From Antennarius striatus (lineage: Eukaryota > Chordata > Actinopteri > Lophiiformes > Antennariidae): a stretch of 64,000 bases of DNA. This document shows, in pieces, positions 1 to 64,000 of the stretch. The stretch covers positions 24,851,501 to 24,915,500 of the forward strand of contig NC_090782.1 in assembly GCF_040054535.1 (NCBI RefSeq), written 5' to 3'. Below the pieces are notes generated by a model. The model was given only the letters and a program-made list of their open reading frames with translations, did not search any database and was not told the DNA's origin. The position numbers and the translations under genes are program-made. Position 1 is the stretch's first letter; every line of letters starts with the position of its first letter.

Positions 1-149
1 CTAGGAAAAGGATGAACAGTGCTCATTACTGGGTGAAGAGGAACGAACAGAGATAACCAACAACTCCTAAAAGAGCCCAAAAGCAGCAGACACCGTCTTG
101 ATAGCGTGTCTTGATTAACGCCGGACCCGGACAAGTTGATCGTCAAAAG

Positions 150-545
150 CAATGGTCCCCAAACCCCCGGGGCCATTGACTGGTACCAGTCCGTGGGTCA
201 ATTCGTATCAGGCTGCAAAGGAAAAATACATAACTTAAATTATTTACATTTTTTTTGATTCCGAACAACGTTTTGTTTCGGAAAATTTGCAGATTTCCCC
301 CTCACGTCTGTCTATCAGTCACTCTTGATGCATGTATATTAACATGCTTGCCTCAGTCACATGACTACCTTCTTAAAATGGCCACCCCGGCCGCTAACAG
401 AATTGATTACCACTCAATTGAAATTCCCAGGCCAGCAAAAAAGGAACAAAAAACAAATGTTTTTGGAAAGTTTCTTTGTGCAGGATAAAAGAGCCAGTGA
501 GGATAGAAGAAGAACCTACGACTTCAAAGAAGAAGAAAGCTGCAT
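150..545 (+). mobile_element. hAT-like DNA transposon remnant, 5' part
   Basis: The left end carries the typical hAT-like terminal text (GGTCCCCAAACCCCCGGGG, then ACCAGTCCGTGGGTCA). The body aligns by eye with the minus-strand element at 20890-21420: shared CTTGCCTCAGTCACATGAC, the same CCGCTAACA stretch, and the same GGAAAGTTTCTTTGTGCA. The short open frame across 361-741 ends in a run like the N-terminus of hAT/ZBED transposases (LESFFVQDK), but no BED finger or catalytic domain follows. It is therefore a non-autonomous or truncated copy. The right end is not clear. Confidence 0.55.
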
Positions 546-1957
546 TTTGAAACCCATTTTGACTAACTCTCCTGTTGACTTTTCTTTGGATGGTTATGAG
601 TCATCTTCATGTGAGTCATTGCATAATCAAATCACCTGCTTTTACATCTGTCACTCCATCCCTCCTGGAATTACTGGTTATACAGAAACTGATCTCTTCA
701 CTGCAGTTTTTTTCCTCTTAAAGTTTTATATGCCAAGTTAAATCTAGTTGACTTCACTGAAGTATTTGTTGGCTCAGATCAAACCATGTCTGAAATGTTT
801 GTCAGCTCCTCCCATCAGAAGAAACGCATCCGTGTTGAAAATGACGTCAATCAACAGATGAGTTTTCAGCCAATACCTAATCAATACACAAAGTTATTTT
901 CCCTTTTTCTTTAGAAAGCCTTGTAAAGATATTGATACGAGGTCATCATCTGGATCCACAGTGGTTTTGAAAAGATTTTTGATCATTGCAAGAAAGGGAG
1001 AATTAAATTGCCAATATGCTAAGATGACATGCTATTACAATCTAGAAAACATTTGATCTGGATCCATATTATATTAAAAAAGTGCTCGCAAGAAAATTCT
1101 TTACTGGTATAAATAATAATCTCACAGAATCACTGTAACTGACACTCAGCCAATTCCATTAAATTTCATGTTTCAGGGTTTTTTTTCCAACTACTTAAAA
1201 GTTTTCTTCAAAAGCAAAACCACCACAAGTTATTACAAACAGTTTTCACTGACAACTCAAATTAATGCCAACCTGCATCTGAATTCTAGGGTGATCTGTC
1301 TTAATAGTGAGGTTCCGATCATTCTGTTGTCTACAGCTGATTTTGCACAATGTGAAAACTCAGTTACCTTGGTTGAAGATTATTGACTCAGAGGTAGAAA
1401 TGGAAAACTCAGTTGTTGGCCCCTGAAGAGCCTGAGGACAGAGAAGACACCAACCCACTTCCTGCACAGGTGCTGGAGTGACCACAGGTGACTGTTCAGT
1501 TTAAATGTACTCATTCACCTCTGTCCTTAAAACATCACGCTTGTCTCGTGATTTATTTTAACTCGAGGTACTCAGCTTCCTTTTGTAGAAATGACTTCCA
1601 AACTGATGAAATTTAAAAAAAACCCATCTTATTCTCAATATTTACATTGCATAATTTGCTCCACATTACCATTTCACGCCTTTTCCTTTTAGCTAATTTT
1701 TGTGTTTGCTGTAAACAGATTAACCTATCAGATATGTCATTTATAATCAAATTGATTTGGCATATTACTTCCATCAAGTCAAAAACATCAACAATTCTGT
1801 GTGTCTGTGGTTTCAGGAAAATGTCCCTGTTACGCTGTGGTTGTTAGTAACTGGAAAATAGTTGTAAAAAGTCCCGGTGAATACCCGTGACTGCCCCACT
1901 TCAGCAGTCATGTGGATTGCTAGCATTCCTGTTTATAGGAGCCAATATCGGTCGCAA
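546..1957. other. Intergenic stretch with no recognised gene
   Basis: AT-rich sequence with only short random open frames. I see no splice-bounded exons, no repeat family I can name and no RNA gene. Part of 546-780 could be further hAT internal sequence, but nothing elsewhere in the window supports this. Confidence 0.5.
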
Positions 1958-1959
1958 AA

Positions 1960-2215
1960 CAGTGTTGCAGTGGGTAGCGCTGTCACCTCACAGCGACTAG
2001 GTTCTGGGTTCGAGTCCACTCTGTGCAGACTTCTCTGCGTCTCTGTGGGTTCCCTCCAAGTTCTCCGCCTTCCTCCCCAACTCAAAAAAGATGAAATTTA
2101 GATGAATTGATCAAGTGTAATTAACACGAGCGTGAGCAGTTGTTTGACTTTCATGCAGCTCTGCAATGCACCTGCAATGCAGCCAGAGTGTGCCACGCCT
2201 CTTTCCTGTCGGCAG
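1960..2215 (+). repeat. tRNA-derived SINE-like element
   Basis: An A-box-like TTGCAGTGGGTAGCGCTG is followed about 40 bases later by a B-box-like GGGTTCGAGTCC. Then comes the fish SINE body (CTCTGTGGGTTCCCTCC, GATGAATTGATCA, CATGCAGCTCTGCAATG). Related fragments lie at 11465-11580 and 19908-20125. The copy is diverged and I see no intact tRNA fold, so it is not a tRNA gene. Confidence 0.65.
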
Positions 2216-2399
2216 ATGAACCACCAATGGATCTGTCGCCACCTACTGGTAAACAAAGGCAATATCATGAAATTTAATTCAATTATTGTTGTGTGTTTAT
2301 TGCCAAACAAAGGACAAATATATTAATTCAGTTGAGTTAAAACTTCAAAATCCATTGGTTTGTGAGCATTACAAAACAATTCAACCAGAATAACTTGAC

Positions 2400-3174
2400 A
2401 GGAAGTGAGACGGTTTGTAGAAATAAATCAAATTTTGTAGATTTCCGGCATTGACCTGAATTATCAGGCTTAAAAAGTAAGAACCACTACGACAGCAAAG
2501 CCCCCCGATACCCTCAAACCATTTATAATTTAGACTTCTGACAACAGGAAGAAGATTCACTGATTCCAGGAAGAACAAATCAAAGAAATATCTTTGGTCA
2601 TTTGTCCCATGAGCTGTTTTTTAAAAGTAAGCAATGTTTATCACCTGGGGGTGATAAACATTGTTCAGTATGTCACAAAACAGCTGAAGACATCCCAATT
2701 CTTTCACAGCCCAAATCCAAAACAGACACGTCACCCACTGACCCAACTTATGGATTGTGTGTAGAACAGCATGTTCTGATCTCATGACAATCTGTTCATT
2801 CTCAAGAAGTCAGTGATTCAAATAGATTTCACATATCTTCAAAGGGTAAAAAGTTACATCTGTATTCAAATCATATTTTAACTATTAACTCACAAACTGC
2901 TGCAGACAAACAGGATTCAAAAGTCTTAGCACAAATTTCCAGCGTTCGTCATGTTGCATCAATTAGAATTTCAGTCAAACTACATCGTCATATTAAGTAT
3001 TCAAACATTTTCTCTGATGGAGTTTGAAACACATCTTCTGGTTCTGCAGGTTTTGTGGTGGTGACCTTGGCAGAGTGATGCATGTTCTGAATGCTGGCTG
3101 GTTGTAAACACGTGATTAGAAACACACAAACGTTCCCTGACTGATTATTGCTAAGCGTGATATTCAGTGGATAT
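2400..3174. repeat. Duplicated 3' flank of the Ly6 gene unit (copy A)
   Basis: This stretch repeats, with many substitutions, around 9275-10295 and in part around 16200-16555. Shared text includes ACCACTACGACA, GATGACAGGAAGAAG-type runs, ATCTTTGGTCATTTGTCC and, nearer the gene, GGTGGTGACCTTGGCAGAG. The last 200 bases, next to the stop codon of the Ly6 gene, probably belong to its 3' UTR. No coding exon is recognised. Confidence 0.6.
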
Positions 3175-3497
3175 ACAGTAGGCCCTCGCTTCAAGATGTG
3201 CGACTTCACTACATTGCGGATTTTTAGTAGGTAGTCACATGATACCGTACGCGCATGCTACTGGCTGACAGCATTTGTGTGTGCGCTGAATTCTGAGACC
3301 CCTGCTTCCTCCTCCTGAGTTGGTCTACGTGTGTGTAATACAGTTATAAGGTAGTTTAGTATCAGTATGGGGAGGGTTCATAAACGTTTAAATTACCTTA
3401 AATAATATAATAAATACTTGGTCGCTGTATCGTGGAATTTCGTTTTTCATGGGTGGTCCTGGAACGCATTAACCGAGAGCAACAAGGGATTACTACA
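3175..3497. mobile_element. pogo/Tigger-like MITE with TA target site
   Basis: The ends are TACAGTAGGCCCTCGC and CAAGGGATTACTA, an imperfect terminal inverted repeat flanked by TA. Related copies lie at 15878-16196 and 21901-22253. There is no transposase frame. The sister gene units have an empty site: GTGGATACACATGAGG near 10288 and GTGGATACATATGAGG near 16547, against GTGGATA-element-CATGTGAGG here. The insertion therefore followed duplication of the Ly6 gene and lies in its presumed 3' UTR. Confidence 0.75.
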
Positions 3498-3530
3498 TGT
3501 GAGGACCTGCTGGGGAGGTTCCTTCTTGTC

Positions 3531-7215
<3,685 letters not shown>

Positions 7216-7679
7216 GATGAAGAGGAAACTACTGGAGAAAGAGATACTTGACCTCTCCTGTACTTTAATGTCCGGGTGTTGAGAACAGACAAATAACTGA
7301 ACACTTGAGGCGTTCCTGGTTTAACCAATCAGAAACTGAAGTCACATCAAACAAACTATTTTTTAAAATATGTGTGTTTACTTTTGCAGAACCTGTTCAA
7401 AATCAAACATATTTGTTTTGTGTTTTAAAACTATATCAGACAAGACTTTTTGCTGTTCTTGTCTTCATCTAATTTTAACTATATGTTTTTAAAAATGGAA
7501 AATTGATAATTAACTTGTGTTTTTGAACATTTATGGAAAATCTTTTCAGAAACACTGGAGCAAATCTCATCATTTCCATTTTTTTCCTTAATTAAGCTTG
7601 ATTCCTTGGGGTTTCTTTGCTTCTTTCATTTGTTCTTTCTTTAACTCTTCACTTAAATAAGCATGGATAAATTAAGCTC

Positions 7680-7912
7680 TAGATGTCAAACTTCAGTACA
7701 ATAAAGGCCCAGGTTTGTTGATACACAATCACACTCCCAAACGGTGACATCACAAGAATAGTCTGTGTCAGTGCCAAAGTCAATATCCACCCTTTCTTGG
7801 TTTGCACTGCCATGCATCCCTCTGGTCTTGAATTACTGATCCTGGAATTAACTCTGTAAACAAAAGCCTTGGTAACTGGCACCAAAACCTGCTCAGGTGA
7901 AAAATCTTCCAA
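7680..7912. repeat. Duplicated 5' flank of the Ly6 unit (copy A)
   Basis: Sequence from ATGTCAAACTTCAGTACAAT through TTGGTAACTGGCACC recurs at about 13560-13830 and 19125-19420 at the same distance upstream of the signal-peptide exon. Short frames across it are broken differently in each copy, so I read it as non-coding upstream DNA carried along by duplication. Confidence 0.65.
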
Positions 7913-7926
7913 CCACTTTGCATATG

Positions 7927-7927
<1 letters not shown>

Positions 7928-7964
<37 letters not shown>
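7928..7964. repeat. (AT)n microsatellite
   Basis: About 18 AT units, lying exactly where the Tc1 remnant at 7965-8503 stops. Confidence 0.9.
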
Positions 7965-7966
<2 letters not shown>

Positions 7967-8503
7967 TTTTTGCGACTACACTTGGGGACACTTTCGAAGT
8001 TTTCCCAATTTTTCGGACTGACTGGCCTTCATTTCTTAAAGTAATGATGACCACTCGTTTTTCCTTACTTAGCTGCTTTTTTCTTGCCATAATACAAATT
8101 CTAACAGTCTATTCAGCAGGACGATCAGCTGTGTATCCACCTGAATTCTGCACAACACAACTGATGGTCCCAACCCAATTTTTAAGGCAAGAAATCCCAT
8201 TTATTAAACCTGACAGGGCACACCTGTGAGTCACCAATTTCAGGTGACTACCTCTTGAAGCTCATCAAGAGAATTCAGAATGTGTGCAAAGCAGTAATCA
8301 GAGCAAAAGGTGGCTACTTAGAAGAAACTACAATATAAGGCGTATTTTCAGTTGTTTTACACTTTTTTGTTAAGTACATATTTCCACATGCGTTAATTCA
8401 TAGTTTTGATGCCTTCAGTGTGAATCTACAATGTCAATAGTCATGAAAAGAAAGGAAACTCATTGAATGGGAAGGTGTGTCCAAACTTTTGGTCTGCACT
8501 GTA
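7965..8503 (-). mobile_element. Tc1-like transposon, 5' portion
   Basis: The right edge is the outer terminal inverted repeat, reading on the minus strand TACAGTGCAGACCAAAAG then TTTGGACACACCTTC. Minus-strand codons from 8090 downward encode MARKKQLSKEKRVVIITLRN and EGQSVRKIGKTSKVSPSVV, the N-terminal helix-turn-helix of a Tc1 transposase. The frame is cut off by the AT microsatellite, so the DDE domain and the other end are missing. It is dead. Confidence 0.85.
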
Positions 8504-8504
8504 T

Positions 8505-8711
8505 ATTGGTACAAGATAACCCCGTGAACACCTGAAAAGTCAATAGTTGTTATTTACCAGTGATTAGTGGGAAAAACCATAAGACGGAATGCTGGTGATA
8601 GTCCTGTTTCCACACTTATGTACGCGAGGAGCCATGACGCTCTGACTTCCAGAGGACTGCCGCCACCTGCTGGCCAGGAAGGTATATAACACAACACTAC
8701 ATCCATTTTAT
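8505..8711. repeat. Duplicated upstream block (copy of 23690-23895)
   Basis: Shared text with 23690-23895 includes ACAAGATAACCCCGTGA, AATGCTGGTGATAGTCC-type runs, GCCATGACGC and CCACCTGCTGGCCAGGAAGG. On the minus strand a splice-donor-like CACTGGTAAATAAC lies here and a stronger TTCAGGTAAGTACG in the copy. It could be an upstream untranslated exon of the Ly6 genes; this is inference. Confidence 0.5.
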
Positions 8712-8915
8712 TGCTTTTCCACTCAATCGGTCAAGGTGGATGGCCGCCCAAGAGTCTGGGTCCTGCCTGGAGTTTCTTCCTCAACGAGGGAGTTTTTCCC
8801 CGTCACTGTCGCTAATGCTTGCTCTGGAGGGTTCAGTTAGGATTTTCTGTCTGTTAAAGCGCTTTGAAATGTCTGCTGCCATGATTAAGCGCTATATAAA
8901 TAAAACTTGATTGAT
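8712..8915 (+). mobile_element. L2-type LINE 3' end
   Basis: CAATCGGTCAAGGTGGATGG, then GGAGTTTCTTCCTCAACGAGG, and GCGCTATATAAATAAAACTTGA at the end, form a second L2 3' UTR copy like the one at 5640-5835. No reverse transcriptase frame is attached. Confidence 0.75.
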
Positions 8916-9099
8916 GAATCCAATCACTTACGACTACGATTTAACGATTTTTAAAACTAATTCATTTTTGCTCCAGTCAGTTTTCCTTGTTTTAGTAATT
9001 TGGTTTTCCACCAGCATCAAAGAAATGCCAGAAATAAACCACTAAAATCCACAGCGGCTGCAGGCAGATCCATTTGTTGGAGAAGGTAAAAACTGAACA

Positions 9100-10295
9100 G
9101 GTACTGTTCAGTACTCAGTACTCAGGTACTGAACTGTAATATAATTGGGCAACAATTGTTTCAGATTATCAAAAGGTGGTTGATGAGCTGGGGCTACTGA
9201 TAAAAAATGACAAAACTGACAACACAGACACTGACAAAAAAAATAACTCCTTTTATTTTTTAGGCAGGATGAATCAATTTTAAAGAGATTGGCATTGACA
9301 TGAATTATGTTTTAAAAATGAGAGCCACTACGACAATAAAGCCCCCCCAAACCATCGACCTTTGATGACAGGAAGAAGGTTCACTAACAATAGGAAGAAC
9401 AAATCTAATAAATATCTTTGGTCATTTGTCCAATCAGCTCTTTTTTAAATAACAGTATGTACCGTTGTCATGACATACTGAATGCCTTCTGGACTGTAAT
9501 AGTTGTATCACGTATCTCACTGCCCATTGTGTTATGTGTAATACACTGACTTTCACTTTGTTTATTGTACATATGGAAGCACCTATTTTATTTTGTGAAA
9601 TTCTGTTGGAAACAAAATTGCCACTTGGGGGCAATAAACATTGTTCCCTATGTCTGAAAACAGCTGAAGACATCCCAATTTTTTCAAAGTCCGAATCCCA
9701 ACCAGACACGTCACCTACCGACCCAACCTCAGGTTGTTCTGGATTGTGTGTAGGACAGCATGTTCCAAGTGCAGGATGGATGGATGTTTTTAACCTCATC
9801 TGATCTCACCTCACCTGTCCTTGTTACTGCGCACAGAAACCACAAGTAGAAACTTAAATGCCTTTCTTAGGGTGTGGTCTTGGTGACTGACAATCTGTTT
9901 ATTCTCAAGAAGTTGGTTATTCAAATAGATTTCACATATTGCAAAGTGCAAAAAGTTACATCCGTATTCAAATCATATTTTAAGTTAACTCACAAACTGC
10001 TGCAGATAAACATGATTCAAAAGTCTTGGCACAAATATCCAGCGTTAGTCATGTTAAATCAATCAGATTCCAGGCAAGCCACGTCGTCATGGTGATGATC
10101 GACTGCTAATGAAGTATTCAAACATTTTCTCTGATGGAGTTTTGAAACACAACTTCTGGTTCTGCAGGTTTTGTGGTGGTGACCTTGGCAGAGTGATGCA
10201 TGTTCTGAATGCTGGCTGGTTGTAAATACGTGATTAGAAACACAGAAACGTTCCCTGACTGATTATTGTTAAAGTGTGATAATAGTGGATACACA
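9100..10295. repeat. Duplicated 3' flank of the Ly6 unit (copy B)
   Basis: From TTGGGCAACAATTGTTTCAG through GGTGGTTGATGAGCTGGGGC it matches the start of unit C near 15795. From about 9290 it matches unit A near 2450. The last 200 bases are the conserved probable 3' UTR of the Ly6 gene. No separate gene is seen. Confidence 0.6.
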
Positions 10296-10326
10296 TGAGG
10301 ACCTGCTGGTGAGGTTCCTTCTGGTT

Positions 10327-13043
10327 CTAGAGGAGATGAAAGAGTCCCAGCAGCAGAGGGATCAAACCCAGACTGATGCAGCAAGCATCGCTGGTGGTTG
10401 CAACAGTGGTTGGAGTTGTTGTGTTTGGAGTTGTCTTGGTTGGAGTTGTCTTGACTGGAGTTGTCTTGGTTGGAGTCGTCGTGGTTGGAGTCGTCCTGGT
10501 TGGAGTTGTTGCGTTTGGAGTTGTCGTGGTTGGAGTTGTTGCGTTTGGAGTTGTCGTGGTTGGAGTTGTTGCGTTTGGAGTTGTTGCGTTTGGAGTTGTC
10601 GTGGTTGGAGTTGTTGCGTTTGGAGTTGTTGCGTTTGGAGTCGTCATGGTTGGAGTTGTTGCGTTTGGAGTTGTCGTGGTTGGAGTTGTCGTGGTTGGAG
10701 TCGTCATGGTTGGAGTTGTTGCGTTTGGAGTTGTTGCGTTTGGAGTTGTCGTGGTTGGAGTTGTTACGTTTGCAGTTGTTACGTTTGCAGTTGTTGCGTT
10801 TGGAGTTGTCGTGGTTGGAGTTGTTACGTTTGGAGTTGTCGTGATTAGAGTCGTATTACACAGACTGAAGTCACAACAGGTTGTGTCATTGCCTGTCAAC
10901 CCGACCAGGTTGCAAAGAATCGGGTTCACATTGCTTGGACACAGGTTGTTAGATGTGCAACCAAAGATTGGAAAGGATGTTGATAGTACAATCACTGAAA
11001 AAAAAGTTGGACAAACTCCCATTGATGTCAGGCTGTAATGATTCACAATTGTAATTTCAGGAATACATGAACATATAACAAACAAATGAATACGTCACCC
11101 AGTACATCTATGGATTAAAAACGTGTACTCCTACAACGAGCCTGGTGGTGTGCTGGATTGATTTTTATGTTCCATATTATACTTTTTTAATTCATGTCAT
11201 TCGGCTGTCAGATGTCCAACTACACTGTATTTGAAATGTCTTGCCCCAAACTGATTCGTGGCCCTCAACATCTTCTATTAAAAATTTGATTAAATGAGCT
11301 CCCTGTCGAATCGCTGTTTGTCTGGGCTGGCCATTAAATGTTAATGAGCTCCATCTGTCTAAGCATGCTACACGCCCCTCTAGATGTTTTTCACATGTGC
11401 ACGTCACTGTGCAAGCAGACTTAGTGCTAGTTCAGACCTTTTTAACTTACAGTAACTTTGTTACACCACAGTAGCAACATGGTGGCGCAGTGGGTAGCGC
11501 TGTTGGTGCTAAGCAAGGCGGTTCCGGGTTTGCGTCCCGCTCTGTACAGTTTGCATGTTCTCCCCGTGTCTGCGTGGCTTTGTTACTGGGTTCTAGTTAA
11601 TTTTTTCAAAATGTAGTTAGTCTAAAACCTAGTTAGTTAGTACAAAAATTAGTTTAAAACCTAGTTTGTTAGATCAAAAACTTGTATCTGGAGGATGGCG
11701 GCCCGCGCACACGCAACGGATCCTTTCTCTCCCGATAGAGCGTTTTTTTCTTGTTTTTTGTGTCTAGTCTCTCAGTGTGTTTGTCCATCTTTGTCATGTC
11801 TACATGCCCCAAGTAGACATGACGAAGACATGGCGTTGTGTAACCAGGCCTCGACTGATCTGGTATGGAAGTCATAGATTTGATTCGCATGTTTGATTTG
11901 GCATAAGTGTTACATCAGATGCTCTTTCTGACACAACCCTGTATTTATCCGGGCTTGGGACCGGCACAATAAGACACTGGCTTTTGCCCTCTTGTGGCTA
12001 AATTGCCATCATACAGTCATCCATGCAGCTTTAATTGTGCTTTAGAATAACCAACTACATGGTGGAGAACAATAATAGCTCGTCATTCTTACATTCTCCT
12101 AATTCTGACTTTTTTTTTTCTTCAGCAGTAGAACTATAATGAAAAGTTACTTCTTTAGCCAACTCCAAGCTGAATTTAGTCATGGTTGGAAGCAAATGCA
12201 AAAAATATAAAAATGTGGCGTATGTGGTTTGTGTGTCTGTGTATCTGTGTATTCACCAAGACTATAATCACTTTGGCACTAATGTGAACACAGCAGGGAT
12301 GAGAGCATCTACAACTTGTTATCGTCTTTAAATTCTCACCGGATCCTTGAAGGCAGCGGTCCTGTATTCCCCTACACTGGAGTTGTCCATTACATTGAGC
12401 ATCAAGACAACACGTCAAGTTGTTAACCGCCTGAATCACAGGAACTGAAACAACAGAAAGTAATTTATCTGAGCAACATAGAACACTGACGAGAATTAAT
12501 GATTTCTACTCATCTATACTCACCAGGAAAAGGTCCAGAGTTACAGTTAGTTGTGTTGCAGCATTCAAGATTTATGTCTACACTTGAGGAGCCAAGGTTG
12601 AATGATACCTTCTGAGTGCCTGGGATTGGGCATTGGATGGACAACATACATCCCTTCGAATACATCACTTCTGAGTTCGGACCAATAATGTCTATTAAAC
12701 CAAAGGAGAGTCAGATACTGCTGGTGGAAAGAAAACATGCAGAATTCACAGAAGAGTTATGATAAAGGAATACTGACTGTTAGTAGAGGATGTGAAACAC
12801 ATCGTCTCTGAAGAACAGTTTGTTGTCTGTGTGGTGGGACATGTAGTACTACTGCAGGTTTGACACTGAAGAGCTTCAACTGAGGCAAAGAGAACAACAT
12901 GATTGACTATCAGCTGACGGATACTGATACCTGATAATCAACTGATCAATACTGGTGAATGAATCAAGCTTCAAAGATGAGTTGCAGTTACCTGAGCCGG
13001 AGAGAGTCCAGGCGAGAGCCAGAGAAAGGATCAGCTTCATCAT
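10327..13043 (-). CDS. Two-domain Ly6/uPAR-like GPI-anchored protein with long mucin-like stalk, copy B
   Basis: Five exons on the minus strand: 12992-13043, 12778-12879, 12524-12691, 12340-12444 and 10327-10994. They sum to 1095 nt (364 codons plus stop) with all phases closed. Order: signal peptide (MMKLILSLALAWTLSGS); first Ly6 domain (LQCQTC ... ECCNTTNCNS); second Ly6 domain (LTCCLDAQC ... TTCCDFSLCN); then about 150 residues of five-residue repeats such as TTTPN, ATTPT and VTTPT; then a GPI-type tail (LGLIPLLLGLFHLL). The stalk is rich in Thr and Pro, as in O-glycosylated mucins, and has many N-A-T sequons. Exons 1-4 match copy A closely in length and sequence, and the stalk is the main difference. 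It probably displays the two Ly6 domains far from the membrane. Ligand unknown, and allele length is likely variable. Confidence 0.87.
10397..10853. repeat. 15-bp coding minisatellite (VNTR) in Ly6 copy B
   Basis: About 30 tandem copies of a 15-base unit such as GGAGTTGTCGTGGTT or GGAGTTGTTGCGTTT, in frame with exon 5 of copy B on the minus strand (five residues per unit). Other frames on both strands also stay open because of the period; they are shadows. Copy A carries a short version at 3600-3700 and copy C none. Confidence 0.95.
11110..11430. repeat. Intron 4 block shared by Ly6 copies A and B
   Basis: The text from GAGCCTGGTGGTGTGCTGG through CATATTATACTTTT, CATGTCATTCGGCTGTCAG and AATGAGCTCCCTGTCG recurs at 3985-4270 in copy A. 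Its start resembles the end of a short fish DNA transposon, and GGACCCCTTTAATATG near 17790 in copy C could be an opposite end. The family is not identified. Confidence 0.45.
11465..11580 (+). repeat. tRNA-derived SINE fragment
   Basis: GGTGGCGCAGTGGGTAGCGC (A box) is followed by a degraded B box (GGGTTTGCGTCCC), then GTTTGCATGTTCTCCCCGTG. This is the left half of the same SINE family as 1960-2215, and it ends abruptly. Confidence 0.75.
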
Positions 13044-13559
13044 GATGAAGAGGAAACTACTGGAGAAAGAGATACTCGATCTCTCCTGTACTTTAATGTC
13101 CAGCTGTTGAGAACAGATTAATACCTGACTACCTAACAGATTAATACCTGACTACCTAACTGACTAACAGATTAATACCTGAACGCTGGAGGGTGTTTCT
13201 TGTTTGACCAATCAGAAACTGAAGTCATATCATAAAGTTATTTTTTAAACAATCGGTGTTTACTTTTGCAGAACCTGTTCAAAATCAAAGATTACATGTA
13301 TATTTGTTTGGTTTTCTTTGGTTTAAACCCATTTGAGAAATGACCTTTTGTTGTTCTTCTAATTTTAACAATATATCTCAAAAATTGAAAATTGATAACT
13401 TGTCTTTTTCAACATTTATAGAAAATCTTTTCAGGGACTCTGGAGCAAAATCATTGCATTTCCATTGCTTTCTTAGTTAAGCTTGATTCCTTGGTGTGTC
13501 TTTGCTTCCTTCATTTGTTCTTTAACTCATTTAAATAAGAATGGATAAATGTAACTCTG

Positions 13560-13830
13560 AATGTCAAACTTCAGTACAATAAAGGCCCAGGTCTGTTGAC
13601 ACACTCCCAGGTACACTCCCAAACAATGAAAACACAAAAATATTCTGTGTTACTGCCAAAGTCCACATCCACAGTGCTGAGCAAAAAAGCTGAGCACTGC
13701 CCTGCATCCCTCTTGGCTTGAATTACTGATCCTAAAATTAGCTCTGTAAACAAAAGCCTTGGTAACTGCCACCGGAAGTTGCTCAGGTAAAAAACCCTTG
13801 AACCACCTTGGGCAACAAACTCCCTCATTT
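13560..13830. repeat. Duplicated 5' flank of the Ly6 unit (copy B)
   Basis: Copy of the blocks at 7680-7912 and 19125-19420, starting ATGTCAAACTTCAGTACAAT. The shared stretch runs on to about 13930 (CTGCCAGGAAAGGCAGA, also near 19488). Confidence 0.65.
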
Positions 13831-13929
13831 TGTTTGAATTCCTTTTGGTCCATCAATCCTACTCTAGTGATGGATGTGGACATGTCTGCTTGCCTCTTAA
13901 TCTGCCAGGAAAGGCAGAGAGTCAGCATC

Positions 13930-14540
13930 TCTTCTTGGATGAGACAGCAATATGAGTCACGTGTCTGGACTGGTGCTGATCCACAAACAACCCATCACCT
14001 ATAGTTCACTGTTAAAATAGTTACCAACATGAGACTCAGTGATGTGCATGGCAGAAAGACAGAAAACACTGCAAATGCTGGTGTAAGCCATTATTCATGA
14101 CAAGATTAGCATACCCTAACTCATAAGCAGGGGGGAAAGTAATTGCTGGCACCATCTTGTGGATGGGACGTTGATACTTGATGTTTGGCAAGGGGAAATA
14201 AGCTCTCTGTGGGGAACCACTCCTACTCAGAAGCACCTCACTTATCTTTGGTCAACAGGTTGATCAAGAAGAAGGGTTGGTGCTTCATTGGCTGTCGGCC
14301 ATCTGGTTAGATGAATCAGTGGGCAGCGGGAGCCCCATGTTACTACATGCCTGGACACTCTTATGACTACACTGATGTACAGCAAGTTCTAAATTATATG
14401 ACGTTTTATTAAGCAAAAAATAAATCATACACTTCATGTTTTACTTAATGGAAAGTGAATTATTCATATAGGTAACTTTTTTTTGCTGCTTGTGTTATTA
14501 AATTTTCCAATGTTAACACTCCTAGATATCCATTAACAGT
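13930..14540. other. Intergenic stretch with no recognised gene
   Basis: No exon or named repeat was found. From about 14390 the sequence begins to match 21450 onward. Confidence 0.5.
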
Positions 14541-15360
14541 CTTCTTCGGATTTACCCTTCAGGGGTCGCCACAGCGAATTAATTGCCTCCAGCTAACCAT
14601 GTCTTCTCATCCTCTTCTCTCACACCAACTACCTTCATGTCCTCTTTCACTACATCCATAAACCTCCTCTTTGGTCTTCCTCTAGGCCTCCTGCCTGGCA
14701 GTTCAACACTCAGCATCCTTCTACCAATATATTCACTAAATCCATTAACAGTAACAATTCAAAAACCACTTTTGTCACCTGAAAATAAAGTTACATTGCT
14801 ATTGACTATTATTGTTGATTGATTTTTCTTATTCTATAAAAAGCATAAGGGATGCCCTCCATCAGATAAAAATGGCCTCTATAGCAGCAGTTTTACTTCA
14901 TTGTAGCAAGATTTAATTTGACCGGTTTATCTGTATTAGCATGATGATACCAACAATCTTGTATGATTTATTTCCTCTTTCCTTTTGGAGAGGTAGAATA
15001 GTTCATTAGGAATAAGCTGTTAAATTTTAACGGTATATTTTCAGAAGTTTCTTCTCAAGGAGTGCTGTAATCATAAAACCCAGGTGGTTGTGAATTCCAG
15101 ATTATAGGTTGGAAAAACTGAGGTCTTGTCACTTGAAAACAGAAATGAAGATACTTTGGTGTCAAAGGGAATGAAAAACATGACTTACTCAAGACTTCCT
15201 ACTCACCTGAAGTCCAGGTTGGATCCCATTTCCACCAAAACCATCCAGGTTTTGGTTCCTGTTCAAAACTGGTTCAACTCAGGAACCTCTTTAGGACCAG
15301 CTTGGGTTCCAAAGCACCACGCCATGTACATGATCAACTGACTGAACTATTCAGTTTTCA
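14390..15360. repeat. Segmental duplication, partner of 21450-23170
   Basis: Shared runs include TGCTGCTTGTGTT, AAAAGCATAAG followed by GATGCCCTC, GCAGCAGTTTTACTTCATT, AACCCAGGTGGTTGTGAA, GAAAAACTGAGG/GGAAAACTGAGG, CTTCCTACTCACCTGA and GATCAACTGACTGAAC-type text. The partner is longer because two MITEs (21901-22253 and 22256-22850) sit inside it. This copy instead carries a LINE piece at 14541-14737. The block lies upstream of a Ly6 gene in both places. Confidence 0.75.
14541..14737 (-). mobile_element. RTE-like LINE, C-terminal fragment
   Basis: Read on the minus strand it encodes SEYIGRRMLSVELPGRRPRG, then RPKRRFMDVVKEDMKVVGVR and EEDEKTWLAGGN, followed by the 3' UTR text TTCGCTGTGGCGACCCCTGA. 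This is the tail of the same reverse transcriptase family as 5931-6035. Only the last 65 or so codons remain, broken at the end. Confidence 0.75.
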
Positions 15361-15774
15361 ATCATTTTCACCCTCTTCATAGGTGGAATTTTTACGACAG
15401 GGTAAAAAAATAAAATAAAATAAAAAACTGTTGCATTACCAAATCATTTGACTAACTGCCACATGATAAATTGTTATGTTAATAAATATCATTATACACA
15501 AGAGACGTGTCACATTTACAGGGCTTCATTTGGATGATGAATCCACATGAACAGTGATCCCTACTGACAGCAGATGTCACCCAAGACAATTGAATGAGGC
15601 TTCAGGAGCGAACCACTATATGACACACGGTTCAAAAACGGTCTAAAAGCCTGTATCTAAAGATGTATAGTACGGGAACAGGGTGGGATAACCATGGGAC
15701 TTACTGAATATAAATCGGGGACTTTTTGAGGAATATTTCGTGTCAACCTTAAGAACGTTTGACAGGGATTGTCT

Positions 15775-15877
15775 CATGTACTGCACTGTAATACAGTTGG
15801 GCAACAAATGATCTCAAATTGTTTAAGAAAATCATAGGTGGTGGATGAGCTGGGACTATTGATAAAAAAATGACAAG
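15775..15877. repeat. Left edge of Ly6 duplication unit C
   Basis: TTGGGCAACAA, then GGTGGATGAGCTGGGACT and ATTGATAAAAAAATGACAA, match 9140-9230. This marks the leftmost sequence shared between units B and C. Confidence 0.55.
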
Positions 15878-16196
15878 ACACTCGCGATTTCACCACATCG
15901 CGGATTTTTCGTCGGCAGTCACGTGATACCGTACGCGCATTCTATAGGCTGACTGCATCCAGAAGTGGGCGAGTTGAGGCTCGACTGCTTGCTGCTGCAC
16001 TGTGTGTCACTGTCTTACTGATATTAAACCACCTTATATCTGTATTACTTTTTGTCCACACTCTAGTAGACTGTTTAAAACAATTTGGAATTAAGGAAAA
16101 GTGTTTCTTTAATACACTGATGCTGTCAGCCAATAGCATATCTGCGATGTAATGAAGTCGCGCATCTTGAAGCGCGAATAAGCAAGGGATTACTAT
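15878..16196. mobile_element. pogo/Tigger-like MITE, 5'-truncated
   Basis: Related to 3175-3497: GATTTCACCACATCGCGGAT, GTCACGTGATACCGTACGCG, then AGCAAGGGATTACTATA at the right end. The left inverted repeat is clipped to CTCGCG. No transposase is present. Confidence 0.65.
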
Positions 16197-16587
16197 ATCT
16201 GTAAATGATGAAAGGTTACATCTGGATTAAGATCATATTTCATGTATTAACTCACAAATGGCTGTAGATAAACATGATTCAAAAGTCTTGGCACAAATTT
16301 TAAGTGTTCATCGTGTTGCATCAGTCAGATTCCAGCCAAGCCACATCGTCACGGTGATGATCGACTGCTAATGAAGTATTCTAACATTTTCTCTGATGGA
16401 GTTTGAAACACATCTTCTGGTTCTGCAGGTTTTGAGGTGGTGACCTTGGCAGAGTGATGCATGTTCTGAATGCTGGCTGGTTTTAAATACGTCATTACAA
16501 ACACACAAACAACCCCTGACTGATTATTGTTAAAGTGTGATAATAGTGGATACATATGAGGACCTGCTGGTGAGGTTCCTTCTTGTT

Positions 16588-17348
16588 CTAGAAGAGATGA
16601 AAGAGTCCCAGTAGCAGAGGGATCAAACCCAGAGTCATTGAACAAGCATCCCTGATGGTTGGAGCCATATTGCACAGACAGGAGTCACAACAGGTTGTAT
16701 CGTTGCCAAACAACAAGACCATGTTGGAAGGAGTCTGGTTCATATTGCTTGGACACAAGTTGTTAGACACACAGCCGAAGACTGGATTGGATGCTGTAAA
16801 TAAAAAATCAATGTTACTCAACAAACTACTGTTGATCTCAAGCCAAAATTCATAATTATAATTTCGGGAACACATAAATATAGAACATGAAAGGATAATG
16901 CAGTATAAATATGAAATAAAAATGTGTACTCCTACAAAGAGCCTGGTGATGTGTTACATTTTTATGTTAAAGTTAGTGAGCGTCAGTATGAGTATGAGTT
17001 AGAGAGATAGTGACAACAAGAGACAGAAGACAGACCTCTGGTCACGTTGAGAGCCGGAAGTAGGCTTTTCATTATAACTTAATTTTTCTACAGTAATCAT
17101 GGAACAACTTTTTTATAGCCGCAAGAGGGCTAAAAACCGTGCTATTTTGTACACATTTTTATGTGTACAAAGTATCTATTCTCAATTAGTTACGATTTCT
17201 TTTCAGCTCTTCATTCTTAAATTCTGTTTTTGGAGCAGCACAACTATAACAAAAAGCAATTGCCCCCCTCACAATCAATAAAGCATGTATCAATATACTG
17301 TAGCACTTCACTCATACTCAGAAGCAACTGTAAATAGAAAAACGTGAC

Positions 17349-17421
<73 letters not shown>

Positions 17422-18634
17422 TGTTACAGGCAGGTGCAGGGACACACATCGTCAGGCTACACAGACACAGCAGAGCTAACTCGTTAGCCAAATACTAACT
17501 GACTTTAACAGCTTGGGAGGTGCGTTCAACATCTAGCTCTCAGCCAGGTCTCTGCCACACACTGCTACCTTAGACTGAACACAAACTTCACCTGATGCCC
17601 TTATCTGGGAAGAGGGAGGCATTATCGCAGACGGGTTAGGGATATGTCAATCACTCTGTCAATCATTCTCGCCATTACATCACGACGGGCGCTGATCTGA
17701 AAGGAATCATTTTATGCAATTTCCTTTTTTTCTGTCGATACAGGAAGCATTGTTTTCCAAATTCTAGGAGTTGGTAGAGATAAGGAGGACCCCTTTAATA
17801 TGATTGTCATCTGGTTGAAGGACGCTGGTAAAGCCAGTCTATGAAACAATCACTTCAGATACTAATGTTATGGAATGGAATGAGAGCAATACAGTTTTCA
17901 TGTAGAACTTGTTATCGTCTCATAAAGTCTCACCGGATCCTCGAAGGCAGCGGTCTTCTATTCCCCTACACTGGACTCGACTCGTACAATTAGCATCAAG
18001 ACAACATGTCAGGCTGTTAGCTGCCTGAATCACAGGAACTGAAACAGAAAGTCATTTGTCTGAGGAACATAGAACACTAAAAATGAACTATTTCTACTCA
18101 TCCATACTCACCAGAAAAACCTCCAGAGTTGCAGCTATTTGTTTCACAACAATCAAGATTTAGACATGAACTCATATTACCACTGCTGAATGAAAAATTA
18201 TGGAAGCCTGGGGTTTGACATAGGATGGACAAGTCACATCCCCTCACGTTTGTCACTGTTGTGTTCGTACCTACAGTGTCTATAAAACCAAAATAGAGTT
18301 AGATGCTGCTGATGGAAAGAAGACAAACATGCAGAATTCACAGAACAGTTGTGATAAAGAAATACTGACTTTTAAAGGAGGCTGTGAAACACATCGTCTC
18401 TGAAGAACAGTTTATTGTTTGTGCGGTAGAACAATCAATACTATTGCAGGCTAGACACTGACGAGCTCCAACTGCAGCAAAGAGACAACATGACTGACAA
18501 TCAGCTGATGGATACAGGTTACTGATAATCAACTGATCAATACTGGTGAATGAATCAGGCTTCAAAGATGAGTTACAGTTACCTGAGCCGGAGAGAGTCC
18601 AGGCGAGAGCCAGAGAAAAGATCAGCTTCATCAT
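16588..18634 (-). CDS. Two-domain Ly6/uPAR-like GPI-anchored protein without stalk, copy C
   Basis: Five exons on the minus strand: 18583-18634, 18370-18471, 18112-18279, 17934-18038 and 16588-16793. They sum to 633 nt, 210 codons plus stop, in frame throughout. The first four exons have the same lengths as in copies A and B. The protein has a signal peptide (MMKLIFSLALAWTLSGS), a first Ly6 domain (RQCLACNSIDC ... DCCETNSCNS), a second (LTCCLDANC ... TTCCDSCLCN), and then passes almost directly into a hydrophobic GPI-type tail (MTLGLIPLLLGLFHLF). The Thr/Pro repeat is absent, and exon 5 uses an acceptor about 12 codons further into the domain than in A and B. This is the most diverged copy in domain 1. 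Surface location is inferred from the tail; ligand unknown. Confidence 0.85.
17351..17420. repeat. (GT)n microsatellite
   Basis: About 35 GT units in intron 4 of Ly6 copy C. The same intron of copy A holds the GT tract at 6314-6416. Confidence 0.95.
17440..17815. other. Intron 4 insert of Ly6 copy C, unclassified repeat
   Basis: The stretch from ACACACATCGTCAGGCTACA to AAGGAGGACCCCTTTAATATG is absent from the other two copies. Its right end resembles short non-autonomous fish DNA transposons that begin with GGACCCAT-type text (compare 4029-4045). I cannot name the family or find a target duplication. Confidence 0.35.
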
Positions 18635-19124
18635 GATGAAGAGGAAACAACTGGAGATAGAGAGACTTGATCTCTCCTGTACTTTAATGTCCGGGTGTTG
18701 AGAACAGATTAATACCTGGACGCTGGAGGCGTTCCTCGTTTGTCCAATCATAACCTGAAGTCATATCACAAACATATCTATTTTTTAAACGATGGCTGTT
18801 TACCTTTGCTGAACCTGTTCAAAATGATTATATGATGATGGTTATATTTGTTTGGTGTTCTCTCTATTTTAAAACCATTTCAGAAACATTTTTGTTGTTT
18901 TTCTATACATCTAATTTTAACAACATCTTAAAAATGAAAAATTATTAAGTTGTCTTATGGAACATTTATGGAAGATCTTTAGGGTAACACTGGAGCAAAA
19001 TCATAGAATTTCCATTGTTTCCTCAATTAATCTTGATTCTTGGGGGTTTCTTTGCTTCCTTCACTTGTTCTTTCTTTAACTCTTCATTTAAATAAGATGA
19101 GAATGGCTAAATGAAGCTCTAGAT

Positions 19125-19420
19125 GTCAAACTTCAGCACGATACAGACCCAGGTGTGTTGACACACTCCCAGGTACACTCCCAAACAATGACAACACAAA
19201 ATATTTTGTTTCACTGACTAAGTCCACATCCATCCTTTTTTGCTGAGCACTGCCCTGCATCCCTCTTGGCTTGAATTACTGATCCTGGAATTAGATCTGT
19301 AAACAAAAGCCTTGGTAACTGCCACCGAAAGTTGCTCAGGTGAAAAATCCTTAAACCACTTCATGCAACAAACTCGCTCATTTTGTTTGAGTTCACTTGG
19401 TCCATCAATCCTACTCTAGT
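19125..19420. repeat. Duplicated 5' flank of the Ly6 unit (copy C)
   Basis: Third copy of the block at 7680-7912 and 13560-13830. Just beyond it, 19427-19470 holds three to four units of a 12-base repeat, GATGTGGACATG, which is single-copy in unit B at about 13868. Confidence 0.65.
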
Positions 19421-19907
19421 GTAATGGATGTGGACATGGATGTGGACATGGATGTGGACATGGACATGTCTGCTTGCCTTTGAATCTGCCAGGAAAGGCA
19501 GACAGGCTTAAATTGGAAATATTGATAATACACCATTAAGTAATTTATTGTTTTGAATTTAATATTGAAATACAATATTGTCATGTTGTCACTGTTAGGG
19601 TTTTACTCTGGAGAAAACCCTCTTCAGTTCTTTAAGCTCGGTTGAGAGGTGTCATCATCATCTTCAATGATGAGACAAGTTGTATTCCAAAAAGGGTTTA
19701 CTGAAGAAGTTCAGCAATAGAAAGTTGGTGAGGATGACCTCACCTAACTCAGGCCTAACTCAGCCTCGCGTGAATCAGTTATCTGTGTATGGTGTGTGCT
19801 GTACTTTTGTGATTAGACAATTATGTGGTAGACAAGGACTAAGTGTTGTGCTAAGCAGATGCGTTTTCTGGTTATTTTCATGGTTAAATGGAAATTCCCA
19901 ACACAAC

Positions 19908-20125
19908 CCACAGCAAGAAGGTTACAGGTTACAGTCCTTTTTTGGGGGAGTATGTATGTTCTCCCCGTGTCGGTATGGGTGGTTTATCGTTCTCTGACTT
20001 TCTCTCACCTCCAATAAACAAACAATTAAGGTGAATTGATCACTCCGTATTGACCGTAGGTGTGAGTGTTTGTTTGTCCTTCATGTAACTTCACGATGCG
20101 CTTATGACGCATCCGGAGTGTACCC
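19908..20125 (+). repeat. tRNA-derived SINE, internal and 3' part
   Basis: CAGCAAGAAGGTTACAGGTTACAGTCC (degenerate B box), ATGTTCTCCCCGTGTC, then AATTAAGGTGAATTGATCA, GGTGTGAGTGTTTG and GTGTACCCGG follow the order of the common fish SINE family. The A-box half is missing. Confidence 0.6.
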
Positions 20126-20780
20126 GGATATATGTATTGTATTATCATCTATTGTATTTCATTGTACTATGCTGTACTGTTGGGTATTGTTTTGTACTGT
20201 ACTACATTATAATGTATAACACTGTATTGTACTGCATTTCAATGTTTTATACTGTAATGCATTGTACTGTATTGTACTATATTTTACTGTGCTGTATAGT
20301 AATGTGTTATATTGTACTGTACTGTAATGTATTGTTTTCTTGAATATAGTATTATACTACATTGTAATGTGTTATACCATACCATGTATGCCCATCGGAG
20401 TTGGCAGCAGGGGATTTATGGGTTGCATCAGAAGATGTATTTAAGAACATACTGTGTTGTACTGTACTGTAATTTAAAACACTAATGTACTGTATTGTGA
20501 TTATTACAGTGTAATGTATTACGTTTTGTACTGTAATGTACTGTATTAAACTAATTTTATTGATCTTGTAATGCATTGTAATGTATTATACTGTACTGTA
20601 TTCAATGTATAATACTGTATTGTAATCTAATACTCTAATGTAATGTAGTGTACTGTATTGTAAAGTACTTTATTATATTATATTGTACTGTACCATATTT
20701 TAATGTATTATGCATTGTTATTGCTATTAGTTATATTAGTTGCATATAGTATAATAGTATACTATAATAGTATATAGTAT
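20126..20780. repeat. Degenerate TGTAC/TGTAT/TAATG low-complexity tract
   Basis: About 600 bases built from imperfect five-base steps such as TGTAC, TGTAT and TAATG. It is interrupted by about 80 bases of unique sequence (about 20376-20455). The long Tyr/Cys/Leu-rich open frames on both strands come from this periodicity and are not genes. Confidence 0.8.
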
Positions 20781-20782
20781 AA

Positions 20783-20865
20783 TTCATTCATCGTCTACCG
20801 CTTGTTCAACTAATGGCGGATCGCGGGGATTATTGGAGCCTAACCCAGCTGATTTGCAGGTTATT
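20783..20865 (-). repeat. Fish repeat tail (SINE/LINE 3' end) in reverse orientation
   Basis: ATTCATCGTCTACCGCTTGT, then GGCGGATCGCGGGGATTATTGGAGCC and AACCCAGCTGA, are the familiar tail that closes the fish SINE family. A related piece in the other orientation is in desmoplakin intron 16. Confidence 0.5.
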
Positions 20866-20889
20866 TAAACTTTAGTTGTTCATTTAGAG

Positions 20890-21420
20890 CGGCTGTCTCT
20901 AAGTTTTTTACACCACGGACCAGTTTAGACATATTTTCAGACAATATTTTCAAGGACTGTCCTTTAAGGTGTGGATAAATACAACATAATTAAATAATAC
21001 AACCAGCATAAAAACTGGTATTTTGCAGCTTTCTTGTCTTCCTTTCTTTCTTTCTTTAGGTTTTTCTGTCTCCTCACTTGCTCCATCAACATGCACAAAG
21101 AAACTTACCAAAGACGTTTGGTTTTTGTTTGTTTGGCTTGGAAGTTTCACTTCAGGGGTAATGCAATCTGTGTTAGCGGCTGGAGCAGCCCTGATAAGAA
21201 TGTAGTCATGTGACTGAGGCAAGCATCTTGACAAGCCGAAAGACTGACTCATACACATATGTGAAGGAGACAATCCACTCATTTTACACAAAACATTGTT
21301 TAGAATATCATCAGAAATAAAACAGAAATAATGTAAATTCTGTATTTGTTCTGTGTGGCCCAGTACCGACTGACCCACGGACCAGTACTGGTCAACAATC
21401 GAGGGGTTGGGGATCACAGC
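20890..21420 (-). mobile_element. hAT-like non-autonomous element with probable target-site duplication
   Basis: About 530 bases flanked by TTTAGAG at 20883-20889 and 21421-21427, a fair 7-8 bp target duplication. On the minus strand it runs from GCTGTGATCCCCAACCCCTCG to CTGGTCCGTGGTGTAAAAAA, the ends of the hAT-like family seen at 150-545 and 4911-4985. A degenerate open frame inside (20950-21417) is only transposon text. Fragments of the same element lie at 34830-34956. Confidence 0.65.
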
Positions 21421-21900
21421 TTTAGAGGATGTAAAATCTCCCTTTCATAATTTATGTATACCAAGTTCAAGCTTATATGACATGTTTTCTTTGTTTGGCA
21501 AAAAAGAAATACGCTTAATATTTTACTAAATAAGGGAACTATACGAATAGGCAACATTTCATTTTAATTTTGCTGCTTGTGTTTTTAAAATTTCTAATGT
21601 TAACGTCCACAGAAGTTCATTGACAGTCAAAAAAACTACTTTGTCACATGAAAATAAAGATACATAGCTTTTGACTCTTCTCATTCTCTAAAAAGCATAA
21701 GTGATGCCCTCTACTGGATAAAAATGGCTACAGCAGCAGTTTTACTTCATTATACTAGTAGCAAGATTTAATTTCACCAGATTGTCTGCGTTAGCATGAT
21801 GATCCCTCAAGCTATCAACAATCTTTTATGATTTATTTTCTCTTTCTTAATGGAGAGGTAGAGTAGTTCACAAGGGATAGGCAGCTAGATTTTAACAATG

Positions 21901-22253
21901 TAAAGTACGCCCTCGTTACTCGCGTTTAACCAGGAACCACACGCGAATAACGAATTCCGTAATATAGCGACAAACTATTTATCTTGTTATTTAAGATAAT
22001 TTAAACGATTATGAACCCTCCCCATACTGATATTAAACCACCTTCTATGTGTACTACCTTTTCCCCACACTCTTACTGACTGTTTAAAGCACTTCTGTGC
22101 CTCACGGAAGTCCGAGACTCACGGAACATAGCACACTTCTGGCTGCTGTCAGCCAATAGAATGCGAGTGCGGTATCACATGACTATCTACTAAAAATCCG
22201 TGATGAGGTGAAGTCGTGCGTGTTGTCGCGCAAATGCATGAGGGATTACTGTA
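21901..22253. mobile_element. pogo/Tigger-like MITE
   Basis: Left end TAAAGTACGCCCTCGTTACTC, right end GAGGGATTACTGTA. The inside has CCCTCCCCATACTGATATTA and TATCACATGACTATCTACTA, seen inverted or in parallel in the copies at 3175 and 15878. There is no transposase frame. It is adjacent to the next MITE with only two or three bases between. Confidence 0.7.
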
Positions 22254-22255
22254 TA

Positions 22256-22850
22256 TACCGTATTGCCCCGAATATAAGACGGTGTTTTCTGCATTGAAAT
22301 AAGATTGAAAAAGTGGGGGTTGTCTTACATTTGGTGTCTAGATATTGTACTCATTCACAACGCTAGATGGCGCCAGATATCTTTACAGCAAATGCTGAAC
22401 TTAACTCCCCAGGCAAAAGTGAAACCCTGTCTCGAAGAAGAAAAATAAAAATAGCGGTAGCACGAAGAAGAAAAATAAGAAATAGAAAGAAACAAGAAAG
22501 AAAAGAGGAAAATAAGAGAAAACAGAAAATGGAGAAACGTAGCGACAAAATGTTATTTACGTTTCAGAAACCAGAAGCCATTCATTTACAAATGTGATTG
22601 GCTTTAGTTTACATATTTAAATGTTCAGACATTAAGATGTGATACAGTTTTTGCATGATTTGAATGAGGCAAAATAACATGCTTTTTCTCTTCAACATAT
22701 TGTTATATTCATTTGTTTCAAATGTACTGTAATTATTTTCTGTATAAAAATTAAATTTGGTGTTCAAAAAGTCTTTTTTCAAACTTGAGTCTTGGAAAAG
22801 AGGGGGTCGTCCTAAAATCAGGGTTGTCTTATATTTGGGCAAATGCGGTA
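22256..22850. mobile_element. MITE with TACCGTATTGCCC inverted repeats
   Basis: Ends TACCGTATTGCCC and (reverse complement) TACCGCATTTGCCC, with TA flanks. Just inside the ends, AATATAAGAC and CTTATATTTGGG extend the inverted repeat. The Arg/Lys-rich 76-codon frame at 22367-22597 lies inside it and is composed of AGAAGAAAAATAA-type repeats, so it is not taken as a gene. Confidence 0.65.
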
Positions 22851-23199
22851 TATTCGAAAGTTTCTTCTCCAAAAATTCCGTAATAATAAAACCCAGGTGG
22901 TTGTGAACTCCAGGTTCTAGGTTGGGAAAACTGAGGCCTTTATGACTAAAAAACAGCAATGGGAAAACTTGATAGACAAAGGGAATGAAAACCATGACTT
23001 AGTCAGACTTCCTACTCACCTGATGTCCAGGTCGGATCCCACTTCCACCAAAATCATCCAGCTTTTGGTTCCTTTCTGCTGTCAGAACTAATTCAGACCA
23101 GGTTCAACTCAGGAACCTTTGAAGAACCAGCTTTGGTTCCCAACAGAACCATACGTGATTAACTGACTGAACTAATCTAACAAGTTAAATATAGAAACA

Positions 23200-23680
23200 T
23201 ACACATAGTAAACTTTTCAGTATTGCTTAACCCGCTACAACATGCTGTTTCCATTTAGCTTTAGCTTTCGTGCCTTAATTTCAAAGTTCTTTACAAAGCT
23301 GCACAAATACAGAACTGTGCTGTTCTGCCCAGAGATGGTTAACCAATGAATGACATGACGAAATACATTTATACAATAAACACCTGCTAACAAAAAAGAT
23401 GCTAGCTTGAAAACTACTACTTTTAAATGACAGCTGCTAGCTTAATTTATAGCATTTAAACACTCCTTAAACAAATTTAACACTAACACACTATCCCTGA
23501 CTAACTTCATACAAACTGACTTACATCGTGTTAACGTTTAAAATACATAATACTCACCGTAATGACGTTAAATTAAAATGTAACCAGCAGAGGCTCGTGG
23601 GAAATTGTGGAAATGGACGGAGATTCTTTCTTTTAGCATCTTTTTACCATTTAAGCATCAAATCCGACAAAACAGTTTTT
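23200..23680. other. Intergenic stretch with no recognised gene
   Basis: AT-rich; no exons or known repeats seen. Confidence 0.5.
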
Positions 23681-23684
23681 GCAA

Positions 23685-24110
23685 GATAACCCCGTGAAAA
23701 CACGCGTCGTTCCGGAAAAGTTAATAGTTCGTACTTACCTGAAGTTAGTTGGAAAAGCATAGGACAGAGTGCTGGTGGTAGTCCGGTTCCCACTTTAACG
23801 CGCGCGGGCAGCCATGACGCCTCGGGCCTCTAACCCTGACCTCCAGGGGACTGTCGCCCCCTGCTGGCTGGGAAGGGATGTCGCACGACACGACATGACT
23901 CCAATCTATTACGTTGGCGTTCAAAAGGACCAACAAAAGGATATAACGTTTAAGTTCAGGGCTTTTTCAAACTTCATTTATTCATTCGTTTATTTTTGCT
24001 CTAGTTAGTTTCCGTGTTTTAGTAATTTGGTTTTCCACCAGCTTCAATGAAATGCTAGAAATAAAACACCGACATCCACAGCGGCTGCAGGAAGATCCCT
24101 TAGAACCCAA
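23685..24110 (-). promoter_or_regulatory. Candidate upstream untranslated exon/promoter of the Ly6 unit
   Basis: A relatively GC-rich block containing, on the minus strand, TCCAACTAACTTCAGGTAAGTACG, a near-consensus 5' splice site. A diverged copy lies at 8505-8711, with further matches to about 9090. An acceptor-like TCTCTTTCTCCAG sits 17 bases upstream of the Ly6 start codon in copy A. A spliced leader exon is plausible but not proven. Confidence 0.3.
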
Positions 24111-24295
24111 GAATTTCTTGTTATTTATTGATCTACTGATTCACTTATTGGAGAATGAATAAATTCAATATCTATTAAATGGACGCGGAATTTTGCACCA
24201 ATATGTAAACTGTTAGTAGTTTAAAAAAATACCGAGTTCACTGTCTCTGCCTCCACGCATCATTAAAGACAAACATTTTTATTATTAGCCGTGTT

Positions 24296-24366
24296 ATTGT
24301 ATTATTATTATTATTGTTATTATTATTGTTGTTGTTGTTGTTGTTGTTGTTATTGTTGTTATTATT
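24296..24366. repeat. (ATT/GTT)n microsatellite
   Basis: Trinucleotide tract switching from ATT to GTT units upstream of bphl. Confidence 0.9.
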
Positions 24367-24854
24367 ATAAGCCGTGTTACTATAAACTGTGTTGCCAGGT
24401 CTGCCTGTTCTCATCCACTGCGGGTGAAGTCTCCAGAGCGTTATTCAAAAAAACTGATTACTAGTTTTCTCAAATCTACGCAGAGTCCGTTTTCCTAAGG
24501 AATTAATTACATTTTAATAGCTCTTCGGACACCGTTGACTGCAGCTAAATCAACCCATTCTTACCGGCACCATTTCCTGAATGAATCTCAGTCTGAGTTT
24601 TGGGGTAATTGTGTTACTTGGTGCCTTCTATCAATTTCATACCATCTGGTTAAGTATCATCGTTGCTCCAGTTTCTTCCAGGACCTGGTCGCGTCTTCTG
24701 GGCTCGTTTCCAGGACCTGGTTGCGTGTTTCTCTCTCGAGATCTGGCAACCCTGAGAGTGTTTCGTTGAACCGTGACGGGACCAGTTTGAGGCGCTGCCG
24801 TCCGGGTGTGAGCAGCGGCAGGGCTGGGGGGTCTGTCCGGAAGGATCCCGGGGA

Positions 24855-27389
24855 ATGGCGTGTTTGTTACTCGGTGGACGAGTCTTGACCCGCAGAGCTG
24901 ACGTGAAGAGAGTCGTGGCGACCACCCGGTTCTATTGGTGAGTTCTCACTGTTCACTGGGACTTGTTCAACTCCGTCTTGTTTGAATGTGGACTTTGACC
25001 TCGAGATACATTCCAGTAAGAAATACTCAAAAAAAGACTGAAACCACCAGGACAGCGAGTCTTATTAGGTGTCGTTACCATTGGTCAAGGGGTGGTTGTC
25101 CTGCACACCCACCCTCCTGTGAGCGGTTATAGTGAGCTGCACCCACCTGTGAATGGTTGTTGTGGTTTCTGGCTTCTGACTTCTTTAACTCCTCTCTCAA
25201 ACCATTTGTCTTCCCTGGTCAAACCTGGACATGTCTGACCTCAAAGGAGTGTCCTGTGTCTTTCAGGCACCGGTGGACGACTGAGTCTAGTCTAGATTGA
25301 GGAGCTGTTGTTTGGTCTCTGCAGTATACAAGTCCCAGCATTCCTCACTGCAGTGGACAGCAGACATTACAATGCTGTTTCTGGCATGGTGGTTTGTAGT
25401 AGTAGTATTAGTGGGAGACTGAAGAACTGCTCCATGTGGGTCTACCCAAACACTATTTCTTGTTGTTGAAGTCACCCCATATCCCAGTAAATGTGTGTTT
25501 TTTATTATTACTGTATATCATTAGTATTAAACAATCCTTTTTTCAAACAGTTAAAGCAACTACAGAGAAACAAGCGTCATATCTCGTAAATTACATGTGC
25601 GCGCACATTATCTTTGGAATTTGTTAGAGATCTGACTTTTACTCCCCCAAGGTCAGGGGTAGCCCAGCCACCTTCTGTCGATCTCCACCTGGAACTTTTA
25701 TTGTGGTCAAGGTGGATGGTCAATAATCAGGAACGATTATAGTGTAAAACGTTTTTTATTTAAAAAGTATGATGCTTCTTTAGGCGCAGTTGAGGTGAGG
25801 ATGAGAGTGTACCTTGGTGCATCTGCTTAGAACATCCTCTTTACACTGTTGCCACCATGTTGCCAGGTTCTTATTGTTGGTTTGTGTATCCTCTCCGATC
25901 TTGACCTTTGCTGCCATTGTCTACTGTCTGTTTCCTGCAGTTCTTCAATGACCTCGGGCAAGAAGCGTGTTAACGGTGTGGATCTCTACTATGAGCAGAC
26001 GGGTAGAGGGAAACATGCTCTGCTGTTGCTTCCTGGTGCTCTGGGTAAATACAACAACACTCGTCTCATTGATTAATAAGAATTCTCACCCCTCATCGGT
26101 GCATCCACCGTCTCTGAGCTTGTGAAACCCACTTTGGTCTACCTCAGGAAGCACTCGAACTGATTTTGGACCTCAGTTGAAGTCTCTGAATAAAGAACGC
26201 TTCACTGTAGTTGGCTGGGATCCCCGTGGTTACGGACAATCCCGGCCTCCAGACAGAGACTTCCCCCCTGACTATTTCGAGAGGGATGCAAAGGATGCAG
26301 TGGATCTGATGAAGGTTGGATTCGTCTGTCATATTTTTCATCACTCAGAAAGCATCGCTCACTAAGGCGACATGTGGATGTTATGCAAAGACAGGGACAG
26401 AATTGGTATTTTTAAATTTGAAGGTGCTGGGCTTTGGCAAATTCTCTCTGCTGGGATGGAGCGATGGAGGAATCACAGCTCTGGTTGCAGCAGCGAGGAA
26501 CCCCAACCTGATCAACAAGATGGTTGTATGGGGAGGCAATGCCTTTATCACAGAGGAAGACCTTCAGATGTACAACGGTACTCCTACTCCTGGTTTTCAT
26601 CAACTTGGTGCTGAGTGTTATCTTGAAGTGTTTTAGCCATGCACGGTGTGGTCCTTGTAAGTGGTGTATTGTGTTCTTATGTGTTCATCGGGTTCAGCCG
26701 TCCGGGATGTCTCCAAGTGGAGTGCGAAGATGAGGCAGCCCATGGAGGAGATGTATGGACCTGATGTCTTCGCAAAAACATGGGAGGCCTGGGTGGAGGG
26801 TTTCTCGGCGTTTGCAAGCAGACCTGAAGGTACTTGTTGTTAGGGAGTCTTTTGATAAACTGATAATTATGATAGGAAAAAAACATTACTCAGATGTTTG
26901 AAGCTGAAGTCTACAAGCTACAAGATTCAGCCCATCAGGCACATATTTCAAACACCTCGATCTGCTGTTAATCTAGTCCATATGTGGTCGGAAGCCTGAG
27001 TTGTAACTTGAATTGGAACTTGAAGATTTGTATTTCTGCTGCAAGATCTCTTCTAATTTTATATGCAAAGAACCGATGGGGGGGGAAAAGCCTTTTATTT
27101 TTCTCTCCATAGGCAATATCTGCATGGAGCTTCTGCCTCTGATTAGCTGTCCTACCCTCATCATCCATGGAGAGAAAGACCCAATGGTGCCCAGCATCCA
27201 CCCACAGTACCTCCTCAAACACATCAAGGGATCACGGTGAGACCAACAACACTCCAACAGAACCCAGATTGATGTATGCTGACGGATTTTTGTCCAACAT
27301 CCAGGCTGCACCTGATGCCAGAGGGTAAACACAATCTCCACCTGAGGTTTGCCGATGAGTTCAACAAGCTGGTGGAAGACTTTCTGTAG
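24855..27389 (+). CDS. bphl: Biphenyl hydrolase-like protein (valacyclovir hydrolase)
   Basis: Seven exons: 24855-24937, 25941-26044, 26148-26314, 26424-26577, 26698-26829, 27113-27236 and 27305-27389. They sum to 849 nt (282 aa) with phases closed. It is an alpha/beta-fold serine hydrolase that cleaves amino-acid ester compounds such as valacyclovir; a homocysteine-thiolactone role has been proposed. The first about 30 residues are basic and lack acids apart from one Asp (MACLLLGGRVLTRR), suiting a mitochondrial presequence. The oxyanion-loop region is LLLPGALGS and the nucleophile elbow is GWSDGG, with Ser131. The acid is Asp236 in HGEKDP and the His is His264 in PEGKHNLH. Spacing of 105 and 28 residues agrees with the human enzyme as I recall it. 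The nearest polyadenylation signal is at 27464. Confidence 0.95.
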
Positions 27390-27463
27390 GACTGACACGT
27401 GAATAAACTCATCGAAATGAGAGTAAACAAAGCAATTTAGTTTAAGTCTTTAATTTTGCTATC

Positions 27464-27469
27464 AATAAA
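27464..27469 (+). terminator. Polyadenylation signal of bphl
   Basis: AATAAA 75 bases after the bphl stop codon, within CTATCAATAAAATCAC. It is the first such signal downstream. Confidence 0.6.
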
Positions 27470-27858
27470 ATCACTAACTTTATATTTGACTTCATTGTTT
27501 CCTGTCTATTCCTGAAGAAAACACCAGCTTATGACTGAGTGCCCCCATGAATAACACTTTGACATCAATAAGATGGTAGAATTAGCTGCTCGCCAAAGGT
27601 GCTCATGCTAATAAAGACATTTGATTGGCAGCTGAGGTCAATCTACCCACTAATGTTGTTTTATCTAGGCGTCATCTTCACTTGTTAACGTATATATTTA
27701 ATGTTTAAAGACCTTTCCTATGTCAACACACCGGTGCTGCTGCTTCTGCCTGAACACGCGGTCATCGATTGGTTTGGGCTGCCGCCTGTCTCTCACCAGG
27801 AAGTCGCTGCCTTTGCTCACCGCCGGTGCAGACGGCTGCCGGTCCTCAGCTCGCTAAA

Positions 27859-28614
27859 ATGAACCAGACACCGAACGGAGCGGCTTGTGACGCCCCAATA
27901 ACGGTGCACAATTTTTCGGAGAAGATCCTGGAGCAGGAGGTCCACTTCCACGTCATGAGGCTCAGCGGCGGGTTCTTCCTGTGGGTGGGTTCGAATCCCG
28001 TCCTGTCCAACCTGGCGGTGTCGATGAGCAGCAAATATGTAGGTGGATCAATACATCTAACGATCACTAAGCAGTCAAACGGAACGACATGTGCTTTTCT
28101 TTCAGACGCGTACTTCAGAATAAGGCTGGCTCTTCCAGATGTCCTGTACGGTGGCCGTTAGGCTCAAACGATGGAGACGTGACCACCTGGTGTGGTTTCG
28201 GTTTTGTTTTCCTAAACGAATGAGAAGAAGAACTTCTTTTGTCTGGGACCCAATCAATGAATATGATTAAATAAAGGAGACTTTATTGTGGCTGATGGCT
28301 GGTTGTTCTCCCTGTCTGCAGGATTCGATGCCTTTATCTACATTAATTTTGGGGGACCCATCTGACACCACTTCAAACTCCTTGGCACAGCGATTAGGTG
28401 ATGTTGGACAATTTGGATTGAGTGGAGAAACATGCAGTGGGGATTTAATTTAATCTTTCTGAGTTGTTCTGTTTCTGTCTTTTTATTCGTAGCAAAGAAG
28501 ACCAAAAAGCAAGTCTATGTGAGCTACAGCCTCCCGCTGACGGACTCCAGCCTCGGTCTGCTGGTGGAGGACAGGATCAAGAAGGAGCTGGAGCTCCGTC
28601 CTGAACTCTTCTAG
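27859..28614 (+). CDS. psmg4: Proteasome assembly chaperone 4
   Basis: Three exons, 27859-28038, 28322-28397 and 28493-28614, total 378 nt (125 aa). With PSMG3, the PSMG4 protein helps assemble the alpha ring of the 20S proteasome in the cytosol. Recognisable family text: VHNFSEKILEQEVHFHVMRL, FFLWVGSNPVLSNLAVSM, then GDPSDTTSNSLAQRLA across the second junction, and KKTKKQVYVSYSL with LLVEDRIKKELE near the end. Length is close to human PSMG4 (about 123 aa). The ATG chosen is the first in frame in this exon and lies beside AAAATGA. It follows bphl head-to-tail, with about 390 bases between the bphl polyadenylation signal and this start, presumably holding its promoter. Confidence 0.95.
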
Positions 28615-28684
28615 TCGCGTTGACGGAACTCCGATATGCAACACAACACACTGAAAGAGCACAAACTGTCACATCAAGTGTTCT

Positions 28685-28701
28685 TTTATTGACGTAATAA
28701 A
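28685..28701. terminator. Opposed polyadenylation signals of psmg4 and slc22a23
   Basis: AATAAA on the plus strand at 28696-28701 would serve psmg4, 82 bases after its stop. TTTATT at 28685-28690 is AATAAA on the minus strand and could end slc22a23, giving it a 3' UTR of about 1.3 kb. The two convergent signals sit within 17 bases. No transcript evidence is available here. Confidence 0.45.
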
Positions 28702-30028
28702 TTAAGCGGTTTATTATCAAAACATGTAGGCCTATGGCTTTTTGTACAAATGCATCATATTAAAAATAACACTTAAAAAAAACAGCATTAGTGGTTGAGT
28801 TTTTTTTGTTGTTTTGTTTTAACTGTTTAAAACCATACAAACTGACAAACCACTGTTCAAAATACTAAACATGGAGGATTCAAATGCATTTGGACAAAGA
28901 TGGTTGAAGGGATGGGTTTTCTATCCACTGTGCTTATATTCTATAAAAGTAAGGTTTATTCCATACGTCATCAATGAATGGCACATGTATGCAGTCCTAA
29001 GGGATACTTCCATAGTAAAGTGTGTAAATGTACACTGATCACAACTATGTCAGGTCTATGCAGACGAATCTGCTCTATTCTAAAGTTCACAGACTTCAAG
29101 AAACTGTCAAATATTGTGCTTTCTGGCTAGAGTTACACATCGTAGAGCAGGATTACAAGAATACCACAGTACACCAAACAAGGAGTGAGACTTGGGAGTG
29201 GAAATATCTGCTAATTAAGGAGGTATTTCAAACGACAAATTGGCCTTGGCAGCATCACAAAATAAATACTGGGGTTTTTTTTAAATCACATTCTGTTTCG
29301 TTGTAAACAGAGTCGTCCTGATAAAGCGTTCAAATGCCAAGATGTGTCATCGGACATGTGGAAGGAATCGGATCGATCGCTCCGACATCCAGTCAACACT
29401 CAGATTTGTTTCGGCACTACAGTCACTGCTTCCAGGCTACACCTGCAGTCTGTCAAGGTCTCCGGCTAAGACAACCATCATACACCCAACAAAACAGCAG
29501 TAACGCTCAGCGTGAGCCGACCTCACCTCCGAGGATAAAGTGCCACATCGGACTTCTAGTAGAGGGATAAGAGGAAAACAAAAGTGTTTGTGCCCTTTCA
29601 TGCAAAGAGTGGTAATGTAAAGCCGATCCCTGGATCAATGTGTTGGCTGAAAATCACAAACACTTGATTGTGTCTCTGACATTTAGTGCAAAATAACTTG
29701 TAGAGAATTCTAAGAGGAAAATTCGAACAGAAAGCTCCTGCGTCTGCTTCTTTTATCTTCCCCGCAGATAGGACGGCAGTGCAAGAAAAACATCAGACCT
29801 TCATATTATTGAACACACTCCAGTCCTGGACCGTTCTTTTTTGGCAACTCCTGAATGAATCATCGTCACTACGAACTACACAAACTTTAATCGTCACCAT
29901 CACAAACTTCTTCGGAGTTCATCTGGTTCATCCGAACGATTCTTTTTTTTTTTTTTCTCCCTTAAAACCATTCAGTCGGGGTAATGCTGGAGCCATTTAA
30001 CAGTACAGAGGTTCTACTGCTCTGACGC
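28702..30028 (-). other. Probable 3' UTR of slc22a23
   Basis: No exon, repeat family or RNA gene is seen between the psmg4 end and the slc22a23 stop codon. A T-rich run at 29941-29957 is the only low-complexity tract. Assignment as 3' UTR rests on the reverse-strand polyadenylation signal at 28685. Confidence 0.45.
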
Positions 30029-33000
30029 TCATACTCCGTTGGCTATGGCGCGATTTCCAATCACCTCCCCGCCAGTCGCCAGAGCATAGGAGGCAGGTAC
30101 CGCTGCCAGAGCGGTGGCTACCGCCACTGTAGCGCCCCCGGTGGCCGAGAGGTGTAGCGGGGTGTCGTGGACCCGGGAGTAGTCCCCATCGCTCCTGGCG
30201 AGAAGGAGGTGCTGCTCTCCCGGGTGGAGCAAGGTCTGACGGGTGAAGGTCTCCCCGTCCGCCAGGCTCTCTGGCAGGGGGTGACCCCGCGGTTCCGGCA
30301 GTAGCAGCAGGCAGATGATGCACAGCAGGGTGCAGCAGGCGAAGATCACGTGATGCAGGAAGTAGCCCTTCTGGTTGTGGAGCTCCATGATTGGTGCGGT
30401 GAGCATCCCAAAGCCGGCGCTCGCCAGGACCAAGCCCAGGCCCCCACCCCTAAGAAGAACAGAGGTGAAAACTGACCCCACACAGCTCGATCTCAAACAG
30501 GTTAACACCGTCATAACTGTTGAAGCTCACTGAGCTCAAGGCAGCATCATCATCATCATCATCATCATCGTTCATACAAAAAGGCACCACAAGATGGAGC
30601 CAATAAGCAAGACACCACACTGTCCAGATTATACAGTGTGGAAAATCTCTTTTTTACTTTATTTAATGTTTGTCTGATTAAAGAGTTAAAGATGGATGGG
30701 TGGATAAATGTATAGACTGACTCACCTAATAACAGTTGGAGTGATTTCAGCACAGAAGAAAATGCTGAGTGTGCTGACTGCATGAGAGGAGAACATGCCG
30801 ATGATGGAGAAAGCCACAGCGAACTTCCTGTTCAGAGTGTCTCTGAGAACTGTCCAGAGGAGGACAAGAAAGCGTCGATCAACAACAGCTGATACACACC
30901 ATGAAATCAGGCCACAAACACTGGGTATCACTGCTGGACCTCAGCTCAAGAGAACGTTCTACCAAACTGTACCTGTGTCGTGGCGAAGGCTGTACTTCCC
31001 GATCACTGGATCACGATGGAACGGAGGAGAGAGGAGGTCATGTGGTTAGTAAAGGCAGCGTGGACAAGAAACACTTTGGGAGTCTGATTCTTTAACATTG
31101 AAGCCTGAACAACTCCTTCTCCCCACGCGTAGGGATGATGGGATGTCCTTCTTAACACTGTTAGACGTTCTAGTGTTGCTTTTCCAAAGCCATCTAAAAT
31201 TTGTCTTTGCAAACAAGCTAACCTGTCGCTTTGGTAAACGAGCTAACCCATCGTTTTGGTAAACGAGCTAACCCGTCGCTTTGGTAAACGAGCTAACCCA
31301 TCGTTTTGGTAAACGAGCTAACCCGTCGCTTTGGTAAACGAGCTAACCCATCGCTTTGGTAAACGAGCTAACCCGGCGCTTTGGTAAACAACCCACACTT
31401 GCAAATGTTTTATAGAAACTGGTTCAGTCGTTCTTAAGCAACACAATATCTAGCAACAACAACAAAAAAACATGCCATGAATTGTTTCTTACTTTTACAC
31501 GATGAGCAGATGGGCCCCCTAAACTACATCCAGGTGTACCTTAAGGTGTACCTGTACTTTCTGCGTTGACTTACAGTTGAGTAAACCCAGTTGTAACAGC
31601 GACGCCAGTGCTGTTATGATCATGAAGGTGAGCAGTCCCCCTCGCCGACCCATCATCCCCACCGCGGGACAAAGAGCCAGGCAGGTTGCCACGGCGATGC
31701 CAGCCATCGTGTAATAGTCTGCGTGGCACAGAGCTGTGGGCTGGGCCTCCGGGTCCATCATACTGCGGGCGAAGCAGTGGTGGATCCCATAACCTGTGAG
31801 TCTGCACAAAGGGCACACAGTGAGACAGCGAACGGGGGGGAGGCCTTACGTTTAATTCATGCTGTCAGCCCAGTGAGTGTCAGTGTGGATGAATGAAGCC
31901 ACACACACTTACGAGTTGACACACAGCACCACAATGTTTTTCCACAGGTTCCTGGTGCTCATCATCTTCACTATACAGGTCCTCTGAGGTTTCTTGTGCA
32001 GCTCCTGCTCCAGTTCTGCAGGGAAACATGAAAGGAACACCGTGAGACCTTCCTGTCAGAAGGTAATGAGAGACTGACCAATGAGGTCAGTCAATGAGAT
32101 GAAGATGAGGTCTGGGTACCAATTCCAGTCGATCACAGATTTCACCAAGAATGTCTCAAAAAAAAACCCTCCTCTTTAACGAGGTGAGTTCAGAACTTGT
32201 TTTTTTAAAGTTCTTCCAGGAAACTTCCTCACCTGTCAGAATCGCATTTGGCTCGGTTGTCATGTCAACCTGGTTCTTCCTGGCGATGCGCAGCATCATA
32301 GCTTTGGCTCGCCTGTAGTGCTGGGTGGCCAGCAACCAGCGCAACGACTCTGGAAAAATCCTTCACAGGGAAAGAGACAAAGAAGAGACGGATGGCAAGG
32401 ATGTGGAGGGAGCGGACAAAGGCAAACTGGAGACGAGGAAGAAGGAGGGAGGATGACGGCGGCTTGGAGAAAGGGAGTATTGTGCGTTGGCAGCAGAGAC
32501 GGTTCAGCGCTGTGCAAGCCTTCGCCTGGCTCAGCGCGAGATGACTCGCTCTGCCCACGCCGCCCGGCTGCGGAATTCCTCACCAGACATAGGGCAGCAT
32601 CAGGACAAAAGGGCTGATGATGACGATCTGCAGGACCTGCCAGTCGTCCCGATCGGGCCAATGGCGACAGAGGGCGGCCACGCCTGGCATCAGCAGCTGC
32701 CCGGCCACCATCAGGAAACTGGCCACCATGGTCATGGAGAAACGCCAGGCTGGCAAGCAAAGCTCAACGCCTAAAAATAAAGGAGGCAGAGAGGGGAGGG
32801 GGCGAATGAGTCTCAGGAATCACGTCGCATACGAGCCGATCGCATGCGACGTGTCAAGATGATACCTTGACATTGAGAAAACTAGGTCGAGGTCACATTT
32901 TCACCTTTTCAGGTACACATCTCTGAAACCTGATGAGATACAACCACAAAACAAAAAACAACATTTTCAATGAAGCCAGAGGCACAAAAATGTGATGATG

Positions 33001-36000
33001 TTGCATCTCTGTCTTGTTTAATTACTAAGGTGTCCCCTAAAAACAAGAGTTTAACACCAGACCTCTACATGAACCGACCGGTTACCGCCCCATAATGCAT
33101 CTCATTACCCTCCCCTAGACATTTAACATGGTACGGTCCAGATGGCCTGGCCCATATGGCAAGGTCTTTTTGAAGGTGACTATAGTAGGTATGTAATAGA
33201 AGGGGCGGGGGGGTTCGCCTCATGCACCATTGCTTCTCATTGTGGAGAAGAAGCAAAAGACGGGGAGGAAAGTGAAGAGAGGAGCGGAATACAAATGACT
33301 TCCATCCCTCAAAGGACTCGGAAAAGTCCCTCCATTCAGCAGCGGAATCACTCGGGGAATGACAATAAAGACGGGGGAGAGAGGAAGACTGTGAGTAATC
33401 TCTACGAAACAAGAAAATGATTCAGAGCATAAAGCAAGGAGCACAAAAACTAGGGGTGTGACTGTGATCCCCAGAACCACCGCTTCAAAGTTCTGATCCT
33501 CCAGGATCCAAACAGTTGAAGTAAATTACATTGACCTATAATCCGTGACCTGCCTGTCTCACTCTCTCTCTCTTCAACCCGTCTCTGTGCATCAGAAGAA
33601 ACTGAATCTGTCTGTCGGCCAGAGATCGGTGGAAAAAACCACCCCGACCATTTTGCCCCGTTAGAAATAGTCTCAGCTTTATTTTTAATGACGAACACAA
33701 CTTCACCTGAAACGTCTTCATCTTGTGTTTCTGTTGTTTTATTTCATTTGAAACCAAGACCCCGCCTACAACTGCAACCCCCCCCCCCCCCCCCCAAAAA
33801 AAATCACCTGACTTTCCATCTGCAGGGAGACAAGTAGATGATGATTATTCTTTTTTTTTTTTTCGACTCTAAACAGGCGCCACTCCCTCATTCCCCCAGG
33901 ACGCCACTGATCCCAGAGGCTCATGGGATATCAACACCCTGGGAAGGAGCTTTTGTTCCAGCTGACAGTGAGAATGGCTCTTCTTGTGCTGATTATCTCA
34001 ATGCACCGTGACCCCCCCCCACCCACCCCCTTTTCCTGCCATCTCCTCCCACACATTAGGCCTGAAGTGGCTTTACCCTTTATAAAGCCCATCCCCCACC
34101 TGTACCAATCCTTTCACCCCCCCCACCCCAGCCTCTTCGTCCTTTACATCTGAAAGTGAGCCGTCGCTGACGGGGCGACAAACCAGAGGCAGCTGATGGC
34201 GAATGGCGGCGACACACTTCCTGTGGTCTGCTGTTCCCTCGGTAACCTTGCCCAGGGCATGGGAACAGAGCTGCGATATGATTGGCTGGCTGGCAGTATT
34301 AGTTCCCAGCCTGGGTTGGTGTTCATGATGTGGACATATGGAGAGAGAACCAAGGTGACCCTGGGTGGGGTGTTCAGTGACCGCTCCACCAATGGATTAG
34401 TCACCATTTGCACGACTGTGTTTTCACAACGCTGTTGTGTCCACAGAGAGAAACAGCAACCTCCGTCGGGAGGCTAGTAGACCAACCAATCAATGACGAT
34501 GTTCAGCTTCTGACTGTATAAAGAGGCAGGGATGGGAATGAGACGCGTTAACAAGGCCACCGCATGACAGGACTGTCCTTTCCCCCTGCTGACTCAGCAG
34601 TAGTTACCCCCCAGCACGTAAAAACACACACACACTTTATACTGCATGTCCTTGTCTTTCCCTACGAGTCTCCAAAGAGAAGAGGGAGACGAGGATTCTC
34701 ATGTTCACCTTGTTTCGCTGGAGAAAACGATACGACCAGCACAGGAACGGTTTCATTCTAACTATAATAGTAAAGGTGAATCCAGTTTGAATCAACTTTA
34801 TTAGCAGTGTTCTCGTAACGTCACACCAGCGTTTGTTTCTTGTTGGTTCTGCTAGCTTGGGAGTTTCAGGTTGGCGGTAATGTGTTCTGTGTTAGCGGCC
34901 GGAGCTTAAGAAGGTAGTCATGTGACTGAGGCAAGCATCTCCACAGGCGTTGAGAGGCATTTTAACCGCGTAATCCGAGCAGCCTGATTGGCTCCCATTC
35001 CTCTAAGAACCCCCTCCCCCAACAACACATGCCTTTGCGTGATGCTGAGCAGATGATATTTACCGTCTAATAACACGCAGTGTGTCGTCCTCTAATGTAG
35101 GGAGAAACAAATGAAGGAGCGAGGAGGCAGACGCTCCCAGAGGACGATCCAGAGATAGGTGCTACATCACAAACTCATGAACCTGTGCGCCAACAGAACA
35201 CAAAACACACGCGTCAACACCCCGACATTAGCAGGATCCGCTGAAAGCACGCGGCAGCGGCGCCGCTGGAGGTTATCATGCGACGGGTGTCGCGCAGAGA
35301 TAACCAAATGGTTTCAAATGAGCCCAGCAGAGACGAGAAAGTGAGGGTTAGTAATAAAATGGAAGCGAGGGAGGAGGAGGAGGAGGAGGAGGAAGAGATG
35401 AATGGGGCAAAGGAGAGTCGAGGGATACGTGGAGGGAAAATGGAACGGGGCAAAAGGGCTGCTGGATTTAGAAACAGACATTCAGAACTACTTTCACGCC
35501 GAGGTGCGAAAGAACAGAAAGGTTTTGTAATGGAGCATCACCAACATCCTGAAAGCACTATTATGTACTATTATGTTCTACCGAGTGTCTGATTCAACAC
35601 ATTTCAGAGCCGCGGTTTAAACCATTTCAAATATCCAACCTTAATTTAAGGCAGTACTGTTAGTCACATGACCTCAATTCATCATGTTCTGCACCTCTTG
35701 GAGAGCAGCTGGTTGGTAAAGACGCCCAGACTCCAGTGAGATGTGGATCTGGTTGAAGAACGGACCTGGAACCCCTTCCTTGTCGAACTCGAAGGATGGT
35801 GAGACAACGGTCCGAGGCGAACGTGACGGCTTCAGGTTCGGGTACACGTTCCCTAGTTTCATCTAAAACCAGACCAGCTGCTGGTTGGTTCTTGTTTTTT
35901 ATAAAACTTGTACGGATCATGGGCCAAGACAGAACACGTTATTTTTACGTTCTCTAATCACGCAGATATTCTGAAGCGATTTCCATAAAACTTTGAGGAA

Positions 36001-39000
36001 TGGTGCACGATTCAAACTAAAGTTTTGAAGTGAAGCATCCCCACCAAGTTATTCTACGCTCCAGTCGTTCTGATTCTGCCCCCCATGTGTTTCCCCTTTT
36101 ATTATAATCATCTGATCCGCCCAGATCGGCTCCACCTGTGTCTCGTTTTCCCTGTTTGCTTCATTTTTTTTCACCTGTGTCTCATATTTAACCTTTTACT
36201 CCTGGAGTTTCTGCTCAGTACTTCTATGAATTGTTTGCCTGCTTTTTTCTCAATCATCCTTTTAATTCACAATTCTTCACACACAATTTCAATTTAATCT
36301 GGATCCAGATTGAAAAATGTTTGTAGTATTTCATACGTAAACCGTGGTGGAAAAAAAAAGACATTTTATGGTGTTTATCTGTGCGTAGTGTAGAGGTAAA
36401 TTATATATTTAGAGGTAGGGAAGACTGTCCAGCCTCAGCAGACCTACTATTCTGGTAATAGATCAAATGAGACATTTGAAATTTAAATATGATAAAACCA
36501 ACGTTTAACCCTTCACGCTCTAGAGCAGAAACGGACTTGAATCCAGTTTAAAAAAACTTCGTCCCACAGCAAGACATTTTTAATTCCCCTGAGGAAATAA
36601 AAGCAGGAAGACTAACAAAGAATCTCAGATTCCGGACGCGTTCACCCAGAGGTTCAAACGGCGTGCTGCTATCCAACATTTTCAGCGAGTCTATTATGGG
36701 CTATCCTAACTTGAGTTTCCTCAAAGCGAGCGGTTGTGCAGCGACAGCTCCTCCGACTGCCTTCATCAACGCCTCACGAAGACTCACAGCAACACCTTTT
36801 TTTTGTTGCACTTCAAGGCGCAGGCACACAATGTGTTTGCTCCTGCCGTCGTTGTAGACGACTAAAACGCCGGGGCCGGCGAGGAGTCGCCAATTATTTC
36901 AGTTAGAACAGAGCCGGACAAAAATACTGCCGTTAATCTGTGTTGGGATTAACGAGAATGTCAAAAACACAAACCAATCGACTGCTTGAGGAAATCTATT
37001 TTCAGACGCATCTGAAACAAAAGTGGCTCCGAGGCAGGAAAAACGAAGAACTAAGGCCATTAAAAGTTGAAGGTTTTTGCTGCTCAAAGTGATCAGAATG
37101 TAACTGAGACAGGGAATATTGATCGTCTGGAGTGTTTCTCAACTCCACTTGGTGTTTTTCAACCATTTCTTTGTGTTACTTTTCACATTCTTGTCTTCTC
37201 GGAGATGGATAGAAACCCCTCCGACTCCAACATTCCCACCCGGCCGGGGCTTCAGGTTCCATTCAGGACAGTCTTATAAACGTCCATTTGTGTATGTCGA
37301 GGATGAAACTCGGCAGACGGCTCGGAGGCGTCCGTGGAGATTTATTAGGACCCCCTGCTGAGAGCGACAAAACCATTCCAACAGCCAAGCTCAGACTCTT
37401 ATCTTCGCTTTCACCCCCGAGGTGAGGCCAAAACAGGAAACAGGAAGAGGAAGAAGGACAGGGATGAGCCAGAACGTCGGGGAAGACGCCTGGGAAGGGA
37501 AGTACTTACGGAGCACGTAGAGGGAGAGAGCGAGGCCCGCCAAGCAGAATCCCTCGAAGAAGCGTAAGGTGCTGAACATGGTGACGTTGATGGAGAAAGC
37601 CACGCTCAGCCCGAACACCAGCATGAACAGAACCGACAGGATCAGGACTGGGTGTCGGCCAAACCTGCAGGTGGAGGAGCAGAAGATCAGCTGGGCCCAC
37701 TGCTCCAGGGGGGATCAGAGGGTCAATGCGTCGGGTCAGAGCAGGGGTCGCTGTGACCTACACGTTTCTTTACACTGTTACCATGGTGACTGATCCCTCA
37801 CACAAAGCAGAGACTTTTTTTCCCATGAGGCAACTCAGACGGCTGAATTTATCAGGTCAGTTTTTGGCGATGGATGATTTCCAAGCCAACTTTGCGGTGG
37901 GGGTTAGGGGGCAGGCAAACCGAACAGACCTGTAGGACTGTTCGTTTGTGGGGGTTAGGGGGCAGGCAAACCGAACGCACCTGTAGGACTGTTCGTTTGT
38001 GGGGGTTAGGGGGCAGGCAAACCGAACGGACCTGTAGGACTGGTCGTTTGTGGGGGTTAGGGGGCAGGCAAACCGAACGGACCTGTAGGACTGGTCGTTT
38101 GTGGGGGTTAGGGGGCAGGCAAACCGAACGGACCTGTAGGACTGGTCGTTTTGGGGCCGACACCTCTATGATAACATGGTCTTGCGAAGGAGAAGCTCAT
38201 AAACGTCTTTGCTAAGTTTTTCTGTTGACTGTGACTCTAAAATAATTCTAAAATTGACTGTCAGCTTCATAAACTCAATTTGGCTGCATGTTCCTGAGCA
38301 GGAGCTCAGCTCAGGCTTTAAGTTCTTTAAGTTGGAGCCAGAAATCTTCGGCCCACTCAGAACGAATCCACCGCCGTCTGGTCGCTGACTCAGCACGCCG
38401 CGTTCCCGACAGACACTTACCAATCAGCCATGACGCCCATCACCAGGTAGCCGAAGATGGAGCCCACCAGCAGGGAGAACTTGGCGATGTGAACCTTCCA
38501 GGCTGAATCACACACCAGGTTCCACTGGAAAGAGACAGGGGGGGTGGGGGTTGGATTCATGACGACTGACCAGCGCGTTAACATCGATCTACCAGCACTC
38601 TCCAAATACTCGAATACGCGTGAACCGATGTAGGCGCGTTGTGTTTTTGGGGGGTGGTGGTTGGTGGTGCGTGATGCTGACTCCTTCACACCGAGTCTGA
38701 GGCGCTCGCTCGTTACCTTGGTAACCACGTTCTGACTCAGTCCCGTCTGCAGCTCCAGCCTCCACTCCTTGCAGGCGCACAGCATTCCGTCTCCGGGTCC
38801 CTCCTCCCCGGTGCCGTTGGCCGGGAGCTCCAGCGCGGGCGCGGCGCCGGTAACCGGCGGGGCCGTCGCGGTCCAGTTGCTCTGATTGGCTGGGGGGGGC
38901 AGCACGCACGTGCCGTGCGGCTGCGCCAGGAGGAAATAATCCGAAAACTGGCTAAAGCCGATGAACAATGCCGGTATCCAGGTCAGGACCACGAGCTGCC

Positions 39001-39139
39001 GCTGATGCCTCCCGAAGCCCCCCAGGGACGGCAGGACCGAGCCGTCGACGTGCGGCAGCAGCCGCGGCGCCGGGTGTTCCAGCGGGGTGAAGCCGTTCTC
39101 CGGCGGGTGGCTGCTCGCCTCCGGCCGGCCGGTGGCCAT
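30029..39139 (-). CDS. slc22a23: Solute carrier family 22 member 23, orphan MFS transporter
   Basis: Nine coding exons on the minus strand: 38717-39139, 38421-38524, 37510-37664, 32584-32770, 32233-32360, 31913-32015, 31575-31801, 30726-30849 and 30029-30449. The sum is 1872 nt, 623 aa, all phases closed. It belongs to the organic-ion transporter branch of the major facilitator superfamily; substrate unknown. Diagnostic stretches: LTWIPALFIGFSQFSDYFLL (first membrane segment), a large glycosylated loop (NQSNWT, NGTG), WNLVCDSAWKVHIAKFSLLV, FGRHPVLILS, NVTMFSTLRFFEGFCLAG, SLTGYGIHHCFARSMM, MFSSHAVSTLSIFFCAEITP and LVLASAGFGMLTAPIMELHN. The start at GCGATGGCC has good context. Intron 3 is 4.7 kb. 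Relative to the human protein as I recall it, about six residues are added in CRHWPDRDDWQ (exon 4). The last exon and third exon boundaries are firm; the acceptor of the eighth coding exon (GGACAG/TTCTC) is slightly less so. Confidence 0.93.
30544..30569. repeat. (CAT)n microsatellite
   Basis: About nine CAT units in the last intron of slc22a23. Confidence 0.85.
31214..31392. repeat. 25-bp minisatellite in slc22a23 intron 7
   Basis: About seven copies of a 25-base unit, GAGCTAACCCGTCGCTTTGG plus TAAAC, at strict 25-base spacing (for example AGCTA at 31216 and 31241). Variation is limited to single positions (CGT/CAT, GCTTT/GTTTT). No spacers are present. Confidence 0.9.
32771..37509. other. 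slc22a23 intron 3, no further gene seen
   Basis: A 4.7-kb intron. It holds a C/A homopolymer run (about 33778-33806), a (GGA)n tract (about 35373-35396) and a hAT-like piece (34830-34956). Several short open frames lie here (for example 33142-33420, 35278-35592, 35660-35920) but none has family similarity or splice support. Confidence 0.6.
34830..34956 (-). mobile_element. hAT-like element fragment
   Basis: Shares TGTGTTAGCGGC, GGAGTTTCAGG/GAAGTTTCACTTC, AGAAGGTAGTCATGTGACTG and AGGCAAGCATCT with 21115-21235 inside the element at 20890-21420. Both ends are lost. Confidence 0.7.
37897..38151. repeat. 51-bp minisatellite in slc22a23 intron 2
   Basis: Five copies at exact 51-base spacing (starts 37897, 37948, 37999, 38050, 38101). 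Each contains GTGGGGGTTAGGGGGCAGGC and CTGTAGGACTG. Because 51 is divisible by three, frames on both strands stay open (RTCRTGRLWGLGGRQTE-type text), which gives false open frames. The G-rich strand contains TTAGGGGG-type runs. Confidence 0.93.
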
Positions 39140-40060
39140 CGCGCCGCGGCCACAAAGAGAGCAGCTGGGCGCCCCCCCCCAACCCCCTCCCGGTCCAAGC
39201 GCTTTGCGTTCAGCACCTTGACACAAAGAACCCCCCCCGGTGCGGAGAAACCAATAAACACCCGATCCAAAACGAGAAAAAAAACCCACACAAGGGCTGC
39301 GTTCCGTCCCGTTCGGGCGTGGGGAGGCAGACAATCACCGAGCGCTCGTCCTCATGGTGGGGGGGCGCGTGGAGACCGTGGGCTGGGATGGGTGTCCATG
39401 CTCTCCCGCTGCTGCTCCTTCATCCGCGCGCGCCACAGGTCTCATACCTGCCCGTCACGTGACCTCTCGTCGGTGTGCGTGACCCCCCCGCCCCCCCCAG
39501 TTCCTGCCCGGTTCAGTCCGGTGGAGAGAAGCGCCGGGATGTGCCTGTCGGTGCGCCGTCGTCAGGTCAATGGGACGCGGAGCCACCGCGGGGGCTGGTG
39601 GGAGAGATGATGATGGGGGGGTGGGGGAGACAAGCCCCGCCCCCTCCCGGTGGCGCTACGCGCTGTGATTGGTGCGCCTTCAGAAGGGCGACTGCGCAAC
39701 GGACGCGCGTCTGCGCGCAACAATGATCCCCTTTGTGCGTCCGGCGCGGATCAGGCTGGTTAGGATCATCGATTACTGATGATTTACGATCAGATGATCA
39801 GCTGGGGGGCGGGGGGGGGCGTTGATGTGTTCACTGACCGATCCGCGGTGGGTGTTTCCCGTCGTTCAGATCTCCGTTCAGGGACAAAAGAACGGCGCAG
39901 GGGTTTGGGTGGCGTGGCGCCCTTCCGCCGCCAGGGGGCGCCAACCGATCACGGTGCGCTCATCCGTCCTCGTTGATTACATTTCCTGACGTTAACAAGA
40001 CGGTAAATAAAGTGTGGACACACCGGGGGGGCGTTAAAGATGCGTTCAGGGCCCGGTGGG
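38600..40060. promoter_or_regulatory. CpG-rich 5' region of slc22a23
   Basis: Dense CpG sequence covers coding exon 1 and about 900 bases upstream of the ATG at 39139 (for example CCGCCGGAGAACGG, GCGCGCGCCACAGG, GGACGCGCGTCTGCGCGC). It is by far the most CpG-rich stretch in the window and probably contains the slc22a23 promoter. No TATA box is evident. Confidence 0.6.
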
Positions 40061-40099
40061 AGATTTCAGCCCCGTTAACGGGATGTCGCTCCAAATGAC

Positions 40100-43000
40100 C
40101 TTGAGATCCCAACGGGCGTCTGCACCCCCCCCACTCTCCGCATCTGATTGGCTCAGGGTGTGGCTGAAGGTGTGAGGAAGAGGTGACAACCTCAGCTTTC
40201 ACTCAACTGCCCCCCCCCAGACTTCTTCAGGGTTATTATGGAAGGGGAGGGTGTGTCATCCGTTCCCGTCTGTCAAACACACCCAGTTTACGGCACATAC
40301 CAAAGCTGACTCAGGCATTCTTCACCCCCCCACCCCCCATCACCCCTCCTACCCCTGCCCCCCTCCCTCCACAAACTCACTCACAGAAAAGGTTTTAATT
40401 CATGTCCACAAATTGAATAAATTCATCTGAGCTGTCAGAATGATTTTCAAATGAAAGCAGGTGAGCGATTCTGCAGCATTGGAAGCAATTAGCCTAGCTT
40501 AGCAATTAGCAATTAACCTAATTTAGCAATTAGCTTAGCTTAGCATGACCTTTAAAGCCCAATCATTACATCATTGTGTCATCAGGGTGCTTTTAGTGAT
40601 GGGCAGCGTTGAAATGAACGTGTTCAGTCAAGAGCATGGGCGTATCCTGACCTGGGGGGTTTGGATGGGGTGGGGGTCCGTCTCTGATTTGCATGCAGTG
40701 TAATTTCTCAAAAAGCTCTTTGCCTGCAGAGGCCTGTGGGTCTGGTGGTTTCTCTACATTCCAGCGTCTCCACAGGGAGCCGGCTCCGTTCTCCTTCATC
40801 GCGCTCCTCTTCCTCACACCGAGGAAGAGGAGCGTACGTTCCTGCGTTCTCGTGTCTTCGTCGTGGGAGTTGCAGTGAAAAACGGGATTCCGTTCCCCTT
40901 CTTCGTTTCAACCGAGCGGAGGAAACACCTGCAAAGAAGAAACGTTGAAGAAACAGACGCTCATTAAACCACGCTAATGCTAATGCTAACGCTAACGCTA
41001 AACATTTGAACTGTTTACAAGACTGGATTGTTTACTTTTTTATCTTTTTTTTTTTATTTTAGAGAAAAAATGTTGCTTTTCAACATTTCCACACTTTTTA
41101 TTGGCAGTTTCCATGGCGACAGCTATAAGAAGCGATGACGTTGGGCATTAGCCGCTCAGCTTTGGCGTTGATTGTTCTCAGCGTGACTTAATGTTTGATA
41201 TATTGGGGTTACGCCCCCCAGGAGTGACGTCATTAACCCGGAACATATTTTATTTAATAATTGATAAATAATTGATAATAATTAAATAATTAAATAATTA
41301 ATACTTTTAAATAATTGAGGTTTATAAAAACGACGGTGATGAAGGTTTGTTTCCTGGTTTTACGAGCCGCCGCTGCTGCTTCCTGATCCTGATCCTGATC
41401 CTGATCTGGAGCGAATCAATTCAGACACGTCGGAACGCCACTAATAAAGTCGGGTTACATCAGAGGATCTCCTGCCAGAGGACCCAGATTGTATCAAGTG
41501 TCATGTGACAACCGTCTGATGGCCCCGCCTCCTATTCACCTCTCCTCGGTGGCTTTGTCCTCATCCCCCGCCCCTCCCAGGAGGCGTATCAGTGTCACCC
41601 TCCTGCACAGGTTCCCTTCTGTCCGGTCCGGTCACACACACATCGGACGACGACTTGCACACTCAGCACTAAATGTGTCGTCATGGCGAGAAGCGTGGGA
41701 GACGCAGGCGGCCATGTTGAAACCGAGCACAAAGCCACTCAGTTCTCGCCTGTTTCCCAGCAGACGCCTCTTGAAAACTCCCTCAGGCCCTTGATGCGTC
41801 TCTGTTTTCCTCTCCTACACACTCACACACACTGTCATTCACACACCTGCACAGGTGCAAAACCCACAACAAGTCCGCCCATTGCAGAGTCACGACTATC
41901 AAAGACTTCGTAGTAAATGCCCCGAAACTTTCCCTGAAAGGCCTTTGGATTTGTGGCTGAACTCCATCAGGCATCAGAAGGGTTAAAATGTGCACAAATA
42001 TTTTGTGCGTTGATAATTACCCATTTAGGGATCAATAAATTCATCTAATTAAATCTAATGACGTGTGTAAAGTCATTATTTTACTTTTGCATTTGTCCTC
42101 TCTGCACCAGCCGTCCCAGCAGGAACGGGCCTGGATGCTACGTTAGCCCGCTATTAGCCCGGAGGGCATCGAGCACGGAGGACGCGGCCAGGTCACGCCT
42201 TCCCTGGGTGAATAACCGGCTCGGGCTTCTGCTCCAGACGTGGAACGCTTATATAAACAGCATTGTGTCGTAAGAACGATTGTCTAACGGACGTTTGACG
42301 TTGAGCGTGTGAAAATCGTAATCAGTTAATCACTCTGTCACGTTACTGGGACCATCCCAGCCGGCTGTACTCCATTTCAGATTATATCTGGGTCAATATG
42401 GTGACAACGCCTCATTGGCTGCAGGAGTTACCCAATCGGTGAGCTTCCTGCTTTCTCTCTTTACCTTTGACTCCTGGGAACGGCCTCAGACAAACAGCCA
42501 CGCCCGAACACTTTGTGAGTCACTTGTCACCACATTTTATCCTTGGGTTTAATGATGGAACTTTCACTTCAGACAAGACGGGACGGCCTGTGATGGCGCG
42601 GAACAAAGTAACCGTGAAGCTCCGCCTCCCATTGCGAGCCAGAGTAAACATTCGGGCTGTGTGGACTTGCTGCGATGCAGCTGCAGCTAGCGGCACGTCG
42701 CTGCTAGCATCACACACCTGCGGTTTGGCACATGGGGCTTCAAATCCAGCCAATCAAGAGCTGCGTTGGTGGGCGTGAAGTCTCCCTGAAACATTAGCTT
42801 GAAAGGTCATAACGGTTCCACAAGAATCGGTTTTGTCTGGAAGAACACTCAAAGATTCCTGATTTTACGTTTTGTTAGACTCCGCCCTCACAGGTTCAGT
42901 GATGACCTGTTTTTTTAAGAAGCTCAAAGGTTACAAGACATCAGAAAAACACCAAACCGTTGTGGTACCTTGGGCGTGTCCTTGATGTTAGTTTGTATTC

Positions 43001-45400
43001 CGCGATGCTAACGACACATGAGACTTTGTTCCAAATGTCACGGAAACAAACTTACTAAACAATTGGAACGTGTTCGCGACCACAAAATCAAAACTACTCG
43101 CTAAAAGAGGCTAAAACGCGTCAGTCTGAAATAGCTCTTTGTTGACTCCTCTTCCTCAGCATCAAAATAATTTTCCACGACCAACTTATCATTGATAAGC
43201 ATTTAATATTTCTTCTCTCCTTTTGAAACCAAGTATTTTCGAAATGTCGATATTTTCTGCTAATTTACTAATTTCTGATTATTTACTTTTGAGAGATGAT
43301 CTCCGCTCCACCTTTCATCTGTCTGTGCACTTGTCAAACATACTGCATGCTAACGCATTTAACCTAAAAAGCTTTTACAAATATTGAAGCATAAAAATGG
43401 TGCAAATAAGGTGTTACCGTCAGATGAATTTTCAGAAGACACTGTTTTGGATCAAGTTTGTTTCCGTTTTCAGTGTAAAGTTGTGGACTCAAACATTTTA
43501 ATCGTCCAACGGCATTGGAAGAAAACATTATAAATTATTATTCATGATTCATCTTTTAAAGTCTTACAGAAACCTGCAGGTTCACATCTTCATATCTTAA
43601 CAACTTAATTTGCCTCTAAATTAAGTCGTAGGTCTCCTTTGAATTCCACTACACTTTGGGTTTTTTTATTACTGCACATTATTTTTACATTTTTCATGCC
43701 TGAGCTTGTAATTTAAAGTCCTTCGTAGCCACAATCCTGCAATATGTCAGGCAAAAACCCATTAAAGAGTACAAGTCGTGTCCTGTCTACGGCAATCAGG
43801 AATGAAGGGCGATGGGAACACTGGGACTGTGCCTCGGAAACACGCCCTAGAAAGATTCTCAAGGGCAAAAAAGGAGTCCGATGCACAGAATGCACTGATT
43901 TGTGCAGCAGGTTTAATAAGAGCGTGAGACCGATCTTCTGTCTTCATCCCTGAAGGACGTCCAGCCGCTAAGGCAGACTTCAGGTTCTTCATCACCGGAG
44001 CACCAGAATGCAGTCCTGGCACTAGGTTAGGGTGTGTTCTGGTGTTCGCCAGGACAAGGGTGTGTTTGAATGTCAGTCGCCGGGGGGTGATGAGAAAAAT
44101 TTCAGAACGTATTATTAGCTTTGTGATTCAGCCACAGCGAAGAGTGAAAGATCAGGAATAAGATGAATATAATGAAGGAGTGGATTTGAAATTCATCCTA
44201 CAATCCCCAAAATCCAGACGGGGTAAATTCTACAACGGTTGCATGGCCCTGCACGCAAGTCCAACCCAACACACTGACAACCACACGCTACATTCCTCAG
44301 TCACTGCAGAGAGATGATCAGGTATTATTATCAGGCCTGCTGCTGCTGAAGGAACGCCATACGGCACAGATGAAATTGCAGTCCTCTCTGACCCACAGGT
44401 CAGAACAGGCAGAACAACAGGCAGTACAACACAGGCAGAACAACAGGAAGTACAACAGGCAGTACAACACAGGCAGAACAAAACTGAACAAAACTGCAAA
44501 ATTACGCCGTTTCCCGATAAAATATAAATCTATTTCATCTCGGATAGGATGGATAGGTCATGAAGCCGTGATGTGATCGCTGTGTTCTCCCTTATGAAGG
44601 ACTGACAACACCTATTAAAAAGGGGTGGAAAAGCGTGAAAGAAAAAAATAGCAGCTGTCGTTTTTCACTGGGCAGAATTCTTTTAATTCCTTTGAAAAGA
44701 AATTAATTTGTCATTTCCAGTGACAAATTCATCGAGCAGACGACATATACCTGCTTTGCTTTCTATATTCTGACATGAAACTGACATGTATAGGGGGTGG
44801 AGGACATGCAGCTCATGCCTCAGTAATCACTCCGTTTGCAGGCTGATCTAAAAGTCAACCAGAGTCGATGCAGGAGCTGCAGTCAGACCCGTTTTTCCTG
44901 TGAGCCCCACCCGCTGGCTGCAGGCAGGAGAGGGAAAGAAACTGAAGCGACAGCCGGAGGACAAAGACGCGCCTCTGCAGCGGTTTCTGGTCGACCTGAC
45001 TGGCGTCAGGTTGCAGCGTTTGATACAGGAGCTTTTCGAATTCAAACATGCATATAAAACATTAATATAAAAATGCAAAAAGTTAAATAAGCATTAAAAA
45101 AAAGGTTTTAATTACATTTAAACATGTGCAGAAGAGAAAGGGATGTGCGTAAGAACATTTCGCCTTAAAGTTCAGATTCAGTCAAATGTTGTGCAGCGTC
45201 ATTAAGTTGGTGATACTTGAGGACGTGTTTGTTCTTTCATTCCCAGCATCCTCACTTTCCAAACATCCCTCGGTTTTTAAACGTCGCACCTTTTTCTCTT
45301 CTTTGAATTTCAAATTGCTCCAAATCGATCCAGATCGGATGCTGCGCAAACCGAGCTGCGCGCTCTGCAGAGGAGGAGCGCAGAGGAAAACTTGGTTCCT
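40100..45400. other. Intergenic region between slc22a23 and the desmoplakin gene
   Basis: The two genes diverge from here. I found no exon with family similarity. Low-complexity spots: GCTAGC/TTAGCAATTAGC-type repeats at about 40485-40545; GCTAATGCTAACGCTAA at 40976-41001; TAATTGATAA/AATAATTAAA at 41257-41318; a (CTGATC)n tract at about 41381-41406; and ACAACAGGCAGTACAACACAG repeats at 44395-44485. The 86-codon minus frame at 43762-44022 has no support beyond being open. Confidence 0.55.
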
Positions 45401-45596
45401 TCAGTGAAGTTCAGCGAGAGGCGGAGAGGTGTTGGTCGCCCGCCTACAAAAAACGGTCCTCCCCCCGCGCCCGGGGTTGCAGTTTGCCCCAGATCGAGCG
45501 GAGCGCACAGGTGAGAGGGTCGCCAGCTGCGCCTCCTCTCCTCCTCCGCCCGGTTTCGTTCCACGGAGTCGCTTCGGCGGCGGGTTTCTGGTCAGG

Positions 45597-47450
45597 ATGA
45601 GTGTGTACGGGTCTCAGAAGGAGCTGAGCATGAGCCGCAGGGTCGGGTCCAAAGGCGACCTGAGTGGCGGGGTGAGCCACTATTACGCACGAAGCGAAGT
45701 CATCCACGGAGGCGGTAATGGATACGACACCAGCATGGACGGATACAACACCTACAGCGTTACTAAGACCTCCATGGGCGGAATGGGAGGCGGAATAGTG
45801 AGCGGAATGTCAGGCGGAATAGCGAGCGGAATGTCAGGCGGAATAGTGAGCGGAATGTCAGGCGGAATAGCGAGCGGAATGTCAGGCGGAATAGTGAGCG
45901 GAATGTCAGGCGGAATGAGGTAAGAATCCCTCCATTCTTCTTCTTGGCTGTCGTTATTGTCTGTTGTGCTCACCTCCACCTGTTACCTGTCCGTGATGCA
46001 TTCGAACAGGTAACGCGCGCGCGTCACCGTGACTGGCTACTTGCTATCAAACGTTAATCAGCCACCTCACTCCATCCCTGCGTCCGTTCCGCTGCTTGCG
46101 CGCCTCTGCGTCGGGGCGCGTCCGCGTACGGAACCCGGTGATCTGCAGAGGAACGCGGGAGCGGAGCTGCAGGAATGAGTTACACAGAAACTTCTGCAAA
46201 CCCAAAACATGACCCCGGTTTGTGCACCTTTACCTGGGGCGCCTTCAGTTTGTGTGTTCATTGAGTATAACGTGAATAAATAGAGATTAAATAATAAATA
46301 GAATACAGTATTTTCCGCACCATAAGGCGCACTGGACTATAAGGCGCACCCTCAATGAATGGTCTATTTTTTTTTAAACCTTTTTCATATATAAGGCACA
46401 CAGGATTATAGGGTTCACTGTCGGTTTTGAGAAAATTAAAGGTGCGACGTATAGCGCGGAAAATACTGTAAATAGATTTAATAAATGATAAGTAAGTAGA
46501 AATAAATAAATGTACAGAATAAATACATTTCGCGAATAAATGGATTTTCACATCACAGACCAGACATTTTGGTCCGTGATGTGAAACTGCGGTTCGTCCA
46601 TGATGTCACTGTTATGGGTGTGAACTCACGGAGTTCATCAGAGACTCTAAATCTGATCATTCATTGGGATCATCGGGTCTGATGACTGAACTTAACCTGG
46701 TTTCCATGGTTACTACTGCATTATGGCACAACAAAAACAACAACAATAATAATAATGATAATAAAAATAAATGTTAAAAATGTGGTAAACCAGCTGATTA
46801 TACCCTGACAGTAATGTCTGATCAGGTTGCCACGGCAACAACTTTTAGGCCTCTGGCAAACAGCTAAACCTGCACCCAGAACAGCTAAATTTTTCCTTTT
46901 TTCTTTCTTTCTTTATTTTTGCATTAAAACGTTAAAATATCTCCTCCAGCCGTCAGAGACAAATTACGTTGTTTCCTGATCACATGATCAACCCGAGAAC
47001 CAGAGGAACCTGAACACGTTCCTGCACCGCCGCCAGCATGAGGTCACATCCTGCAGAAACACGACGCCAGAGCCCCGAGCAACAGGAGCTTGGCGCCCCC
47101 CCTCCCCCCAGCACCCCTGGGTATTAGAATATCCAGTTTTAACACATGGCAGACATGAAGCAAACAACTAATTTGTCAATATTTAACGCCTTTGAGAAAG
47201 TTCAAGCAACTTCTAGTTGCATGTAAACATCACAAGGGCTGCCGGTGTTTCCTGGAAGACCACCAATAGAACTCACAAAACTATTAACAGGATAAAAAGA
47301 AAAGAAAAATGACTTCATTTAGCTTGTCTGACACAGGGGTCACAAAAAAAGTTTAAATAAAATTAATAAAAACTGCTCCAGAACGGACAAAAGGTTCAAC
47401 GGAGTCCGTAATGAGAAGCTGTGGTGGTTCAGTGCAGTAACTGATGATGG

Positions 47451-47481
<31 letters not shown>

Positions 47482-48088
47482 GATGATGATGATGATGAGC
47501 TCCGCTGCCCCCTGCAGTGCCTCCAGCCTCAGTGCCATCCACCAGAAGGCCTTGATGCTGCAGAGCCAGTGCCAGGACTATCTGAAGAAGGCTGAATACG
47601 CCCTCCAATCCGTGAGTTCTCTTCTGCTCGTTGCACGTTGAATAAAACTTTATTGGTAAATGTGTATTTACGTCCCCCACCCCCTCTGAATGTGTGACAC
47701 CTTGCAGGGCAGCACCACGGGCGACGCAGAGCGCTTCATGGCGATGGCCAAAGACACCATTGAGCAGCTGAAGAGCTGCGCGGTGGACCTGAGGCAGATG
47801 GGCCAACCCAACGACAACGTTGTCAGGACGTGAGGAACACCCCCATCCTTCTGATCTGTGGTCTGTCCATCAGTTCAGTGCCCACACATTGTGTCTCTGC
47901 TCTGCTCATCAGCATGGAGATGTGTAAGGACCAGCTGAAGGGCGTCCACAAGGCCTTCACAGGCTCCCTGCAGAGGAGGCGGAGCAACAGGGGGAGCTCC
48001 GGCGCCTGGGAGGAGCCTGGGCGGAGCTTCCAAGATGCAATGGGATGGATTGCACAGCAGAAGGTGAGTGTGTGTGCATGTGCATGCG

Positions 48089-48122
<34 letters not shown>

Positions 48123-48127
48123 CACAC

Positions 48128-48173
<46 letters not shown>

Positions 48174-51100
48174 CAACAACTGAGGAAGGTGAAGAAGAGT
48201 TTTAAAATGTAAGAAAGTAAAACGAATATTAAAGAGCTCCAGACTCAAGATGGATCAGATAGACCCCCAAACAGGTGGACCCTCAAACAGGTAGAGCCTC
48301 AAACAGGTAGAACTTCAAATAGGTCGACCCCTCAAATAGGTGGAGCCTTGAACAGGTAGAGCCTCAAACAGGTCGACCCCTCAAATAGGTGGAGCCTCAA
48401 ACAGGTAGAGCCTCAAATAGGTGGACCCTCAAACAGGTAAAATTGAGAGCTGTGCCAGAGAAGTACGCTCAGATGTCAGAACATCATGTACCTGGTGTGA
48501 AAACATTCTTCTGCTGACTCATCAGATCGAAGGACTTCTAGAATAGTTCAGGAGAGTAGACACAAGAGACAGAACATCTGATTGTCTGGAACTGTCATAT
48601 CAAATTTCTTCTGTTGGATTCCTGAGATATTTCCTGTCAACCAGTCGGTTGCTCTGTCGCCCCCTTCTGGTGACAGGAAAAACAACTAAACACGATACAC
48701 CCCGACCTTATATATTTCTCGGGTTATTTCCTGAAAATTAAAGCAAGTTTTGAAAGATGCACTTTGTTGAAGTGACTAACAGAGAGACAGTAAACTAGGA
48801 TCTGTCTCAAACAACCAGAAAGAACTATAAAACCCTTCTCTTTCCAGAATAACCTGTTCCGACAAGTCCGGTCTGCATTCCTGCTGTGCTGACCGGTTTA
48901 ACTTTTCTCTACCTGTTCGGTTTTGCAGCGTCTGATTGAAACGGCGCCTTGGGGGGACGATCCAGCAGCCATCGACCAGCAGCTCATCAGCCACCAGAAG
49001 TTCCACAGTTCCATCCAGAGGAGCCCCGAGGTGGACCGGGCCAGAGACGACCTGGTGGGTACAGCAGGACCTGGATCTGGTTCTGCATCAATAAAAAAAA
49101 AAAAGTCAAATGAGAGATTCGGCGGATGATGGTGTGACATATTCAACTTGTTCTCCTTGCAGATCAAGAAAGGTGACAAAGCTAATCTGCATGCTCTGGA
49201 TCAGGAATGGGACAGTTTGCAGGTGAACAGAAATAAACGCCAAGTTCCTAAATCCTCACTGTTGGAGCTAAAGGATCTGTTGAGTGATCAAACTTCTGCT
49301 CCTTCCCCAGAAAATGTCATTCGGTCGCTCCAAGCAGCTGCAGGACCTCCAGCAGATCATTCAGGAGATATCCAGGGAGATCATGTGGGTGAACGAAAGG
49401 GAGGAACAGGAGCTGATGTTCGATTGGGGAGACAAGAACATCAACCAGTACATTCCACGCAAACAGGAGAGCTATTCTGTGAGTAAAATGCCTGGAGGGT
49501 AAAAGTTCAAAGCTGTTGTTTCAATCACACGAATGTCCTTCTTGAAGTTGATGAGGATCAGAACACGGACTCTTCCCCCAGCTGCATCCTAATGTTCTTT
49601 AACTTTTTTTTAATGGAACAGAAACTAATGAGCGCCCTGGAGGTCAAAGAGAAGGACCTGAATAAACTCAAAGCCAGAGTGGACTCCATCCTGAAGAACG
49701 ACCACCCAGCTTCAGACAAGATTGAGGTGTGGAACCGTCCTGTTATTCAGACTGCAGCGCTCAGCGTTGACATGCATCCGTGGACGCTGGAACCTCGTCT
49801 TTACATTTGTTCTTTTCTGTTTCAGGCTTACAGGGACACCCTCCAGACTCAGTGGAGCTGGCTGCTTCAGATTACCAAATGCATCGACACACACCTGAAG
49901 GAGAACGCAGCCTACAGCCAGGTAACATGAGCAAACATGAATTCAGTAGCAATTTATGTGTGAAACTACAGCTCAACGCTCCAGAGAAGGCTTTTATTTT
50001 GGACAAGGTTCATCAGAGGGTGTACCGTTGATTAAAAAAGGTTAGTGTAGAACTTTGGAGAACATATTTGGAATTACCGGAGCAACTGTTAAAGATTTAA
50101 AGGTAAAATTCCCTCATTCCAGTTCTCTCTCGCTAAAGTTGTCATTTGTGGTGCCCCCTGATGTTTGTATCGGTACAGACATGCTTTTTCCTCCCAACAA
50201 GCCACCCATGTTAAAGTTCCACAAGGTATTCGTTTTCATTTATATACCTCAGATCTTCATGACGTCACATGTTTCTCAACAGTTCTTCAAGGAAGCCAAT
50301 GAAACGTACAGCAACCTGCAGAAGGAACACGAGACGGTCCGCAAGAAGTTCACCTGTGATCGGAATACGTCTTTAGCCGACCTGTTGGAGCTCCTCAAGG
50401 GACTGGAGGTATAAACAACACAAAGACCACACAACACAATACAAAACAGCTTTTAACAGCAATGACATGCCAACAGGAAGTCTTCACGTCTCCTTCGTGC
50501 GAGTCTCCTTCAGGTCAGTTGGAGGCCACACCGATCAGGTCTCAGCAGACTGGCCAAGGATGGACTGGCTAATGTTGTTAGCACAAGTCACAAGTCAAAC
50601 AGTTGAACTGCTTTTCGCCTCTTTACACATGAACTACTAAACTGAACAAAACGTTTAGTTAAGTTTAACATTAAGATTTAGAATGTTTCTGTTGAGGCTT
50701 GAAAAGTTAAAAAGATGTTCACTGGATTATTCGTCCTTTACTTGATTTTCCTGCTTTAATAATTGCTGACTGTTTTTTCTAACAATCTCCAGAGAGAAAA
50801 GGAGAAGATCCTGGAAAACAAGAGGCTTATTCAGCCTCTGGTCAACAGCTCCAAGAACATCGTGAGACTGAAACCCAGAAACCCTGAAGACAAGAGCAGC
50901 GGCCCCATCCTCGTCAAGGCTTTGTGCGACTTCAAGCAAGACCAGGTCAGTCCAATATAAACTGTATATTTATGACTTATATATATTCACAAATGGTAAT
51001 CAACAGGATCGAGGGTATTTATTGATGATCTTCTTGGCCTTGCAGAAGGTGATCTGTAAGGGCGACGAGGCAATCCTAAAGAATAACAATCAACGCAGTA

Positions 51101-54100
51101 AGTGGGAAATCACCGGTCCAGGAGGGCTAGATATGTCAGTGCCCTCAGTCTGCCTGATCATACCGCCTCCTAACCCTCTCAGCATCAGTCTGGCCAACAA
51201 GTAAGACTCAAAGACGGCTTGTGTTTGTGTTGCTGACACATGTCAGTACTCAAACATATTTAAATGTCATGTCTCTCTTATCCAAAGGAACGATCAGTAC
51301 TATGAGGCCATCCTGTCCATCTGGAATCAGCTGTACATCAACGTGAAGAGTCTCATTGCCTGGCAGTATTGTGTCCAGGACATCACATACATCAAGTCCC
51401 TGACCATCTCAATGGTAAGTGATGAATACACTTGGTTTTGTACATTCACAAATGTCGATTGTGATCAATCAGGTGAATATTAGTACCAATTGACATATGG
51501 CCACATGCCAGGAAGACAGGAAACAGGGGAATCAATGGAAAACAGCTCCCTGTCCTTTAGTAAAATCAACTATAAGCTCCTAAAAAACTACATTAATATC
51601 AGGTTTCTGATATGATTCAGACACAAGTCAAACATGTTTTCTATGTTTGTTCAGCTGTCTAAGATGCGTCCGGAAGAGTATCGACAAATCATCAAGACTC
51701 TCGAGACTCACATGTCGGAGTTCAAGGTGAGCAGCCTCGGCTCCCAGATGTTTGCCGATGATGACAAGAGAGCCATGGAGGACCAGTTCACAGGAGCTCA
51801 GTCCCACTATGACCAGCTGGTGGTCCAGCTGCCTACCTACAGTAAGTAATACAGGACTGAGAAGAACTTATCGCCTTCCCCAAAATGAAGAAACAGAGTT
51901 TATACTTTGAATTCTGAAAAGATGACATCTGTAATTGTGTTGTAGCTGCAGCTAATGTTAGCATGTCTGCAGCCAATGCTTGGATTTTTCTTGGATGTTG
52001 TTAGCTAATTTTACCCAATGAATACATGTATTGCAAACTATTAGCTGGTAAATATTACAGAATGTGAGCATCATCATAGTGGCAAAACCATCCAACGCAA
52101 TGTCACTCCTTTTTCTGTGGATATGGTAACTATATCAACTTTTAAATAGTTACATGTTTTCACTCGCAGTTGTACAACAGGGACAAATAGAAGCACAACA
52201 AGCAGCTGAGCAGCAACACCAACAGCAGCTGATTATAATACAGCAGCAGCAACAAGCAGCAGCTGAAGAGGAGGCCAGAAGGCTTGAGGAAGAACAACTG
52301 AGGGAGGAGTTGATAAAAACAGCAGAGAGGAAAGCGGAAGTGAAAAAAGAGGTGGTGAAAAAAGAACAAGTGATCAAGAAGGATGTCGTGAAAGTGACCA
52401 AGACTGAACCAGCAAGGAGGAAGGTGTTGGTGTCCTCTTCTTCTAACCCCGTCCCGGCATCTCACAGCTTGACTGAGCTGCATGCGCTCAGACTGAGACT
52501 GGAGGCCGCCGAGGGAACCCTGAGTCAGCACGTTCACATCTGCGTCGGAGACGACGGTGTGAACGATTGCAGCCTCAAGATCACTCAGCTGGAGGTAGGC
52601 GCTAAGACAACACCAGACCAGCCTGGAGTCGAGTCCATGTCAAATTCTTCATGGCTGCGTTTCTTCGTAGACGGTGCAGCATGACGTGGACTCGATGCGC
52701 GAGGAGTTCTTACGCCTGAGGGAGCGTATTTTGAAGGAGCTGGATGAAACAAGTGATCTGGATAAAGCCCAGTTCCTCCGCAGTGAGATCGGAATCATCA
52801 ACCAGAGACTGGGTAGTCTGGAGAGCAGCTCCTCGGCTTATCTGCAACGGTAACCCAAGACAGTTTTTTTTTTGAAGCTCTGGAAGAACTGTAGAGCCAC
52901 TAGAACAGGCATGAGCAAAGTATGGCCCGTGGGCCATGTTTGGCCCTTAAGGCGTTGTAATCCGGCCCGCCAAAATTTTTTACATTATATAATACATTTT
53001 GTAGAATAAATGCAGTTTACTGCGGTGCACTGGCGTCGTGCCCGGAGTGTCCCCCGCCTCACGCCCTATGCCACTGGGATAGGCTCCAGCTCCCCGTGAC
53101 CTGCTGCGGCGGATGTAGCGGTGGTAATATGAAAATGAAAATGAAATGAAATGCAGTTTAAAAGTTTTTTCAACAAACCTTGGCTGTGTATGCTTTGTTG
53201 CTTGTTAAAGGCCAAAACAGTTTATATGATAGTTTGGGTTTTACCATCTTATTATTGTTGCAAAGTCTTTGTAGACATCATCTAAGACGTAAGAAAGGAA
53301 ATGGTTGTACCATGGGGGGAAAGAACTCTTTAGTAAGCTTTCTGACTTTTCTTCAGCTCTTCATGATCTCTCCTTCTTCATCAGGCTGCGGGCTCTAAGG
53401 GACATGCTGGAGAGCGTGGACCGAGCTGAAGACATAGTGAAAGTTCACGAGGCGAGACTGACAGAGAAAGAGACCACCTCCCTGTTACCCGGTGAAGTGG
53501 AGGCTTACATATCGACCCTGACGGTATTCAAATTTCATTATTCAAGTGGTTTGAGCATCATATTGCAGTTGCTGTGGGAAGCTTTTGCTCCAGACTGGGA
53601 CCGTCCTGCTGTGTTGGTTGTGATGAATGCTCTGATTCCTGCTGCTTGAAAAGCACTCGTAAACCCTCACCCTCGCCTGGTGTCTTCTATATGCAGAATA
53701 TGAAAGCAGAGCTGGATAATAAGAAGGATGTTCTGGCCTCCATGGAGGCAGAGTTGTCCAAGGCGAGCCACTGGAACAGCCAGGTGGGTGGACCCTCCCA
53801 CAGGTGCGACATGATGCTGTGCAAATACACCGAGCAGGTGGGGGTGCTGTCAGACCGCTGGAGACGAATCACTGGACAGATTGATACCAGGTGTGCTTTT
53901 CTGTACACAACTTCAAACCAGGTTCCTAACCCAGAGCTGAGAATTTACATCTTAGGGCTGGGTGAGATATATTTTTCAAAGCACAACTTGTATTTATTTC
54001 TGTTTAATTGGTCAGACTCCAGGATTTGCTGCTGTACCAGCCCCAGCTGCTGCACTACAAAGAAACCAGCAGCTCTCTTGATGACTGGATCAACGACACT

Positions 54101-57100
54101 CGTAACAAACAGGACGTCCTGCAGGCAACCAAGATAGATAGCCTCCAGGCACTGCAAGACCACATGAATGACCAGAAGGTCCCCTGTTCACCTCTTCATT
54201 CTCATTGGTTGAAATGCGGGCAGTCTTGAGGGTTTGTCTGACTTATCTCTAAACTGTGTTATTAAGGCACTAAACTCAGAAATCAAGGCAAAGAGGGAGA
54301 CGGTAGAAAGCGTGTTGAAGGACAATGAGGCCTGTGTCAATTCAATCAAGGTAAGGATGCTGACTTCAAACTCCTCAAAACCATTTAGTCCAGTTCATGA
54401 ATTTTTCAACTGCCTTTGTTTTGCAGGACTATGAAATGGACCTCGCCTCCTACACATTTGGGTTAGAGACTTTACTCAACATCCCAATTAAGAGGACCAT
54501 GCTGAGGTCACCGTCGATGGATCTAAATCAAGAGGTTTGGCACCAAACTGGAAGTGTTGTCCCTTTTGAAGACATTCAGGCAACTTTTGTCTGTAGCGTG
54601 AATCATTTTATTTCTTAGTTTTATACGTTACCAGTAGTTTGCTCCAAAAATGAAAATGCAAACTGAAAGTTCCAGAAGCTTAACTGCAAAAGAGCATTTC
54701 GACATTCTCCTAAACCCTGTCTGAAGAGGGTACATTAGCATAATCATTTGCTAATCCCACATTAGACAAGCTTGAGTTTTCTTAGTCTCTGCATACCTCA
54801 TTGTTTCCACTTATTACACAACATCAGGAGCTTTCGATTTGGATGCTACAGTGAAACTTTTGTTTTAAAAAAATTGTAAATAATTTCTTTCTAAATCAAT
54901 CTGGGACCTCCAGACTGACTCATTTATATGACAGTTTCTCTGAGTCAACACAATGAAATATTTCTGAAAGAGTCATTAAGTTTTCTTTGTGTTCATCTCA
55001 GGCTATACAACTGCAAACCCGTTACATGGCGTTGCTTACCTCATCTGGAGACTACTACAAATTCCTGGGAGAACTGCTCAAAAACATGGAGGAACTCAAG
55101 GTGGCGATGCCCTTGTTTGTAACTTACTGAATGTTTACAATTTGTTTCTTCTTAGAAACACTTGTGTCAGATAAATCCAGCCAAATTAATAGTTTAAGTA
55201 GACTGTCTTAGGTTTTATTAAACAGGTTTATTGAATCTCAACCTTTGGTTTCAGATTCGTAACACCAGGATCGACCTGTTAGAGGAAGAACTTCGACTTC
55301 TGAAGGATAACTTCCAAGATTGCAACGCTAAGAACAAATCTTTGGCGGACGACATCGCCCGATATAAGCTGGAGCTGTCCCAGTCGCAGGAGCAGTTGCT
55401 GTCGGTGGAGGAGGTAAAGCAGAGCACCGTCCTGAAGTGCAACGCCGCCAAGGAGTCCCTGGATAGCACTCAAAGCCAGCTGGCCGACCTCAACCATCAG
55501 GTGACGAATCTCAAGTACCTGCTTGAAGAAGAAAAGAGGAAGAAGAGGCTGGCAGAGGAACGCTACACTCAACAGCAGGTGGAGTATGACTCAGTGCTGA
55601 GGAAGAGGCAGAAGGAGCTGGAGACAGTCAGCTGGTCTAAGGTGGAGATCGAGAAGGGTGTGGCCAGCAAGGATCGTGAGATCCAGCAGCTGCGGAGGCA
55701 GTTGGCTGAGGAAGCAGACAAGATCAAGGAGCTACAGAGGGAGATGTCAAAGGTAAGAAGCAAATGCGTTGTGGAGATAAATAACCTAAAGCTCAACTAT
55801 GAATCCCAGATCCACATCAGTCGCACAGACGTCCAGAGACTGGAAGCCCAGAGAGAGGAGGAAGCAGCTGAGCTCCAGCTGCAGTTTGACGGGATTCTGG
55901 CAGAAAGGAGTAACATGGAGGAAGAGCTGAGGAGGCTCAGGATCCTGGCCAGCGAGGCTGAGGAAAGAAGGAAGATCGCAGAAGAAAAAACTCGCCATCA
56001 ACATGCTGTCATCTCAGAGGAAACACACAAGAGGAGGGAACTGGAAAGAGAGGTGGAGGTGCTGATGAGACACAGCGATGAAGAAAGCAACCGGTATAGA
56101 GAGGAGCTGGCAGCAGTCATGAAGAGTCTTCAAGAGAAGAGTGAGGAAATGGCCTACATCACGCACAGTCTCGAGGAGGAGGCGCGCAGGAGGAGAACCG
56201 TCGAGGAGGGGCAGGGTGTGATGGATAATACTTTGGCTGAGCTGCAGGTGAAGCTAACCAGTTCCTCGGTGGCGGTGACCCAGTTGGTGGAGTGCAAGGA
56301 CGAGCTTGAGAAGATACGTTTGGAGCTGGATAGAGAGAGCAGGGAGAGAAGAAGAATGGAACAGAAGATGAGCAGATTACAGGGACGCATGAAAGACCTT
56401 CTGGCTGTGAGAGATGGTCTGGAGAGTCAAGTGGAAAATCTAAGGCAGGCTAACCAAGACGAAGTGGCCAGAAGACAGCAGGTAGAAACAGAGCTGGAAA
56501 AGACCGCTTCATCCATGAAAGAGTACACCAGCACCATCACCATGCTACGCCAGAGTCAAGACCAAGCCAGCTTCTCAGAAAAGATACGAGACGAAGAGTT
56601 TCTAAAGTTGCAAGAAGAACTAGAAAGAAGCTTCACACAGAACAAGACGTCTGCAGATCATGTGACAAAGCTAGGGGCGGAGCTGAAAGCCTTGCAGCAA
56701 CAACTCCTGCAGGAGCAGGCAAGAGTCAAAGATGCAAACCTCAAGAATGAAGGTCTTAATAGAACTATAGAAGAGAGTAGTAAAGCACTGCAGGAGAATT
56801 CTGTGGCTCTTCAGAGGCTGAAGGAGTTGACAGAAACTCAGACCAGAGAGAGGCTGCGGATGGAAGGAGAACTGAGAGCAGCACAACACGATAAACAGGA
56901 ACTTGCGAGGTCCAAACTTGGAATTGATGATGAGTTTTCCTCTCAGATTGCCGCCCTTGAGCTGCAGCTTCAAGCCAGTGAGCGCAGCAATAAAGATCAC
57001 TGCAACCTGGTGTCGGAGCTCTCATCCGAGAGGGAGAAACTCCACCTGGAGACTGACAAATTACAAAAGCAGGCCAGCGAGGTACATGGAGGTTTGGCAT

Positions 57101-60100
57101 GTAGTCCTGGACTGCTCTCCCTTTTCCAAATCAGACTCCCAAGTTGGACCAATCACGTAGTCGTCACTGTGTGGTCAAACGCTTCCTGCATGCTGGAACA
57201 CCTCTAGAACCCCTGTAGATGCCTTCCATGTAGTAGCTCTGATTTGAACACTATCACTATCACTATCCTGACAACAAGATCTGTGCCCTCTGACCTCCGT
57301 CATCTGTCTGCACTGCTAATGTATGTGCAGCGTGCATGCTTTTTTTGCTTATTCCAGAAGAGTGAACACCTTTGGCATCTAACTCATCCTGTTTTCTCTG
57401 GTTTGATCGTTGTTAATTTACAGTAGAGTCTTAATGATTGTAAAGACACATTTTGCAAATTTGTAAAAGCAGCAAATCCACATTTCAGGTACCTTTTCTT
57501 TTGAGGTACCTTTTTTTTGCTATTGAAGATCCATCACTCAAGATTTACCCTGATCGGCCAGTGCTGTTTCACAAATTTACAGAATGTGAAAATCTTCCAT
57601 TCCCAGTCTGAATATACACTAGAAGCTTTTCGAAAAGTTGATCTGTTAATTTTCGAAGTTGTGTAAACATATTTTTTCTGCATGCATAAGATAGTCAATT
57701 TCACAGAAACAATATATACCTATACATACTTTGATTTCCCTGCCTTGTAAGACATTGTCTTTTTTTTTTATTTCTAAATGGGAAATAGCAGCATATGTAG
57801 TAAATGTATTACTTAACATAGCAAACGTCATCCTGGAGGAACACACACACTTGCTATTCGTGTTTTTGACTATTATTGTCTTCAAAGTGTGCCATCATTT
57901 AATGTGTTTTGTCATATTTTACATTAAGATAAACAAAAACACAGGAACAATCTACAACATCAATTTGGTTGTTTTTTATTCAACCGCTAGAGAAATTGGT
58001 GGACATCCTTGCAGTACTTTGCTGCTGGTATATTCCAATATAACAAGTGTGTCCTGTCCTCCTGGATAGTAGTAAAGTTTGCAAATCCCTGGTTGTGGTG
58101 TATGTTAGATTTAGCACAATATTATTTTCCCATTTTATTTAATTTCAATGTGTGCCACAATGTGAAATACGGATAAGGAATATACTGATATTTCTATACA
58201 GGTATACCTCGGCTTACTTCGTTTTAACTTACGTTGTTCTCAATTATGTCAGTTTTTTAAAAAAAGGAAAAATAAAAATCAAGCTTACGTCATTTACTTC
58301 ACTCCATAAGAGTAAAAACATTTAATATTATTAGCTCATAGCAGCTGCTGTGACCTGCAATGCGGCAGAATTTGACTTATGTTATTTTTCGACTTACGTT
58401 CTGTCTCCTGGAATCAATGAATGATGTAAGCAGAGGTCTACCTGTACAAAAAATTTATGGTTGTATTTTTGAGCCAACTAACCTTTCATCTCTCTGCTGT
58501 CCTTCCTCCCACCAGACAACTGCGACGATGCAGTCCCTTCAGTCCCAGTACAAAGAGATTGTGGTGGAGAGAGACGCTCTGTTGCTGAAACTGCAATTCT
58601 CAGGAACTGACAAAGATCACTCTCAGAAGCTAGAGGAGGAACTTGCTCTTATCAAATTTTCCCAAGAGTCAGAGCTTCGCAATAAGCAACGTCTACTGGA
58701 GGAAAATGAAAGGGTGAAGAAGGATTTAGATTACTGGAAGGAACAGCATGATAGTAAGCAGAGTCTGCTCCGGCAATATGACGTGGACAAGGAACGTCTA
58801 GAGAGGGAAAAGAAGTCTTTCAAAAGTGAGATAGACAGGCTGAGGATGGAACTCCGAGAGGTTGAGGAGACATATAAAATTAAGCTGGCAACCATACAGA
58901 GAGATGTGAAGGAGGTGACCATTGTGAGAGAAAATGTTGAAACTGAGCTGACAAGAGCTGCACCGCCTCCAACCTTGGACGCTACCGATCTGATTTTTGA
59001 TGGTGTACGCAAATCAGTGACAGCAAACCAGTTGCTTGAATGCGGTGTTCTGGACAAACCAACATTCAACCAGCTTGTGAAAGGGCATAGAACTGTCCCT
59101 GATGTTTCTGTTGACAAAAGAATGAGTCTGAAAGGTACAGGTCCAATAGCTGGTGTGGTAATTGAAGGTCCAAAAGGTCCAGGGTCCATCACTGGACTCG
59201 TACGCAAAATGACTTTCACTGAAGCAAAGAAAGGGAATCTCCTGACACCATATAGTGCCGATCTCTTATTGGATGCCCAGGCTGCCACAGGTCACATAAT
59301 TGACCCCAGGATTAATCAGAAATTTACAGTAGAGGAGGCATGTAATCAAGGTGTGGTGGATGAAGAGGACAGAAAAAGATTGCTGGCAGCAGAAGCTGCA
59401 GCGGTGGGATACATGAGTCCTGGGTCAAGAAAACCTCTTTCAGTATTTCAGGCCATGAAAAAGGGAGAAGTTGACAGGAACACAACACTACGTCTGCTAC
59501 AAGCACAGGAATCTACGGGTGGCTTCCTAGATCCTACATTCAGTGTCTTTCTTCCCAAAGAGAAAGCAATGGAACGTAATTTGATTGATGATGACATATC
59601 TCATGCACTGAATCAGAGGCCTGAACTCTATCAAGACCCAGACACTGAGGAAGGTGTAACTTATATGTCACTGAAGAGACAATGTAAGGTAGAGCCACAC
59701 ACCGGCCTTCTGCTTCTTCCTGTCCCTGAGAAGGTAGACCCTTCTGAACTTGTCTTTAACGGAGTTCGAAAACCTGTCACAGCCAAGCAGCTGGTTGATT
59801 GTGGTGTGCTGGACAAGCCGACATTTAAAGATCTAGAACTGGGAAAGAAAACTGTTACAGAGGTATCTGTAGACAAAAAGATTAGCCTTAAAGGGATGGG
59901 CCCAATAGCTGGGGTTGTAATTGAAGGCCCAAAAGGTCCTGGGTCCATAACAGGACCCTTACGCAAAATGACTTTCACTGAAGCAAAGAAAGGGAATCTC
60001 TTGACACCAGAAGCTGCTGATCAGTTATTGGATGCCCAAGCTGCCACAGGTCACATAATTGACCCCAGGACTAATCAGAAATTGACAGTTGAAGAGGCAT

Positions 60101-63100
60101 GTAATCAAGGTGTGGTGGATGAAGAGGACAGAGAGAGATTGCTGGCAGCAGAATCTGCAGCAGTGGGATATATGAGTCCTGGGTCAAGAAAACCTCTTTC
60201 AGTATTTCAGGCCATGAAAAGGAGAGAAGTTGACAAGAATACAACACTACGTCTGCTACAAGCACAAGAATCTGCAGGTGGCTTCCTAGACCCCATACTA
60301 AGTGTCTACCTTCCCAAAGACAAAGCAATGGAACGTAACTTAATTGATGATGACATATACCATGCTTTGAATCAGAGGCCTGAACTCTATCGGGACCCAG
60401 ACACTGAGGAAGGTGTAACTTATATGTCACTGAAGAGACAATGTAAGGTAGAGCCACACACTGGCCTTCTGCTTCTTCCTGTTCCTGAGAAGATAGACCC
60501 TTCTGAACTTGTCTTTAACGGAGTTCGAAAACCTGTCACAGCCAAGCAGCTGGTTGATTGTGGTGTGCTGGACAAGCCAACATTTAAAGATCTAGAATTG
60601 GGGAAGAAAACTGTTCCAGAGGTATCTGTAGACAAAAAAATCAGTCTAAAAGGTACAGGTCCAATAGCTGGGGTGGTAATTGAAGGCCCAAAAGGTCCAG
60701 GGTCCATAACGGGACCTTTACGCAAAATGACTTTCACTGAAGCAAAGAAAGGTAATCTCCTGACACCATATGGTGCTGATATCTTATTGGATGCCCAGGC
60801 TGCCACAGGTCACATAATTGACCCCAGGACCAATCGGAAATTTACAGTAGAGGAGGCATGCAATCAAGGTGTGGTGGATGAAGAGGACAGAGAGAGATTG
60901 CTGGCTGCAGAAGCTGCAGCAGTGGGATATATGAGTCCTGGGTCAAGAAAACCTCTTTCAGTATTTCAGGCCATGAAAAAGGGAGAAGTTGACAGGAACA
61001 CAACACTACGTCTGCTACAAGCGCAGGAATCTACGGGTGGCTTCCTAGATCCTACATTAAGTGTCTTCCTTCCCAAAGAGAAAGCAATGGCGTGTAATTT
61101 GATTGATGATGACATATCTTATGCTCTGAATAGGAGGCCCGAACTCTATCAGGATCCAGATACTGAGGAAGGTGTAACTTATATGTCACTGAAGAGGCAA
61201 TGTAAGGTGGAGCCACACACCGGCCTTCTGCTTCTTCCTGTTCCTGAGAAGGTAGACCCTTCTGAACTTGTCTTTAACGGAGTTCGAAAACCTGTCACAG
61301 CCAAGCAGCTGGTTGATTGTGGTGTGCTGGATAAGCCAACATTTAAAAATTTAGAAAAGGGAAAGAAAACTATTCAAGAGGTGTCTGTTGATAAAAATGA
61401 TTATCTGAAGGGGACTGGACCTATTGCAGGGGTCGTGGCTGGGAATCGGGGTAAAATGTCTTTGTCTGATGCCAAGAAGCAGAGACTCCTGTCTGAAGAC
61501 AGTGCAGATTTGTTACTGGAAGCGCAGGCAGCCACAGGTCACATCATTGATCCCAAAACCAGTCAAAAGCTGACTGTAGAAGAGGCATGTTCCAGAGGGG
61601 TAGTGGATTTTAGTGATCGAGACAGGTTGTTGGCAGCAGAGGCTGCTGCTGTGGGATATAATGATCCTACCACAGCCAAGCCTTTGTCAGTGTTTGAGGC
61701 CATGAAGAGGGGTGTTATTGACAGAGAGACTGGGCTACGCCTACTGCAAGCTCAGGAGTCCATGGGAGGGATCTTAGATCCTAATATCAGTGTGTTCCTC
61801 CCCAAAGATACAGCTATCAAGCGTGACCTTCTGAATGAAAACCTCCGCCAAGCTCTAAACCAGAATCCAAATTGTTACATTGACCCCGAAACTGAGCTGA
61901 AGTCCAGTTATGGAGCACTGAAAAAAAGATGTAAGCGAGAACCTCACTCAGGTCTGCTGCTTTTGCCCATCTCTGAGACACTAGACCCTTCCAAATTGAT
62001 CTTTGATGGTGTACGTAAGCCAGTGACAGCACAACAGTTGCTTGATCGTGGAGTCCTGGACAAAGTGACATTTAATAAGCTGTTGAAGGGGGAGAAAACT
62101 GTTAGAGAGGTGTCTGTGGAGAAAAAGGGTTTTCTAAAAGGAACAGGTTCCATCGCTGGTGTGGCAGCTGGACCTTTAGGAAAAATGTCTTTATCAGAAG
62201 CCAAGAAGAAGATGCTCATGCCCATAGAGAGTGCAAATATGCTACTGGATGCCCAGGCTGCCACAGGCTACATCATTGACCCCTCAAGTAATCAAAAACT
62301 AACAGTAGATGAAGCATGTTCCAGAGGAGTGGTGGATAACAGAGATAGAGACAGACTGTTAGTAGCGGAGGGTGCGGCTGTGGGCTACCGGGATCCAAGC
62401 ACAGCAAAGCCTCTTACATTGTTTGAGGCAATGAAGAAGGGAATAATTGACTGGAAGACTACGCTACGCTTGCTGCAGGCTCAGTTGTCTGCAGGGGGAA
62501 TCCTGGATCCTCACCTCAGCGTGTTTCTTCCCAAAGAAACAGCTGTAAAGCACAACCTTTTAGATGAGGACCTTTACAATGCTCTAAGCACGGAGCCTGA
62601 ATATTATATTGACCCAGATACTGAACTTGATACAAGTTATACTGCTTTAAAGAGAAGAAGCAAAACAGAGTCTCACACAGGTCTGATACTTCTGCCAATC
62701 ATTGAGAGGAAAGACCCTTCCAAATTGATGTTTGATGGTGTTCGTAAACAAGTCTCGGCCAAACAGCTGTTTGAATGTGGAGTCCTTGACAAGCCAACAT
62801 ACGACCTATTGCTGAAAGGAGAGAAAACTGTCCGTATTGTATCTGTGGAAAAGAAAGTTTACCTAAAAGGAACAGGTCCCATTGCTGGGGTAGTAGGTGC
62901 ACAAAAAATGTCTTTGTCCAAAGCAAAGAAACAGAAGCTTCTGTCTGAAGATAGTGCTAATTTGCTACTAGATGCGCAGGCTGCCACAGGCTACATCATT
63001 GACCCTGAAACTAATCGGGATCTCACAGTAGATGAAGCATGTGCCAGAGGTGTAGTTGACATTACAGATCGTGACAGATTGCTGGCAGCAGAGGCCGCTG

Positions 63101-64000
63101 CTGTGGGATACAAGGATCCTAGTTCCACCAAGTCTCTATCACTTTTTGAGGCCATAAAGAAGGGGTTAGTTGACAGGAAGACTGGTCTACGCCTACTGCA
63201 GGCTCAAGAGGCTGTAGGAGGTATTCTAGATCCCCATCTTGGTGTTTTTCTGCCCAAAGATGCTGCCATCAGGCGCAATCTTTTGGATGAAGACCTTAGT
63301 CTTGTTCTAAAGCAGAGTCCTGCTTTTTATCTTGACCCAGAAACCAAGAATGAGATAAGCTATGGGTCTTTGAAAGAAAAATGCAGCACAGAGCTCAATA
63401 CAGGCCTACAACTTCTGCCAATTTCTAAATTTGACCCTTCTAACCTAATGTTCGATGGCATCCGCAAGACAGTAACCGCACAACAGCTGCTTGATCGTGG
63501 AGTCCTGGACAAAGTGACATTTAATAAGCTGTTGAAGGGGGAGAAAACTGTCAGAGAGGTGTCTGTGGAAAAAATGGTTTTTCTAAAGGGAACAGGTTCA
63601 ATTGCTGGTGTGGCAGCTGGACCTTTAGGAAAAATGTCTTTATCAGAAGCCAAGAAGAAGATGCTCATGTCCATAGAGAGTGCAAATATGCTACTGGATG
63701 CCCAGGCTGCCACAGGCTACATCATTGACCCCTCAAGTAATCAAAAACTAACAGTAGATGAAGCATGTTCCAGAGGAGTGGTGGATAACAGAGATAGAGA
63801 CAGACTGTTAGTAGCGGAGGGTGCGGCTGTGGGCTACCGGGATCCAAGCACAGCAAAGCCTCTTACATTGTTTGAGGCAATGAAGAAGGGAATAATTGAC
63901 TGGAAGACTACGCTACGCTTGCTGCAGGCTCAGTTGTCTGCAGGGGGAATTCTGGATCCTCACCTCAGCGTGTTTCTTCCCAAAGAAACAGCTGTAAAGC
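45597..64000 (+). CDS. dsp: Desmoplakin-family protein with amplified plakin-repeat tail (3' end beyond window)
   Basis: A desmosomal cytolinker tying junctional plaques to intermediate filaments. There are 24 coding exons in view: 45597-45919, 47518-47611, 47708-47829, 47913-48063, 48929-49054, 49163-49222, 49311-49478, 49622-49726, 49826-49921, 50283-50408, 50793-50945, 51046-51200, 51288-51414, 51655-51841, 52170-52594, 52671-52849, 53385-53523, 53697-53890, 54016-54178, 54267-54350, 54427-54534, 55002-55100, 55255-57081 and 58516-64000+. All phases close, giving at least 3565 codons. Order: Gly-rich head; plakin domain with spectrin repeats (TLQTQWSWLLQITKCIDTHL) and SH3 near residues 509-560 (KWEITGPGGLDMSVPSV); YTFGLETLLNIPIKRTM; coiled-coil rod, residues about 1096-1890; then seven or more plakin-repeat modules. 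The rod exon 23 and tail exon 24 layout matches human DSP. Which teleost paralogue this is cannot be decided. Confidence 0.92.
45789..45908 (+). repeat. 24-bp coding repeat in desmoplakin exon 1
   Basis: Five perfect or near-perfect units of 24 bases encoding GGIVSGMS and GGIASGMS in alternation, so the true period is 48 bases. It sits at the end of the head region, just before the first intron, and makes a flexible Gly/Ser/Met linker of 40 residues. Confidence 0.93.
46304..46470. mobile_element. MITE with perfect 15-bp inverted repeats
   Basis: Left end TACAGTATTTTCCGC and right end GCGGAAAATACTGTA are exact inverted repeats. Inside them, CACCATAAGGCGCACTGG and TATAAGGC repeats match the widespread ATAAGGCGCA vertebrate/fish element. 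It is 167 bases long, non-coding, and lies in desmoplakin intron 1. Confidence 0.85.
47444..47498. repeat. (GAT)n microsatellite next to desmoplakin exon 2
   Basis: About 18 GAT units with one AAG-like interruption, ending 20 bases before the exon 2 acceptor (CCGCTGCCCCCTGCAG). The pyrimidine tract of this splice site is therefore very short. Confidence 0.92.
48087..48171. repeat. (CA)n microsatellite next to desmoplakin exon 4 donor
   Basis: About 40 CA units with CGCA interruptions, starting 24 bases after the exon 4 splice donor at 48064. Frames of alternating Cys/Val or His/Thr over it are artefacts. Confidence 0.93.
48263..48440. repeat. 17-19-bp minisatellite in desmoplakin intron 4
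   Basis: About ten imperfect copies of CTCAAACAGGTAGAGCC and variants (CTCAAATAGGTGGAGCC, CAAATAGGTCGACCCCT). Many units contain AGGTAGAG, a weak donor-like string. Confidence 0.85.
52905..53155. repeat. Composite repeat in desmoplakin intron 16
   Basis: GGCATGAGCAAAGTATGGCCCGTGGGCCATG followed by TTGGCCC and CCGGCCCGCC is hAT-like terminal text. It is followed at about 53020-53120 by the fish SINE/LINE tail (GTGCCCGGAGTGTCCCCCGCC, GGGATAGGCTCCAGC) and short GAAAAT repeats. Neither part encodes protein. Confidence 0.5.
58197..58446. mobile_element. mariner/pogo-like MITE in desmoplakin intron 23
   Basis: Ends TACAGGTATACCTC and, inverted, TACAGGTAGACCTC, with TTACTTCG/TTACGTT text repeated inside. 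It is 250 bases, non-coding, and starts about 1.1 kb after the rod exon. Confidence 0.75.
58978..64000 (+). repeat. Tandem plakin-repeat modules in the desmoplakin tail exon
   Basis: Seven in-frame modules: 58978-59736, 59737-60495, 60496-61254 (759 bases each), 61255-61983, 61984-62712 (729 each), 62713-63432 (720) and 63433 to beyond the window. Each opens with DPSELVFNGVRKPVT-type text. Each contains the plakin-repeat signature LLLDAQAATGHIIDP, then VEEACNQGVVDEEDRERLL, a second AQESTGGFLDP and a closing VEPHTGLLLLP. Modules 1-3 share an extra EGPKGPGSIT insert. Modules 5 and 7 are almost identical in DNA (period 1449 bases), so units have been copied recently, in part as pairs. Confidence 0.93.

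Follow-up and report, generated by a model that had tools for sequence, protein, structure and literature searches.

The window, a stretch of 64,000 nucleotides of the Antennarius striatus genome, carries on its forward strand a desmoplakin gene whose last exon contains a tandem array of plakin-repeat domains (PRDs). Nine PRD-A modules of 240-253 aa each were found when the window and the next 10 kb were read together, this being the full count in the assembly. Past the ninth A module, the same frame continues into PRD-B, a linker, PRD-C and a short GSR-type tail. The features are given below in window coordinates, to which 24851500 must be added to obtain C7 coordinates.

45597..45923, + strand: probable first coding exon of desmoplakin, opening with the ATG at 45597 in an open frame; 3' border provisional
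50277..50411, + strand: plakin-head spectrin-repeat exon piece; Pfam Spectrin_3, E 4e-19
51616..51846, + strand: plakin-head spectrin-repeat exon piece; Pfam Spectrin_2, E 6.3e-21
55255..57081, + strand: coiled-coil rod exon, 608 aa; AG/GT borders read by eye
58516..58977, + strand: rod end, first part of the last exon; acceptor AG at 58514-58515 by eye; frame continuous into the array
58978..59736, + strand: PRD-A module A1, 253 aa, with a 10-aa insert
59737..60495, + strand: PRD-A module A2, 253 aa, with the insert
60496..61254, + strand: PRD-A module A3, 253 aa, with the insert
61255..61983, + strand: PRD-A module A4, 243 aa; head nearly as in A2 and A3
61984..62712, + strand: PRD-A module A5, 243 aa
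62713..63432, + strand: PRD-A module A6, 240 aa
63433..64000, continuing to 64161 outside the window, + strand: PRD-A module A7, truncated by the window edge after its first 189 aa
Starts beyond the window: A8 64162, A9 64882, PRD-B 65602, linker 66352, PRD-C 67105, GSR-type tail 67732
67872: end of the stop codon

Extent of the array and identity of the gene

The tandem array was confirmed and is larger than first reported. A preliminary description of the window had recognised at least seven tandem modules of 240-253 residues in a frame running open to the window edge; both statements held, and two more A modules precede the B, linker, C and tail segments, the frame ending at C7:24919372. 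Over the region 58978-67872 the array frame contained the terminal stop codon only, as against 200 and 243 stop codons in the other forward frames. The seven modules within the window (six of them complete) were 60-96% identical in pairwise amino-acid comparisons. Their match to the Pfam Plectin repeat (E 6.2e-217, 14 stretches) and that of the array to human desmoplakin 5dzz_A (E 2.7e-122) exclude a chance likeness to plakin repeats. Two weak Pfam matches of the array, to a phage tail-fibre domain and to DUF1381, were below the cut-offs and were taken as chance.

Could the module count be inflated by the assembly, or the array be one that is never expressed? The A5-A6 stretch matches the A7-A8 stretch at 95.2% identity, with 69 differences in 1449 bases, and an assembler can misjudge the number of such repeats, but the remaining modules are mostly 60-70% identical, no N occurs in the window or in the fetched 10 kb (the two overlap exactly), and B, linker and C are intact behind the array. 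Moreover, the frame is open over the 8.9 kb of array and tail, and omega was 0.10-0.33 in 36 of 36 module pairs, indicating purifying selection. We consider an artefact or a silent array to be very improbable.

Plakin-head pieces containing spectrin repeats and the rod exon lie upstream of the array, on the same strand. When 10 upstream open frames were compared with Pfam, two gave plakin spectrin matches and seven gave none, while the remaining one had a weak MRS2-like match below its cut-off. The candidate first coding exon had no match in the Pfam search; we take its product to resemble desmoplakin N-termini. Desmoplakin 3r6n was the best solved match of both spectrin-repeat pieces, with E 4.5e-5 for 50277..50411 (plectin being second, 8.7e-5) and E 3.9e-15 for 51616..51846. 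These matches, together with those of the rod exon and of 5dzz_A, bear out the earlier assignment of the gene to desmoplakin. A genome search with the rod exon recovered, apart from the exon's own locus, a single exon on C18 (identity 44%, residues 1-607 of 608). A third dsp gene was considered and rejected: of the 44 candidates scored against the rod exon, two had an E of 1e-10 or below.

Descent of the modules and expansion of the array

The dsp gene on C18 has an ordinary tail, with a single PRD-A, B, linker, C and GSR and without the array, a point that the preliminary description had raised for checking. Its last exon encodes 1074 aa (120 kDa) versus 3118 aa (342 kDa) in the array gene. 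For zebrafish, bands of Dspa and Dspb near 240 kDa have been reported (PMC10700616).

In a tree of 41 rows, A1-A9 formed one clade (99/97), sister to the PRD-A of C18 (100/97) and then to human PRD-A (100/95), supporting the descent of all nine modules from domain A that the preliminary description had proposed on seven. That description had named a separate grouping of the copies with B and C domains as evidence against its own reading. This was not borne out: the gene has its own B and C domains behind the array, and these fall with their counterparts in the paralogue and in human. According to the available text of PMC4726743, PRD-A is found in desmoplakin only. The gene has eleven PRDs in total (nine A, one B, one C) instead of the three expected of a desmoplakin, and we still count it as a desmoplakin variant because the order and the descent of its parts agree. 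It shares with human DSP and zebrafish dspa and dspb the head pieces, the rod exon, the PRD-A class, the B-linker-C order and a GSR-type tail, and differs from human DSP in having nine PRD-A modules where the latter has one.

Epiplakin consists of PRDs only and lacks a plakin head and rod. The array was called epiplakin-like, which is valid only as an analogy of layout: the gene at C14:17.67 Mb, called epiplakin because of its layout and its position beside a plectin-like gene, likewise has a long tandem PRD array in one exon-like open frame (ten scored modules, 3208 aa). As kinship the likeness failed. When a set of 23 rows was used, forcing the array together with its two epiplakin rows cost 120 log-likelihood units (AU p 0.00017), and the A modules group with human PRD-A, whereas the epiplakin modules group with B-type PRDs and have basic residues at 2-4 of the six groove positions considered below. 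In addition, the array gene, unlike epiplakin, has its modules preceded by a head and a rod and followed by B-linker-C. The gene is a desmoplakin variant and not an epiplakin, and the probability that an epiplakin or epiplakin-derived array was fused to desmoplakin is negligible. The plectin genes (on C9 and C14) also have several PRDs in a row and end in a C-type PRD, but plectin is described in the available text of PMC4726743 as having five B-type PRDs and one C, with no PRD-A.

The heads of the modules carry apparent traces of exchange. A7 is chimeric, its first 45 bases being 91% like A9 and 71% like A5, and the remainder 87-100% like A5 per 45-base step; identity among the heads of A2, A3 and A4 is 96-100% over 90 bases, and A1 differs. 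Such chimeras suggest that modules were exchanged in phase, by unequal crossing-over or conversion. An expansion later than the split of the two dsp genes is favoured, although not proven: the nine-module clade had a support of 78/92 in the 23-row tree and 88/90 in a tree of module bodies only, and in the 23-row set placing the C18 PRD-A with A9 (p 0.0875) or with A1-A8 (p 0.0729) was not rejected. The ancestral tail would have had one PRD-A, from which unequal crossing-over or else gene conversion produced nine in-phase copies within the last exon, most likely at a time when the two genes had already separated.

Predicted structure and possible function of the array

The predicted array showed confident tandem PRD folds (mean pLDDT 90.9), with 5dzz as the best fold match; the angle between modules was not fixed (pTM 0.62, rmsd 6.4 versus 5dzz). 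Human PRD-A and PRD-B have been described as bead-like and 54 Å apart (PMC4726743), and nine domains of about 54 Å each, if stacked as human A and B, would make an array of about 49 nm.

We counted basic residues at six known groove positions. All 11 A rows had one or two, making A modules the least basic class, and all seven C rows had six of six, a full set which the PRD-C of the array gene keeps. The count sorts the classes uncleanly, because the array gene's own PRD-B had two of six, as did four of 23 B-type, plectin and epiplakin rows. Human PRD-A has two by our six positions as against four by the list given in PMC8745463. Salt was without effect on the binding of desmoplakin PRDs to vimentin in the available part of PMC6171917.

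Such values bear on the idea of the preliminary description, in which the multiplied unit would be an effective binder of filaments. On that account, each A module would bind filaments weakly, and nine in series would provide strong multivalent anchoring per desmosome. Single PRDs, including PRD-A, were reported to bind vimentin weakly but comparably (PMC4726743), PRD-A is named as a participant in filament binding (PMC6171917), and a plakin with several PRDs has been suggested to make contact with more than one acidic patch on the length of a filament (PMC4782060). Furthermore, the position equivalent to envoplakin R1895 is R in eight of the nine modules, where human A has Q and C18 A has T. 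On the other hand, only one or two of the six groove positions are basic in every one of the nine modules, which also have little net charge (-3 to +2), and vimentin binding was poorer for PRD-AB than for constructs that include the B-C linker (PMC4726743). A human tail lacking PRD-A targeted filaments like the wild type in the deletion test of PMC8745463, where expression of the protein without PRD-A was poor and, in the text available, the lower values on loss of B or C were statistically not significant. The multiplication of an efficient binding unit is thus unsupported so far, given the least basic groove and a dispensable PRD-A, beside the weak vimentin binding reported, and anchoring by many weak contacts appears a possible but rather doubtful role.

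The array might instead bind several copies of another partner, such as a signalling, junction or skin-specific protein. PRD-A may have undiscovered functions, as was proposed in PMC4782060. A derived surface patch common to the nine modules was looked for, and 12 residues were found that are identical in all of them and differ from C18 A and human A (95 of 238 gap-free columns being invariant). However, these are mostly conservative hydrophobic swaps, and of the 12 just two, a K and an E, are charged, so that no new surface patch stands out. We regard a docking platform as unlikely.

Beside the layout, the purifying selection and the ordinary paralogue, which are read in the sequence itself, we infer a protein working as desmoplakin with a spacer arm. 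The plakin head would sit at the desmosome plaque, followed by the coiled-coil rod, and the B-linker-C unit would provide the principal attachment to intermediate filaments. The A array would form a string of beads lengthening the tail and serve chiefly as a spacer or load-bearing arm; its filament contacts would be weak and distributed at most. The full account, comprising unequal crossing-over or conversion after the gene split, a long and weakly binding A arm and anchoring by B-linker-C, has in our estimate a probability of about 0.5. We propose more tentatively a giant desmoplakin in which the number of modules, perhaps still changing through in-phase unequal crossing-over, might set the reach or compliance between plaque and filament, the C18 gene keeping the ordinary role.

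No report of a multiplied PRD-A was found among the titles and abstract openings listed, from a collection of published papers with few subscription titles, and the array may already be present in databases of annotated fish proteins. Desmoplakin couples cell junctions to the filament skeleton inside the cell. With a nine-copy PRD-A gene and an ordinary paralogue together in one genome, it can be tested whether this poorly understood domain binds filaments, spaces them or has some other partner. The array also bears on how variable the length of the link between junction and filament can be, a question relevant to the mechanics of skin and heart.

Structure of the array gene and its paralogue

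By its sequence, the array-bearing gene on contig C7 is a desmoplakin gene. Among solved structures, the array's best match was human desmoplakin PRD-A/B (5dzz_A, E 2.7e-122; PRD, plakin-repeat domain), and upstream of it, on the same strand, there were two spectrin-type pieces, both with desmoplakin 3r6n as best solved match, as well as a coiled-coil rod exon. When the rod exon (608-aa query) was searched against the genome (548 Mb, 42 contigs), two of the 44 scored candidates were matches, the C7 gene itself and C18:13511998-13513806 (44% identity). The predicted exon borders at 55255, 57081 and 58516, read by eye, were in phase with each other. At 45778-45916, inside the probable first coding exon, a 24-bp unit was repeated in tandem (5.8 copies, 94% matches), which would encode MSGGIVSG/MSGGIASG-type repeats.

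The window spans C7:24851501-24915500. Within it the array frame started at 58354 and was still open at the window edge; read onward in the next 10 kb of the contig, it comprised 3172 codons, with the stop codon ending at window coordinate 67872. The preliminary description had counted at least seven tandem modules, which was true, and the complete frame held nine A-type modules (A1-A9). It also contained the B- and C-type domains and the GSR tail whose presence had been left to a 3' extension:

58978, 59737, 60496, 61255, 61984, 62713, 63433 (+): module starts inside the window
64162 (+): start of A8, same open frame, beyond the window
64882 (+): start of A9, same open frame, beyond the window
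65602 (+): start of PRD-B, same open frame, beyond the window
66352-67104 (+): B-C linker, same open frame, beyond the window
67105 (+): start of PRD-C, same open frame, beyond the window
67732 (+): start of the GSR-type tail, same open frame, beyond the window

Module DNA spacing, in its own register, was 759, 759, 729, 729, 723 and 726. Between 58978 and 67872 the array frame had only its terminal stop, and the other forward frames had 200 and 243. The linker (251 aa vs 158 aa in the paralogue) had a longer Ser/Thr-rich second half than its counterpart.

The second desmoplakin gene, on C18, lacked the array: it had a single PRD-A (start 13510987), followed by PRD-B, linker, PRD-C and GSR tail (stop 13508269). 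Counted from the inferred acceptor in both genes, the last exon corresponded to 3118 aa (342 kDa) in C7 and 1074 aa (120 kDa) in C18. Identity to human was 60.3% vs 66.5% for PRD-B and 59.9% vs 68.2% for PRD-C (C7 vs C18), and by this measure the C7 gene is the more diverged. Zebrafish likewise has two dsp genes (PMC10700616), a parallel by which the genome studied here is probably a teleost's, and its Dspa and Dspb bands run near 240 kDa; judging from this one blot description, zebrafish probably has no such array, because a 342-kDa tail exon would be incompatible with bands of ~240 kDa.

Other loci in the window and genome

Similar minus-strand open frames recurred at ~3500-18800, some carrying Thr-rich repeats and ending in a hydrophobic stretch, and exons of neighbouring genes were also noticed:

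7024-7320, 12876-13151, 18338-18760 (-): recurring frames, set 1, by sequence similarity
3531-3905, 10327-11094, 16588-16953 (-): recurring frames, set 2, by sequence similarity
25900-27240 (+), 30000-39300 (-): alpha/beta-hydrolase-like and MFS-transporter-like exons, by Pfam

By eye, the recurring frames suggest a tandem cluster encoding small cysteine-rich proteins, secreted or GPI-anchored and possibly Ly6-like; Pfam gave nothing in five of six and one weak Extensin_1 match below the cut-off. Four of the ten neighbouring-gene frames had Pfam matches, scoring below the cut-offs, and these genes may be bphl and slc22a23. A 51-bp tandem repeat (5.1 copies, 97%) was localised at 37897-38156. 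Elsewhere, an epiplakin-like gene (C14:17670235-17679684) had a single open frame of 3208 aa in which ten modules were scored; the last four of these hardly differed (branch lengths 0-0.011).

Origin and growth of the array

The main tree was built with 41 PRDs (11 from the C7 gene, three from the C18 gene, five human and 22 from genes on C9 and C14 that resemble plectin or epiplakin), and four of 41 genome-search matches (C14 at 16.82 Mb twice, C16 and C8) were not included in any tree. A1-A9 formed one clade (branch supports 99/97), with the C18 PRD-A as sister (100/97) and human PRD-A next (100/95), in agreement with the earlier proposal that all modules descend from domain A; the C7 gene's own PRD-B and PRD-C grouped with the B and C rows. 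Support for the nine-module clade was 78/92 in a 23-row tree and 88/90 in an 11-row tree with module heads removed. In the 23-row set, neither A9 with C18 A (p 0.0875) nor A1-A8 with C18 A (p 0.0729) was rejected, and C18 A with human A was rejected (p 0.0207). Grouping of the array with epiplakin modules (two rows) was also rejected in this set (p 0.00017). On these supports and constraint tests, the assignment of the multiplied domain to class A is firm; the lineage-specific expansion claimed previously, if dated after separation of the two dsp genes, is the preferred reading but short of proof, and the same signal could arise through concerted evolution.

A1-A3 shared 84-91% identity and a common 10-aa insert; A5 and A7 were 96% identical, A6 and A8 92%, and between A5-A6 and A7-A8 there were differences at 69 of 1449 bases. 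Over its first 45 bases A7 matched A9 (91%) better than A5 (71%), and beyond them it tracked A5 (87-100% in each 45-base step). Across 90 bases the heads of A2, A3 and A4 agreed at 96-100%, and that of A1 was only 67-80% like them, despite close similarity among the bodies of A1-A3; heads and bodies were also put into separate trees. Head-switching chimeras are the expected trace of unequal crossing-over in phase, or of gene conversion. Each of the nine modules had a length divisible by three, and omega was 0.10-0.33 in all 36 module pairs, many of them saturated (dS > 1).

We found no report of a multiplied PRD-A in the literature, covered partially through titles and abstract openings; within that coverage the nine-A array would be a previously unreported desmoplakin variant, possibly present undiscussed in databases.

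Groove chemistry and proposed role

The AlphaFold2 model of A4-A5 (mean pLDDT 90.9, pTM 0.62) matched 5dzz best in Foldseek (E 1.5e-52, TM 0.69, rmsd 6.4), the best single-domain match being desmoplakin 1lm7_A (TM by target 0.94). In the A1-A2 model (mean pLDDT 88.0), the stretches below 50 (66-74, 319-326) overlapped inserts. Six envoplakin basic groove residues (1876, 1895, 1901, 1914, 1952 and 1994; from PMC4782060) were mapped onto the 41 rows; one or two were basic in 11/11 A rows, all six in 7/7 C rows, and two to six in the remaining 23, four of which had two, including the C7 gene's own PRD-B. The position of 1895 was R in eight of nine C7 modules, Q in human A and T in C18 A. Calculated pI was 5.8-8.5 for the nine modules and 9.05 for human A.

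According to PMC4726743, desmoplakin is the only protein with PRD-A, whose groove is positively charged and whose vimentin binding is weak, comparable to other single PRDs; PRD-AB binds vimentin more weakly than constructs containing the B-C linker. Human PRD-A and PRD-B are related there by a 54 Å translation with a 4-aa linker, and the three-PRD tail has a Dmax of 178 Å. PMC6171917 describes desmoplakin PRD-vimentin binding as unaffected by salt and PRD-A as reported to take part in filament binding. In PMC8745463, all three desmoplakin PRDs have a basic groove (for PRD-A the paper itself counts four basic residues), a human tail construct lacking PRD-A gave wild-type-like staining but poor expression, and tails without B or C had an altered pattern with a non-significant measured drop.

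More filament binding per desmosome, as suggested in the preliminary description, would imply avidity of the nine A modules, which seems less likely, given that the multiplied class carries the fewest basic residues at the known groove and that PRD-A was dispensable in that human tail test. For the same two reasons we prefer, at about even odds, that the A array may act as a spacer or as a load-bearing arm whose contacts are weak. As such, the C7 protein would be a putative working desmoplakin with a nine-bead arm, ~49 nm long if the 54 Å spacing holds, between the rod and the B-linker-C region.
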